A stretch of DNA of 64,000 nucleotides. Source: Parietichytrium sp. I65-24A. Taxonomy: Eukaryota; Sar; Bigyra; Thraustochytrida; Thraustochytriidae. Below, one piece after another: positions 1 through 64,000 of this stretch. The number at the start of each line of letters is the position of its first letter. Position 1 is the first letter of the stretch. The position numbers were made by a program, and so were the translations under genes. The stretch is taken from contig BLSF01000023.1 in NCBI GenBank assembly GCA_012862575.1, positions 186,001-250,000 on the forward strand, in the 5' to 3' direction. The notes under the pieces were generated by a model. The model was not told the origin of the DNA and did no database searches. It saw only the letters and a program-made list of their open reading frames with translations.

Positions 1-1597
1 CTTGAATGGCGTTGTACAACGCTGGATCAATCCGCGACTTTTGATGGCCCTTCCCGCCGAAATATGGTTTCATGTAATTGTTGTCAAACGAGCGCCAAAA
101 AGAGTGCACGCGTTTTCTGACAACCTGAAGCGTCGGAGCGTCCAATAACTCAGTATCAGCCTCTCCACCGGTATTCGGGGAGCGTGGTAACTCATGGTAG
201 GCTACAAAATCTTCTCTAAGTTGGTTTGAGCCTGCGCGCTGTTTGTCGTTCTTGAGATCCAGCCTTTCCAGAACATGCGAGGCTGTCCCTCCGAGGAAGA
301 AGGTGGTGAAAATTACAATGCCGAGGGTAGTGGTTTGAATGATCTCTATCCCATGTGCGTGACCCGTGTTGGCACCAAGCTGAGTGGAGAGGGCATAGCT
401 CACAGCTCCGCGTAGACCGCTAAAGAACATGAATTTTTGCATATTCGAGCTGATCTTTTCTGTGCGACAGAGGTTGGCCAGCCAGCTCATTGGGAAAATG
501 TTGCAAGCCCGGCCAAGCAAGCAGAATCCGGTACCCAGAATGATAAATATCGGGCTCCATGCTGAGCGAGAAGTGAATATAGACACGCCCATGTACGCAA
601 ACACGACGGTCTCCGATGTTTTGGCCATTCCTTCAAAAACGTATTTTGAGGAAATTTGAGTCTGCACCGACAGATTGTAATAATTGTAGTGCGCCAACGT
701 GAGAGCACAGAAGAATAGGGATGTTACGCCGGACATACTAACAAGCTCGGCAAGCGCAAAGCAACCGAAAGAGAACAAGAAAAGCAGCTGTATCTCGTAA
801 GCGTGATATTTGTGTATCCGCGAGGACTTGAAGACAAACGAGCAAACCAGTCCGAATACAACCCCAATCGCAACAGATGCCATGGTCATGAACAAGAACT
901 TGATAAACACCATCATAATGTCCGAGCCCTGAAAGGACTTGCTCTCTGAAGCGTACTCGTTCATGACGTGAAACAAGACGATAGCGACAGCGTCATTCAA
1001 GACACTTTCCCCGAAGACTAGACTGTAAAGCAAAGGTTCGCAGTTTGCCTCGGAGCTGCCAAGAATGGCCAGTGTGGCAACGGGGTCCACTGATGAGATG
1101 AGGGACCCAAACAAAAGCGACTGCAGGGGAGTGGAGGCATCAATCCCGATGATGCCAATCTTTGCGAAGCCGAACGTTAGGAACCCCACCACAAAGGTGG
1201 AGATGAAGGTGCCTACGACAGCGTAGAGCGAGATGGCCGTAATGTTGCTGAAGAACCTCTTCTTCTTCAGAGTGTACCCAGCCTCGAAGATGATCGGCGG
1301 AAGCAGCACGAAAAAGAAGATGAGCGAGTTGAACCGCAGGAAGTCCAGTTCCGCCTCACTGTTCACCGTCAATCTAATGAGGCCACCTGCCAGCGTCCCC
1401 AGCAGCATGGACGCCCCACTCTCTGGCAGATAGCTAACTTTGCGTTCCTGCAGCACATAGCCGAGAAGGATACAAATCAGGAGCAAGCCCACTAGGAGTA
1501 GCGTGTTCGCCGCCCCGAACTCGTGGTCGTTCGACGTGTCTTCTTCGGCGTCCCCCTCTGCGACATCTTCCAGTCCCCTGAACAACAACTCCGACAT
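1..1597 (-). CDS. Na+/H+ exchanger, NHE/SLC9 (CPA1) family, 3' end beyond window
   Basis: Membrane antiporter expected to exchange Na+ or K+ for protons; the NHE6/7/8-NHX5/6 type works in endosome/Golgi membranes. Seen: 532 codons open to the left edge. The start is the ATG at 1597-1595, the only one after an in-frame upstream stop. Hydrophobic helices run throughout. Family motifs are FFFVLLPPIIFEAGY (about residue 94), SSVDPVATLAILG (about 168), FGESVLNDAVAIVLF (about 195) with the Asn-Asp pair of electroneutral exchangers, and FFSGLRGAVSYAL near residue 380. The tail motif WRSFDNNYMKPYFGG is typical of the endosomal NHE6/NHX5-like branch. No intron is needed in the visible part. The C-terminal tail and stop lie outside the window. 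The next gene (4173) is divergent. Family call is firm; compartment is inferred from the branch-like motifs. Confidence 0.93.
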   Translation of the reverse strand, partial: MSELLFRGLEDVAEGDAEEDTSNDHEFGAANTLLLVGLLLICILLGYVLQERKVSYLPESGASMLLGTLAGGLIRLTVNSEAELDFLRFNSLIFFFVLLPPIIFEAGYTLKKKRFFSNITAISLYAVVGTFISTFVVGFLTFGFAKIGIIGIDASTPLQSLLFGSLISSVDPVATLAILGSSEANCEPLLYSLVFGESVLNDAVAIVLFHVMNEYASESKSFQGSDIMMVFIKFLFMTMASVAIGVVFGLVCSFVFKSSRIHKYHAYEIQLLFLFSFGCFALAELVSMSGVTSLFFCALTLAHYNYYNLSVQTQISSKYVFEGMAKTSETVVFAYMGVSIFTSRSAWSPIFIILGTGFCLLGRACNIFPMSWLANLCRTEKISSNMQKFMFFSGLRGAVSYALSTQLGANTGHAHGIEIIQTTTLGIVIFTTFFLGGTASHVLERLDLKNDKQRAGSNQLREDFVAYHELPRSPNTGGEADTELLDAPTLQVVRKRVHSFWRSFDNNYMKPYFGGKGHQKSRIDPALYNAIQ

Positions 1598-4172
1598 GCT
1601 TTCCCGCCACTCGCCTCCTCTCTCTTTATCTGTATCTGTATCTGTGCGTGTGTGTGTGTGTTGCTGATCTCGATCTTCCTCTTGCCTCCAGTTTCAGTTG
1701 TGTACTCGGCGCGTAGTCTGCGTGAGTACTCACCAAACACAGCCAGCGCTACAACCCTCTCCAACCTTGCCGCAGGTCCCGCAAGTCCCGCAGGTAGCAA
1801 ACTATTCTGTCTCTCACGTCACGTGCCCAGTGCGTGACGTGAAGAAATGCATGGAGAGTTGGATAGCAGCGCCGAAACGACGTGACAGAGGCGTGTACGT
1901 GACGAGAAACTGCCCTATCCTACCTGTTTCTGTTCAGCAATATTCAGAATTCAGCAGGTGAAGGAAGCAGGGCAAAGCATCTAGCAGGTCCATAGGTCCA
2001 TGATGCCATTGCCACATGGCATTTCAAAAGAAAAACGGATCCAAGAACGAGGAACGGAAAAGCAAGGCGCCCTTCACGCAGACGTGCTCCGGGAAATTGC
2101 TCCGGGATCCTCGGCAGGTTTGCAAACGCAGGCGAACGCAGTCACCGCCATTCTGCATCCTTCTGCACTGGGCTCGCGGCCATTTGGACATTTGGACATC
2201 TGGCCATTCCAATGAGGACCGTCTTCGCATTGGAGCGCCGCCGCTCGGAACCCCTCGCTGCTTTGTTGCCCGCGGCCAGAACTTGGAACCGATGGAATAC
2301 ACCGCCGCACTGTGACATCTCCTACCTCGTGGGAAGGGTCGGGTCGGGTCGTCTGCATCTTCTCGTTCACACCACAGCCAACAAACAATCATCTCGGGAT
2401 AACTTGGGTGTCGAGAGCGTGTCGAGGAGGACGTGGTCGATGAAAAGGATGATGGCACTCTGATGGCAGGGCGGAAAGAGCTTAATGGTCGTACAGCGAC
2501 TCTCCCGGCTGGACTCCATTGCCCCATTCGTCGCCATGAGCGCCCGTCTATCCACATTCTACTTGTGCATCGATTTGCATCGACCCATCCATCGCGCACA
2601 AGTGTGGCTACTCCTGATACTCACGCACGACAGTACTCGAGCAGCGCGGTGTGAATGACCATAACCCCGAAATGCAATGCAATGCTGCAATGCAATCAAA
2701 GGCTCAGCTGGACGCGGAGATGAAAATGAAAATGTAAATGAGCCTCTGAGATGTAAAAATGTAACGAATGTGAGTGAGTGGTTTGAGTGGTGTGAGTGAT
2801 GTGAGGCGCCGCAGCGAGCAATCAATGTGCTGGAATGTGAAGCGCCCGCCGCACATTTTGCACATTCCCAAGCGACGCGCACCCATCCGACCGCAGTGTG
2901 CTATTGACCACGGAACGACTCCCAATTCTCCAATCTCTCTCCTCCCTGTCCCTCCCATCATGACCATCCTCCCTTCGCGTACGGTACCAGTCGCACTGAC
3001 CCTGTCCCGCTCATATTATTCTGTTAGATAGTAACAGTTTTGAGATAACGCAATGGCGCGTGGTTTGCTTGATAACGGAATCGGTTTGAAATTAGACGCA
3101 AGAAGGATCCAGTGTCACTCCTACTGCCTCCTACTCTTACGAAAATTAGAGCCTCCCAGACACTACTCGCCACTATATAAAATGCTAGAAGAGGTGGTGG
3201 ACTGTGGGTAGGGTGGCTAGCAACGTGCGGGTATGTGAGAGTAGCCAGTCACAAGTGCCACGAGCCCTAGAATATATTAGAGAATATGTCAAGCGATGCT
3301 TATGGAGCTTAGGGGCGGATTTTGAGTCGCTCAGCGCTACTCAGTACAAGTATGCGTGCCAGTGAGGACTACTAGTCGTACTGGAAATGCAGCGTCAACA
3401 ACAAAGAAACACTCTTCGAAAACAAAGCATTTGGATTAATCATTTTGGTTGATTTGATTTGGATTTATTGTCCTTTCCGAGTTGGATGCGTTGCAAGTTG
3501 GGAACATTTGTGAACACTGTGGCACTGAGGCGCTGAGGCACTGGCAGTTGTCTGACCCCAGCTCTGCGCGAGAGATCGGAAGTGATTGTTACTCACAAAA
3601 AAACAGACAAAAGAAAGAGGAGCAAGCAGAGCAAGCAGAGCAAGCAGAGCAAGCAGAGCAAGCGACATCTTTGGTACTGACAGCGACTACAAATTAGTTC
3701 ACTTGTACTCAATAAATACACTTGTCCTTTTGTAACACTCGCAAGTCTTTCTTTGTCTTTGTCCCTTTGTCTCTTTTCGTCTTTGTTTGTTGAAAGCTTC
3801 TCATTCTCTTTTTTCCTTCCTACTCGAGTAGCAGACGAGAAACGCCGAGTTGTCGCCAATTGGCACAGGTGCTCTGTTCGCGCACACACTCAGAGTGCCA
3901 AGCGCAGCAAGCGCAGCAAGCTCGCGCGAGAGCAGGGCGCGTACTGGGAGCAATTACCCGTGAGAGCATAGCCGCTTGGAGTCGAGGACGCCAGCCGCAA
4001 GCCGCAAGCCGCAAGCAGGTCGAGGGTATTCGCGCAGCGGAGTGACAAGAGACGGACAGGGAAGAGGGCGTGAAGGAGAAAACGATCGGTTGTTGGTTGG
4101 AGGGAAGCAATCGGAGCTGCGAGCTCTGGAAGCGTCGGTGGTGAAACGGGCAATGAGATAGTTTGAAGCGCG
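1598..4172. other. Divergent intergenic region, no gene supported
   Basis: About 2.6 kb between the divergent exchanger and TIR-like genes. Short overlapping ORFs occur on both strands (up to 191 codons at 2024-2599 minus), but none has a recognisable domain. Contents include an ACAC/CAGATA tract just upstream of the exchanger start, small CAATG-type repeats near 2670-2695, a TATATAAAA box at 3174-3182 (nearly 1 kb before the next start, so its target is unclear), and short tandem repeats near 3620 and 3995. The 5' leaders of both flanking genes must lie here. Confidence 0.6.
3619..3664. repeat. 9-bp tandem repeat (AGCAAGCAG)n, about 5 units
   Basis: Five nearly perfect copies of a 9-bp unit follow an A/G-rich stretch. 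No coding role is supported. It lies about 510 bp upstream of the TIR-like gene. Confidence 0.85.
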
Positions 4173-5753
4173 ATGGTGAAACTATGGAGGACGCGGGCGA
4201 GGCCCCTGGTGTTCGAGCAGGCGGACAAGGGCGAGCTGGTGAACGGCCTGGCGCTGGAGATTGTGTTTCCGGGACACAAGGCCTGCACGGTGGAAGAGGA
4301 CGCGTCTGAAGGCGGCAAGGAAGTGGAGGTGGTGCGGTGGGACTCCGTGGGCAACATGAAGGTTGCCAAGAGAGGAGGCGAACTTCATACAGTCAAGTAT
4401 GCGCAGGGGGAGCTTACGTCGCAGGAAGCGATCGCGGTGGAGGGCGTCAGCTTGTACTTTCTTGAATGCGTGCTGCTCGATCCCAGGTTTGAGGAGGGAA
4501 TGACGACGAAAGAGGCGTACGAAAAGATCGTCATTCCCGACACGAACAAAGCTAAAGTGTCTTATGCTCGCTGGGTGGCAGCGAACGCAATCGTGCAGAG
4601 ATCCAAGACGAGAAGTGGGTTCTCGGTGACGAATTTGTTTGGCAAAGCAGACTACTACGTGAGTCACTCATGGGCTACCCCGTTTGCAGACCTTGTCGGT
4701 GCGCTACGAACCTTGGTCTCGCATCGCTCCGCGTACCACAGCAAGAAAGATTTACGCACTGGAGTCTTTTTTTGGCTCGATTTATTCGTAGTCTCTCAGC
4801 ATGAAAATAGTTACCTGCTAGTCCGCAACTCTGCGAAAGACCTGGAGGACGTCATGCGGCAAACGGGAAAAATCATTGGCGTTGTTGACACGTTCAGCTC
4901 TAGCGCCGGCTTCTTTTCCCGGACGTGGTGCTTGTACGAGATCTTTTCCTCCATCCAGTATGAGGTGGACATCTTCCTTCAATTCACCAAGAGTGGTGAG
5001 AAGGAAAGGAGCGCCTGTCCGCTCAGCGTAGATGTGTGGGACAACATCGACATTGTCGGCTCAGAGGCTTCGCGCTCCAAAGATAAGAAGGCGATTCTGT
5101 CCATTGTGTCGCAGACATGGGAGTTTCGCCAGGTAAACACCATAATAAAGCAATTTCTTCGCGGTTGGCAGGTTTCGACCGTGAGAAACCCGCTAAAGGT
5201 GCACGAAGAAGTTATCGCCCTTCTTGACAAGGGTGTTCAGCCAAACCTCTTCTCTGAAGTCGCTGAAGGCTTTACGGCGTTGCATCGAACCTGCCTGTCC
5301 AAGGCAAAGGGCGAGGCCAAGCAAGAGCTCATTGGCGCGTTGCTCCGCTCTGGTTTCGACCCATTTCTCCACACAGTGCCCAGACCGGGGGCGCAAGGCA
5401 AGACATCGGTTCAGCTTGCGCAAGGCTCCAAGGACCCAGAGGCCCTCCAGGTCCTGAAGGACTATCTCCCAGATATCGAGGTTGCAGAAGATGACGGCGA
5501 TGAGCCAGAACCGGACGGAGAGGTGTCGCCTCGAACCGAGCAAAGTGCATCGGTCGGTTCTCAGGACGCCGAGTCACCCTCGGCAGAGAATAGCCGCGAT
5601 GATCCTGCTCAGGAGACATCCTCTACGGCAGGGACCTTGAACACGTTTGGCGAACCGACACTTGCATTATTAGACTCTGAAGATCGGCCTCTGGAAGGCA
5701 AGCGAAAACGCCTCGCGTTCAAGCGGCCAACAAAGATGTGCTCGATTCAGTAG
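4173..5753 (+). CDS. TIR-like (SHSW-type) domain protein with C-terminal ankyrin-like repeats
   Basis: 526-residue single-exon protein starting at an ATG. The N-terminal 150 residues are not recognised. A central domain (about 160-275) has YYVSHSW (161-167), WLDLFVVSQHE (201-211) and SRTWCLYEIF (249-258). These resemble TIR boxes: the SHS strand, the D-containing loop, and the WCLxEL helix carrying the catalytic glutamate of NAD-cleaving TIRs; here Glu256 is in that place. Residues about 340-435 contain two ankyrin-like units (ALLDKGVQPN, FTALHRT, ALLRSGFDPF). The acidic Ser/Pro-rich tail ends in basic KRKRLAFKR. There is no signal peptide or membrane segment, so it is probably cytosolic. Function is inferred: a sensor or effector that may hydrolyse NAD or act as a scaffold. 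The TIR relationship is by motif only. Confidence 0.7.
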   Translation: MVKLWRTRARPLVFEQADKGELVNGLALEIVFPGHKACTVEEDASEGGKEVEVVRWDSVGNMKVAKRGGELHTVKYAQGELTSQEAIAVEGVSLYFLECVLLDPRFEEGMTTKEAYEKIVIPDTNKAKVSYARWVAANAIVQRSKTRSGFSVTNLFGKADYYVSHSWATPFADLVGALRTLVSHRSAYHSKKDLRTGVFFWLDLFVVSQHENSYLLVRNSAKDLEDVMRQTGKIIGVVDTFSSSAGFFSRTWCLYEIFSSIQYEVDIFLQFTKSGEKERSACPLSVDVWDNIDIVGSEASRSKDKKAILSIVSQTWEFRQVNTIIKQFLRGWQVSTVRNPLKVHEEVIALLDKGVQPNLFSEVAEGFTALHRTCLSKAKGEAKQELIGALLRSGFDPFLHTVPRPGAQGKTSVQLAQGSKDPEALQVLKDYLPDIEVAEDDGDEPEPDGEVSPRTEQSASVGSQDAESPSAENSRDDPAQETSSTAGTLNTFGEPTLALLDSEDRPLEGKRKRLAFKRPTKMCSIQ

Positions 5754-6615
5754 CTCACGGGGATCAATACTGACAAACTAAATGTACTCTATATAAAGTT
5801 CGAACAAGTAACTCTCTTTTCTCCCACCCGCATCATCATCATCATCTTCTTCTTCATCAGCACCGGCATGCTAGCACAAACTCTTCTTCAGCCGCCATGA
5901 CCCAAAGAGCGGTGGCGCGCTCGCAAGTCATAGCGAACACCATTAGGAAGGAGCTACTTCCTCTTGTGTGTTGCCTTGGACATTCTTCTCAACACTCTCC
6001 CCGGCGCCGACCGCTGCATTGCGAGATAACCTTCTGTTCGTCGCATCGCAGTGAAAAGAAGCAAAGAAAAAGTCACTCCCCCACTGACCTTTTTTTCATC
6101 GAGATCGAGATGTGTACACGTTCCTCCAACATCGACCGTGACTTGGATGAACTCATGTTCACGGAACGATCTCTCTTCTCGTCATTCACTTAATATCTAC
6201 TATACCCCTTCCCATGCTCCCTTCTACCTGCAAGCATAAGAGTCGCCTCACCTCATCCACTCCGTCGCACTTCTGCACTGCTACTGTTTACGCTGGCAGA
6301 TGTTAACCCTCCGACCAGCCACACAACAACAAGAGGAAAAGGACGGCAATCCCACCGCAAGCACCAAGTGTACGCGCGCACCCCGTCCCCGCCGATCTTA
6401 TTAGCGTCTAAACTAGGAGTATATATAAGTACTAAACAACGGCCCCCGCAGCACTTTCGCGGCCGCGTACGCGATCTGCGTTGATAGCGCCACTACCTAG
6501 CCAAGACTAATCCGCCTTCCCTCTCCCGGTCTCCCGGCGCGGACCCCCCCCGTCCCCGTCCCCACACGTAGACACGTAGACACGTAGACACAGAGAGTCC
6601 TCGCAGGAAGCAAGT
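5754..6615. other. Intergenic region between two co-directional genes
   Basis: 862 bp. It contains TATATAAAG at 5790-5798 just after the TIR-like stop, CATCAT/CTTCTT pyrimidine-rich sequence near 5830, a TATA-like element at 6420, and a C-rich leader with ACACGTAG repeats (6560-6595) immediately before the next start. No convincing ORF. Confidence 0.6.
6420..6429 (+). promoter_or_regulatory. TATA-like element
   Basis: TATATATAAG lies 187 bp upstream of the ATG of the tandem YbaK-domain gene, in a GC-rich setting where it stands out. This is a plausible core promoter, by position and sequence only. Confidence 0.4.
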
Positions 6616-8400
6616 ATGGCGACGGCAGGGCGCACGACGGTGGACCTCGCAGCCGTGCGGCGCGAGCTGAGCGTGGCGGACGGAGCTGGCGTGGCCTCAG
6701 AGGTGATCTCGGTGGCCGAGTCTCTGCGCGGTCTTTTGAGCTTGGGCGACGCGTCCATGCTGATGCTGTGCGCGAGACTGGGCGCGCAGGACACGGAGAA
6801 CCAGGTGGCGCTGCGCGACAAGGTGCGCGACGACGCCGAGCGCGGACTGGCCGCTGCCGAGGAACTGGTGCGGTCGCGCGGCAAAGATGGCTTCCTGAGC
6901 GGCGGCGCAGAGCCCGGCGCGGATGATGCGGAGCTTTGCGCGGCGATGTACGCGCTGTTCGCGCTGCTGCTCAAGCCGGCGGACCGCCAGCGGTTCCCTG
7001 CGCTGGAGGCGTGGTTCGCCAAGTGCGCATCCAGGCTCGCCGGGGTCCTTGGCGGGGACCACATGCTGGGACAGCAGAGGGCCGGCGGGCAGATTGACTG
7101 CTTCGCGGACTCTGCGTACGTGCGCGCGAACGCGGACGCGGCGAACGATTTGAACGCGAATGTGAAGAAGAAGAAGACGCAGCGCCAGCTGGAGAAGGAG
7201 GCCAAGGCTGGCGGCGCTCCGGCCAAGCCTGCAATGAAGGTGCCAGAGGCCGCGAAGGAGTTTGCGTTTGGGGAAGCAGCTCCCGCAGACGGTTCCCTGG
7301 AGGATAACTTGGCGCACGTGCGCAAGGCGCTGGAGAAGGCCGGCGCGAACGCGGAGTTTGAAGTGGTAAGACACGCCCCGGCAAAGACCATGGCCGACAT
7401 GCCTGCCGAGCTGCGCGAGAAGGGCGGATTCGTGTGCAAGAACTTGTTCCTCAAGGCTAAGAAACCCCGCAAGGGAGTGCAGGACGACTCTTGCATCTGG
7501 CTCATCTCCGTCCCGGAGGAGCGGGAGGTCAACCTCAAGGAGCTGTCCAAGACGCTGGGCTACAAGGACGAACTCCGCCAAACAAAGCCTGAGCTTCTGC
7601 TCGAGACTCTGGGCCTCAAGCCCGGATGCGTAACCCCGCTCGCCCTCGTGAACGACGCTGCGCTCAAGGTGAACGTAATCCTGGACGAGGACATGATGGC
7701 GGACGCAGAGAACAAGCTCTGGTTCCATCCTCTCAGCAACGATGCCACGATTGCAGTCACTGCCGAGGATCTATTCAAGCTTATCAGCGCCAGTGCCAGA
7801 AAACCTATGCTTGTCAGCTTTGGCAACCCTGAAGCGGCCAAGGCCGAGGAAGCTGCGGCTTCCTCTGGCACGCCTTCCACCCCTGCAGCTGTGGAGCCTC
7901 TTGGACTCTCCCATGACGAAGCTCGCGAGAGGATGTGGAACCGCCTGTCCCAGGCAGGAGTCACTCCAAGGAAGGAGGAGAATCCGGATCTCACTGCCAA
8001 GCGTCCAGTGGGCCACTCCACTCACAATCTCTTCGTCAAGGATAAGAAGACCAAGAAGCTTTTTATGGTGTCTGTGAGACAAGACAAGGAGGTGGACCTC
8101 AAAGCAGTCGCAAAGAAGGTTGGTGCCAAGGAGCTCCGTATGTCCAGCGAAGCAAAGGACTGCTTTTGCCACGAGAAGGGCTGCATGACCCTGCTTGCGC
8201 TTTACAACAACGTTCAAGGTACTGTCACTCCGGTCATTGATTCCGGCCTCTTGAAGCTTCCAACCATTCGCGTGTGCGCCGGCTGCGAAGATCCTCTCGA
8301 TCACTCGCAACATAACATTGTGGACGTGCCACCAAGCTTAATTAAGGAGATGTTGGCGGAGAGCAACACCCCATCAATCGTCGAGATCGACGTTGAATAG
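6616..8400 (+). CDS. Tandem YbaK/prolyl-tRNA deacylase-like protein with helical N-terminal domain
   Basis: 594 residues, single exon, ATG start. YbaK/ProX-type domains hydrolyse mischarged aminoacyl-tRNA (Ala-, Cys- or Pro-tRNA). Residues 1-180 are helical; about 105-150 (LFALLLKPADRQRFPALEAW) resembles the GST-C-like docking segment of eukaryotic aminoacyl-tRNA synthetase complexes (inference). A Lys-rich linker (183-205) follows. Domain 1 (about 228-400) keeps the lysine motif as CKNLFLK (Lys275) and PGCVTPLALVND. Domain 2 (about 433-590) has the same order (HNLFVKDKK, KGCMTLLALYNN), but the lysine is replaced by His470, so it may be inactive or regulatory. There is no synthetase catalytic core, so this would act as a trans-editing factor in the cytosol. 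The long ORF on the opposite strand is a shadow of the GC-rich codon use. Confidence 0.85.
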   Translation: MATAGRTTVDLAAVRRELSVADGAGVASEVISVAESLRGLLSLGDASMLMLCARLGAQDTENQVALRDKVRDDAERGLAAAEELVRSRGKDGFLSGGAEPGADDAELCAAMYALFALLLKPADRQRFPALEAWFAKCASRLAGVLGGDHMLGQQRAGGQIDCFADSAYVRANADAANDLNANVKKKKTQRQLEKEAKAGGAPAKPAMKVPEAAKEFAFGEAAPADGSLEDNLAHVRKALEKAGANAEFEVVRHAPAKTMADMPAELREKGGFVCKNLFLKAKKPRKGVQDDSCIWLISVPEEREVNLKELSKTLGYKDELRQTKPELLLETLGLKPGCVTPLALVNDAALKVNVILDEDMMADAENKLWFHPLSNDATIAVTAEDLFKLISASARKPMLVSFGNPEAAKAEEAAASSGTPSTPAAVEPLGLSHDEARERMWNRLSQAGVTPRKEENPDLTAKRPVGHSTHNLFVKDKKTKKLFMVSVRQDKEVDLKAVAKKVGAKELRMSSEAKDCFCHEKGCMTLLALYNNVQGTVTPVIDSGLLKLPTIRVCAGCEDPLDHSQHNIVDVPPSLIKEMLAESNTPSIVEIDVE

Positions 8401-8555
8401 AACAAAAAATAAGAAAAAGAAAAGAGAAACTGTTTTCATTATACTTTCTCATTGAACAACAAGCTCAAGCAGGAAAAAAAAAGAAAAAAAAAAAAGAAGA
8501 GTCTTACACTCTGTTGCGATGGATTGCGCGAGCTGAGTGAGGAGGAGCAAACTGT

Positions 8556-10119
8556 TCAGACTCTCAGGTCTCAAGGTCATTTGGAGAGAAGAATGAAAAG
8601 GAAGGAAGAAGAAAAAAAAATAAAAGACGAAAACCAGAAAGAGCAAAGAGCGTGGTAAACAAGTGCACAAATATTTTTGTTCGTTCAAGTCAGGATAAAT
8701 TGTGTGTTGAAGTAGTCTAAAACGTTGTTTGACACAGTACGCGTTAGTCGTTGCCGTTGCAATTTTCATGGTGAATAGGTGCGCAAGCGGGAACTTACCT
8801 TCGATCATTGGGTTGAAACCACTTCTAGTACGTGTGTAAGCATGGTCACTGTACTCCTCCAAAAATTCACGAGACCGCACACAGCGAGCGTCCCGCCCAA
8901 AGACCTCTTGATATGCAGCACCGAGAGCATTAAAATCGGTCTGGAAAAAGATGTCAGCCGTCCCGCGCTCGGGTGATAAATAGCTAGTATGGTCCACTGT
9001 CTGGCCCTTGCTATTCTTGCTGGCTACCAGTGGCGCATTTCTGCATCCGTAGAGAGAACCTGGCTCGTCACGCCTCGTCCAACGAGCGTAAAAGGGCACT
9101 TCTGGCGCAGGCAGGGCGTCAAAGTCGGCCGCAATGAGCTTGTGGTTGGGGACCTTACGTTTGAGAGTGTTTAGAAATTTGACCAGGCCGCTCGGCACAA
9201 AGACGCGGTCGTAGCCATCGCGACTTTGTTCGAGAAATCCACGCGAGTCTGTGAGGCTGGCCCTGGCCCACGCCTGGAGCCGTTCACCTAAGGACTTGGC
9301 CGGCTCTGAAGATTCCGCGTCTGGTGCTGCCAAAGTGTTCTCCTGCTCAAAGTCCCTTAGGAAAAGCTCTGCTGCTCTTTTCGCGATTGGGTCCGTCAGC
9401 GGAAAGTGCTCCTCTCTTGTGATGCCTTCGGGGCTCTCCAGAACCTCGGTTTGGAGCCACTTGCCTGCATCCTCAGGCCGATAGACCCACCACTTTTCCC
9501 CTTGCGGCACAGCGTCTCGCGGCCTGAGCAGTTTGTCATGCGGCAGGTTGTCAAAAACCTCCAGGGCCACCACGAAGCAGGGGTCCTCCCTCGTCTCCCC
9601 AGCCCATTCGCAAAAGTCTTCGTTCACGACATTGACCCTCGTGCCATGCACCCCAGTCCGTTGCCTTTGGCGCTCTGCCATTTCAGCGCTGATTTCCACC
9701 AGCGTGTACTCCATGTCCGCGTACATCGACGGCGCCACCTCCCTCACGTACTCCAGCACGTGATGGGCGTTCGTTCCGTTGCCGCCACCAACCTCCACCA
9801 CCCGCAACCGCTGTTGTTTCCCCCCGCTACTAGCTCCCTGCATTCGCCCCTGGTCCTGCTTTTGCTTCTGCTCCACTATGTACCTGCCCAGCGCTCGCGA
9901 GTACCACGGCCTGAACAGCTCCACCGGCGTCAGAAACGCCTCTGCTCTCGCCGAGTACAGCTTCGTCAGCTGCGAGACATACGCGCCTTTGCCTGCCAGC
10001 TCCCGGAAGCGCAGTGGCGCAGGCGGCGAGTACACGCAGTCCTGTACGCTAAAGTACCCACGGCCTTGCGCGTACAGCGACCGTTTGATCCAGTCGCGCA
10101 CCAGTTCGCCCTTGCCCAT
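8556..10119 (-). CDS. NDUFAF7/MidA-like SAM methyltransferase (DUF185)
   Basis: Family role: methylates the NDUFS2 subunit arginine during mitochondrial complex I assembly. Start is the ATG at 10119-10117 (MGKGELVRDW). The frame stays open further upstream but is low-complexity there. Seen: GYFSVQDCVYSP, LTPVELFRPWYSRAL, SAM motif I VEVGGGNGTNA (about 108-118), YTLVEISAEM, and VALEVFDNLPHD, all in family order. Exon 1 runs 10119-8799 and ends ...NPMIEG-type at a strong donor GTAAGT (8798-8793). Reading through gives a poly-Phe tail from a T-rich tract, so an intron is likely. The first AG after that tract (8570) gives a four-residue last exon and TGA at 8558-8556. A second acceptor (exon from 8532) gives a slightly longer end and TAA. 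No clear mitochondrial presequence is visible. Product call is strong; the exact C-terminus is uncertain. Confidence 0.85.
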
Positions 10120-12079
10120 CTTCAGTCTCCCTCTCTCTCTTCTCTCTTCTCTCTTGTCTCTTCTTTCTTGTTTTACAATCCTTTCTGCCCAGGACTGCCG
10201 ACGCTGCGGAACGTGGTCGCGCAGGTACTCAGTACTCGGTACTGACAGGTAGTACTCGGTACGCGGCGAGGACCCCTCTCCTTTTGTGCTGCGCTTGGTT
10301 AGAAGGTCGCACTGGCCGCGACTAGCAAAGTCGGGCTGTGTAGCGTGTAGCGTGTGGGGTGTGTGTGGTGAGAGTGAGTGTGTGGTGTGGAGAGACGCAC
10401 GAGGACCATGGCAGAGAGAGAGAGAGAGAGAGAGGTGTACTCGCTGTCTGCTCAGAAGCGAGCCAAGATGCATTGATGCAATGATGCATTGCGCGGGTGG
10501 CGACTTGCAAGGAACTTGGATTGTGAAGTGTTTGTATGTGTTTGTTTTCTGTTGATATGAGTCTGATTCTGCTCTCTAGAAGAGCTGAATACCCTTCGCG
10601 AACGCTGGGTGAGGCCGTGTGCTGGCGCTCGAGCGTGTCGGGTTCCCGGTGCGAAATGGATGTTGTGCGTGCGGAGGGGTGCGGGATGGGTTCAACGAGT
10701 GTACTCGAAAGCCTGTGCAGAGGCTTTAGGCACTCGAGTACAAGGTGCTCGCTCGTCAACACGCGAGTTCATGTGCACGTCCCAGGTCGAATCTCTCGGT
10801 TCTCCATTGGCCTGGTCTTGCGGAGTGGTGCGCAAGGAAAGAGACCCCGATGTCGTGCCATGCACGCCAAGTCGTGGATCCCTCGAAGGCCAGAATGCAC
10901 CAGAATGCACTAGAATGCACCAGAACCGTGATCGTGCCCTTTTCTCAGAGCTATCAGCCATTCTGGAAAGGCTTCTCGATCCTTTTACGCATCGTTCGCG
11001 GAGGATGCCCGAGGCATCTCGAGGCAATCTATCATGGCTTCCGCGTAGCTTGAGGGCTCTTTGCGTTGACAGCAGATTTGCAGGATTCAGAATTCAGCGA
11101 GCACTTTGCAATGTGCAATGTTCCCGGCAACGTCGACCGACCTGGCGTTGAGCCGAAGACCGCAAACGGAAGCCCGAGAGTAGATCAATTCTGTATCAAG
11201 AAAGAGCGCGCACAAAAGAGCGCGCACAAGAGCACACTTCGAATCATGTGCGATTGTTTCGCGTTGTTGTCATAAACAACCACGTTTGTCGCTCCGCAAC
11301 TCGCTCTTGCTGCTCAGCATCAACATCCTCATCAACATCAACATCAATAGCCTGATGTCCGAGCCCGGTGCTACAGAAAGAGATGCGTCGCGGGGTTGAG
11401 CTCATTCAATCAAATGCCGAGCCTTCCGACGCTGGAAATAGTACTGTCTCCATTTCCTGCATGAGACGCCAGAAACGAAGCAGCAGAGAGCGCAGTGTGC
11501 GTTGCACTATGCTCCTCCGAGTCAGGAAATGCTCTCCCAGCAAGAGCTATGAGTATTCGCACTGGCACGCACACTTTACGCACACTGCGCACCACACTGT
11601 CTGTTTCCTTTCTCGCATTTCTCTTTCGCTTCCTGGCCCTTGTTCTAGTCTCATTTTGTGCCACGGAGCTTCGAGTTAAGAAAATAAAGACTTACCAACC
11701 GAGCAATTGCCTTTTCTAAATAAAACCTCACAGTCAATTCTGATCATTCTGAATCTTGAATTCTAGCCGATGAGTTCCATCTCGCTCAGACTGCTCCGCC
11801 ACCTTTGCCGTCTACCTCCATCCAGCAGAGAGATCGTGAGCATTGCGAAGGGTAAAGGAAGAAGAATGGAAGAGTAAGTGCGCACTGCTTTCTCTGCTTT
11901 GGTTTCTCGAGGCTGCTCTCGCTCTTCTCGCTCTTCTCGTCGATCTACGCTGTATAACTGCAGTAGACTACGGTACCCAAACTGAAAATCGGATGAATGG
12001 GACCGCCATGATTTGCTCGGCTGGTCGTGTCAAGAAAGAAAGAATGAAAGCGCGATTCTATGTTCATTGACAGTGAAAA
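10120..12079. other. Intergenic region upstream of the methyltransferase, no gene supported
   Basis: Near the methyltransferase start the sequence is CT/GA-rich, with a cluster of GTACTCAGTACT-type motifs at 10221-10262, ACAC/GTGTG runs at 10350-10385 and an (AG)n tract. From 10500 to 12079 there are only short overlapping ORFs with no domain. CAGAATGCAC repeats occur at 10890-10923 and ATCAACATC repeats at 11320-11350. Confidence 0.55.
10413..10434. repeat. (AG)n dinucleotide repeat
   Basis: Eleven AG units about 300 bp upstream of the methyltransferase start (minus-strand gene), so a CT-rich leader or promoter tract on the coding strand. Confidence 0.9.
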
Positions 12080-13621
12080 TGAAAATGATGTCAAAGTAAG
12101 ACAGAAACATAGACACATAGAAGGACAACTGTGCGAAGCGACCACCACATTAACAGCGAGCCGAAAGTTTTCATCGTCGGTCAACAGAGAGAGAGAGACG
12201 TGGTGAAGGAAGGAGGGGGTGGAGGTCTCGGGTCTGGTTCATTAACACTTTCCTTACCAGCCGTTATGCGATCTGGCAACGTTGCGAAAGTCGTCTGTCC
12301 CCATCGCACACCTCTGTTACCCCAGGCACTAGCCGGACTACGATATGACCCAGATAGGTTTACTTGGGCTCTACGGTACGAAGTAGAATAAGTGTAGGAG
12401 AGTGCCGAAATCAACTACTCGAGGTACTCGAGTATAGCAAAGCTATATTCGTTATCTTTTCTGCTTAGCAAGTGGCGTTATCGCTACTCTTCCTCTCTCT
12501 CCTTCTCTCCGTGTCTTCTCCAAACAATTCACACGTTGTTTAGATTCAGGATTTGTACCGTACTCTGAGCATCTCTGAGCGAGTCTACAAGCTTTCGAAG
12601 TTGACGTTGACTGCGAGTCTACTCTAGCCAGCACTGACTGTGAGTACGTTCATTTAAGCTGTCAGTGCATATGATCAAGCAATGATTCGATCGCAGGAGA
12701 AGACGGCTTTTCGAAGCAGAGCTCTTTCTTTCCACCTACTCGTACCGGTAAAGTACTCAGTAGGTCTGGCTGCTCGAACGGAGGAGGGTGGGAATCAATT
12801 GACTGTATTTTATTTCATTTCTGTGAGAAAACAAATCTATCTATCTATGCATCTATCTTTGTTCATCAAAGTAGAATTCGATAACTCACAGTCAATAGTG
12901 TCAATAGATCAATCGATAGTTGAGTGGCAGTTCTATCTACTCTCGACTCGAAGATGCTCGTAGGCGACAACAGCGCGAAAGGAACTTTGAATCGGGCTCT
13001 TTTCAACACCCACACATCATCATCATTTGTCGTCTGCAGAGACTGTTTTGATTCTGTTGATCAAGAGAATCAAGAGCCCATTTTCACGTTTTCAGTCAGC
13101 GAGCTGCAGGAGATATCATATTCACACGATGGTGCGTCGTTTTTATTTCACTGCCGAAACAGCCGAAACCTCAACGTCCACGCCAGTTTGTCGTCCATGC
13201 CAGTGGCGCCAGAGGCACTCCCGACACACCCAACTCTTTGTTTTACGTCCACGGCTTTGAGAATCCCCTCGTTATGCTTACTGGTACTCACTGTCAGTGC
13301 CCCTCGCCGACAAACTAGACCGACGGCAGATTCATGGGTCAAGGAGAGAGGAGCGCAGTGGCCCAGTGCGCCTCAGAGTATCTCAGAGTATCTCAGAGTA
13401 CTCAGTACTGGGTTGACAACATGTACCACATTGTACCACCGAGTTTGCCTGTTTGCAAGCGAGCGGAAGATGTTGAAAGTTCGTCTTTTTTTCGTAAGAA
13501 AGAAGCTGACTGTCTTCGCAGGAGCGGTAGGGTTGCGATAGACGAGGATTAATCGGTTCAATTGTGGGCCAGATGAGCCGTGAGACTTTCGGGTTGAAGT
13601 TGCGAGGTTGCAAAAGTTGCA
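12080..13621. repeat. Direct repeat copy 1 (1.54 kb)
   Basis: Nearly identical to 13623-15141. It starts with TGAAAATGATGTCAAAG and ends with GTTGCAAAAGTTGCA. By eye there are about 18 substitutions and 9 small indels between the copies, including a 9-bp and a 10-bp length change and a differing block near 12655-12680 and 12845-12875. ORFs of 60-205 codons occur in both copies but have no recognisable domain and shift between copies, so I call no gene. It carries CTCGAG/GTAC-core motifs and a CTATCTAT microsatellite. Confidence 0.93.
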
Positions 13622-13622
13622 N
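13622..13622. other. Single ambiguous base (N) exactly at the junction of the two repeat copies
   Basis: The only N noticed in the window. It sits between the last base of copy 1 and the first base of copy 2, as expected when two contigs that share an overlap are placed end to end instead of merged. Confidence 0.9.
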
Positions 13623-15141
13623 TGAAAATGATGTCAAAGTAAGACAGAAACATAGACACATAGAAGGACAACTGTGCGAAGCGACCACCACATTAACAGC
13701 GAGCCGAAAGTTTTCATCGTCGGTCAACAGAGAGAGAGAGAGACGTGGTGAAGGAAGGAGGGGGTGGAGGTCTCGGGTGTCTCGGGTCTGGTTCATTAAC
13801 ACTTTCCTTACCAGCCGTTATGCGATCTGGCAACGTTGCGAAAGTCGTCTGTCCCCATCGCACACCTCTGTTACCCCAGGCACTAGCCGGACTACGATAT
13901 GACCCAGATAGGTTTACTTGGGCTCTACGGTACGAAGTAGAATAAGTGTAGGAGAGTGCCGAAATTAACTACTCGAGTTACTCGAGTATAGCAAAGCTAC
14001 ATTCGTTATCTTTTCTGCTTAGCAAGTGGCGTTATCGCTACTCTTCCTCTCTCCGTGTCTTCTCCAAACAATTCACACGTTGTTTAGATTCAGGATTTGT
14101 ACCGTACTCTGAGCATCTCTGAGCGAGTCTATAAGCTTTCGAATTTGACGTTGACTGTGAGTCTAGTCTAGCCAGCACTAACTGTGAGTGCGTTCATTTA
14201 CGCTGTCAGATCAATGATTTGATCGCAGGAGAAGACGGCTTTTCGAAGCAGAGCTCTTTCTTTCCACCTACTCGTACCGGTAAAGTACTCAGTAGGTCTG
14301 GCTGCTCGAACGGAGGAGGGTGGGAATCAATTGACTGTATTTTATTTCATTTCTGTGAGAAAACAAATCTATCTATCTATGCTTCATGAAAGTATAATTC
14401 GATAACTCACAGTCAATAGTGTCAATAGATCAATCGATAGTTGAGTGGCAGTTCTATCTACTCTCGACTCGAAGATGCTCGTAGGCGACAACAGCGCGAA
14501 AGGGGAACTTTGAATCGGGCTCTTTTCAACACCCACACATCATCATCATTTGTCGTCTGCAGAGACTGTTTTGATTCTGTTGATCAAGAGAATCAAGAGC
14601 CCATTTTCACGTTTTCAGTCAGCGAGCTGCAGGAGATATCATATTCACACGATGGTGCGTCGTTTTTATTTCACTGCCGAAACAGCCGAAACCTCAACGT
14701 CCACGCCAGTTTGTCGTCCATGCCAGTGGCGCCAGAGGCACTCCCGACACACCCAACTCTTTGTTTTACGTCCACGGCTTTGAGAATCCCCTCGTTATGC
14801 TTACCGGTACTCACTGTCAGTGCCCCTCGCCGACAAACTAGACCGACGGCAGATTCATGGGTCAAGGAGAGAGGAGCGCAGTGGCCCAGTGCGCCTCAGA
14901 GTATCTCAGAGTACTCAGTGCTGGGTTAACAACATCTACCACATTGTACTCAGTACCACCGAGTTTGCCTGTTTGCAAGCGAGAGGAAGATGTTGAAAGT
15001 TCGTCTTTTTTTCGTAAGAAAGAAGCTGACTGTCTTCGCAGGAGCGGTAGGGTTGCGATAGACGAGGATTAATCGGTTCAATTGTGGGCCAGATGAGCCG
15101 TGAGACTTTCGGGTTCAAGTTGCGAGGTTGCAAAAGTTGCA
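13623..15141. repeat. Direct repeat copy 2 (1.52 kb)
   Basis: Second copy of the 12080-13621 unit, 23 bp shorter overall. It is followed by unique sequence leading to the metalloprotease gene, while copy 1 is preceded by unrelated unique sequence. Either one haplotype each of a single locus, or a real recent tandem duplication. Confidence 0.93.
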
Positions 15142-15379
15142 AACCGGGCATTCTGTATGCTGTGCTGGCTGTGAGTACTGACAACCAAAAGTTTGGTGGG
15201 TCAGCCACGTCCAGGCCAACCTTCTGTTCCGCTTTCTCCAAGGGGCTGCTGTCAGCAAACCCGATAATTCACACCGCGCGGGCTGCCTTGGTCCTACCAC
15301 CGAGAGCAAGCACGCGAGGCGGCCTCTGAAATATTCTGAAACCCTCGAAAGGCACCTGGAGACTTGGTTCAAGCGCACA

Positions 15380-17767
15380 ATGAAGCTGTACAGAATAACT
15401 GCGCTTGTGCTCGCGTCGCTTGTTGCCCTGCTGTCCGACGTGCTCGGTGAAGATGATGTTGATGTTGCATTGGCAGTGGGCCAAGTGCAATTCACAAAGG
15501 TGCATGACAGCGCGATACCAAAGGCTGATCTTGTCGTACTGGATGCTGCTGGAAACACAATCTTTCAAGCAGTAAACCTGGAACTCGATACAAGCTCCAC
15601 CTTTTCTCATGCCGGAGTGGTGGTTGGCGGGTACAAGCCCGACCACGAGAAGAGCAGCATTATTCACAGCGTGGACTCGAGTAGAGCGCCTTCTACGTAC
15701 AAGCAGCGACTGGAGAATGGAGGTTGGGTCGTTGCCACCGCCATCGGGGGAGACGAGTACCACGTCATCGTCCTCTCCGAAGGGAAGTATACCAAAGTTC
15801 AGCCAGCGTCACATGTAGTGACCGATGAACGCATGAGAAGTTTGCTCGAAAGAGACGCACAGGACCTCAACACCAGCCCACACATCGTGCAGCGAAGAGC
15901 ACTTGACACGAACGACACACAGGCGTGTGGAGCCATGGTGCTAAACCAGACAGGGTTGTCTCATCTACAAGAGGCTTTTGCATCGTATACCAGAGGGAAG
16001 GGGTCTAACACTTCGGGGCCGGGGCATCTTGCAGACTTGGACTTGCACCTGAGCGAGTTTGCTCGACCAATGGATGATGATGATCACAAACACGGGAGGA
16101 GATTGATGGACAACTACCTCTACGAGCATCACGCCAAGTACTGGGAAGACTGCTACCCAGGCCAAGAAACAGTTCACTTTTTGGAAATTGGTATTGTTGC
16201 AGATTACGGCTACGTTGCGTCTTTTGGTTCAGCAGGGCAAGCTCTCAAAGCCCTCGAGTCGATGGTCTCTGCAGCCAATATGGTGCTGCACTTTCAGATG
16301 CATGTGCAACTGCGCGTGCGCGAGATCCTCCTCGTCGTCGGGTCGCTAGACTCTGAGGCGCATTTGGCAAACATTGACGACGACGCGAGTGGGGTGATTC
16401 GTCAGTTTTTTGAGGCCAATCCAGACGGCGAGTTTGGTTCGAGCTGCAAAGCATCAACCGACTGTGTCTGCGACGTTTCCTCCAACCGGACAGACTGCGG
16501 CAGAACGACGGTTTGTGGCATCTATCAGAGCTTGAACGTCATGACGTTATTCTCTGGCCAACTAGAAGGCGTTTTGCCTGAAAAACTCGAGCCTGTGGCT
16601 AATTCTTATCCGTTCGAGGATCTCGCCATCCAGAACCTGACCCAGCTCGCTCATTGGCATTTAATTACAAACTGCTACTCCTCACCCGGAACCATCGGAA
16701 TCGCATGGTCTGTAGAGCCCAATGAAAACCAGCCGCGCGCTGGCACATCGTGTATGTCGGGCATAAACACAGCGGTGAGCGCCAAAGCAGAGGACACATG
16801 GACCACCTTTGTACACGAGGTGGGACACTCCATCGGCATGCGCCATTCTTTTGAGGATGGGCAAGGGCAAACCGGCGGCTTGATGGACTATGGCGACGGC
16901 AAGTACGAGGGAATCTATCAGTTCAATGAAAAGTATCGGAAGGAAGAAGCTTGTGAGGAGCTGACTGTCTTACTTGAAACGAAAGCTTGCGATATCAGTG
17001 CTTCCCAGCGCCTGTTCACCCCCCCTGCGACTACCTGCGAGGTGCGCAATGGCGACTATCAGACCTACGGTTTGTACTGCGAAGGGGGATTTTGCCCAAT
17101 TTTCGATTCTGGCGAGATTGGCGAGTGCCAGCCCATTCCAGCAACACTGTTTTTCGGCCAAAAGCAGATCGAATTTATGCCTTCTGTCATCGGCACCCAG
17201 CTAAGTGGCTATGGTTTTCCAGTCTTGTACACATGGGCTCTTGCAGGTGACGATGTCATGTGCGAACAAACGCTAGATTCCCAATACGATCCAAACACCA
17301 TTGTGCTTGCCCGTCGCGGTTCGTGCTCTTTTGACGACAAAGCTAGTCTTGCTGTGAGTGCTGGCGCTGCGGGCCTTGTAATTTACAATGACGATGAGGA
17401 CGAGGAGCTCTTCAACATGTACGGGAACAACGGAGCTGTTCAGCTCAAGGTTGCCATGATTGGCTATAAAGATGGAATTGAAATTGCAAACACACTCGCC
17501 AAAGGGAAGCAAGTTGGGGGTTACTTTGGAGCTGCACCGCCGATCTACATCTCCTTCGAGGATGAGAGTCTTGAGGAAGATGGAGATAATTCTGCATTGA
17601 TTATTGGTGTTGCCGTTGCCGTCGTCGTGGCATTGGTATTGCTCGGCGTTGGGTTTCGCGTGCAAGCCAAACGCTCCCAACAAAAGAAGCTGGAGCGCGA
17701 GCAGCTCGAGGCTGCAGAAAAGAGTGTGTATCCTTATCCTTACCCGGGAGGCTTTCCGGATCTCTAA
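15380..17767 (+). CDS. ADAM/reprolysin-like zinc metalloprotease, type I membrane protein with PA domain
   Basis: 795 residues, single exon, ATG start. An N-terminal signal peptide (about 1-23: LVLASLVALLSDVLG) is followed by a propeptide-like region to about 240. The catalytic domain (about 255-540) opens with LEIGIVADYGYVASFGS and contains the zinc motif HEVGHSIGMRH (479-489) with the expected Glu480. GLMDYGDG (500-507) gives the Met-turn. This is the metzincin M12B pattern. A Cys-rich stretch (about 525-585) follows, then a protease-associated (PA) domain (about 600-715, with VLARRGSCSFDDKASLAVSA) and one transmembrane helix (about 739-759). A short basic cytosolic tail ends in Tyr/Pro repeats. 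The role is probably surface or secretory-pathway protein processing. The PA domain is not usual in animal ADAMs. No furin site is obvious; RRALD (172-176) and RRLMD (240-244) are possible maturation points. Confidence 0.85.
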   Translation: MKLYRITALVLASLVALLSDVLGEDDVDVALAVGQVQFTKVHDSAIPKADLVVLDAAGNTIFQAVNLELDTSSTFSHAGVVVGGYKPDHEKSSIIHSVDSSRAPSTYKQRLENGGWVVATAIGGDEYHVIVLSEGKYTKVQPASHVVTDERMRSLLERDAQDLNTSPHIVQRRALDTNDTQACGAMVLNQTGLSHLQEAFASYTRGKGSNTSGPGHLADLDLHLSEFARPMDDDDHKHGRRLMDNYLYEHHAKYWEDCYPGQETVHFLEIGIVADYGYVASFGSAGQALKALESMVSAANMVLHFQMHVQLRVREILLVVGSLDSEAHLANIDDDASGVIRQFFEANPDGEFGSSCKASTDCVCDVSSNRTDCGRTTVCGIYQSLNVMTLFSGQLEGVLPEKLEPVANSYPFEDLAIQNLTQLAHWHLITNCYSSPGTIGIAWSVEPNENQPRAGTSCMSGINTAVSAKAEDTWTTFVHEVGHSIGMRHSFEDGQGQTGGLMDYGDGKYEGIYQFNEKYRKEEACEELTVLLETKACDISASQRLFTPPATTCEVRNGDYQTYGLYCEGGFCPIFDSGEIGECQPIPATLFFGQKQIEFMPSVIGTQLSGYGFPVLYTWALAGDDVMCEQTLDSQYDPNTIVLARRGSCSFDDKASLAVSAGAAGLVIYNDDEDEELFNMYGNNGAVQLKVAMIGYKDGIEIANTLAKGKQVGGYFGAAPPIYISFEDESLEEDGDNSALIIGVAVAVVVALVLLGVGFRVQAKRSQQKKLEREQLEAAEKSVYPYPYPGGFPDL

Positions 17768-20369
17768 ATTATGTACCATAGAGAAGCAGTGACTTAGCGC
17801 CACCTCTGTTAGTAGTATTGATAGGAATTTATTTTCTTCTTCTCAGTTCTCAGTTAGGCACGAGCAACCTGCAAAATTTTGACGATCCTACAACGTTCGC
17901 TGCGATCACTGCAACAAGGAAACCACACCCGAATGCGAGTCGAGCTAAAAACACACACGCTCAACGCATCTCACGCTTCAACGGTCTTCAAAAAGTTCAA
18001 AATTCCAACACAAACGCTCCACAAAGACATCAACCACAACACCTCTAGCTGCTTTCTAGTGTGAGCCAACGGATCGTGGTTTGCAAATGGCTCGTGAGGC
18101 AGTCGAGAATTAAACGATGAGTGCCGTGAACTCTTAGAGCTCCAATGGCTTCCTCGCCCTGCATCTTAAGAACGTCGGGCAGAAGACGAGTGTGCACTGA
18201 TGATGTCCAAGTTAACCTTGACAACGAGCAAGAAAAACAACAAAAAGAAGAAACGAACTTGAGCAAGGAGGCCACGGAAGAGTGAGTGCCTTCCAAGCGA
18301 AAGTGTTCCCAAGAGCACGAGGGAACGGCAGCCAACGTTAACATTCGAAGCCAAGTGCTGCACAACCGCGCGTTCAACGTCTACATCACCGAGAACCCTT
18401 GCGGGCCACGCTAGCTAAGCTAGAGCGACACGCGAATACACTGTCGTCCGCAAACGGGGCAAGAAATTTCCACGCATCTTTCTTCACCTATCACTGTCAG
18501 TCCTGTCAATCAAGCGCTGCTTCTCCGCAATACCGGTGCTCAACATTCTCAACGGGCCAAGGCCTTTCTTTCGTTGACAGACTGACCGTTTGAAGTCCGA
18601 ACCAAATTTGAGTGGTACTGGTACATTCAAGTCGTTGGCTTTTTCACAATCAAAATAGACCGTGAGATAGGGCACTGTGACTCGTACTCATCGCGACTGT
18701 ATCGCTCCTACATAAGCTCCTGACGATGAATGGCTCGTCCATCTGAAAAGAAGGAGAGATGCGTCGATGGGCAGTACTCAAACTCCGCACAGACATTCAT
18801 TCGCAACAAACCGAAGGAGCCTTCGCCATCATTGCATCACTTGCGCGCGGAGAGTGCAAGTGACCCACCAGCATTTCCTAAAAACGCCCATCACCACAGC
18901 GAACGAAGGAGCGTTCGTTTGGCCAGGAGACGGAGGGGAACAATCGACTGTTCGCTGACCAGGGCTGAATTCCAGTGAGCAGCTCCTTGTTCGCTATTTG
19001 TGTTATAGCTGCAGATAGAGGGTGGAGAGTTTCAATCCGCTCTGCTGAACCTCGCCAGGTAGTGAAACGAGAGACCCGTAGGAAAGCTCTTACCCTGTTG
19101 CTATTGGGGAATAGGCAGTGCTAAGCAAAAAAGTCTGGCTGACCCTAGGTGGGTTGGAGTGGGGATTCAGAACTCCACTTTGGGTGGGGTACTCAGTACC
19201 GGTAGTGTAGGCACTAGAAAATCGGAGAGCCAGGAGAAGGAGAATAAAGGAAAAGGAAAAACTTTTCATTGGGCTCATTGAGATTGACTTTGAAAGCGAA
19301 AGTGACCGCGGATCAAAACGGGTAAAAGTAATTTCGCGCGAGTCGACTGTCTGTGAGAGCCAAGTAGGCGGAACAATTCAGACTTTTGATTCATAGGCAG
19401 AACATTAAATCAAATTCAGGAATCAGGAATCAGGCTCCGCTTCTCCCTCTCCTTTTGGGACCGAAATTCTGCACATTGTCTGAATTACGAAGCAAGACGT
19501 CCGGAATTCAGGTAGTCGAGTCTGCTTCCAAGGTAGTCCACGTCAAAAGCAAAGGTGAGGGCGGAAGGGTTCAGAAATTCAGGCAGTCTTGTGCGACACA
19601 TTGGACCTGGCATCTGTGTATTCCAAAGCTTGATCTGAATCGCATCCAGGTTTGGCAGTCACAGAGATACCTATCGCTGTTTGTCTATTGACCTGTCGAG
19701 ACCGATCGGTCCGACAAAAGGTTGGAATCACGTCGCAGATTTGCAAACAGCGGCTGGTGTTGAACAGGACAGCAACACCAAACACCTTTCACAGAAAAGA
19801 CCTTCAGCCCAACAACAGTATGGAAACAATGACACACCAATCCGCGCAACTAGGCAGGGGCCGCCCGCATTCGGAAGCGATTCTGATGGGCTCCTCCAGT
19901 TCGTTGCCGCCGACAATGGCGGCCCTGATGGAACTCCATGGCGCTTTTGTGCACGCAATCTCTTTGGAGTGGGCCATTGGCAACTTGAATGACTTGCAGC
20001 AGAGTCGCGGGGCGTGCTCGACGCAAAACCAGAGCAGAAAAAGGGACTGAGCTTGAGCGAGCTCCTCCCATATCCGCTGTACAAATTGAACGGACAACAA
20101 AGAGAAGAACAGACAAACTTGACGAAACAATCCTTGCTCACGCCAATCGCACTCATGGAGAGCGCGGTCGGCGGTTGAGCTGCCCGCTGTGTAAACCACT
20201 GTACGTAATTTTGAAAACATTTAAAGTAAAGCTAATTCGCAACATTTATCATCTTTCGTCTCCAGAGCCGGAAAAGTCCTCCGCTGCCCACGACACAGGG
20301 CACCGAAGAACGTGAAAATTAGGACATCACCATTTTTAAATGATTAATTTGGTGGAATCCAGATACTCT
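17768..20369. other. Intergenic region, no gene supported
   Basis: About 2.6 kb with only short ORFs overlapping on both strands (largest 142 codons at 19728-20156 minus), none with a recognisable domain. A GTACTCAGTACCGGTA motif is at 19188-19203. An A-rich stretch downstream of the metalloprotease stop (near 17825) may hold its 3' processing signals. Confidence 0.55.
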
Positions 20370-20611
20370 ATTCGTGTCTTCCAGTCTGTATCCGTCGGCC
20401 GGATGCCGGACGACTCTTTCCAGACTCGCTGGGACATAAATTACTCTCTCTCGATGTGTCATGCATCGCCCATCGAACCATTTGCAAACGCCTCTTCGAA
20501 CTTTCCGAGGCGCACGGCGAAGACATGCCGTTTAGCGTGGTCGCCGGAGGATCATCAACACTCCTCTCACACAATTACTACAAGTTGCAACACCCCGATG
20601 ATAACGTCTCC
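20370..20611 (-). repeat. Degenerate duplicate of the 3' end of the small membrane-protein gene
   Basis: On the minus strand this block aligns by eye with 20662-20906. Shared stretches are GACGTTATCATCGGxGTGTTGCA, GTGTTGATGATCCTCCG and CCACGCTAAACGGC. It keeps the end of the coding part (DVIIGVLQLV) plus 3' flanking sequence, but lacks the stretch encoding PFVGWFWAIV. It is therefore a partial, decayed tandem copy, not a gene. Confidence 0.75.
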
Positions 20612-20661
20612 GCAAAAAAAATTGAGACAACAGCTTTTCAAATTTATTTTAGATACTTCTT

Positions 20662-20906
20662 CTCATGACGGTCAAGCTGGCTGTACCCGTCAACCGGACG
20701 ACGCTTTCCTGGGACATACTCCGCTCTCTCGGAATGTGTCAAGCAACGCACATTCTGCATACGCCCCGTTGAACCTTCAATGGCGTATGATGAAGATGCG
20801 CCGTTTAGCGTGGTCGGCGGAGGATCATCAACACACCCCACACAATCGCCCAGAACCACCCCACGAAAGGAATTACAAGCTGCAACACTCCGATGATAAC
20901 GTCTGC
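20662..20906 (-). repeat. Gene-proximal unit of the same duplication
   Basis: This contains the 3' end of the small ORF at 20805-21059 and about 140 bp of following sequence. Identity to the distal unit is roughly two thirds by eye, so the duplication is old compared with the 12-15 kb direct repeat. Confidence 0.75.
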
Positions 20907-21059
20907 AAGATCGTTTCCGAGCGCCCCGGCGATAATCACCCCAATACCGAAGAAGAAGCAGTTTATGAGACCAAGGACCACCTGCAGCGTGCTGTCAGGA
21001 TAGATTGGCACTTTACCCGCAAAGGTCCTGTCGACCACCTCCGTGAGAACGTTTGGCAT
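20805..21059 (-). CDS. Small two-helix membrane protein, unassigned
   Basis: 84 residues from the first ATG (21059-21057). Two hydrophobic segments are joined by a short polar loop: LGLINCFFFGIGVIIAGAL, then GNDLADVIIGVLQLV, then IPFVGWFWAIVWGVLMIL. The Asn-Cys-Phe-Phe and Gly-Trp-Phe-Trp pattern recalls small TM2- or SPEC3/Stum-like membrane proteins, but I cannot assign a family. The frame is open for 44 more codons upstream without an ATG and then meets a stop, so a spliced 5' exon is possible. The coding part looks real because hydrophobicity is ordered and the 3' end has been duplicated downstream. Function unknown. Confidence 0.5.
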   Translation of the reverse strand: MPNVLTEVVDRTFAGKVPIYPDSTLQVVLGLINCFFFGIGVIIAGALGNDLADVIIGVLQLVIPFVGWFWAIVWGVLMILRRPR

Positions 21060-21390
21060 TTTCCCGTAAATATCCTGCTCTCTTGCCGCGCCCCCTTCCC
21101 AGCTCTCGTTCTGCTTCTGCCCGGCTGAGTTGTCCACACGTCCGACAGCGTTTTGCACCGAGTTGGCGAAATGCGAACCAATCGGGATCAATCAAGTGCG
21201 ACTCAAAGGTTCCAGCCTGTGCTGGGGTTTCGCTTGGCGAGGATCTTTCTCCTAGTAGTCCTACCACCTCATAGGTGGTCGAACATCTTGCATCGCTGAT
21301 AGAGATCGCTGAGGCTGAGAGATGTGGAGGGGTAGACAATCATCCAGACCTTGCTGTAAGGTCGAATGCACAACTATGCACGAGTACACG
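21060..21390. other. Short region between small membrane-protein ORF and GTPase gene
   Basis: 331 bp. The minus strand carries a second open frame (21339-21013), which could supply a 5' exon for the small membrane protein, but no splice pair is convincing. Both flanking genes run on the minus strand, so this also holds the 3' flank of the GTPase gene. Confidence 0.45.
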
Positions 21391-23544
21391 TTATTCGTAC
21401 TGTGGTGCCTCTTTTTCGGAACCACGCAGGCCATTTTGGTCTGAAGATTGGGCGGCTTCCTCTGTGGAAGTATTATTAGTGCTGGTACCGGCACTCTCGC
21501 TGGAATCGAATCCCGCAATGCTGACATCTTTGTAAACGTCCGCCTCTTCTTGTCGAAGGGTGAAAAATGTTCGAATATCGTTGTGCTTGTACGCTGCAGC
21601 GATGAGACCTCCGAGCATGGTACCGGCCATGACAGGAAGGCCAACGACCGCCGAGGTACCGAGGAAACCAAGGGCCATGTTGACCCCCATAGACGCCATT
21701 GCGGTCTCAAACACTGCATAGGCACCAATCGCCAAGCCACCAACGCCTAGGCCACCGACCATTCCAGTGACGCCGCCAAATGCGAGTTCTTTGGCGATTC
21801 CAGAAGTGACGGAAGCAATAGCCTTTCGATGCTTTTCCAAAAGGATAAGATTCATCTCGCCGGTAGCTGTTGCGAAAATCCGGTCTAGTAGATTCTTCAT
21901 CCCATATGTCTTATGCTCAAACATTTGCTCAAAGAGCTCTCCACTGTAGTCTGGCATGTAGGCACGAGTCGAAACGTGACAAATGTCAGATGGTCGCAAG
22001 GTCGCTGAGAAACCTTCCTTTTGAAGTCTCTCGTTGAGTCGGGATGCAACACTCTCGCGAAGTTCTTCAAGATCTTTGGGCATTTTGTTGTTCTCAAACT
22101 GCTTTTGAAGCGGGATTCCATCTTCCCAATCAAATCCGTCACCGTGAGTTCTCACCAAGATTACTCGCTTCGCAGCACGATTGTATTCTCCAGAACCTTG
22201 TTTGTAACCGTTCAGGTCGCAAATTTGTTTCACCATTTGAATGTAAGGGTCATAGAGCTCTTCATTCCCGTCTCCGTTGAACACGAAAACGCAAAGATCT
22301 ACTAGCTCCACTCCGCGATCTATTGCAACTTTAATCTCTTCGAACTTGAGCTGCCCAGAAGGCAGCTTAAGACCGATTCCGGGCGTGTCCCAGAACAACA
22401 CTCTCGCTTTCTTCCTTGAGGTTACCGTAGTCATCTCTGCTTTGCTTTCCTTCCCACTTGACTTGCCATCTTGATCTCTGTGCCCTTCTTGTCCCTCTCC
22501 CGGTGTGGTTGGGGTTGGTGGCGTCGGTGGGGAGGGCGGCTCACTCGAGCCAGCTCCACGCAAAAAGGACGGGGAAGTGGGGCTCTGCACGCTAGGCGAT
22601 TTGGGCAATTCTGATTTGCGGACATTTTCCGTGTGGAGGGTCATAGACTCGTAGAAATAGCTCTTGATAGAGACTGTCGAGCCGCCGACTGCGGAGATGT
22701 TAAAGTGCTCTACAGGAATCGATGTGCCGGTTGCCTCGCTCAGGAGCGCACGAAGCAACTGGCTCTTCCCACAGCTCACTTTTCCATAGAACACAACGTT
22801 AATTTCCAGAATGCTGTCGCTATCTGCAGCCAACCCTCGCGGCTTCTTTGCGAGCGCTTCCTCTGTCATCACAAAGCCGCCAGCCTTTAGGTACTCGCTC
22901 GCCTGCGGCGACACCCATCTCCCGCTCCACACATAATTGGCCACGTGCTCGCTGTTTCGCCTCAAGTACGAAAAGTTCGTCATGCCCAGCACCTCCACCA
23001 TCCTGTGTCGCATCGCAGCGCTGAGCCCCGTACGCTCCTCCTTCACCACCCACCCGCCCTCTGCGTCCAGGCTCGCATTCAAATTGTTGTCGTCCATTTC
23101 CGCGTCCTCAACAGCATTTTGACCGGCACTGCTGTCCATCTCAACGTCCTGGCTCACACCGGCATTCCCATTTGCGCCCATTTCCACGTCTTCTTTTGCA
23201 TTCGCCATCTTTCCCACGCGCTCGGCAATTACCTGTCCCACCGTCTCGTCCCACCGCACTTGCACGGCGTTGCCTACGCGCACACATCCCTCCGCGAATT
23301 CCACTGGCACGCCGTCCTCCTTACGCGTGCGCCACAGCAGCTGCACTTGCTCGCGCCCTTCCAGCTCCAAGCCCAGCACCATCTCGCGGTCCGCACTCCG
23401 CCTCGCCGAACCATCATGGCCGTATTGCAACACGTGTTCTTCTTTCGCTCGCTGCCACTCCTTCACGGTCCAACTCGACGTATTCGTCGGGGACCTCCCT
23501 TGACGGGTCCCCGCTGACCCTGGCTCCTTCTCCGACTTGGACAT
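21391..23544 (-). CDS. RTHGD-type GTPase-like protein A (unusual P-loop family)
   Basis: 717 residues from the ATG at 23544-23542. The frame extends further up only with non-ATG codons. G-protein motifs in order: G1 FYGKVSCGKSQLLRALL (about 252-268), a switch-like ISAVGGST (283-290), G3 FWDTPG (384-389), FVFNGDGNEELYDPYI (420-435), an RTHGD at the G4 place (465-469) instead of N/TKxD, and HVST (523-526) at the G5 place. A Pro/Ser-rich insert (about 305-375) separates switch 1 and G3. The C-terminus has a Gly/Ala-rich hydrophobic stretch (about 588-652), perhaps a membrane hairpin, then a Ser/Thr-rich tail. N-terminal 240 residues are acidic and unrecognised. A clear paralogue sits at 31664-34144. 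Nucleotide binding is inferred from G1 and G3; specificity and function are unknown. Confidence 0.75.
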   Translation of the reverse strand: MSKSEKEPGSAGTRQGRSPTNTSSWTVKEWQRAKEEHVLQYGHDGSARRSADREMVLGLELEGREQVQLLWRTRKEDGVPVEFAEGCVRVGNAVQVRWDETVGQVIAERVGKMANAKEDVEMGANGNAGVSQDVEMDSSAGQNAVEDAEMDDNNLNASLDAEGGWVVKEERTGLSAAMRHRMVEVLGMTNFSYLRRNSEHVANYVWSGRWVSPQASEYLKAGGFVMTEEALAKKPRGLAADSDSILEINVVFYGKVSCGKSQLLRALLSEATGTSIPVEHFNISAVGGSTVSIKSYFYESMTLHTENVRKSELPKSPSVQSPTSPSFLRGAGSSEPPSPPTPPTPTTPGEGQEGHRDQDGKSSGKESKAEMTTVTSRKKARVLFWDTPGIGLKLPSGQLKFEEIKVAIDRGVELVDLCVFVFNGDGNEELYDPYIQMVKQICDLNGYKQGSGEYNRAAKRVILVRTHGDGFDWEDGIPLQKQFENNKMPKDLEELRESVASRLNERLQKEGFSATLRPSDICHVSTRAYMPDYSGELFEQMFEHKTYGMKNLLDRIFATATGEMNLILLEKHRKAIASVTSGIAKELAFGGVTGMVGGLGVGGLAIGAYAVFETAMASMGVNMALGFLGTSAVVGLPVMAGTMLGGLIAAAYKHNDIRTFFTLRQEEADVYKDVSIAGFDSSESAGTSTNNTSTEEAAQSSDQNGLRGSEKEAPQYE

Positions 23545-24391
23545 TTCTCCTTCGCTTGACTCGACGTGAAGAAAACGACCGGCACGATCTGCTTCACAGT
23601 CAGTAGCGTGTGCTCTGCGACAGAACTGTGCCAACCCGTGAGACACTAATCGCGGTAGCCACACAGTAGAAGATAGCTAGGTGTACTCGCGTACACTTTC
23701 GAGTCTCGTGTACAGTACTCGAGTACCTGTGCCACGTTTCTTTTCTCCTGTGTCAATGAGTCAATGTGACCTCGAGTATGCTCTTGCTAGTGTTTCTACT
23801 AATAAAACGGTGTTGTTGAGGCTGGGAAATTGTTGGGATTAGAAAGCAAGCACTCCTAAAAGAAGGGTAAATGGCTCAAATGGCTCAAGCGTCACGCGGC
23901 TGGCTGGCTAGTGGTTGGATCTCGTTCCGCGACGTACACCGTGTTGGAGAAAGCCTCTGAATCCCGAAATTCGCTCTGTATCTATTGTGACCTGTGGTTT
24001 AGCGTGCATTGACTGACTGCGTTGACTGTCAATGTTCATCTCCCATGGAAAAATGAACAATTTGCAACTTTCCCAACTCTCTTTCACTCCAACTACTACT
24101 GTTGCCACTATCAGGATCAGACCTCCTGCGTTCTTACCGAGGCTTCTATAGGGCCAGGAACCGACAGGGAACCCAAAACTGTCGGCAGAACCCAAAAAGA
24201 ACCAGAAATTCACTCACACCATTTCAAAAACTTCGCTGGCACTCACTTTGTCCTTTCGTTCGCGAGGACACGCACTGCGTACTCGAGTACAGACAAGTAC
24301 TGCGCGTTTGCGTCCCAACCAAAACAACGACCGTCGCAGCTTTGGCCTCGTGAGAACGGGGAGCAAAACAAGCAAACAAACAAACAAACAA
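23545..24391. other. Divergent promoter region between GTPase A and the FIGNL1-like gene
   Basis: 847 bp. It contains a dense GTAC cluster at 23681-23727 with several GTACxCG and AGTACTCGAGTAC motifs, another at 24280-24300, and a GAAATTGTTGGGA-rich middle. A CAAACAAA repeat (24370-24390) directly precedes the FIGNL1-like ATG. No gene supported. Confidence 0.6.
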
Positions 24392-26446
24392 ATGGATGTG
24401 GGCATCGCGCGACTGCTGAGCGCTGCAGAGGACGCATCTCACTCGCGGTTGGCAGAGCAGCTCCTCGAGAACGGTCCTCGCGATGAAGCGTGGCGAGCAT
24501 CGCTGCGCAGCCTGAGGGTCGCTGGCGCTGCTACTGCTCCGGCTCGCGACCAAGGCAAGCGGAAGGGATGGGACAAGGTGGACTGGGCGCGGATCGCCAC
24601 CCAGCACCAGCACGGGGTTGCGAAGGAGCGACGGGAAGCTGCGGACGAGCATGCGCGCGCCGCACGGGACGAACGGGACGAATGGGACGCATGCGAAGAT
24701 GCGCAGAGCGACATGTTCCTGGCCGTGGCGAACGGAGCGTGGGCGAAGAGGGAGCAGCAGACGGTGCAAACGCCGGCGCAGGTTGATGGAATTGGAAAGA
24801 TGCAAGAGGCTCTCAAGGTGGGAGTGCCGCCACGAGGCAGCATGGGCGGTGGGTCGAAGAACAATGACTTGCAGACGCTTATCACACCGGAGAGGGTGGA
24901 GTGGGCGAACGGCGAGGAGACCGGCAAGAGAGCGAACTCTGGGCAGCCATCGATTGGAGTGAGGCGAATGGAGGAGAGCACTGATGCCGATCCGGAAGAA
25001 GACGAGCCCTGCGGGTTTGTGTCAGCTCGAGCTAGATTGGGCAGGGGTCGCCCGAAGTTTGGCAAAAGTTCAGAAAATGGCAGACAGCAGTCGAATAACA
25101 ACAGCTACGATGACGAGAGCAGTAACATGCAAAGCCGACCAGCATTTGGTCTCAAGCGGCGGCGTGGATTCAAACCACCTGCAAGAATCGGAGAAGAACC
25201 ACAGAATCAATCAAATCAGCCAAAATCACTATTGCGCCGGGGTGCGACTGGACCGTCTGGGCAACATGGCGGATTTCGCGCTGACAAGGCTATCAAAAAA
25301 GCTCTGGATCAGCAGAATGGAGGAGCAGATCAGGGAGATGGTGGTCTTCCGCCAGAGTACCTCGAGGAACCGCGATTACGAGGGCTAGATCCTGCGGTAA
25401 GTTGCTTGAAAAAAACGTTTGCTGATGGCTCTCGAAAGTTGTTTATTGTCACGACGGAACGGCTGACTGGAAATCCTCGTGTAGCTCATTGAGCGGATTG
25501 AAAGTGAGGTGCTACAGGAAGGCGATCCAATTACCTTTGATGATATCGCTGGTTTACGATTCGCAAAAGAGAACATCGAGGAAATTGTTGTGTGGCCCTT
25601 AAAGTAAGTCGCCCGGTGTTTGGCCGATGCCGAACTTGAAAAGTTATCTAACCTTGCTCCACTTCCTCGCACAGAAACCCGGAGTACTACACTGGCTTGC
25701 GACAATTACCGAAGGGGCTGCTTTTGTTTGGGCCGCCAGGAACAGGAAAGACTTTGATCGGGAAAGCGATCGCTCATGAGGTCAACGCTACGTTTTTTAG
25801 CATTTCCGCCTCTTCACTCACCTCCAAGTGGATCGGCGAGGGAGAAAAGACTGTGCGAGCGTTGTTTGGAGTTGCTGCGGTGAAGCAGCCTTCCGTGGTA
25901 TTTATTGACGAAGTGGACTCGCTTTTAACACAACGCAGTGCGGACGAAAACGAGTCTTCAAGACGGATCAAGACTGAGTTCTTAGTCCAGCTGGATGGCG
26001 CTGCAACCTCCTCCCAAGAACGTGTTCTGGTCATCGGAGCTACAAATCGTCCTCAGGAGCTTGACGAAGCCGCTCGGCGGCGATTTATCAAGCGGCTTTA
26101 TATTCCGCTCCCCGATGAGGTGACTCGAACGGCGCTACTGAACCAGCTGCTGCGGAAGAATGACCATTGCGTAACTGATGAAGAGCTCAAAAGGCTCTGC
26201 GAGCTCACAGACGGGTACAGCGGGGCAGATGTCACCAATCTGGCCAGGGAAGCCTCAATGGGACCGCTCAGGGATAAGATGCGGAAGAAATTGAGCTTTG
26301 GAGACACAGAAACTGCCCTTCGCCCAATCTCATTCCGCGACTTTGAAGTGGCCCTTAAGAGCATCCGAGCAAGTGTATCGCAGGATGATCTCACAAGCTA
26401 TATCAAGTGGAACGACGAATTCGGCACGCAAGAGTACGGAGGGTAG
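24392..26446 (+). CDS. Fidgetin-like 1-type AAA ATPase
   Basis: Meiotic-clade AAA ATPase; FIGNL1 relatives remove RAD51 from DNA in homologous recombination, while related members sever microtubules. Three exons: 24392-25396, 25485-25603, 25675-26446 (631 residues). Introns are 88 and 71 nt with GTAAGT donors and TGTAG/ACAG acceptors. Splicing joins GLDPA to [10 protein letters not shown] and then WPLK to [14 protein letters not shown], restoring the family sequence. N-terminal 330 residues are charged and disordered. The AAA core has Walker A GPPGTGKT, Walker [11 protein letters not shown], the [16 protein letters not shown] region and the Vps4-type C-terminal helix ([20 protein letters not shown]). 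[21 protein letters not shown] matches FIGNL1 better than spastin or katanin. The nuclear role is inferred from family. Confidence 0.9.
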
Positions 26447-27419
26447 AGGCAAGCTCTTTTCGAAGGTGACCTGTAGATATTATTTACCAAGTCTTGCACC
26501 TTTTTCCGCGCTGCCTCGACAAGTTCTCGTCAATTTATACTGTTCGCGAATGCCCTTAAAAAAAGTGAAAAAAAAAGGAAAACTGTAAAAGAAAAGTGTA
26601 AAAAAAAAAGGTGTAAAAAATGAAAGATGCAAATCCTGTCTCTTTTTTTCTTGTTTTTCGAGCTCCTCGAGCCACACGGCGATGCAACAGCTTGTCTCGA
26701 AGCTGCAGACGTTGCCAATCCCAACGTTGATGGTTCACACAGTTCACTGCAGGAACAAGCGCCAGCGCAGACACGCGTGCCAAATCATGCCAAATCGTGC
26801 CAGCCTTTCTTCCCAATTCTCTTGTTTTCACCCATCCTCGAACAAGGCGCACGCCTCGGACCTGGCCCTAAAGACCGCTTTAAGTAGCGGCTACCCGTGG
26901 CGCTCCTTACTTGTCTCGGGCAGCCAAGTACCAGTAGCTTGATAGCTTTGGTATGCTTTGGTCAGAGTGGTCAGTGGGGAATTCACTAGTTTACGTGTTT
27001 ACGAAACAGGTAAGATAATTGATACTCACAGCCAATACGTGTGAATTTTAGGGCCGGCATTGCCGACACACGCCAACAGGGGAAAATGGCAATGGGTTTA
27101 TGGAAATCTCGGCACTGCTCAGGCTTGCCATGCTGTCCATGCTCTCTGTGGCAGACTGTGAGAGTCTTGCGAGCCAACACCTTCCCCGACTGTTTGGGGA
27201 TGTAGACTTATTGGGAGGGGGAGATGAAAAGACAGAGAGACAGAAGGGGTTCATGGAGGAGACCCAACCATGGATAGGTGACCAAGGTAGCTCGCTTGTA
27301 GCGTGGGATTGACCTGAGTGACTTGAATGACTCAAGGACTTTTCTCGAATGCATTCGAATGCTTGCCAGCTTTTTTTGGTCACGGGCGGGAAAGCAGGTA
27401 CTGTTGCTTTACGCGCGTA
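26447..27419. other. Intergenic region with poly-A/poly-T tracts
   Basis: Several A-rich runs (26559-26620) just after the FIGNL1-like stop suit 3' end formation. At 27009-27053 an ACAG/GTAAGA...TTTTAG pair could be a 5' UTR intron of the next gene. A 70-codon ORF at 27100-27312 begins with a hydrophobic stretch (MEISALLRLAMLSMLSV) and might be an alternative signal-peptide exon; I could not connect it convincingly. Confidence 0.45.
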
Positions 27420-28535
27420 ATGAGGCGGCCTTGTGCCCTGACCCTGTTGCCGCTCCTGCTGGGAAAGTCGTGCTCATGGCGCACGTCTCTGCGCGAGGGT
27501 AGTGCGCTTGCGGAGAAGAAGATACGTAGCGAGCAAGCCTCTTGCTTCGATGCCGACTTTGCTCTTGTCGGAAAGTTTTCGTGGACGGTGGAACTTTGCA
27601 TGCTGGACTCTGACGGTGACGGGCAGACGAACGGGGAGGAGCTTGGCGACTCTGACTGCTCGCTAGCCGCGAAAGGGCATGCACCTGAGCAATTGTCTCG
27701 GGGATTTGCTCTTGGGCGCCCTTCTGCTTTAGGGATGGAGCGCCTTTCTGCGCTGCGCAGGTGGTGTTTGAGCAGTCCGCGACGGATAGCTAGGCGTGGC
27801 CGCGATTTGGCAGACTTTTTGGACCTCACAGACCCAACAACCAGGATTGTTGTAATTGTGACGCTGATCACCTTAATTTTACTCGTGCTCGGCTGCACCC
27901 GGTACTTCCAGACAAACTCGAAAGCGAATGTCGTGATGAGTGTAGAGAACCAGAAAGAGATGCAGCCCGCCCCCGTCAAAGTGTCTTCCCCTCAAGCAGC
28001 CCTGTCAGGTTATCGGCCTGCTTATAGTCCCGGAACAACAGTATCCCCAACACCAAATTATGGCGGCGCATACTCCCAGCCAAACACTGCATACAATTAT
28101 CAACAGCAACAAGCCAGACCGGCCGGCGCTGCTGCTGCGGCCTACGCTGCGCCAAGCCCACAACAACCTCAAACTCAGCAAGCTTATGCATATCAGCAGC
28201 AACAGCAGCAGGGGGCTCAACGAGCTGCTGCTGTTTATCAACAGTCAGCAGGTTATCAACAAGCAGCTGCTTACCAGCAAAGCCAGCAAAATCGATACAA
28301 CAACACGCAACAACAAAACTACAACCCACAGCCAGCACAAAACGCTTATACACCTCAGGTACCTCCGAGATCCAATGTCCGGCAGCAGCAGCAGCAGCAG
28401 TTTGCAGGCCGCGGTGCTACAACAAGTCCTGCAATCCCGCCTCGAACTTTTGGCAGAGGGGCAGGAGGTGGGGCAGTCGCAGGAGGAGCAGGGTCTCCGC
28501 AAATTCCCCCACGTCAGCGCGATTACCGCAGATGA
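27420..28535 (+). CDS. Temptin-like domain, single-pass membrane protein with Gln/Tyr/Pro-rich tail
   Basis: 371 residues from ATG 27420; an in-frame ATG at 27327 would add 31 residues and bury the signal-like segment. Residues 1-18 (ALTLLPLLLG) may be a signal peptide. Residues 43-80 (FDADFALVGKFSWTVELC, then DSDGDGQTNGEELGDSDC) match the second half of the temptin/Cys-disulfide domain, with its calcium-loop-like Asp repeats. One transmembrane helix (about 142-160, VVIVTLITLILLVLG) follows. The tail is low-complexity, rich in Gln, Tyr, Ala and Pro, with three IPPR/VPPR motifs that could bind SH3-type partners. Predicted topology is a short ectodomain outside and a long tail inside. The normal first half of a temptin domain is missing or lies in an unspliced upstream exon. 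Function unknown; surface adhesion or signalling is speculation. Confidence 0.7.
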   Translation: MRRPCALTLLPLLLGKSCSWRTSLREGSALAEKKIRSEQASCFDADFALVGKFSWTVELCMLDSDGDGQTNGEELGDSDCSLAAKGHAPEQLSRGFALGRPSALGMERLSALRRWCLSSPRRIARRGRDLADFLDLTDPTTRIVVIVTLITLILLVLGCTRYFQTNSKANVVMSVENQKEMQPAPVKVSSPQAALSGYRPAYSPGTTVSPTPNYGGAYSQPNTAYNYQQQQARPAGAAAAAYAAPSPQQPQTQQAYAYQQQQQQGAQRAAAVYQQSAGYQQAAAYQQSQQNRYNNTQQQNYNPQPAQNAYTPQVPPRSNVRQQQQQQFAGRGATTSPAIPPRTFGRGAGGGAVAGGAGSPQIPPRQRDYRR

Positions 28536-28707
28536 CCTGTTTCCATTGTTAAATCTCATTGTATAGTAAACATTTGTCATCATATTTTGTCGTCCCAAAA
28601 CCCACCGGAAAAGCTTATTCTGAAAGATCGCGGCTGTTCCTCCTTGCAGGAAACGAGAACAGATTAAATAAACATTGGGTTTTTGTGAGTGCTCTTGTGA
28701 ATTTAAA

Positions 28708-29670
28708 TTATGCAAAAATTGGGGTAAATGCCTTCATGTGCTGAGAGTATACCTCTGGAGCGTTGAAGCGCTTTCCACAGTCCAGAGAGGAGATTTCTTT
28801 CATGTCGCCGTCCTCGAGCTCAAAACCAAAAACATCGGCGTTCTCGTCCAGGCGTTTTGGTTTAGTAGACTTTGGGATCACAGCAATGCCTTGCTGGACA
28901 GCCCATCGCAGGAGGATCTGAGCTGGCGATTTGGAGTATTTCTCTGCAAGCTTTATAATGACCTTGTTCTCCAAGAGACTATCGCTTTTGTCTTGGCCCA
29001 GCTCTACGTAAGAAAGGGCGCCAAAAGAGCTGTATGCGGTGACTGCAATCTTGTTGTCGTGGCAGTAGCGGACGAGGTTTGCCTGCGCATTGTAAGGATG
29101 GAGCTCCACCTGGAGGACAGCAGGGCGGACCTTGCAGTAGGAAAGGACGTCGCGGAGCAGCTGAGAGTTGACGTTGCTGCACCCAATGTTCTTCACAAGT
29201 CCTGCCTTCTGGAGCTCCTCCATCGCTTGCCAGGTTTCCTGATATGGCACCAAAATCTCTTCCAGCTTGCCTTCGTTCTCGTCGAACACCCATTCTGGAG
29301 GGTATCGCTTGTCGAAGGGCACGAATTTGAGAGAGATCGGGAAGTGGATGAGGTAAAGGTCGATGTAGTCGAGCCCCAGGTCCTTCAGGGTCTTTTCGCA
29401 TGCCTCGCGGACGTGCTCCTTCTCGTGGTAGGTATTCCAGAGCTTGGAAGTCACAAACACTTCCTCGCGCTTGACGAGGCCTTCCTCGATGGCTTTGCGT
29501 ACGCCCTCCCCGACCTGGACCTCGTTTCCGTAGTCACACGCAGTGTCGATCAGGCGATACCCTTGTTTGATGGCCTGGTACACGGTGTCGCTGCAGTCGT
29601 CCTTGCTGATCTTCCAAGTTCCAAGCCCAACTAGGGGCATCTTGTCGCCGCTTGCCAACGTGAGGGACAT
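28708..29670 (-). CDS. Aldo/keto reductase (xylose/aldose reductase-like)
   Basis: 320 residues from ATG 29670-29668; an upstream in-frame extension lacks homology and starts at a later-looking codon. This is an NAD(P)H-dependent reductase of aldehydes and sugars, and cytosolic (no targeting signal). The full family order is visible: GDKMPLVGLGTWK, the catalytic tetrad Asp42 and Tyr47 (LIDTACDYGNE), Lys76 (VFVTSKLWN) and His109 (LYLIHFPI), then IGCSNVNSQLL, LQVELHPYN, and the cofactor motif IPKSTKPKRLDEN. Length is typical (about 310-330). The C-terminal FNAPEVYSQHMKAFTPIFA resembles yeast-type xylose reductases. It is convergent with the temptin-like gene; only about 170 bp separate the stops. 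AATAAA at 28667-28672 could serve the plus-strand neighbour. Exact substrate cannot be told. Confidence 0.92.
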   Translation of the reverse strand: MSLTLASGDKMPLVGLGTWKISKDDCSDTVYQAIKQGYRLIDTACDYGNEVQVGEGVRKAIEEGLVKREEVFVTSKLWNTYHEKEHVREACEKTLKDLGLDYIDLYLIHFPISLKFVPFDKRYPPEWVFDENEGKLEEILVPYQETWQAMEELQKAGLVKNIGCSNVNSQLLRDVLSYCKVRPAVLQVELHPYNAQANLVRYCHDNKIAVTAYSSFGALSYVELGQDKSDSLLENKVIIKLAEKYSKSPAQILLRWAVQQGIAVIPKSTKPKRLDENADVFGFELEDGDMKEISSLDCGKRFNAPEVYSQHMKAFTPIFA

Positions 29671-31663
29671 CTTCAATGAGGGCTTTCCGAGCGCTGCTCC
29701 TGTTCGACTGGTGCCAAACGAAACTGAGATTATCAAACTGACTTTTGTGAGAATAAGACCGATTGCGAGCCTGGCAGTGAAACGAGTTGCGGGTCTGCGT
29801 CAACGCAAGAACGCAATTTACAGTGTCAGTGAAAACTATATCTTTTTTGTTCTTTTGTCTCGCAGGAGTAACGAAGAGCGCGAGGGTGGGGATAGATGGG
29901 GATAGTGGGAATAGTGGGGATAGCGACGATGGGGATGATAGGGATGGTGGCATGCACTTCAGGCACTCTACTCACCGGGAGTAGAACGCAATAGAACGAG
30001 CGACTAGTGTGAGTGGTTTCCCGTAGGTCATGAGTGCGTGAGTCTCTGCCAACCTCTCATACCTCTCATGCTTCTCACATCTTCTCACACTCACACCAGA
30101 GTATGAGTCTGTAAGTGACCAGCCAAAAGCGCTTTGCAGCCCTTTTTTCCGTTTGTGACGTAACGTAGCACTCAGGGTGTTCAATGCTCTGGTCCCGTCA
30201 TGGCCTGGCGCGCCTCCTGGCCATCGTTTTGGATCGTTTTGGAGGCAACTCTGACGAAAAATGACGAAAAACGAAAAATGGAGATGCTGCAAGCTAGCTC
30301 CAAAACTGAGACCGCAAGGTTTGTGGGATCATTCGGACATCGGGAAGTGCCTGGCAAGCTTGGGCTTTCCAACAAGGATTGACATTGACATGCTACAAAT
30401 CGGCGAAGCAGTGCCCGAGATCCGAAGATCTTGGCAGGTGAACCGCACGTGTCCCCCGTCAGTCACTCGAGAACTGTCGCGAGTACTGACAGTGAGTACT
30501 GGACTGCGGCACTTGGAGAGTGGGAGGGACAGTGCGCTTGCCACGCGTTCGCAGAACTGAAAAATTCGCGATCTCAACGCCTGGCTGCTGCCTGCCTGGC
30601 TAGACTGTGCGCTTTTCAAGATCATAACTTCAGAACTCAGAATAATTTAGAATTGGAACCTTCATGGCGGCCTTTTGCTCGGCAAAGCGTTGGTGTCTTG
30701 AGCCCAAGTGTATCCAACCTAAAGTGAGTCACAGCCACTTGGCTCCATGCGCAGAACTCGCCAACCGCAACATGAGGGCGCCGTCTCGAGCGGAAACAAG
30801 CCGCGATCATCATCTTCACGATGACCATGCAAGTCGACGAGCAACGCAACACGCCAGCGACCCAGTCCGACTCGTGCTAGTAAACTCTCGGCCATCTTCT
30901 CGCCATGCAAAGCCAAACTCTCTTCACAGAGCTCGCATTCCATTGGCACATTCGCAGTACGAGGCCACCAGAACGACCAGCAAGCTGCACAACCAGCAAA
31001 CCTACTCCAACACCAACACGCTCCTCCAGTATCAAAGCAGCATCCTCGAGTACCCAAAGCATCGCGCCATTCTCCGCCGTGATTGGAAACGTCGAACACA
31101 AACATACACGAACCCAGCTGAACCTGCCAGTGATCACATCAGAACCCGGACGTCGTCTATAACTCGAACTCTTTGACCTCACATATCCTCACACAGCCAT
31201 AACCTTTGGAACTTTCTTTCCAGCGCTCTCCTACGACGCTCGCTAACTGCAACTTATCCGGCGCACTCTTCGCGCACTGTGGCTACTGTGGCACTGGCAC
31301 TACTCTCCTCATCACAATCATCACATCAGAGATCGATCATCAGAGACATTCAGAGACCATCAAGACAGCACAGACAGCACAGACAGCACATACAGCAGAG
31401 CCTGGGGCAGCTAGGCGGTGGATTAAGAGTGCTCGAGGACACATTGGAGCCGGCGTACGCGGCACCTGGCGCGCGAGGCGTGGATGACTGAGTGACTGAC
31501 TTACTGACTGACTTACAGAGTGAGTGACTGACTGATCTGCCGGTCGAAGAAGTGCGCACGAGTGAGTGTCAGGAGGGTGCCCGGCGCGTACAGTGCTTGC
31601 TGAAGTGTCCTCGAGCGAGTGAGTGAGAGAGTGAGTGAGTGAGAGAGCGAGTGGCGGCGATCG
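29671..31663. other. Divergent intergenic region, no gene supported
   Basis: About 2.0 kb between divergent genes. Only overlapping short ORFs are seen (largest 170 codons at 30664-31176 plus, low in recognisable features). Repeats include GGGGATAG units at 29885-29940, a GTACTGACAGTGAGTACT motif at 30482-30499, CAGCACAGA units at 31367-31395, and dense GACTGACT/GAGTGAGT repeats (31485-31655) that form the immediate leader of the membrane GTPase. Confidence 0.55.
31485..31655. repeat. GACTGACT/GAGTGAGT leader repeats
   Basis: Imperfect tetranucleotide-based repeats directly upstream of the ATG at 31664. Similar GAGTGAGT runs occur in the leader of the EH-domain gene (62246-62275), which suggests a shared leader style rather than a specific site. 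Confidence 0.6.
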
Positions 31664-34144
31664 ATGGAGTCGGCGGCGCAGTGGGTGCTGTCGCACGCGC
31701 AGCGTTTGGCGCTGGCGCACCTGTCTTCGTCCAAGTCTGCAGGGAAGGCGGGGGATGGGTCCGCGGACAGCGGCGCGGACAGCGCGGCCGAGCGCGCGCT
31801 GTCCAGGGCGAGACTGTTGGCGTGGAACGTGAGGAAGCACGGGCTCACGATGGGCCTGACAAGGTTCGGCGCCACTGCGGGGCTGCAGGCGACCGCGGAC
31901 GCGGTGGTGCGCTCGCGCGCTGAACGCGCGGTGGAGGCCGGGCTCGCGGTGTGCGCAGCGGCGTGCGTGGTAGTAGCGCTGTCCGCGCTGGACGCGGTGG
32001 TGCCAGTGGCGGTGAGAGTGGCAGAGCAGGTGGGCTGGGGCTGGACGCTGGCGCTGGCGCTGGTCGTGGCAGGGGCGGTCAAGTACTACGCGGCGGGGAT
32101 GCAGGGCGGCGCGCCGGCGCAGGCGCGGGTGGTGTACATGGCGGTGGTCGTGTTCGCGGCGCTGCAGCGGCACGTGATGATCTATGCCGCCGGACTCGGA
32201 GTGCTGCGCCGCTCGGCTGCGGGATGGAGGGATACCGGCGATGAATGTCTTTCGCGGACGCCGGACGGGAATTGCGACGGGCTCCCACAGGTGTGCGGCC
32301 CTGGGGAGGAATGTGACGGTGCGCTTGGCGACGGATTGGCCTCGCAGATGGGTCCGGGGGTTTACATGGCGAGCTGGGGAAGCGCAATGCTCGTTGGTAT
32401 GGCCCTTCTTGCGGCGGCCGTGGTGCATGGGAAGGTCATGTCGCGGTATGCGCTCCTGGCCAAGTTTGCAGCGACGTGGCTGCTGCTCTCTCCTGTGGGC
32501 TGGCTTCCATTGTTTGATCTTGCATTCCGGGCTGTTCATGCTGGGCTCTGCGTATTCGTCGAGCTGAACTCAGAGGCAGCGCCGGACGTCGTCCTTTGGG
32601 TCATCTGCTGGGGGCTCGTTCACAAATTGGACGGTGCGGTGGATGCTGCCATCAAATACATGTTTGAAGGAGAAACCGATCTGGTGGAGCTTGGCATGCT
32701 ACTTCTTAGAGGTTCATCTCTTTTGATGGAGACCTTCTCCTTTGAAGATCTAGTGATTCCGCCCCCACGTGTCCAGCAGACCATCGTTTGGTACAATCAT
32801 ATTGCGTTTGCAGGCACCGGGTTATGGGTGATCAAATGCTGTGTGGCGCGCCTTGCCTACGGCAACTTGCAGGCAATCGAAGCGGCAGGCATGGCGGCAG
32901 CGACAATCGGTGTCGCTGCTGCAATGGCGGCCTTGATATACAGAGACCATCACCGTTTCAAGGTGATGGACCGCGCAGAATTTTTCTTTGGTGTCAAGAT
33001 GGAGTATTTCGAGCAATTACGCGTACGAGTACAGTACGAAGAACTTCGCCAAAAGCTCTGCGCGACAGTGAAAATCCGCCCTCCAAACAGCGACTTCACG
33101 TGTATGTTTTATGGAAAGGTGAGCAGCGGGAAAACGCAGCTCATAAAGTCACTTCTTCACGAAGCAGAAAGCCCGGATGCAGATAAAGTGCAGCATATTT
33201 CCGCGATCGGTGGCTCGACAAAAAACTGTGTAAAGTATATTGCCTGCAAATTGGGCAGCGCACAGGAAACGCAAGACAATGATGACGAACAAGCTTCACC
33301 GGAACAGCGCCTCATGTTCATGGACACCCCAGGTTTGGATGAGTACAGCGATGGAACGCGCGCACCGCACGAAAAGGACAGTGCTGCGGATGGTGTTGAG
33401 GCTCGGATATCGATGGGGGAAGGAGATTTTTATGTGATCGTTTATAACGGCGATTCCGACGAAGATCTCTACACAAGGTTCCTGGAAGCTGTGAAGGCTG
33501 TCTGTCGTAAGAACAATTATGAGGAAGGCAGCAAAGAGTACCGCCAAGCCTGGCGGAGGGTTTTGCTTGTTCGCACCCACGGCGACTTATTTGGCTGGGG
33601 TTTGGAGCCACCGAAAGATTTCACCAGAGGTTTTGAATTTTGGCCACCAAGTTTACGGAGTCTGTTGGAGGTCACGCGCGACCGTCTCAACGAGCACGTC
33701 CTGTCCAAGAATGGCTTCGATCCAGACGTCCAAATCACAGACCTTTTTCACGTTTCTACCAAACCGAAAACAATGTATGGCGTTCACGAGCTCTTTGAGC
33801 GAATTCGGAGATTGGCCTCTGGAGACGAGGGCAAAATTATCGCGAAGGAGAGGCAGGTCGCGTATCAAGAAGCGATCATTGAGGGCCTTTCCCAGGAGCT
33901 AAATGCAGTTGCGGCTACCATTAATCGCAACTTCATATTTCGCAAAGTGCTCAACATTGTCAAGATCGCCCTCGACCCTTTCCTCGCTTTTCGGCAGCAA
34001 TCTTTTTCAACATCCTGGTTGGAACGGTATCGGGCTGAAGAGAAGCTGTACACCAAGCTGCTGACCAAGATAGAGGCTGAAAAGGACAAACTTGGGATCA
34101 TTCGACAGGATTTGAGTTTGCTGAAAGAATCCACCGGGAACTAG
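31664..34144 (+). CDS. RTHGD-type GTPase-like protein B fused to multi-pass membrane region
   Basis: 826 residues, single exon, ATG start. The N-terminal half has several hydrophobic segments (about 92-112, 127-142, 155-175, 235-256, 264-300, 308-325, 375-395, 405-425), with a Cys/Asp-rich loop (about 190-225) between them. It then carries the G domain: G1 FYGKVSSGKTQLIKSLL (482-498), HISAIGGSTK (511-520), G3 FMDTPG (552-557), IVYNGDSDEDLYTRF (592-606), RTHGD (637-641) and FHVSTK (695-700). These match GTPase A at 21391-23544 motif for motif, so they are paralogues. The C-terminal region is helical with basic coiled-coil character (about 785-820). Probably a membrane-anchored GTP-binding protein. 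Nothing in the visible motifs ties it to septins, AIG1/GIMAP, dynamins or Era. Compartment and role unknown. Confidence 0.78.
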   Translation: MESAAQWVLSHAQRLALAHLSSSKSAGKAGDGSADSGADSAAERALSRARLLAWNVRKHGLTMGLTRFGATAGLQATADAVVRSRAERAVEAGLAVCAAACVVVALSALDAVVPVAVRVAEQVGWGWTLALALVVAGAVKYYAAGMQGGAPAQARVVYMAVVVFAALQRHVMIYAAGLGVLRRSAAGWRDTGDECLSRTPDGNCDGLPQVCGPGEECDGALGDGLASQMGPGVYMASWGSAMLVGMALLAAAVVHGKVMSRYALLAKFAATWLLLSPVGWLPLFDLAFRAVHAGLCVFVELNSEAAPDVVLWVICWGLVHKLDGAVDAAIKYMFEGETDLVELGMLLLRGSSLLMETFSFEDLVIPPPRVQQTIVWYNHIAFAGTGLWVIKCCVARLAYGNLQAIEAAGMAAATIGVAAAMAALIYRDHHRFKVMDRAEFFFGVKMEYFEQLRVRVQYEELRQKLCATVKIRPPNSDFTCMFYGKVSSGKTQLIKSLLHEAESPDADKVQHISAIGGSTKNCVKYIACKLGSAQETQDNDDEQASPEQRLMFMDTPGLDEYSDGTRAPHEKDSAADGVEARISMGEGDFYVIVYNGDSDEDLYTRFLEAVKAVCRKNNYEEGSKEYRQAWRRVLLVRTHGDLFGWGLEPPKDFTRGFEFWPPSLRSLLEVTRDRLNEHVLSKNGFDPDVQITDLFHVSTKPKTMYGVHELFERIRRLASGDEGKIIAKERQVAYQEAIIEGLSQELNAVAATINRNFIFRKVLNIVKIALDPFLAFRQQSFSTSWLERYRAEEKLYTKLLTKIEAEKDKLGIIRQDLSLLKESTGN

Positions 34145-34388
34145 CTTTAGCCTTGCTCTCGTTTACACCTTGGGAAACATACGATTGCAGGAATTTGAAT
34201 CGTGCAAGTATTTCGCGTATCTGCGCAACGGCAGACAAGTCATAGAAAGGCACTTTTGCATCTTGAATTAATAAAGAACAGTAGAGATAGATTTCGTTTG
34301 TACATTTTTTTTTGATCAAAAAGGTTTATTTTTATTGACTGTGAAGCAGAGGCCCCGACCGAGAGCAACACATGCTCCTCTGAAAGAC

Positions 34389-36744
34389 TTAGATCTTCAG
34401 AGTATTGACGAACCGGAGGGCAAAGTATTGCATGATTCGAAAGTACACGGCCAGCCCCAGGTTTATCAACAACACGTTCACCTGAAAGTCAGCGGGGTAT
34501 CCAAAACTGTCGAGCAAAGCTTGAAAGTTGGGATAGGTGGGGGTGAGAGTGAAGTCAAAGTCGGAGAACATCACGTTGATAGCGCCGCAGAACGTCCAAT
34601 AGTAGGGAGAGACATACGAAATAAAGGAGATGAAGGATGGGCTGCTGACCGTGTTCGCTGTGAACCCGTTGAAGACCCCTAAGATTGCAACCGCCAAAAT
34701 GGAGTAACTCGTCGCACTTTGAACCCCATCCGTCATGGCCACGATGAAGCAAATGATAGAGTCGACCACAAAAAACAACATGAAGCCCAGGGCGAACAGG
34801 AAGATCACGCGCGTGTCAGCAAACCCTGCTAACAAGAAGCTCACCACTACGAGGATGACGTTCCCAACGAACGCAACCACAACGCTCTTCAGAAGCCGAG
34901 AAGCTAGGTACGGAAGCGCCGTGTAGAGACCTTCTCCAGCCTCCATTTGCATGGTATAACGCTCCTCGACAAGCTCCCCAATGCTTTGCATGGCGCTAGC
35001 TGCCACGGCTAGCATGAGCGCAAACAGGAACGTGATTTGATACGTTATATTCTCGGGCTTGTTCCCAATGTCAAAGTACACGAGTCCAAGGAAGATTCCC
35101 ATGAAAATCTTGTGCGCGATGAGCATAGTCAATGTATTTGCGTTTCGTGAAAGATTTTGAAAGGTGCGTTTTGTGAGAATAGACGTCTGTTCGCAGAGTG
35201 ACAAGCGAGAGGGTCCAGTCCTCGCGCTGAATTGCTGAAGAATCATGACTTCCGGTTTTTGCTTACGCGAAATCGCGCGATGAGCGCCCTCGAGCTGACG
35301 CTGAGACTCTACTTCCCTGTAGTATGCCCGGAACTTGCGCGGCTGCTTCGAGATCACGTCCATGTACCAGTCCGCAGGGTTAGTTCCACCTGGAACGGGG
35401 AAGCCTTGGGCAGAAAAGAAATCGGTGGTCTTCCCAGCCGGTCCATTGTAGACACATTGACCACCAGCCGCAAGGAGCACCAGATGATCAAACTGCTTAA
35501 AAATACTTTGCCGGGGTTGGTGGATGGACGCAATGACTGTCATTTGGGTACTTGCGCAAAATTTTGACAAGACAGTCACAATTAGCTCTGAATCCGTTGC
35601 CGAGAGTCCCGATGTAGGTTCGTCTGCGAAAACTGTAGTCGACTCCCAAACATTGTGAGTGGATTTCAAGCCTTAATTCCTTCCATCCAGGATGAAACTT
35701 ACGCAAAGACGGAAATGATATTAGCGCCCGCGCGAGAGCTGCTCTTCGTGACTGACCCCCACTAATGCCTCTCACCAATTCGTTTCCAATTTGGACATCA
35801 GCGACAGATGCGAGACCTAGCTCGCTCAGGAGAACTCGAATTGGATCGCTATTTCCGCGTACTTGCATATCCTCGTCTTCTGCGGTTCTGACTTCTAAAT
35901 GATCCAAAATGTCCGACTTGAGCAAGGCTACAAACTTTACACTTTCATAAACAGTCTCCAATCCTGAGCCATAGTCATACTGGGGCAAATAGCTCGAGAC
36001 TCGTCGGAACAATTCGCGCCGCCGCTCGTGGCCGTTCACGTAAATTGAGCCCTTATACGGTGTGGTTTTCTTGTCCGCGAGGATATCCCTGCGTCATATC
36101 AAGAGTCGAACAGTGAGTTGCAAGGAAACGATTCAACAAAGAGATAACGAAGCACTGGCACAGACATGGACTTACATGAGCGTGGTCTTTCCCTGTTTTC
36201 GCAAAGATGGTTCCATTCACCACGGAGAAAATTCTACATTAGGTTCCTACCAATTCAATGCTGGCAAGAAAAGTATCAATCGACAACGTACCGATCCGCT
36301 CGGGCCCATGATGGCAACTAAAGACCCGGGCTTGAACACGCCGCAAAAAGGGTGGAGGATGGTGCGCGGGACCTTCCTTCCTTGCGAGTTGGCAACTGGA
36401 ATGGAGAATTCCAGGTTTTTCGCGCACAGCTCGATAGCTGTGTCAAACTTTTTTCTGCGAACTCTTTCGAGCAGGTGATTCAGAGCGCCCTTGTCGGCCC
36501 CGCCTTGCATGATGAAAGTGATCCCTGACTCCATGTCAAGGCTGCGTACTTGCTGGGGGCCATTTGGCTGCTGCTGCTGCTGCTGCTGCCTCCTGAAAGA
36601 GATCCGACTCAACAGCTTGGCGCCGATGGCTGGCTGAGTCCTCCACTGGCTGTTGACATTGTTGCGGGCTGGCGCCTCGTACGCACCTTCCTCATCGTCG
36701 AATGTCCCGCTTCGCGTTCGTGACTCTCCACTGGGAGCACGCAT
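34389..36744 (-). CDS. ABCG (white/BCRP-type) half transporter
   Basis: ATP-driven exporter of lipids, sterols or drugs; half transporters dimerise in the plasma membrane. Four exons on the minus strand: 36744-36292, 36192-36176, 36088-35703, 35632-34389 (699 residues). Introns of 99, 87 and 70 nt have donors GTACGT, GTAAGT and GTAAGT. The 17-nt exon 2 encodes the middle of Walker A, so MGPSGS + GKTTLM forms only after splicing. Other motifs: signature RGISGGQSRR, Walker B SLLFADEPTSGL (restored across intron 3), H-loop ASIHQPR, then six hydrophobic segments in the C-terminal half. The N-terminal 90 residues are polar with a Gln run. The ATG at 36744 is chosen because further upstream only non-ATG codons are in frame. 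It is convergent with GTPase B, 244 bp apart, with AATAAA at 34270-34275 in between on the plus strand. Confidence 0.9.
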
Positions 36745-38482
36745 GCTGCGACGGAGCCCGTTCGAAGCAGATTCAGCTCTGCCGGTCCCACTGGGACAGA
36801 ATGATGAATCACAAACACACTTTTGAGCGATCGACTTCGGTCCCAAACTATTTTTACTGCTCAAGTCTCGCTGTCCCCTCAATCAGTCTTTCCACTACCC
36901 GGAAAATGGTGGGCCGTGGCACACCTTGCGCCTAGTCGGTGTGGAAGGCCGCCGTGGACCAATGCTTGCAAAACAGCACAAACAAATAAAGAGCGGCAGT
37001 GACGGTTTCCTTCTGTGGCCCATCCAATCAAATCGCAGACCCAGAGTCGCCTAAGATCACTCTGACCTTCGCAGCTCGAATGTCCAGTACACTGTAGCTT
37101 GACAGAAATCGGTTAGGCGCACAAACTCACTCCCAGGAAGCCAGCCTCACAGTCAATACGAGTAATTGACTGCACGAATACCTTTCTTCCTTTCTTTTCG
37201 CATGCTCTACCCCCGCATCAATCATCTCCGCCCGATTCATCATCACGATTCATCAGGAGGCAACTGTCAAACCTCCCACTGTCATAGGCGTTCAGGAACT
37301 CTGTGGACCAAGAGAAGCACAGCTCTGACCTCTCCTATGGTAAACTCTATTGCCGAAACTAGAGTTGTCACAAAGTGCACACACCATTTTGGAAGTGTGA
37401 TGAGTCAGTCTTATCCTTCGAGGTAGTGGCCCGCTAGTTCTTTTCGGAAGTTGGGATTGCGCATTTTGGCCATGCGCCAAATCTGTCTGACAATGACTGT
37501 GAGTTTGTGTAAAGCGTAGTTGCTGTGTTTCTTTGAGTAAACGTAGTTGTTGAGTTCCATGGGCAAGGCTTTGCAAATTCCAGTCGTGTCCAGTGCATTT
37601 GGGCACTCAGTACAGGACCGGTGCATAAGTCAAGCCTGAAACGGTTTCGTGCTTTGCTGACGGTGAGTGCGTTCACTATTCAAGTTCTATGCAGTGAATA
37701 CAAACTTCGGGTTTGCCTTGTGAGGAACAAGGTGGGCGCGTGGGTGACGATGCGTTCCACGATTTCTTCACTCTCAGGATCAGTACAATCTCTCTCTCGA
37801 TCCGAGAAGCCTTTAGTGACCTCTACTCTTGTAGTGAATGTGGGGGTTGGCCGCAATGTGCGGCGATCTTGGGTGTGTCAATGCTCGGCGGGTCGAAAAC
37901 CCTCGCGCGAAAGCATGCACTAGGACGGCAAGCAGAGAATGCAGCACGTACTGAGAATGTGAGTAGATTGTGAAGGAAACGAACACATGAAAGCTCACGT
38001 GCTATGGAAAGCGCCTAGTGTTGGCTTCAGGATCGGCACGTGGAAGTTGGTGCGATTGATGGCAATCACGGTCATGTGCCAATTCCTCAGGCAAACGTTT
38101 GGATATCGAGGAGCAGACTGCAGTGATTGGCTTGTGGCAAAAGGCATCGAGCGTGTGATACCAAATTAGGCAGAGCTAGCTAGAAAAGCGGAAGAGGGAG
38201 AAATCGCCCGATCTTTTCCAACCTCAGTTTCTCATACTTGTCTTGTTTTCTGTGCTTCTTGGGTTGAATCATTCAGCCTTGCCAGTAGGCAGGAAGCAGT
38301 GCGGCACAGGCAGGCACTTGCTACGACCCTCGCTGGAACAAGGCTGCCACGACGTGTGCCTTCAAGTTTTCCTTAGAGTTCTGACGGGCACTTGCATCGG
38401 ATAGTCGCTTTGCAAAGAGTGAGTCTCGGTGTCTTGTTGCCAGCAGCAGTTCACAAAGCAGTGGAGAGAAATCGCGTTGAAA
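36745..38482. other. Intergenic region, no gene supported
   Basis: About 1.7 kb between divergent genes. Short ORFs only. Recurrent CTCACAGTCAATACG (37147-37161), GACAATGACTGTGAGT (37488-37503) and GCTGACGGTGAGTGCG (37656-37671) motifs belong to a TGACNGTGAGT-like family seen across the window's non-coding DNA. Confidence 0.55.
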
Positions 38483-39760
38483 ATGGTCAGGATCTGGCGG
38501 TTGTGCGTGTTGGCGGCTTGTCTGCACCTCGCGAAAGGCGCGGAAGGCGCGGAAGAGTCGCACGATGAGCGCCTTCTGATCAAAGATGCGGACCCGGCTT
38601 CGAATGAAGACAAACGATACCAATATATGGCCTCAATTTTCCAATCGTCGCAGCAGAATGGCGAGACTAAAAACGTCCACGTCTGCACAGGCGCCCTCGT
38701 CCATCCACGGTACGTGCTGACGGCAGCGAGTTGCTTTGCCCAATTCGCGCCCAACAAGGTGGTCATTGGACAATATGACTTGGCCGGAGATGCTCAGTCT
38801 GGCGCCATTCAGCGTGATATTAAACAGATATTCACCATGTCGGGCTTTGAAGGCACCCTGAATGACTTGGCATTAATCGAGATCCTCACCAGCGTGATCA
38901 GCCCTGCATACACGCTGCAAACGACAAGCATTATCGAGCAGCCAGGCTTCAATGCTTCGATTAATGGCTGGGCTTTCGACCCTTCCGCGACCATTATATC
39001 GGCGAACGGCCCTGCCCGAATGAGACAAGTTGTGGGAACCATTCTTCCCAAGGAAGAGTGTCAAAAGTGGTTTCCTGGAAGCATCGAAACAGGCAATACC
39101 CTTTGCGGAGGTGTAGTGAGCCCTGACGGGTCTGCGCCTGCGGACCCAAGCACCTGCGTCGGGGACATTGGCGCGCCGCTCATCTACGAACGCAACGGGT
39201 ACTCTGTGATTGTAGGAATTATGACATCCGCCAAAGTGGGATGCGGGAAAGGAACTTACGTCGCCACGTTTACGCGCGCAAGTAGGTACATTGCATGGAT
39301 CAACAACGTTGTCACCATTCCTCAGACACTCAGTTCGGTGCCGGACGAAGCAACCCCTCCACCGCAAACATGGAGCCCAACCTTATCGCCAACCCCGTTG
39401 TCCACGGACATAACCCCGACGGTGTCCTCGCCCCCCTCTACGATTCAAGTCGGAAACTCGTCCCTGGCAGGAAGTAGCAGTGATAGCTCCGAGTCTGTGT
39501 CGCAAACTGGTGTTATCGGGGGCGCAGCTGCGTTGGGCTTTATCACCTTGGCCGTGATCGGGCGTCAGCTGCACAAGAGCTACAATGGCCGGAGACAAGC
39601 AGGCGGAAAGGCGGACGATGGCTCGTCAGAGTTGTCTGTGGTCATGGCGCCGGAATACGATTCTCAAATGCAAAGCATGAGGTCCAGTTCGTTTCAAAGC
39701 ATGAAGTCCAAGAGGAAGACGCCCCCTCCACCTCCTCTGGAGCTTCACCCCGGTCTGTAG
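38483..39760 (+). CDS. Trypsin-like pseudoprotease, single-pass membrane protein
   Basis: 425 residues from ATG 38483; an upstream in-frame ATG exists at 38429, but the later one places a signal peptide (MVRIWRLCVLAACLHLAKG) at the start. Residues about 45-275 have the chymotrypsin-fold order: YQYMASIF, VCTGALVHPRYVLTAASCF, NDLALIEI, CQKWF, LCGG, STCVGDIGAPLIY, VGIMTSAKVGCG, and IAWINNVV. Catalytic His is Ser83 (TAASC for TAAHC) and catalytic Ser is Ile229 (GDIGAP for GDSGGP); the Asp is kept (Asp128). The S1-pocket Asp189 place is Ser223. So it should be proteolytically dead. A Pro/Ser/Thr linker, a transmembrane helix (about 344-361) and a Ser-rich cytosolic tail ending in a proline run follow. 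Likely a binding or adhesion ectodomain. Fold call is strong. Confidence 0.85.
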   Translation: MVRIWRLCVLAACLHLAKGAEGAEESHDERLLIKDADPASNEDKRYQYMASIFQSSQQNGETKNVHVCTGALVHPRYVLTAASCFAQFAPNKVVIGQYDLAGDAQSGAIQRDIKQIFTMSGFEGTLNDLALIEILTSVISPAYTLQTTSIIEQPGFNASINGWAFDPSATIISANGPARMRQVVGTILPKEECQKWFPGSIETGNTLCGGVVSPDGSAPADPSTCVGDIGAPLIYERNGYSVIVGIMTSAKVGCGKGTYVATFTRASRYIAWINNVVTIPQTLSSVPDEATPPPQTWSPTLSPTPLSTDITPTVSSPPSTIQVGNSSLAGSSSDSSESVSQTGVIGGAAALGFITLAVIGRQLHKSYNGRRQAGGKADDGSSELSVVMAPEYDSQMQSMRSSSFQSMKSKRKTPPPPPLELHPGL

Positions 39761-40067
39761 AATATTACAACGTTGTTTCTTTATTGCGGGTTCTGCGAGA
39801 TAAGGGCGGAACTGGATGGAGTCTTGAGATGAACATTAGATCTGTACCCAGAAGAATAAATCAAACTTTGCACCTGTCACAATATACGGTCTCTCGCTTT
39901 TCGGGGATAAATAACTTGAAATTGATTGAGTTCTTTTGAAGTGTACCGTTATTGTTTTTGGAGACAAAGGGCGTGTGGTTGTTTTGGAACATTCGCAGTC
40001 ACGCGAAGAGTGCAAGGCCTGGATTGCACTTGTCTATATTTCTTTCACGAAATGGTGGGGCTAGGAG
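39761..40067. other. Convergent 3' region
   Basis: 307 bp between the stops of the pseudoprotease (plus) and the TRP-like channel (minus). AATAAA at 39855-39860 suits 3' end formation of the plus-strand gene. No ORF of note. Confidence 0.6.
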
Positions 40068-42510
40068 CTAATTGTCGTCCAACGACCTGCTCAAGAGTCC
40101 CAAGATGGAGTGCTGCCTGCGCTCGAGTGAGTCGAGTTTCCGAGAGAGTTGATTCAGCACATGCACAAGACGTTTATTGGCAAAGCTTGATGTGCCGTTG
40201 TTTGGCTCCCCCTCGCCATTAGCCGCAGCGGTGGCTGCAGGCGGCAGATGAAAGCTACTATCAAGCTCGGAGCAGTCGAGATCTACTTCCGTCCCATGAG
40301 TGGCGACAGGGGAGTCAGGGGCATGTGACCCAGAAGCAAAGGCAAGTCGGCGCCACATTTCCTGCTCTTGCGTTTTCTTTTCAGCTACCATTCGCTTCTG
40401 ATCTCGAAAGAAATGCCCAAGGCTGATGAAGCCCTCGTTCCTTCCCGTTCGCATCGCGTTGTTCTCGACAGAGCTATACTTTTTTAGCGATGGCCCTGCA
40501 GATGGCACAGAACCTGAATGGCCAAACTTTTCTACGGAGCCAAACGAGGCTACGCTGTTCTCTCTGTGCACGGAAAGGAGGGGGGACGACTCCGTGGAAG
40601 ATGATTTGCGAGCAATGCCGTCTAAATCTGCCAGGCTGCTGCTCTTGACCAGAGTGGAGGCTTGATAGTTCATGTCGTGCAGATCGTCGTCGTTTGCGGA
40701 ATCTGAGCGAAAAAACGCTTCACTCTCGCTCATTGATGGCCAAAGAAAAGAAGGGGACTTGCGCAGTCGCTTCCATCTCCGAAAGCACCAGTACCGGGCC
40801 CTGTTGTAGTGTGGGCTGCTGCGCCTTGCCTTGTTGACGGCATGAAGCCAGTCTTGAGGGACTTGAATGGCGACTTTGCCATTGGGCTTTTCGGCGACAA
40901 TGTTTTTCCTCGTGAGAACCGGAAGAAACGGTCTTCTTCGGGCAATCGGTGGCTTGTATTGGCGGCGGCGACATGTAAGCCTGTAGTATGTCGCCCTAAC
41001 TTTGTTTCCAATCGCGTTGAGCGCATTCTCGGTGGTATCATAGCGCAAAATGATCCTGGCACGCAAAAGCAGCCACTCTTCTTTTGCATTCTGCTGTATG
41101 TTGTCGAACGTGTTGGTCATGATGGCAATGATGAGATTGAGAATGACAAGCGCCACCACGATCATGTAGATCCCCACGAAGACGTACCCGAAGTACTTTC
41201 TGATCAAGTCCTCCTCCTCGTCGAGCTCGCCAACGTCTAGGTTGAAAACGAAGAAGAAGAGCGTGATCCAGCTGGAGTACATGTGCCCATAGCTCGACTC
41301 CTCTTTGCCTTTGAAAATCAAGCTCAGTCCGTGGCTAAAGCCGGTCAGGAAAACAAGCAGCACGAAGAGGTAAATAATGATATCCCCAATCATTTTCCGG
41401 ATGGTGCTCATGGCCACGCCGATGACCTCGAAGCCCTCGGCGAAGGACAGGAGTCGAATCCACAGTATGATCGAGGCCGCCGCGGAGGTGATGTTTGAAA
41501 TACGGATGGGAACCTCGTCGTTTTGAGTGTAGATAAAGCGAAGTACCTGCTGCTGCAACACGAAGAGCTGCGGGAGTATGTCGAAAAGAGTCTCGTAAAA
41601 GTGATATCGCAAGAACGTGGGCTCATTTTTGGCCAGCTTGCGCTCCACGAAATGTCGCGCCAGGTGTCGAATAGTTAGGGCAAATAGGATGATCTCGAAG
41701 AAAATTTGCGTCACCTGCCAGCCATGGTCCCAAAAGCGTGAGACAGGCGCGGCAAGGGTGTCCAAGAGGGCTTGCCAGCACACCAGGAGATTTTCTGTCC
41801 CAAAAAGCGTCGTGAAGGTGAAAATGACCACGTAGATGGCGTGTAAAAAGAATTCATACAGGAGGCTCTCCCGAGTGAACAAGATCCAGCGAATGAACAG
41901 GACCCATTGGACAATCTCGTGTGTGATGAGCTCCTCCCTTCGCTCGTTCACGATCATGGCTAGCGCTTGGCGCGAGTCAGTGGGGCCGCCGAGCAAGGTG
42001 GTGTCGTAAGAGAACACCTTCTCGTTTCCTCGGGCATACAGAAACTCGCGGTTGCGGTCGAGCATTCGGAGCGCAAGTTTTGGGCGGTCGCGGATCATGA
42101 GCTCGAAGAAAGACGAATAAAACTCTTCGCGCTGCGCCTGCCGAGGGTCTCCGCCCCCGTCGTCCCATGCCGCAATGGACGACGACTCGGATTTGAGGAT
42201 ATTCACAGCGGCTGGATGAAAGCGCAGATTCTTGACGCCTCGGTTCGCGCGCGGCTCCTGGTGGTCAGTCTCTGGCGCGCGAGCCTCTGATCCGACTCCG
42301 CCGCCTCCGTCGTTCGCGAAGATGGCACTGAACCTCCCGGTCAGAATAGTCGAGCGTACTCGGCCCCATCTCAGCCTCGCGTCGGCTTGTTTCGCAACGT
42401 CCCTGCTCGTGGCCAAAGATGACTTGCGCCGGAAGAGTGCGGCCGCGGCGGTGTTGTGCGGCGGGGCCAGTGGGGTCCCATTTTCCAAATCCACGCCATC
42501 GCTGCACTTG

Positions 42511-42551
<41 letters not shown>

Positions 42552-43307
42552 TGTGGTACTACTGCCCGCGGCAGCGTTTGTCTCCGCAGTGTCGTCATCC
42601 GCGGGCTGTCCATGCGGGGAATTGGCTACAAAGTCTGGACCGCCGTCTCCGTCAGCCGGCCGCAGCGTGGCATCGTGCGAGGCGTCGAGGAGAAACGCAG
42701 CCACCTGCAGCTGCATCTCGTCATCGCCCTTGTCTGCCGCGGCCTCGAGCGGAATCTGCCCGTCGTTGTTCTCGCTGTCTAGCTTGGCACCGTGCGCCAC
42801 CAGGTATCTCGCCACCGCCACCGATGCTGCCATGTGCAGCGGCGAGTTGCCGTTCAAGTTGCGTTTATTCACATCCGCGCCAGCGCGCACCAGCACGCGC
42901 ACGACCGGCAGGTTATCCACCACCACCGCCCAGTGCAGCGGGGCGGATCCGTCCAGCGCCTCTGCGTTCGGGTCCGCGCCGCGTTGCAGCAGCAGGCTGG
43001 CCACGCGCGCGTCCTGCGCCGTGTGCAGCGGCGTCTGTCCCGCTGACCCTCGCACGTCCGCTCTCACGCCGAGGTCCAGCAGCGCGCGCGCCGCCCCTGC
43101 GCTCGCGGCGCAGTGCAGCGGCGACTCGCCAAACGTGGGCTGCCCGCGCCGCCAGTCCAGCTGCGACGCCTCCGCCGCGCCCACTCCGCCGCGCGCAGCC
43201 TCGCGACGCACGCCGCTACCGGAACCATTACCGCTCTCGCGCAGCACGCTCAGGAAACTCGCCGTGCCCGACGTGCCAGACGTGCCCAACGTGCCCGCGG
43301 AGACCAT
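40068..43307 (-). CDS. Ankyrin-repeat TRP-like cation channel
   Basis: 1079 residues, single exon, ATG at 43307-43305. Residues about 60-215 hold four to five ankyrin repeats (ESPLHCAAS, QTPLHTAQD, SAPLHWAVV, NSPLHMAAS, QIPLEAAAD). A Ser-run linker (about 249-266) and a pre-membrane helical region follow. Six hydrophobic segments lie between about 465 and 735, with pore region SWITLFFFVFNLDVGELDEEED (about 679-700) and a last helix YVFVGIYMIVVALVILNLIIAIM (about 708-730) that matches the TRP S6. The long C-terminus is basic then Ser-rich and ends in a short helical segment (VLNQLSRKLDSLERRQ), perhaps a tetramerising coil. The architecture is TRPV/TRPA-like. Probably a plasma-membrane or internal Ca2+/cation channel; gating stimulus unknown. 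The long GC-rich ORFs on the opposite strand here are shadows. Confidence 0.87.
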
Positions 43308-43337
43308 GCCCCTGCCCCCTGCCCCCTGCCCCCCGCT

Positions 43338-43362
43338 CCCAACCTAACCTAACCTAACCTCA
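43338..43362. repeat. Short TTAGG telomere-like array
   Basis: Four perfect CCTAA units (AACCTAACCTAACCTAACCT) lie 31-55 bp upstream of the TRP-like start, so TTAGG repeats in its 5' leader or promoter. Too short to be a telomere. Confidence 0.85.
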
Positions 43363-43525
43363 GCTCGCGCTTCCTCTTCCTCTTCCTCGGTCCTCTCTTG
43401 TGTCTTGTGTCTTGTCTCTTGCCGTGCGCCGTTGACGAGGCGGGTTCCGGAGTCCACGGGAGAGAGGAGAAGGAAAGCCAGCGGCGCGTGAACGAGAGCG
43501 GGTTCGCGCTAGACAAAGACAGACA

Positions 43526-43710
43526 GAGCGAGAGAGAGAGAGAGAGAGTGTGTGTGTGCGTGTGAGTGGATGGGTTGGTGAGAGAGAGAGAGAGAGAGAG
43601 ACAGAGGTTGCGTGTATAGATCGGGCGAGGAGTTGGGTTGATGGGAGGAGAGTGGGAGAGATGGAGAGGGAGATTGAGACTGAGAGAGAGAGAGAGAGAG
43701 AGGGAGGGGG
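43526..43710. repeat. (GA)n and (GT)n microsatellite cluster
   Basis: Three GA runs (43529-43549, 43580-43600, 43682-43702) and one GT run (43548-43558), all upstream of the minus-strand TRP-like gene. On its coding strand this is a CT-rich promoter or leader, as upstream of the methyltransferase gene. Confidence 0.85.
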
Positions 43711-44008
43711 AGGAGGGGCGAAATCTGATCTTGCGCGCCGTGGTCGCGAAACGGTGCGTGCCGGCGCGGACACTTGACGTTTGTAGGCTGAGAGGGGAAG
43801 AAGTGGTTGGAAGCAGAGGAGGTTCCTTGGCGGAATGCGGGTTCTGATTCGGACTGTTCGTGTGTCTGGAACCCATCGCTTCAGCCAACTGGCGTCCCGC
43901 CCAGCTCTCGTTCTGTCGCGGCTGAGCGCAACGACGCGCGGCAGCGACGTCTCTCGTGGTGTTGCCGAAGGCTATTGCTGTTCCAAACTTTTTGCCAGAA
44001 CCCATTCC

Positions 44009-44111
44009 CCCAGAACCAGAACCAGAACCCAGAACCCAGAACCCAGAACCCAGAACCCAGAACCCAGAACCCAGAACCAAGAACCAAGAACCCAGAACCC
44101 AGAACCCAGAA
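44009..44111. repeat. 7-bp minisatellite (AACCCAG)n, about 14 units
   Basis: Units of AACCCAG with some AACCAG and AACCAAG variants over about 100 bp. Both strands stay open through it, producing artefact ORFs with periodic Gly-Phe-Trp or Asn-Pro-Glu text. No coding role. Confidence 0.92.
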
Positions 44112-47100
44112 TTTCAATTCCTCTTCTGAACGGATTTTATAAGGAAAGGAACCGAAGGATTCAAAAAGAACTCGGTTGTAAGACGACCTTATTGGGTTCC
44201 CCAGACCGAGTTAATGTAACCGTTTTCAGTGATAAGGCAGTGCGAAGAGCTGGAGGACCACAGACAGCTCTGCCAGCATCCACAAGAGGAAGGCTAGTAG
44301 CTAGAGAAGCAACTCGAAATTGACGTGAGACCCCTCGGTGTCTCTCACAGCCCCTACTAGCTAGCTAACCAGTTTTGTTTCCATGACGCCAAGCAGGAGA
44401 GCATCATCCCCTCACAAGAGCAAGAGTGCTAGTACCACTGTGTGATACTGGCCCAGGCTCCGAGCTACCTGTTTCCGTATCAGTTTGGAATCAAAAGAGT
44501 TTGGTAGGCTTTTTAAAAAGGCGCGAGAAGGAGGGTAGCTTGCGATCCGAGAACTCCTCTGCGGGCGGGAGAAGGAAAGAGCCCCGACGTGAAGGAAGTG
44601 TCACAGTCAGTCAGTTCATGGTGTAGCAGAGAGGAAGGAAAGAGGAAAGAGGGGGGCGACGCGTTTTCTCCCTCGAGGGAAGAAGGACGGAATGCGTTCT
44701 GTTTGGTCTGTGTTGTGGTGGAAGGAGAGAGAAGCTCTCGAGGGAAACATTGATGCAGAGATGCAGTTATTTAGAGAGGGTGTGGAGGAGGAGAAAACCA
44801 GAGAGAAATCTTGAACAAGTTGGTGGAATTCGGAGATGTGAAATGATGGTACAACAGAACGAAGAACGAAGAACGGAGAACGGAGAACGAAAACGTCAGT
44901 GAAAAGAGAGCAAAAGTGTGCATCCCGGATGTGAGACCCCCTGCCATTCTGTTACAGGACCACGTGCACAAATTTTCTTTCTCCGGATCAAATCCCCGGG
45001 CTTGGGCAGATCACACCGAGATGTCTCCCCGGGTGTCACGAGAAATAACAGTTGACAATGTATTGAGAACGAAGTGAAACGCGGGCTGCGAGTTGCCGTG
45101 CGAACTTCGTGGTTTAGGTGCGCGGGTCTGTTAACAAGCAATCTCCATTCCTTGAGCCATTGTCTGGTGCTGATTTTTTTCGCTGAGAAAAATTCGGAAT
45201 TCGGAATTTCCTAAGAACTAGCTCGGTGCTTCCCACAGTCGCCCAGTCTGTCTCCCACTTGTCAGTCGGTCGACTACTTCATTTCCGCTTCCTGGCCTAC
45301 CTCTTTGTTTTCTCTCTCGGCTTAAGTAACATCCAAATCCGTCTCCCCTCTTCTCACAACTGAACACTTTTGCACTTTTACGAACACCAACATTGCCCCT
45401 TCCTGCCCCCTAGACTCCCTAGACACACGACCAGTCTAAGAGAAATTACCAGACCGTAGTTGAGGCATTGGCTGCGAGTGGTTGACTGTGACAAATTTTT
45501 TACCCAAGGGAAATGGGGATAGGCAGAGGAGATTGGAACCACATGAGTACGGCGCAAAAGCACGGAAAGCGCAAGTGGCAAGCAGGTTGAGGGAAGCAGA
45601 GGGCAGGCGAATAAAAACTCAAAAAACTCACAATCACAGTAAAAAGTGCGCGAAGTTGGAACGTATTCTCCGTCAGCTGACACAAGGGAAGGGCATCCCA
45701 GTTTCCATTCTCCTTCCAGTAGCTTTCCAGTCACGTCCTCTTTCCTCTCCCGCTTTTCGGGCAGCATTTCACGCAAGATTACGCGGATTTCGAAGCCCTA
45801 CGGGACGTCGTAGACGGAGGTGGGTGTGTAACTGGGCGGGCGAGCCAGGCGCAAATAGTTTCGATCTTCTTCTCCTCTTTGTTTCACACCACTGTTTGTT
45901 CGTTTGTTTGCTCTAGAGTTTGTTTCAGAAGAAAATTGGCCACTCTGCCACTCTGCAATAGTATAGTTAGATAGGAGTGATGTTCTTTTACTATTATCGT
46001 TCAATTCGAATTAAAATCAACGAAAACTGAAAGACTGGGTGGGTGGAGTTGGGGGTGGAGTTCGTTCGCAGACCCGACGAAACAATCATCAGAGAGGCAG
46101 AAGGAAAGTTTGACTGCAAGAAGGTTCTCTCCGAGGGGTTTTGCACTACACTAGCAAAGTTAATTACAAGAGAAAAACGTGCAGTCAAGAGAGTTCTCCG
46201 ACTAGAAAGTTTTGGCCTGGAATCACCATCGATCGCAACTTTCTGGGGAGCCTGTGTTGTGCCCCGTTTTTTTTCTTTTTTCTTATTGCTTTGTCGTCTT
46301 CTTTCTAGTAGCTTTCTAGCTGGAGAAAGAAAGGAGCTCAGAACACGAGGGGCGACGAAAAAAGGTGGTTCATTATCACAGCGACAGATCTCCCTCACTC
46401 GATGTCGATGAATGAACAATTTTCCCAACCAACTGGTAGTCGGTAATATCGGTGCAAGCCACGGTTACAGTTGCTTGCGTTGCGCTTAATGAAGTAGTTG
46501 CGAATGCGGCAAGTCGCTGGGAGCGTGCGCACGCAAAGCTGCGAGTCGTTGCCCCACAATGATTGAACCAACGGTGGGCCAGCAACGCATGCGAGTCTGC
46601 GAGTCTTTCTTTCTCTCAGAGTCTCTCTCTCTCACGCTCCTTCCCTCAGAGTCTCTCGCTCCATCTCCGAAGCCACTCCCTCACACATTTATCTACCGCG
46701 ATCCACCGCGTCAAAGTGCCGGGAGACAGGACGCCCCTAGCAAGCTCGGTGGATGTGGTAGCAGTCGGAGGCTGACAGTTGTGTTGTGCCAGTAGTGCCG
46801 GTGGCAGTAGCACTATGTGGGAGCCAGCTTCAACGGCGTTTCTGCGCCGATCTGTGGTAGATGTGTGTGGAGCACAGGAGAGAGGCGAGTTTTGATTTTT
46901 TACCTGCCACCAATTACACAGGCGCCATAGCGTGCCAGAGCAATCAGAGAAAGCAGAGACAGCACCGAGTCATGTTGCAAGGCGACGGTTGCAGGAGATT
47001 GCGAGTTTTCGCGCCTCCTACTTCTCGCACTCTTCGCCCACTCTCAAGACTGCCGCGAAGACACACTGTGTCTCTCTTCCATCGCGGTTGGTCGTATTTC

Positions 47101-48224
47101 TTTTGGCTTGCTAGTGATGGTTATGGGTCGCAGGACAAACGAGTGTCGTGAAGGTTGGTTGATGGGACGGGATGAGTGAGTGCGATTTTGCGCAGGAGGA
47201 AAGGATGGGAGGAGTCTTCTGGAGATCTCTTTTGACACATTTTGTTTCGCATTTGTCTTTGTTTCGCCAAGGAGATGCTGACGAAAAGCCGAAGGTATCA
47301 TAAGTGATAAGTCTCCTTCCCCCAAGCGACGCGATTGCTTGCCACAGACTTGTGCCGCCGAAGCAGATTTGGCAGCGGTCCAAAACTCCTTGTTTCCTTC
47401 TTTCCGCAGAGCACGCAGCAACATTGCTGACTGCTGCAGAATTCGCTACTTGATCAGAGGATTGAACGACTTTTTTACAGGAGCCGTCCGGAGTAAGCCA
47501 TGTTGCCAACGAGACCGGTACTGAGTAGTCAGTACTCGAGTATTTCGCGCGCTGTGGAAGATATTGTGAGTTTTTCATCAATCAATGCTCTCAAGAACAG
47601 AAAACGAAACAAGCATGGTTTCGCTCGTGACATGAACCAGGACCCTAGTACTAGTACACCAGTCCCCCGTGCACCATGCACACCAGGCTTTGCGCCTTTC
47701 CGAAATGGTAAAAATTGAGCCTCCCTTTGCTCTTTTTTCTTTTCCTTTTGGATATTTGGATATGAGCTGCGCAAAAGTTGCTGACTGATCAGTTGCAGCT
47801 TGCAATCGATGATCTCCCACTGCCAGGCACTCGCTTAGCTTCTAACAGCTGGGTTAGCAGCTGGGTCTCGTGAAACAATTTTGTTTTTGCGCTGTTGGCT
47901 CTGCAGCTCAACGTTCGCTCTTCCGCCTTAAAAAGACGCTTTGGACGCCATTCTGGGACGCCGTACACCACAGTTTCCAGAGCACTCACTCCAAATCATT
48001 GAAACAACAACAACGCACAAGTGCCTCCATGAACAGTGCTTCAGGGCATCGCGAGAACCCTACATATTTCTGCATCGTCCTCTAAAATGTGCATGTTTTC
48101 GACATGTTGCGACTCACTCTTCCTTTGCCGGCGGGCACGATATGGTTCTGGGGATGGTGTACTAGTACTATGCCGCGCGCAAAACAACATAGCCTGCTCA
48201 ATTCAATGTTCATTGATTTCATGA

Positions 48225-49667
48225 ACAAAAAAAGAAAAGAAGAGAAGAGAAAGCTGGCTTGACCGTGACCTCGAGTTTGAAGTATGGATTCGGTGCTTTG
48301 TTGTCTTGCCAGTGCTTCTCATCGAAACAATAATTCTTCTGGCGCTCGTTTTCTCACTTCCTGGGTGCGATAGTGTGAGTATTAAAACTTAACTACAAAT
48401 TTTCACTATGTTCGTCGATCTTGCCTTGCCGGATTTGCTAAGTCTATGGTCAACTCTTACTCTATCCCTCTTAACTCTAAAGTCTGACTTTAACTGGCGA
48501 AACTCGTCTACTGGCAACTAGCAACGAACGAAACTAGTAAGCCTTCGCTGTGTTATTATTCAGAACATTGGTAGAACGAAAGAAGGAAAGAAAGAAAAAG
48601 ATCTTGATCAGCCTTCGTGTTTGAGTTTTATTGCCAAGTTGGTTTGGAGAGTGGAAATTACCGATACTGAGTGCTAAATATACTGTGAATCTGAATCCGG
48701 ATCGAGATTCGGTGCAAACTCACTTATATTTTTAAAGCTGAGCCTCCTCCCTCTTGATGCCTTTACTGCGTCTTACAATGATACATACGCCATGATCGCA
48801 TGTTCGAATCAGCATTAGGGAGAAAAAAAGTGTTCGAAGACCGTAAGGTAGAACGTAGGCTCAGAAAGTCTCTCTTTTCCTTTCCCCTCCTCCTTCTCTT
48901 TCCGAAGGTTCAACCTTCCAATTAACCACAGTATGGTATTGGGGGGTGGAGTAGCTAGCTAGCTACTTTAGCTCCTCCACAGACCATCATGAAAACCTCT
49001 TCAACGGCTCAGATTTGCAACCGTTCAGACCTAGTGTGATCATTAGGATGGAAATATTAATAGTCGGATAAGAGGGAACAACACCACTCTCATAATCTTC
49101 CAGTAAAGGTTCGCCTTTCCTAGGTTACACTTGGCTCACAATTGTGAATTTCTAGGATGATTAGACAAAGCGATAGACGTGACTACCGACGGAGGGGTCA
49201 ACTGTTCATTGACAAGTTGCACACCAGCCAGGCGGGCGCAGATGAAAACTGAAAAGCAAAACACGTTCATTTTCCAAATGAAATGTTGATGGGTCAACAA
49301 TTCGCTGTGGCGCCCAAGCGGCTTCTGAGAAATTAGGAAATTCTCAAAGATTTACCGTGCATCGTCACGCTGGCGAAGCCTGGACTAAACAAATATGCAA
49401 ATAATGAGTACAAACGCACAGACGTGTTGTAACTTGCCAGTGCCAAACTCAGGTGAAGCTATTAGCACTCACAGTTATTGACCCCCCCTCTCACCCTCTC
49501 CCCTTCCCCTTCTTACTTCCCCTCCCCCCAAAAAAAAATTAATACTGCTCCATATGGTTCAAAGAAGCCTCCTCTGCTTCATATGAAAAGAGTCTCTAGA
49601 GTCAGTCTAGAGTGAGAAAATTGTTGACAGAGAGAGGTTTGCCTTTCTTTCATCAGAAATTCAGAAT
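48225..49667. other. Gene-free stretch, part 2: no ORF above about 60 codons
   Basis: The emptiest part of the window. Visibly more A/T-rich than the genic regions. It contains a perfect 16-bp palindrome (48951-48966), a GAAGGTTCAACCTTC inverted repeat at 48905-48919, and pyrimidine- and A-rich runs (49485-49545). A GTTCGAATC at 48802-48810 looks like a tRNA B box, but no tRNA fold surrounds it. Confidence 0.55.
48951..48966. repeat. Perfect 16-bp palindrome
   Basis: GTAGCTAGCTAGCTAC reads the same on both strands. A shorter related run (ACTAGCTAGCTAACC) lies at 44356-44370. Possible protein-binding or cruciform site, or chance. Confidence 0.7.
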
Positions 49668-52600
49668 TCAAGGCTCTGAATAAGTATGCCCTCTTGATGT
49701 AAGAGAGGATCTCAGTGGGGAGGCCAAGTCAGGAGACTCTGTTGGAGTGGCAAGTGGGGTTTGGCCAACTTGAAATACAGGTGGTACTAGTACCAGTACC
49801 CATGTCATATATCTCGGATTGGTAGAAGATTGGTCTTGTTTCAAACCAAAAGTTCCGATCTGCAACCAACAACAATTTCTCTTTTGCGCATCATATTTTT
49901 TTGACAAGAAATCGAGTATAGCTGTGGCCAGAAGACAAGGTCTCACTTTCAGTCCCGATGCGCCGATACCAGAAAAAGGTCAACACTCTCTACTGCGCAT
50001 CGGTGTTTTGTCTGGATGCCTTCGCATTCTGGTACTGACGGTGAGTATCCTTGAGAGGAAAAGAGTTTTTATCGTTTGAAATCAACTGAGCACAGAAGAT
50101 AGAGAAGCGTCACAAGTCCTGAGCCGCATTTGTTGGGCTAACTTCCGAATCATCGTTTCTCAGCGACAACACATTTGCATAAGGCCCCCGTGTGGCCTGA
50201 GCTATGTTCGTTGAGAATAGTTGACACAGTTCGGATAGGTTGACTATTGAATGTGATTCTTCTGTCGAGCAGCTAGTGCGGTAAAGGTGAGAGCTACTGT
50301 CAGTAGAACTTACGCTAAGGGATACGCATTCTTATATCTCGGCTACAGGATCCCGCATACGCTGTAACGGTACCGCCCTCTAGCAAACTGCAAACGAATA
50401 ATTTGGTACGAAACCAAAACTGCCACATCCGCATTCCTTCCTTCTCCCGAGCGGCGGAGAATTTCGCAAAGCTATCTCTTCCGAGACAGGAAAAGGAAGG
50501 GCTAGTCGCACTACCTTGCCTATCCCTTTATAAGATCGGCGAATATCGTACTACGCCTAGGTGTACGTACACTGGCAAGATATCTGATTGTTTTACGACT
50601 AAGACTTATGAATCTTCAGAGAGAAGAAGTTGGCTTATTTTAGTGACACAGAGTGGGTGGCTGAAATTAGTTAGTCGCAGTCTGTGACAAAAAACTCGGG
50701 GGTCCTTCAAGGGGTCTTTTATGTATTGGCTTGACACTGGTGCTTAGGGGTCAAATTTATCGGTACGGTTCTGGGTGCCACTAAATAAAACATTGATGAG
50801 GTTCTAATCTTGCTGTCGAAGGGCTGCAATGGCCAATGTGTGAAACTTCGAAATCGTCATCAATTCGCGGATCTGAGCCGTATTATGGCTCTATATTGTC
50901 GTACAGAGGGAGAAGGTAAGATCTGAGATGCGGAAGGCTACGTGACTGATGGCATTTCGGGTAGAAATGCGATGGCCTATCGGCAGAAACAGAACACCAA
51001 GTTTGGATGGCTTTCTGTCTGCCACTGTCTCTACTTGCCGTATAAAATAAAGACAGGAGGAAAAAGCAAAGGTGCTATGCTATCAATTAAACCATAGTTT
51101 CTGGGTGTGGGTGGGAACGAAAACTCGATTGCATCCTTGCAAACACCACAGAAATATATCTCTACACTCTGGTGTCCTCGGCACTATCTTTATACACTTA
51201 CTTTGTGCTTTTCTTTCTCCCTCGATCTTAATCAATAAATGCTCACCAAGTCGGACATTGACTGCCAAATAAAAATAGTTGAGCAAAAGGTGCTTGGCTG
51301 AAGCGCACCTTATCTCGTCTCATCGCTGCGCCGTACGCCGGAAAGGTACGAAAGGGTTCAAACTCGGCGCAATTTGGGTTTTCACAAGCTGCCGTGGGGA
51401 AGTAGAAATGTTCTTGGGGATCGAAAACTTACGTTCCAGAGGCGAATTGACTGTCGGGTGTGCTGCGTGTAGGCATGTCTCAGATTGTGTCGGCGAAGGT
51501 ACTGTACTCAGAGTACTCAGTACCAGTCCCGCCAACAGTCACTTGAGTTCCTCAGGTTCGGAAATTGGAGGCTCGATTTCCTTCTCAGAGTCCAACTCAT
51601 TCGCGGAATCGTCTCCGTCGACACTCCCGGCGAGCAATGGATTCTCGCCGTTCGGTGGTGGACGAGCGATGGATTCTGGAGGGTCGCGTAGCCGGCCTCG
51701 CCTTCGGGCCTTTCGGCCTTGGAAAGCGTTCAAGCTGTGAACAACACAGATTCAATATTTCACCGCCAGGTCCAACCCCCGGCACACTCGACACATTCGT
51801 TTTGCGTACTAGTACTCACCGTCTGTGATGGAGCACCAACTGTGTTATTTGCAACACGTGCAGTTCCCCCCGTCTCGAAGTATATCGAAGTGTCAGTCTG
51901 CAGTTCCCTCCACATCTAATCTATCTTTGTGTCTTGCCTGGTCTTCTTCTTTTTCATCTTGCCCAATCAAGAAATTAGCTATTCAAAAAGCCTCGATTGA
52001 GGGGTCACTGCCAGATTGTAAGACCTTGGGATAATTCTAGAATTTGCAATTTTCGTAGGCCCTGAATTGTGAACACCGGTGAAGCAATTGAAAGCTGTTT
52101 TGCGTTTGTCATCTGTTTTTAAAAAATAAAAGCATGTGCTAACCTCCCGAAACAAGACGCCTGAGCTGTGATCGTGATTCTCCCGAAAGCAGTTGAGAAA
52201 CTTTCTATGAAAATCTTTCTTTCTCCTGAGTGTTGTCCTTTCCTCCTTCCCTCTTCCCTGATAAATAGCTGTGAGTACTACTATTTTCTGTATGCAAGCG
52301 GAGAACTGCTACTGCCTTTCGATAGAGCGAGGGGGGAGAAGGCTAGAGGAGCCCTATCACCACGGGTAAATGCTAGAAGTCGAGCTATGTCGGCAATTAG
52401 GCGGCACGGGCCTGTCAATGGAGGTTGAAATCGGAACTGCAACCAAAAATGGACGGTTTCGAGGTCTTTTCGTACACGAGTGCATCGTACCGTACACTCG
52501 CAGTACGCAGTACCGTAGGGCAGCTTTGCAGGAGGAGGCGAAATAAACGTAAAACAGAAGCCTTCTTCTTCGGACTCCGTGCTTTCTGTGACTGGAGTTG

Positions 52601-55600
52601 CAACCCGAAAAACAAAACTCCGTGGCTTTACTGCCGACCACGCGAGGAAAAAGTGCGAGCACGCGGCTTGCTCTAGAGCTAATCTTAACGCTCGTTGCTG
52701 CGTGCACGGTTTGCGTTGATGATAAAAGGCTGTTACTGCGAGCTTGGAGAAAAGTGCGAGGGCGACGCCAAGCTGGTGTTGTAAATATCGCTCGTTTTCG
52801 AGATTTTTGGAGATGGGTTGGTCCAAGTCGAGAATTGCACTAGGGGTGCCTTAGTACTTGTAAATCTGGGCGAGACCGAGGTGGGAGATTCGCGTTGATT
52901 TTTATTTAAACTGTGCAGGACTAGTATAGTACTGAACCGTTCATGTGATCTCCTTCTCCTTCTCCTTTCCGTTCCCATCCTCTTCTCTTTATTACTGTCA
53001 TCCCTTTCGTTTTTGGTCGGAAGTTGGGCTCTGAAAATGTGGACAAAAATAGAGCCTTTTCGTGAAACTGCAACGCTCTTTCCGTGTTATAGCGGTCTTT
53101 ATAAGAGTGCTTTTCAGCCAACTGCGCTTTCGTACGTGGGACTCAGGACCGTACGGCTGTAGGAAAACCACACAATGAAACTGGTACCAGTACTACTGAC
53201 TACATCCTTGAATATCCTTAAAGCGAGGCTTTCCGCACTCGCGTGTCTCGCAACCAGCTGTTTCCGACAATCTTGAGAATGACAGTGAGAAAATGAGCCC
53301 TTGCCGCCATCCTTGTTTTCGGGCTGTGAACGAAAACGTCCTCCACAGAGTGAAGGAGTGCGGAGCTAGGTCGTACTAACACACGCACACACGAGCTAAA
53401 GGAAGCCTTGCGTGTTGCTGCTGCACCGCAAGAAATTGAGACCAAGCAGGAAAAAGCTGCTGCGTGCATGGATGTGCATGGGCAGCTTCCCGTCTCCGAG
53501 GCTCTAGCGCCTCGCCGTGGAAAAGCGAACAGTGACGATCGATTTGGAGCGGAGGAGGGCATGCAGTTGCAGCTGCACGAACGCGTGACCTCTTCCTTTG
53601 CAGGAGGGAGCAGCTACGGCAAGTAACTGGATCCCTCACATCAAAGACAACCAAGAAGTCCAAGGAGTCCAAGAAATTTGGAGACGAAAACAAAGAGAAC
53701 TTACCTTCGAAACCGCTCCACAAGCTTCAAACTCTTTCGACACTCATGGCACAATGCTCCGCGACTCCTACATCATCCCTTCTTCACCTACCCGTGCACA
53801 ACCCTGTTTTGAGATGTCGCACCACGCCCAGCCGCACCCTTACCGGTCTAGATACGCTGAACTGTGGGCTCGCGAGGTACAGGAAAGGCGCAGCTTCTTT
53901 AGGCGGCACGTATGCACCCACCCTAACCTCTTAACAAATACATCCATACGCCAAGGGAGAGAGGTAAGAAGCTGGAAAGCTTGGCAGGAGGAGGAGGATG
54001 TAGGGAGATAGGAGGAGAGGAGGAGGCAGGAAGAGGCAGTGGGTGAGGGAAAGGAAGGATGCGCATCTCCTTCAAACCTTGCGAGGTTTCGGAAGCAGCT
54101 TGTACGTCTCTCGTCTCCCTACTCGTAAAAGTTTTCGTTCGTTCATTTACCCAAAGCATTCTCTGTCCACAATCATCAATCAATCAAAAATTATAAAAAA
54201 TACAAATGCAAGACCCCCGGACAGGTCATCCCACTCCTTCGATCTCTTACTCACGCTCTCCGTCGGTAAATCCGTTCTTTCTCTCTCTCAAAACCTCTAC
54301 CAGCGCATATCTCTCTCTCTCTCTCTCACTCTTTCTCTTTCTCTCTCTCTCTGTCGCGAGTTTCATTTGAGAGCATTGATGAACACCGCACCGTAAGTGG
54401 CGCCTCCTCAAAGCCGACGGCAGCGACACGGCGAAATGGGAGCCGGCCAAGACGCGTATCATACAGTATGAGCACAGTAGTCGCGAACGGAAAGGGCGAG
54501 GCGAGGGCGAGGTGAACGTGGGGAGTGGGGCATATGTTGGGAAGCGGTGTTTGAGTGTAACAAGACGAAATTGACGGTAAGTTCTTTAGTTGTGATGCTG
54601 TTGCTTTTAATAACCCGTTTGTTTCGGAAGAAGGTGGTGAGGCGTTGAATTAGGGCCAATTTTGGAGCCAAGAAGCACAAGTAACAACTGGAACAAACGG
54701 CTCCAAGAAGTGAGCGAATGGACTGTTGCGAATAAAAATAAATGACTGAACAAATGAAGAATAGAATTGCTCTGCACATTTCCAAGACGTTGGGTTTCCG
54801 ACGCTGCTCTGCTAAGAGAATCTGTTCGGAAAATGGCTTGCACTTGATTTTCGATTCACAAACTGATGACAATGTCAAGAAGGCAAAAGGAGTATCACAC
54901 GCATCTGAAAGTGCGATTCTGGCGCGTTGAGAGTCTCCTTCTGAATTCTGCAATTTGTAACTTGTTCCTTTACATTTTGAGCTCGCAAGCTCTTCCTTTT
55001 CGCGCCACCTCACATCCGAGCCCTAGTCCAAACCCCCATAGGAGGTATAGGAGGTCAGAGAGAGAACAAACAGTAACGCTTTTATCGCTAGAGCGTACGC
55101 AGACCCTGAACGCAGAGACTCTCTCTCTCTCATTGGTTAGTGGTTGGTTATCAACACTTCCGGACGTTATTGCTCTGTAAGCTCTCCTACGCGCATCGTC
55201 AAGCGACTCAAGGAGAGAGAGTGGGAGACAATTTCCCCTTTTTTTTTTCAGAATTCAGAATCAGAACATTCATTTATCCATCACAGTCAGAATTAATCAA
55301 CTGGGAAGGGAAAAAAAGTTGAAAATGAGTACCGTACCTAGTCCCAATACCAGCGCCTCATGCGCCAAGTACGCCAAGCGCTAACTACGATAGGGACCAG
55401 TGTACACCCTTCCTCTCTCTCTCTCTCTCTTAATCCCTCTCTTTCTCTCCCTCTCGCCTCCTCTCGGTACGGAGTACTGTTTGTGAGTACCACACTGAGC
55501 CACTTGTGAGGACAACCCACGGCGGAGGAAATGCCCCTTCCTCCTACCGTAGTGTTCAGTCAAGGGCTGAGGATCCCTTCCTCACAACAGCAATTTCGCG

Positions 55601-56783
55601 AAATTGTCTACACAAATACATAATCGTAGGTGTAGGGAAAAGGAAGGAGCCGGGGATGTGAGGGGCAAGCAAACAGCGCAGAGCAGGCCGGGAAAGGGAA
55701 GGGGGCGGCCTGCGCCGGGAGAAGGCAGGAGCCTGTCGCCTTCGGGAGGAGGCAGGAGGAAGGCCTTGCGGTTGCTTCTGCAGGAGCCAAGCAGCACTAG
55801 CCCCGACTACCCTCCGGTCTACGCCCCGTGTATGTACATCATGAGCTGCAGCAACGAAATGGCCGGGAGGAGGAAGGGCCATGGCGGCGACTAGCAGCAG
55901 CCGAAAGCTCCCTCAGAAAAAAAGAAACGCTAGGCTCCTACCAGCTACGGCTTTGGTAGAACCCTGGTACGCTGGGTGGGTGCCGTCCAGGAGGAGAAGA
56001 ATCATGGGTAGAGAGATAAGCGAGAGGAACGACCAAACCAATGGAATTAGAGAGACAGAAAGAAAAAAGAAAGAAAGAAAAGGAAGACAGCGACAGCAAC
56101 GGGAACAGCAACAGGAACGACAACAACAACAACATTAACAACAGCAACCCAACCCAAACCAAACCAAACAAGCAACTTGACAGCCAGGAAAGAGAGACGA
56201 CGAAAGAGCGAACAGACTGCCAAAGACTTGGAACGACTCGAAAGGTCCGGAGACGCGAATAGTGCAATAGAGGCCAAGTGGCAGGCAGGCTGACCCAGCA
56301 CACGAGCCTCCAGTGAATCCTGCCAAACCGGGAAAGGACAAGACGAGTGGAAGGTTGCAAAGAAAAGGCAGCGCAAGCCAAGTGCCAAGTGCTGATCCTC
56401 GCTGGAGGTGCGGACGAGGAGCGAGTGACAACAGACAACAGCCACGCCCGTTACAGTTCAAGTCAGGGTCAGGCCCACTGCAAAAGGTGGGTGACGCATC
56501 GGCTTTTCTCTCGAGAGCGGGCTCCGGTGTTGGTGTTGGTGGCAGAGAAACGGATCGGGTCCTGGAAAAGAGAGTGGCCCAGTGCCGAGTGTTTTGAACG
56601 ACCACATTCACGGTCGCTTGATACGTCCTCGGAGACGTAAAAGAGGTAGTCAAGACGTCGGCCTCAACAGCCATAAAGGGTCCAGCTCCCATTTTGGGGG
56701 CACGAGTGGGATACCAGGGCCGACTTGAAGAAGGGTATCACCTTGACGTGCACCCTTTTAAGTTTCACCAAACTGTGCCCCGC
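49668..56783. other. Gene-free stretch, part 3
   Basis: Only short ORFs, overlapping on both strands (largest about 185 codons, at 54459-55013 minus, 52281-52826 minus and 56135-56692 minus), none with a domain I recognise. GTAC-core motifs are frequent (49787-49800, 51498-51530, 51806-51817, 53182-53195, 55329-55340, 55468-55490). The last 700 bp before 56784 are purine-rich with CAACAACAA runs (56108-56148) and probably form the leader of the next gene. A multi-exon gene with very short exons or an RNA gene cannot be ruled out. Confidence 0.45.
54309..54352. repeat. CT-rich microsatellite
   Basis: (CT)n runs interrupted by CACTCTTT; a similar CT run lies at 55411-55430. Confidence 0.85.
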
Positions 56784-58202
56784 ATGCACACGGCACCAAT
56801 GCTCGCCAAGAATCAAGAACCGGAGCAAATCACCCCGAGTCTATCAAAAATGGGCGAAGCCTCGCTGCAAGTTTCCAAGGCGGAACCAGCCACATCGTCC
56901 AGCGCTGACCCCACAGAAATTGCCCGCGAAGTGTCTGGCACTTCGGGGGACTCGATGAGTGGAAAACCTGCAAGGAAAAGAAGAAACTTGTGTCTGTGTG
57001 AGCAAGTCAAATGCAACGTCCGCCCAGGAATGTGCCGTGAAATTGAGGAGTCCGCTGGCGAGGACCACTGGCTTCACGGCTCCATGTATCAGGTGCCGCC
57101 AAAGGACATCCTTCGCTGTGGTGTAAATATTAGAGAGCGTTGGTTGTACCACCTTGGTATCTCCGAGTCTCAGCTTGAAGCCAAGAAAATCCTGAAACCT
57201 GAAATCCGCTGGACGCACTTTTCCGAGACTTTCTTCAAGAATGCCAAGGAAAACATGCACAAACCAGCCAACCACGTCGAGAAAGCAGATGCTTCAAAAC
57301 CAAAGCGACGAAGAATAAAGTACGTGGTCGAGCCTACCGAGGAATCGGTGTCCGAGGACATTATTCGGGATGGGAAGCACAAGGGAATGGCGGTTCCTAC
57401 TCCTTCCTTTGGGGCGCTTCATCGGTACATGATTTCTCACCAACGGTCTGGGCCTGGGCCGGTGGGCAACCCATTCATTCTTTCGCAGGAAGGTGTGCCC
57501 GTGACCAGTTCCCTTCACATGAAAGAGTCTCAGATGGCTTCCGCGTTCCCTGCCTCTGGTGTAAACCCGTTTCCAAACCTCATGGCAGCCCAGCAGCAAG
57601 CCGCTGCCGCTGCCGCGGCTGCCTCCTCCTTCCTCCATCCGTCCCTTGTCGCCTTCGCTCAGTACCCTTACATGCCCATGGGTCAGCCGCCGATGTCTGG
57701 CAGTGACTTTGCTCCGCCGTTTTCCAAAGAATCACCGTCGGCAGTAGATTCTTCCGTGAATCACCACGGCTTTCATGGCGGAGCAGCAGCAGGGCACTCT
57801 TCTTCCTCGGGCCAAGGAGGCTACCCAAACAGTCATATCAATCCGTTCATGCCAAACATGCTCGCTGCGCACTACTCAAACTCCTCTCACATGATGCCTC
57901 TCCCGCCGGTGCACGCCGGCCAGCATCAACCGTCCAGACAGCACGGTGCCCCTGCAAGCCTTTACCCGTACTCGTATCCGTACAATATGCTCGGTTCGAT
58001 GGGGCATGGCGCACAAACACCACCGCCTGGAAGAGGCGGCGAGAAACGATCCATATCCGGTGAGGCTCGCTTGACATCTTCGCCTGGTTTGCACGCCGCG
58101 AGCAAGCAACAAATGGCGGGACTAGCCGACGGCTCTCCTCTTAAGCACTCGGTCGGCCCAATGATCGACGACAGGAAGCACAAGTTTTCCAAGCTAAAGT
58201 AA
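56784..58202 (+). CDS. Putative nuclear Cys/His-motif protein with Met/Pro/His-rich low-complexity region
   Basis: 472 residues from the first ATG (56784); the frame is open 90 nt further up only with a TTG. Residues 61-67 are basic. A cluster of Cys70, Cys72, Cys77 and Cys84 is followed by LHGSMYQVPPKDILRC, IRERWLYHLGIS and IRWTHFSETFF (141-151). The order of Cys pair, hydrophobic/Pro/Asp, Trp and HF recalls a THAP zinc finger, but the third Cys of the C2CH set is not in place, so this is a weak resemblance. A bipartite-like basic patch KPKRRRIK (172-179) suggests nuclear import. From about 200 on the sequence is rich in Met, Pro, His, Ser and Ala with an 8-Ala run, as in transcription regulators. 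I do not recognise the family. DNA binding is inference. Confidence 0.65.
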   Translation: MHTAPMLAKNQEPEQITPSLSKMGEASLQVSKAEPATSSSADPTEIAREVSGTSGDSMSGKPARKRRNLCLCEQVKCNVRPGMCREIEESAGEDHWLHGSMYQVPPKDILRCGVNIRERWLYHLGISESQLEAKKILKPEIRWTHFSETFFKNAKENMHKPANHVEKADASKPKRRRIKYVVEPTEESVSEDIIRDGKHKGMAVPTPSFGALHRYMISHQRSGPGPVGNPFILSQEGVPVTSSLHMKESQMASAFPASGVNPFPNLMAAQQQAAAAAAAASSFLHPSLVAFAQYPYMPMGQPPMSGSDFAPPFSKESPSAVDSSVNHHGFHGGAAAGHSSSSGQGGYPNSHINPFMPNMLAAHYSNSSHMMPLPPVHAGQHQPSRQHGAPASLYPYSYPYNMLGSMGHGAQTPPPGRGGEKRSISGEARLTSSPGLHAASKQQMAGLADGSPLKHSVGPMIDDRKHKFSKLK

Positions 58203-58806
58203 GGGAGACGCGCATCACTCATGAGTCCTGACGATGTTCGTGAGTTTTTGCTTGTCCACATGTATGACTGCTTGTCCACATGTATGTTTAGCCCGTACGC
58301 CCCTCCTTCTGCAATACCTTTTCGCGGACGATGCCTTAGTGCACGCACTCACGGAGAGATTTATACTCTGGCATCTGAGCAAGTCATGGGACGTGCGCTC
58401 CTCCCTCTTGCACTGCTTTCGGGTTGCCAAACGAAGAAGATTCACTAACTCTTGCCACATCCCACCTTAAGTTCTGTTAGTTGGACCTGCGCTCTTGCGA
58501 TTTTCCGATTTTGTCGGAAGTCCCAATTTCGCTACTTAATGTCTTCCTTTTGGAGAGACTGACTTGACTCTCCATAGCACTGCAATTGAGTTTTCAAGTA
58601 TGAGAAACTGGAATGATAATACATAAATCTAATCGCTTTGTATGTGACTGATCTTCAAAATTACCTGTTCTGCGTTTTTTTTTTTTTTTTTTAAATTTCC
58701 TTCCATTTGTTGAAATCCGCAACTTAGAATAGACACGGAATTAAAACACCACAGAACTCGTTCGCATTAACATCTTTTGTGGGAATAAAAACAATGTGGT
58801 CCCATG
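58203..58806. other. Convergent 3' region with poly-T tract
   Basis: 604 bp between convergent stops. It contains a repeated GCTTGTCCACATGTATG pair (58250-58288) and an 18-base T run at 58675-58692, which reads as poly-A on the minus strand downstream of the EH-domain gene. No gene supported. Confidence 0.6.
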
Positions 58807-61800
58807 TCAAAGGGAAGAATTGACGCGATTCAGCCACAGGTTAACGGCTGGCGTATAGTATCGGCCACCCAGAAATGCGCTCGCGGACTGTGCGTCCAAC
58901 GGGAACAGCGTGAGCCCGCACTGATCGTGACGCCTCTTCGATTCGTCCTCTGAGAGGTACAAAACCCGCAGTTGCTCGTGAGCTCCATCAGTCTCTGCAA
59001 CCGATAGCATCTCCAGCTGAGGAACATGAATGTCAAGGCCGTTCGCCAATCTTGCCATGCTAGCGCAATGGTCCTCCCAAATTGTCACGTGTGGAAGCAG
59101 TGAGCATGAATCTAAACACACAGCGAATTCGCCGCAAACAACGATTTTTTTCCCCACATGCAGCATCTCTGCCACGGACTGAACATACCGATTCAGCACA
59201 CGAGAGTCGGCAACGTTTGCTCGAGCGTCAATATTTGTACATTGCTCAAGCTCTTCCAGTACGCTGATGCAGTTTGCTGCCTCTGCGTTTATCGCGGCAA
59301 AAAGCAGCGGCCACTTATGCGCGAGAGCCATACAATCTCTTGCTGCTCGCAGTCTGGCAAGCAGTAGCCCTACAGATTCTGAACGATTCACCGCACTGTT
59401 TCGTGCTTCTTCCACTTGCCGGTGAAGCATGGAACGGTCTGAATCACTCAATTGCAACGTGTCTAGCTCCGAAAGAACTTGGCTAAACTCACCAGGGTCC
59501 ACGGCCTCCGTGGACACTGCCTCGGGTACGACCTGTGGCGGAATGGTCTCTTGGGTGAGTGGGTTTGCAAAAGAAAGGGGCTCGCCTTCAAGATCATCCT
59601 GCTCGGCGCCCTCAAAATTACCCCAATCATCATCGGACTCCTCCCCAGCACTCGCCTCTGCTATTACATTTCTTTCTTCCTGGGACACGGCACTCGAACT
59701 CTGCCAGCCTTCCGCGATTGGCGCAACTTCTTCCTGAGCGCCAAGACTGTCTTCCCCGGCCGCTTCAGCGGCATTAAATTGCGCCTCTCCTTTCTGCTCC
59801 GTCTTGACGGGATTCACCCCGCCGTGGGTAATTTCCTCACCTGACATGTCAAAGTTGGTCCACTCACCATCGATTGCCCTTTCATTTTCGGAGATCGATT
59901 CCGTCCCTGTCCCTTTAGAAAGGACGTCAAATGCTCCCCAGCCGCTCTCCCCTTGGGAATCCACCTGTGCATGTACATCACTGGCCTGTTCGTCGCCTTG
60001 CAAGAATTGGCAAAGTCTGACAGCAGCCGCACGGTTCGGGCAAATCACATCGATTTGTGCAGGGCTTTCGCTAGAATGCACTTGCGTGCTGTGCACTTGG
60101 CAGCCTTGGAGACAACTTATCTCTGCGATGATAACACTCGACGGGATGTTTTCTGTGGCAAATAAGAGCACTTTACAGCTTTCTTCCTCAATTTCGTTTG
60201 ACAGCTCCTCTTGCGCCGAGGCGGTTGAATAGAACGCGGAAGCAGTCATTGCGTACGGAGCGGTCTCGACAACGGCATGCTTGAATAGATCCTTTTTCAT
60301 GGATGCCGTGAGAGCGGGCCCTTCTAACCCATTGGTGTTGCTCTGGCTGCTTTCGAAGGTCGTTGGAAGCGGGTCCGGAAACTCTTCTCCAAACAAATTT
60401 GGCGATGCAGGCTCTTCTTGCACAGCCCCCCCATATTCAATATGCTCGGATCCCTCAAACCCGCCCCAATCCTCATCATCTTCATCTTCATCGTTCGCAT
60501 GATCTAGCTTGCTCACCACTGCGTCTGAATCTCCCTGCCCCGGGAGCACAGTGTTATTTGATATCCCAAAAGCTGGCTCTGGGTGCGTTTCGAGACCGCC
60601 TCCATCCATCGACGAGGATGCAGTGCGGGCGGCACGATTGTCCGCCATTTCGAATGGGGGAAGAACAGCAGATTGGGCGGGAGCTTGCTGCAGCTCCGCA
60701 AACGGATCTTCGCCGGGGCTCTCCTGCATAAACTGCTCTTCTTGTGCTACAGCTGGCCACGGCTGGGGGGGCTCGTGGGAGAAAGGCTCTGGCTGGCTTG
60801 GTTGAACCGCCTGCTGTTCCTGCACGTGGAGATCCTTTGTCTCGCTGTTGGGCCATGGCTGGGGAACCTCATGGGAGAAAGGTTCTTGCTGACTTGATTG
60901 AACCGCCTCCTGTTCCTGAACGAGGGGACTATTTGTCTCGCCATTGAATGGCACGTCTGCCAAAGGGCTGGTGCTTCGGCTGATCGTGTTGTTGAGAAGG
61001 ATAGCAAGCTCATGGGGCAGGTCCTCAGGGAACGGGTTCCCTTTCTTGACACAAACAGCGACGTGGAATGCGACGCAGAAAGCAGCTTTGTCAAGCCCTT
61101 CCTCACTGCTGGCTCCAACCATGCGGAATAGCTTTTGGATATGGTACTCGTCGAGCCCGGACTTGAGGAAGAACGAAAGCGCAGCATCGCCACCTAATCT
61201 CTCTTCCCACTGCACCTTGTTGAAGAGATCTTCGTACTGTGCAAGCCTGTCGCCGCCCATAGCCCAAGGGTGAGGCACTTCTTGCATCTGCCCGCCTGAC
61301 ACACCGACTACCGCAGGGCCAACGGAGCTCGGGGCAAATTCGGCGTCTGTCTGGCTAGATGACATTGACATTGACGACGGCACGGATGGCATGCTCTGCA
61401 CGGCGTGCAGACCGGTAGTCTTCACAGTATTCGAATCTGCCGCATCTGTGTTTTGACTCTCTGCAAGGTCTTCGCCAGCGTTGAGAACCTCATCGTCATG
61501 ATTCTGCTGCTGTGCTCGCAGCGCGATGGCCTTGCAAGTAGAATAGAGCCGTGGCGGCAGAGCGACGGGCATGGGCTTGCCCTTCTTCGCAACGGCCACA
61601 GCTACATGAAACGCAGCCACAAACTCCTCCTTCCTCAGAGCGCCGTCGCCGTCCACGTCCGCCATCTTCACCAACGCCTGCACCTGTCCTTCGTCCAGCC
61701 CTGACTGCGCGAAGAAGCTTAGAGCCTCTTGCGCCGCCATTGCTTTCTCTGTCCCCGCACTTGCCCTTCGTTCGCCTCCCTCGTCGTCTCCACTTCCAAT

Positions 61801-62097
61801 TCCACTTCCATTTCCACTTCCATTTCCATTGGAACTCGCGCTGGCTTTGATGGCCCTTTCAAACACCGCATCGTACTTGGCAGCCACCTCCTCCGGCACG
61901 TCCCACTCCCCAACAAGGCACACGTTCTGGCCGCTTGCCTGCACCTCCTGTCCCGACTCCAAACGTAACGTGTAGTACGCGCCGTTCACAAGGTCGTCCA
62001 GGTGCACGCCCGCGACCACGCCGCGGCGCAGCAGGCCGTCGCTCCTGCGCACGCTCTCCACCACGTCGCCTTTCTGCAGCGTGCCCGGCGGCAACAT
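58807..62097 (-). CDS. EH-domain / gamma-synergin-like endosomal adaptor
   Basis: 1096 residues, single exon, ATG at 62097-62095. EH domains bind NPF peptides in clathrin/AP adaptor networks. EH1 spans about 68-184: its second EF loop is intact (DVDGDGALRKEE, Asp147-Glu158), and a Gly/Ser/Asn insert of about 30 residues sits where the first loop would be. EH2 spans about 280-365 (YEDLFNKV, SFFLKSGLDEYHIQKLFRMVG); its loop (GASSEEGLDKAA) lacks the Ca2+ ligands. A disordered middle has repeated EVPQPWP/EPPQPWP motifs and acidic DWGGFEG, GWGAFD and DDWGNFEG motifs, the type bound by AP-1 gamma-ear/GGA domains. The last about 200 residues (SRVLNRYVQSVAEML ... CGLTLFPLDAQ ... PAVNLWLNRV) resemble the synergin-gamma C-terminal domain. 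Likely cytosolic trans-Golgi/endosome adaptor. Confidence 0.85.
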   Translation of the reverse strand: MLPPGTLQKGDVVESVRRSDGLLRRGVVAGVHLDDLVNGAYYTLRLESGQEVQASGQNVCLVGEWDVPEEVAAKYDAVFERAIKASASSNGNGSGNGSGIGSGDDEGGERRASAGTEKAMAAQEALSFFAQSGLDEGQVQALVKMADVDGDGALRKEEFVAAFHVAVAVAKKGKPMPVALPPRLYSTCKAIALRAQQQNHDDEVLNAGEDLAESQNTDAADSNTVKTTGLHAVQSMPSVPSSMSMSSSQTDAEFAPSSVGPAVVGVSGGQMQEVPHPWAMGGDRLAQYEDLFNKVQWEERLGGDAALSFFLKSGLDEYHIQKLFRMVGASSEEGLDKAAFCVAFHVAVCVKKGNPFPEDLPHELAILLNNTISRSTSPLADVPFNGETNSPLVQEQEAVQSSQQEPFSHEVPQPWPNSETKDLHVQEQQAVQPSQPEPFSHEPPQPWPAVAQEEQFMQESPGEDPFAELQQAPAQSAVLPPFEMADNRAARTASSSMDGGGLETHPEPAFGISNNTVLPGQGDSDAVVSKLDHANDEDEDDEDWGGFEGSEHIEYGGAVQEEPASPNLFGEEFPDPLPTTFESSQSNTNGLEGPALTASMKKDLFKHAVVETAPYAMTASAFYSTASAQEELSNEIEEESCKVLLFATENIPSSVIIAEISCLQGCQVHSTQVHSSESPAQIDVICPNRAAAVRLCQFLQGDEQASDVHAQVDSQGESGWGAFDVLSKGTGTESISENERAIDGEWTNFDMSGEEITHGGVNPVKTEQKGEAQFNAAEAAGEDSLGAQEEVAPIAEGWQSSSAVSQEERNVIAEASAGEESDDDWGNFEGAEQDDLEGEPLSFANPLTQETIPPQVVPEAVSTEAVDPGEFSQVLSELDTLQLSDSDRSMLHRQVEEARNSAVNRSESVGLLLARLRAARDCMALAHKWPLLFAAINAEAANCISVLEELEQCTNIDARANVADSRVLNRYVQSVAEMLHVGKKIVVCGEFAVCLDSCSLLPHVTIWEDHCASMARLANGLDIHVPQLEMLSVAETDGAHEQLRVLYLSEDESKRRHDQCGLTLFPLDAQSASAFLGGRYYTPAVNLWLNRVNSSL

Positions 62098-62200
62098 TCT
62101 TCGACACCCGGCGAGGACACGCAGATGACGCAGATACTGTCCTCGAGTACTGTTCTGGGAGAGTACTCAGTACTGAGCCCTTTGCTCCCTTTTCGACGAA

Positions 62201-62224
62201 TGATTGATTGATTGATTGATTGAT
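62201..62224. repeat. (TGAT)n tetranucleotide repeat
   Basis: Six TGAT units in the leader of the EH-domain gene. Confidence 0.9.
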
Positions 62225-62624
62225 AGATTTGTTGTGTTTCGAAGGTGAGTGAGTGAGTGATAGTGAGTGAGTGGAAAGTAAAGCACGCGCTGAATGGTTT
62301 CTTTCTTTGGCGTTTTGATTGATGTGATGTTTCAATGAACATGAACAACAATCAATCAACGATAAGGATCTTTGTTGGATTTTGTTGGGTGTCTTGTGAC
62401 TTCACTGCTGCAAGTTCCATCTCAAAAAAAAACAAAAACAAAAAAAGGCAATCTTTTGTAATCTTTGGTAGCACTTGGTATCACTTGGTATGTGTTGTGA
62501 AGTCTTCCGTCGATTGCGTTCCGCAGAGGGAGGGCTAGCGTTCGTGAATGCACGTGAATGCACGCGCTGTTCATGAATGATGCGGAACGCTTTCTCCGCA
62601 ACGGTCACATTCCCCAACGAGGTA

Positions 62625-62658
62625 ATGGGGTAAACATGGGTAAACATGGGTAAACAGG
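62625..62658. repeat. 10-bp tandem repeat (GGGTAAACAT), 3 units
   Basis: Three units with the GTAAACA core typical of forkhead-type sites, followed by GGGGTTAAC/GGGGTTGAC variants to about 62705. Could be regulatory or just a minisatellite. Confidence 0.75.
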
Positions 62659-63232
62659 GCAAAACACATGGTATAACGGGGTTAACGGGGTTGACGATGG
62701 TTGACGGGGCTAATGAGGCACAACGGCAGCAGAGTAAGGTCGTTCGCTCGACACGTTGACTATCGTTGACTCGACTGATGGACAACTTCGAAAGCCCCCA
62801 AGAGCCCCCAAAGGCGGTAAGCTAAGGCGCCGGAGACTCGGAGACTGCAAGGAAGGCGACGAATAAAGGCGGTTGACGCTTCCGCATTTGGTCTTGGGTC
62901 TCGGAGAGTATTTATTAAATATTCCCTTGTACGAAACTCAGAGTCTGTTGATTGACGGCGAATTTTGGTCTGTGATTCAGCTGACAGTCAAGTAAGAACA
63001 GCAAGCACACACGACCTGTACGAGTTGCTGTCGGGAAGAGAATGCTCGCTGGTATACCTTAAGAATCTGCATCTCTCAATAGGCTGCGGCCATCCCGGAC
63101 CTGCAGCAAGGCTGAAGGGCAGGCACGGAGCCCGCCAGTCAACCCCACTGTGTGCAGGAACGGCCGCCGAAGGCTGCGACTTATTCGATCCCGCGCGCGC
63201 GGGCTGGCAGTGGCCGCACAAAGTCCGGCAAG

Positions 63233-64000
63233 ATGGACAATTCGCAAAAGTTGCACCGCTCCACGAGCTTGAAGAAAACAAGGTCGTTCCTTCATGACAA
63301 CAGCGAGACCTCCGCCTTGACTTTCGAGGCCAATGGCGTCGTTCTTCGGAGTGACTCGTTTCAGATGAGTAAAAAGCCCTCGTTCAAGATGCACGCTGCT
63401 AGTCTAATGGATGCGTCCATGGCAGAGGCGAATTCTCCAAAGTCTCCCTCGCTCAAACAAAGCGCTTCAAGTGTAATGCTCGCACAGCTGTCCAAAGAGA
63501 CATCTTCCAAGGTCGCTGACCCTAGAAAACCTGTGATTGTCTCTGATCGCCACGCGAAAGGTCAAGTCGAGGAGGAGAAAAAGGAAGGTGAAGGCTCAGC
63601 GCTTTTTCCGCCTGATATGCCCGACCGTGACCTGGGCTCCATTGGCGGATTCCAAATGGGCGGAACGTCGCTCGGGGGGACCAAGAGCAGTCACACGAAT
63701 CGCTCTTCAAGAGTCTCGTTGGGTAGCATGAATTCCACGGACGCGAGTTTCCGATTTGGGATACGCAAAAGGACAAGCTCTAGCCAGGTCACCGTTGACA
63801 ACCTCCTGACGAAACAACGTGACCGCGCGGTCCAGAAGCAGCGCGAAGACGAGCTCTTGGGAGGAACGACCAGGCGGAAAATATTCTTCTCTCCACCGGG
63901 TGAAAATGAAAACGAGCCCCTCCCGAGAGAACGTCAGCAAACCACGACTCAAAACAACTTCAACCGCCTTCGTCAATGGGCAAGCGCCGCAGAAAAGGAA
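63233..64000 (+). CDS. Unrecognised Ser/Lys/Arg-rich protein, N-terminal part; runs off right edge
   Basis: 256 codons from the ATG at 63233, the first after an in-frame stop at 63113-63115, with no stop before the window end. The visible part is polar, rich in Ser, Lys, Arg and Gln, with phospho-site-like SLKK, RSSRVSLGS and RKRTSSS motifs and three repeats of the type SPSLKQSAS/KPSFKMHAAS. There is no signal peptide, membrane segment or catalytic motif. Such tracts are common as disordered N-termini of kinases, channels or regulators whose domains would lie beyond the window. No function assigned. Confidence 0.6.
   Translation, partial: MDNSQKLHRSTSLKKTRSFLHDNSETSALTFEANGVVLRSDSFQMSKKPSFKMHAASLMDASMAEANSPKSPSLKQSASSVMLAQLSKETSSKVADPRKPVIVSDRHAKGQVEEEKKEGEGSALFPPDMPDRDLGSIGGFQMGGTSLGGTKSSHTNRSSRVSLGSMNSTDASFRFGIRKRTSSSQVTVDNLLTKQRDRAVQKQREDELLGGTTRRKIFFSPPGENENEPLPRERQQTTTQNNFNRLRQWASAAEKE

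Follow-up and report, generated by a model that had tools for sequence, protein, structure and literature searches.

An old pair of divergent paralogous GTPases with a T-H-G-D form of the G4 motif in Parietichytrium sp. I65-24A

The window analyzed here (the whole 64-kb stretch of contig BLSF01000023.1) carries two related genes, gene A (21391..23544, minus strand; protein of 717 aa) and gene B (31664..34144, plus strand; protein of 826 aa), both of which were open from ATG to stop in translation. The first-pass annotation had placed both open reading frames at these positions and in opposite orientation, and both statements held; its distance of "within 8.2 kb" is replaced by a measured gap of 8.1 kb. 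At least three genes lie between A and B: a fidgetin-like AAA ATPase with a Vps4_C domain (24391-26446, plus strand; short apparent GT-AG introns, judged by eye), a gene encoding a Temptin_C domain, then a hydrophobic segment, and finally a long tail rich in Gln, Tyr, and Ala (27327-28535, plus strand), and an aldo/keto reductase (28711-29799, minus strand; 186.8 bits). Because at least three unrelated genes separate them, A and B do not form a tandem pair.

Gene A and the AAA ATPase gene stand back to back on opposite strands with their ATGs approximately 0.85 kb apart, and a divergent promoter may therefore be common to both. Adjoining the 3′ end of A, positions 20471-20904 contain two families of direct repeats (101 nt, 76%; 31 nt, 94%) with a spacing of 273-295 bases, within a 262-aa open reading frame that had no Pfam match. 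Elsewhere in the window, Pfam identified a sodium/hydrogen exchanger, a Methyltransf_28 protein, a TRP-like ankyrin channel, and an EH-domain protein, among others; these genes and the AAA ATPase with its apparent introns identify the window as eukaryotic. Few large open reading frames were present over a long stretch (44000-56000), at the start of which lies a tandem array of CCCAGAA (44009-44111).

All motifs listed in the first-pass annotation were common to A and B and occurred in the same order: YGKVSxGKxQL (residue 253 in A and residue 483 in B), ISAxGGST (283 and 512), DTPG (386 and 554), NGD (423 and 595), RTHGD (465 and 637), and HVST (523 and 696). The two proteins aligned over 354 columns with 29% identity (BLASTP, 118 bits, E = 1e-31), and when B was shuffled 500 times, A scored at most 24.6 bits. 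In the pair alignment, the conserved blocks coincided with the G motifs. Identity at the DNA level was only 47.6% (260 aligned codons), and different codons were used at 62 of the 101 identical degenerate residues. Low DNA identity together with these codon differences points to an old pair under purifying selection at the protein level and not to a recent duplication. Judged from their sequences, A and B are clear homologues and old paralogues. The DNA pattern NGDxxExLY-x33-RTHGD, which runs from the end of strand 4 to G4, had exactly two exact matches in the window, one in A (22138..22278, minus strand) and one in B (33446..33586, plus strand), with 0 expected by chance; no third copy was found within the 64 kb.

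The G domain of A comprises residues 242-587 (21784..22821, minus strand), as delimited by the alignment with B and by hhalign to Der/Era-type domains (probability 96%). It is preceded by an N-terminal region with no Pfam match, and a long Pro/Ser-rich insert separates G2 from G3 in A, whereas B has no such insert. C-terminal to the G domain, residues ~588-650 (21595..21783, minus strand) form hydrophobic, Gly-rich segments with hydropathy peaks of 1.4-1.9, a possible membrane hairpin.

The layout of B, read from its translation and hydropathy, is different: approximately ten hydrophobic segments are followed by the G domain and then by a helical C-terminus. The predicted polytopic region covers residues ~95-425 (31946..32938, plus strand; hydropathy and loop composition, no Pfam match), and the G domain covers residues 474-751 (33083..33916, plus strand), as supported by BLASTP to A and by a Pfam match to MMR_HSR1 in the soluble part of the protein. 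A loop with four Cys residues lies between hydrophobic segments 3 and 4 (residues 175-235; 32186-32368, plus strand). Since the number of hydrophobic segments is even, the N-terminus and the G domain would lie on the same side of the membrane, presumably the cytosol, with the Cys loop on the opposite, presumably lumenal or outer, side.

In Pfam searches, A (24.0 bits) and the soluble part of B (22.4 bits) scored just above the gathering threshold of MMR_HSR1 (PF01926; 21.9 bits), and whole B scored under it (20.3 bits). The first-pass annotation had proposed a family search and named AIG1/GIMAP, septins, and IRG as families that might hold the pair. Placement in MMR_HSR1 was obtained, whereas membership in the three named families was not: neither A nor B matched AIG1/GIMAP (PF04548, gathering threshold 27 bits) or IIGP (IRG, PF05049) at E up to 1, and for Septin (PF00735, gathering threshold 26.2 bits) A had no match and B remained far under the threshold (11.8 bits for the whole protein, 13.5 bits for the soluble part). 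The sequence features of TRAFAC GTPases, G1 GxxxxGK[ST], the G2 Thr, and G3 DxxG, were all present and in order in both proteins.

The A-B profile matched a set of 36 bacterial GTPase domains with a probability of 96% (hhalign), compared with ≤2.5% in 40 column-shuffled controls; B alone matched weakly (35%). The 36 domains were collected by searching one bacterial phylum with the AIG1 profile; the matches were long frames with partial profile cover, and they are apparently generic GTPases. The profile match to Der/Era-type domains, together with the weak A model described below, upholds the initial reading of A and B as paralogous P-loop GTPases. Alignment by hhalign of the A-B profile to two GIMAP fragments gave no signal and no match at G4. 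A and B are most likely divergent eukaryotic TRAFAC GTPases that are tied to membranes and work as GTP/GDP switches.

The structure prediction proposed at first pass was obtained for the A domain, and the resulting AlphaFold model was weak (pLDDT 54, pTM 0.54; two-sequence input); that of B (pLDDT 46) was too poor for use. Both models were poor because the alignment held only two sequences. In the A model, strands and helices followed G-domain order; RTHGD closed strand 5 and HVST closed strand 6. VIA-align of the model returned mostly P-loop GTPases at Z scores of 5.8-7.3, values that may reflect just a common arrangement; Toc34/33 and GIMAP2 appeared at Z scores of 5.9-6.7, level with other GTPases. 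A Foldseek search with the A model yielded nothing at E ≤ 0.001; most of its hits were unrelated folds, and GIMAP2 ranked fourth (E = 0.09).

No relatives of A or B were found in viral contigs, GTDB genome contigs, phages, or plasmids, nor by a search of seven genomes with the A-B profile. The DNA pattern NGD-x39-RTHGD occurred in 4 viral and 14 genome stretches, which is about the chance expectation; these stretches were rejected as relatives, their translations being unrelated and tblastn giving no convincing match. Sequence searches of the PDB with A and B found no credible relative, and the top profile match was a Toc34 with a non-significant E value (0.35).

P-loop GTPases usually read the guanine base by N/TKxD (G4). 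The location proposed at first pass for RTHGD, between G3 and G5 at the place of G4, was borne out: in global profile alignment to the bacterial GTPases, LVRTHGD fell on VLVNKWD without gaps whether the A-B pair, A alone, or B alone was used, and in the same alignments G1 fell on G1 and GGST on AGTT, also without gaps. This agrees with the strand 5 position of the motif in the weak A model. The further statement that RTHGD stands in place of N/TKxD was not sustained, because only one of the four G4 positions departs from the consensus. RTHGD is an Arg followed by T-H-G-D, in which T, x, and D fit the usual motif and Lys to His is the only change; the guanine-reading Asp is retained in both proteins.

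The same His is found in known GTPases. According to their PDB sequences, G4 is FTHKED in human GIMAP2 and LTHAQ in pea Toc34 and Arabidopsis Toc33; the PDB sequences confirmed the query stretches used for these motifs, except for one residue of the GIMAP2 query outside the motif (V for A) and the first residue of the Toc query, which the match did not cover. GIMAP2 has a high affinity for GTP (PMC8201404), and GDP-bound structures of Toc34 and Toc33 (1H65, 3DEF) are listed in PMC11594714. In a survey of guanine-bound structures, 43% were without NKxD (PMC11594714). In SpoIVA/Era and Ras work, Asp was the main G4 residue for base specificity (PMC7952092). No mention of an RTHGD motif was found in the literature. 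Because the Asp is kept, because the His also occurs in the guanine-nucleotide-bound GIMAP2 and Toc34/Toc33, and because so many guanine-bound structures are without NKxD, a changed base specificity, as suggested at first pass, is not indicated by the sequences, and we see no good reason to expect it.

We consider it probable that A and B belong, as old paralogues, to a divergent eukaryotic TRAFAC lineage of the Era/septin/AIG1-Toc type, and that they act as membrane-held, guanine-reading GTPases of the switch-or-scaffold kind. The motifs would then serve as G1 (GKVSxGK[S/T]), G2 (the Thr of GGST), G3 (DTPG), G4 (THGD), and G5 (ST[R/K]). Guanine would be read by the conserved Asp of G4, with the His substituting for the Lys positioned above the base. 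Protein A would probably be held at the membrane by its C-terminal hydrophobic hairpin and B by its polytopic N-terminal domain; the G domain of B would face the cytosol. The G domains may dimerize or shift conformation at the membrane in the manner of GIMAP2 and Toc34, so that each protein would act as a GTP/GDP switch or a scaffold. GIMAP2 has been described as a membrane-held GTP/GDP switch or scaffold (PMC8201404), and Toc34 has been described likewise (PMC12973003).

Inheritance of the His at the second G4 position, with A and B inside the AIG1/Toc (paraseptin) family proper, would account for the TH shared with GIMAP2 and Toc34/Toc33, for the presence of Toc and GIMAP2 among the VIA-align rows, and for a membrane anchoring that resembles that of GIMAP2 and Toc34; the non-significant best PDB profile match also falls on Toc34. 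However, PF04548 did not match A or B at E up to 1, yet ordinary bacterial GTPases score above the threshold of this profile, the pair of GIMAP fragments gave no G4 match in hhalign, and the likeness in TH may be convergent. We regard membership in that family as unlikely. Degeneration into pseudo-GTPases, in which nucleotide binding is weak or absent and the proteins serve as membrane scaffolds, is a still less probable explanation. It is favored by the Lys to His change at G4, by Thr where G5 usually has Ala, and by the low family scores, but both proteins retain an intact G1 (with GK[S/T]), G2 Thr, DTPG, and G4 Asp, and it is the G motifs that form the blocks conserved between them.

A distinct GTPase family in which RTHGD alters or relaxes base specificity seems very improbable. 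The two paralogues, although divergent elsewhere, agree fully in RTHGD and the residues around it, which argues that the motif is under constraint, and the usual G4 residue is Lys. Against such a change in specificity, the Asp is kept, and it is this residue that is involved in the specificity changes of SpoIVA/Era and Ras (PMC7952092); G5 in A and B is STR/STK, without an acidic residue such as that in SxE of SpoIVA; and GIMAP2 has a high affinity for GTP despite its THKED (PMC8201404). A membrane GTPase family restricted to a protist lineage, whose invariant RTHGD would change base preference or hydrolysis, is given equally little weight.

As old TRAFAC paralogues, A and B would add to that class two divergent GTPases with a predicted link to membranes, one of them (B) with an unusual N-terminal polytopic domain. 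The His form of G4 (T-H-x-x), known in GIMAP2 and Toc34, now appears in another divergent eukaryotic pair in which the Asp is kept. Should the family prove to be lineage-specific, it would offer a useful way to test how far the G4 Lys is needed.

Compared with MMR_HSR1 and Era-Der GTPases, A and B are alike in G1, the G2 Thr, DTPG, the register of G4, and strand order, but they have THGD instead of NKxD and additional predicted membrane regions, and their motifs are spaced more widely (G1-G3, 70-132 residues; G3-G4, 80-84 residues) than the comparison medians (47 and 65, respectively). Septins show a weak likeness to B from G1 to G3 (soluble part), whereas G4 in A and B is THGD. GIMAP2 shares T-H at G4 with both proteins and has a C-terminal double hydrophobic region comparable to that of A; in contrast, A and B lack a Pfam AIG1 match, and the hydrophobic region of B is N-terminal. 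Toc34 and Toc33 have Gln where A and B keep Asp and gave no significant sequence match, but they resemble the pair in being membrane-anchored GTPases with T-H at G4 (LTHAQ).
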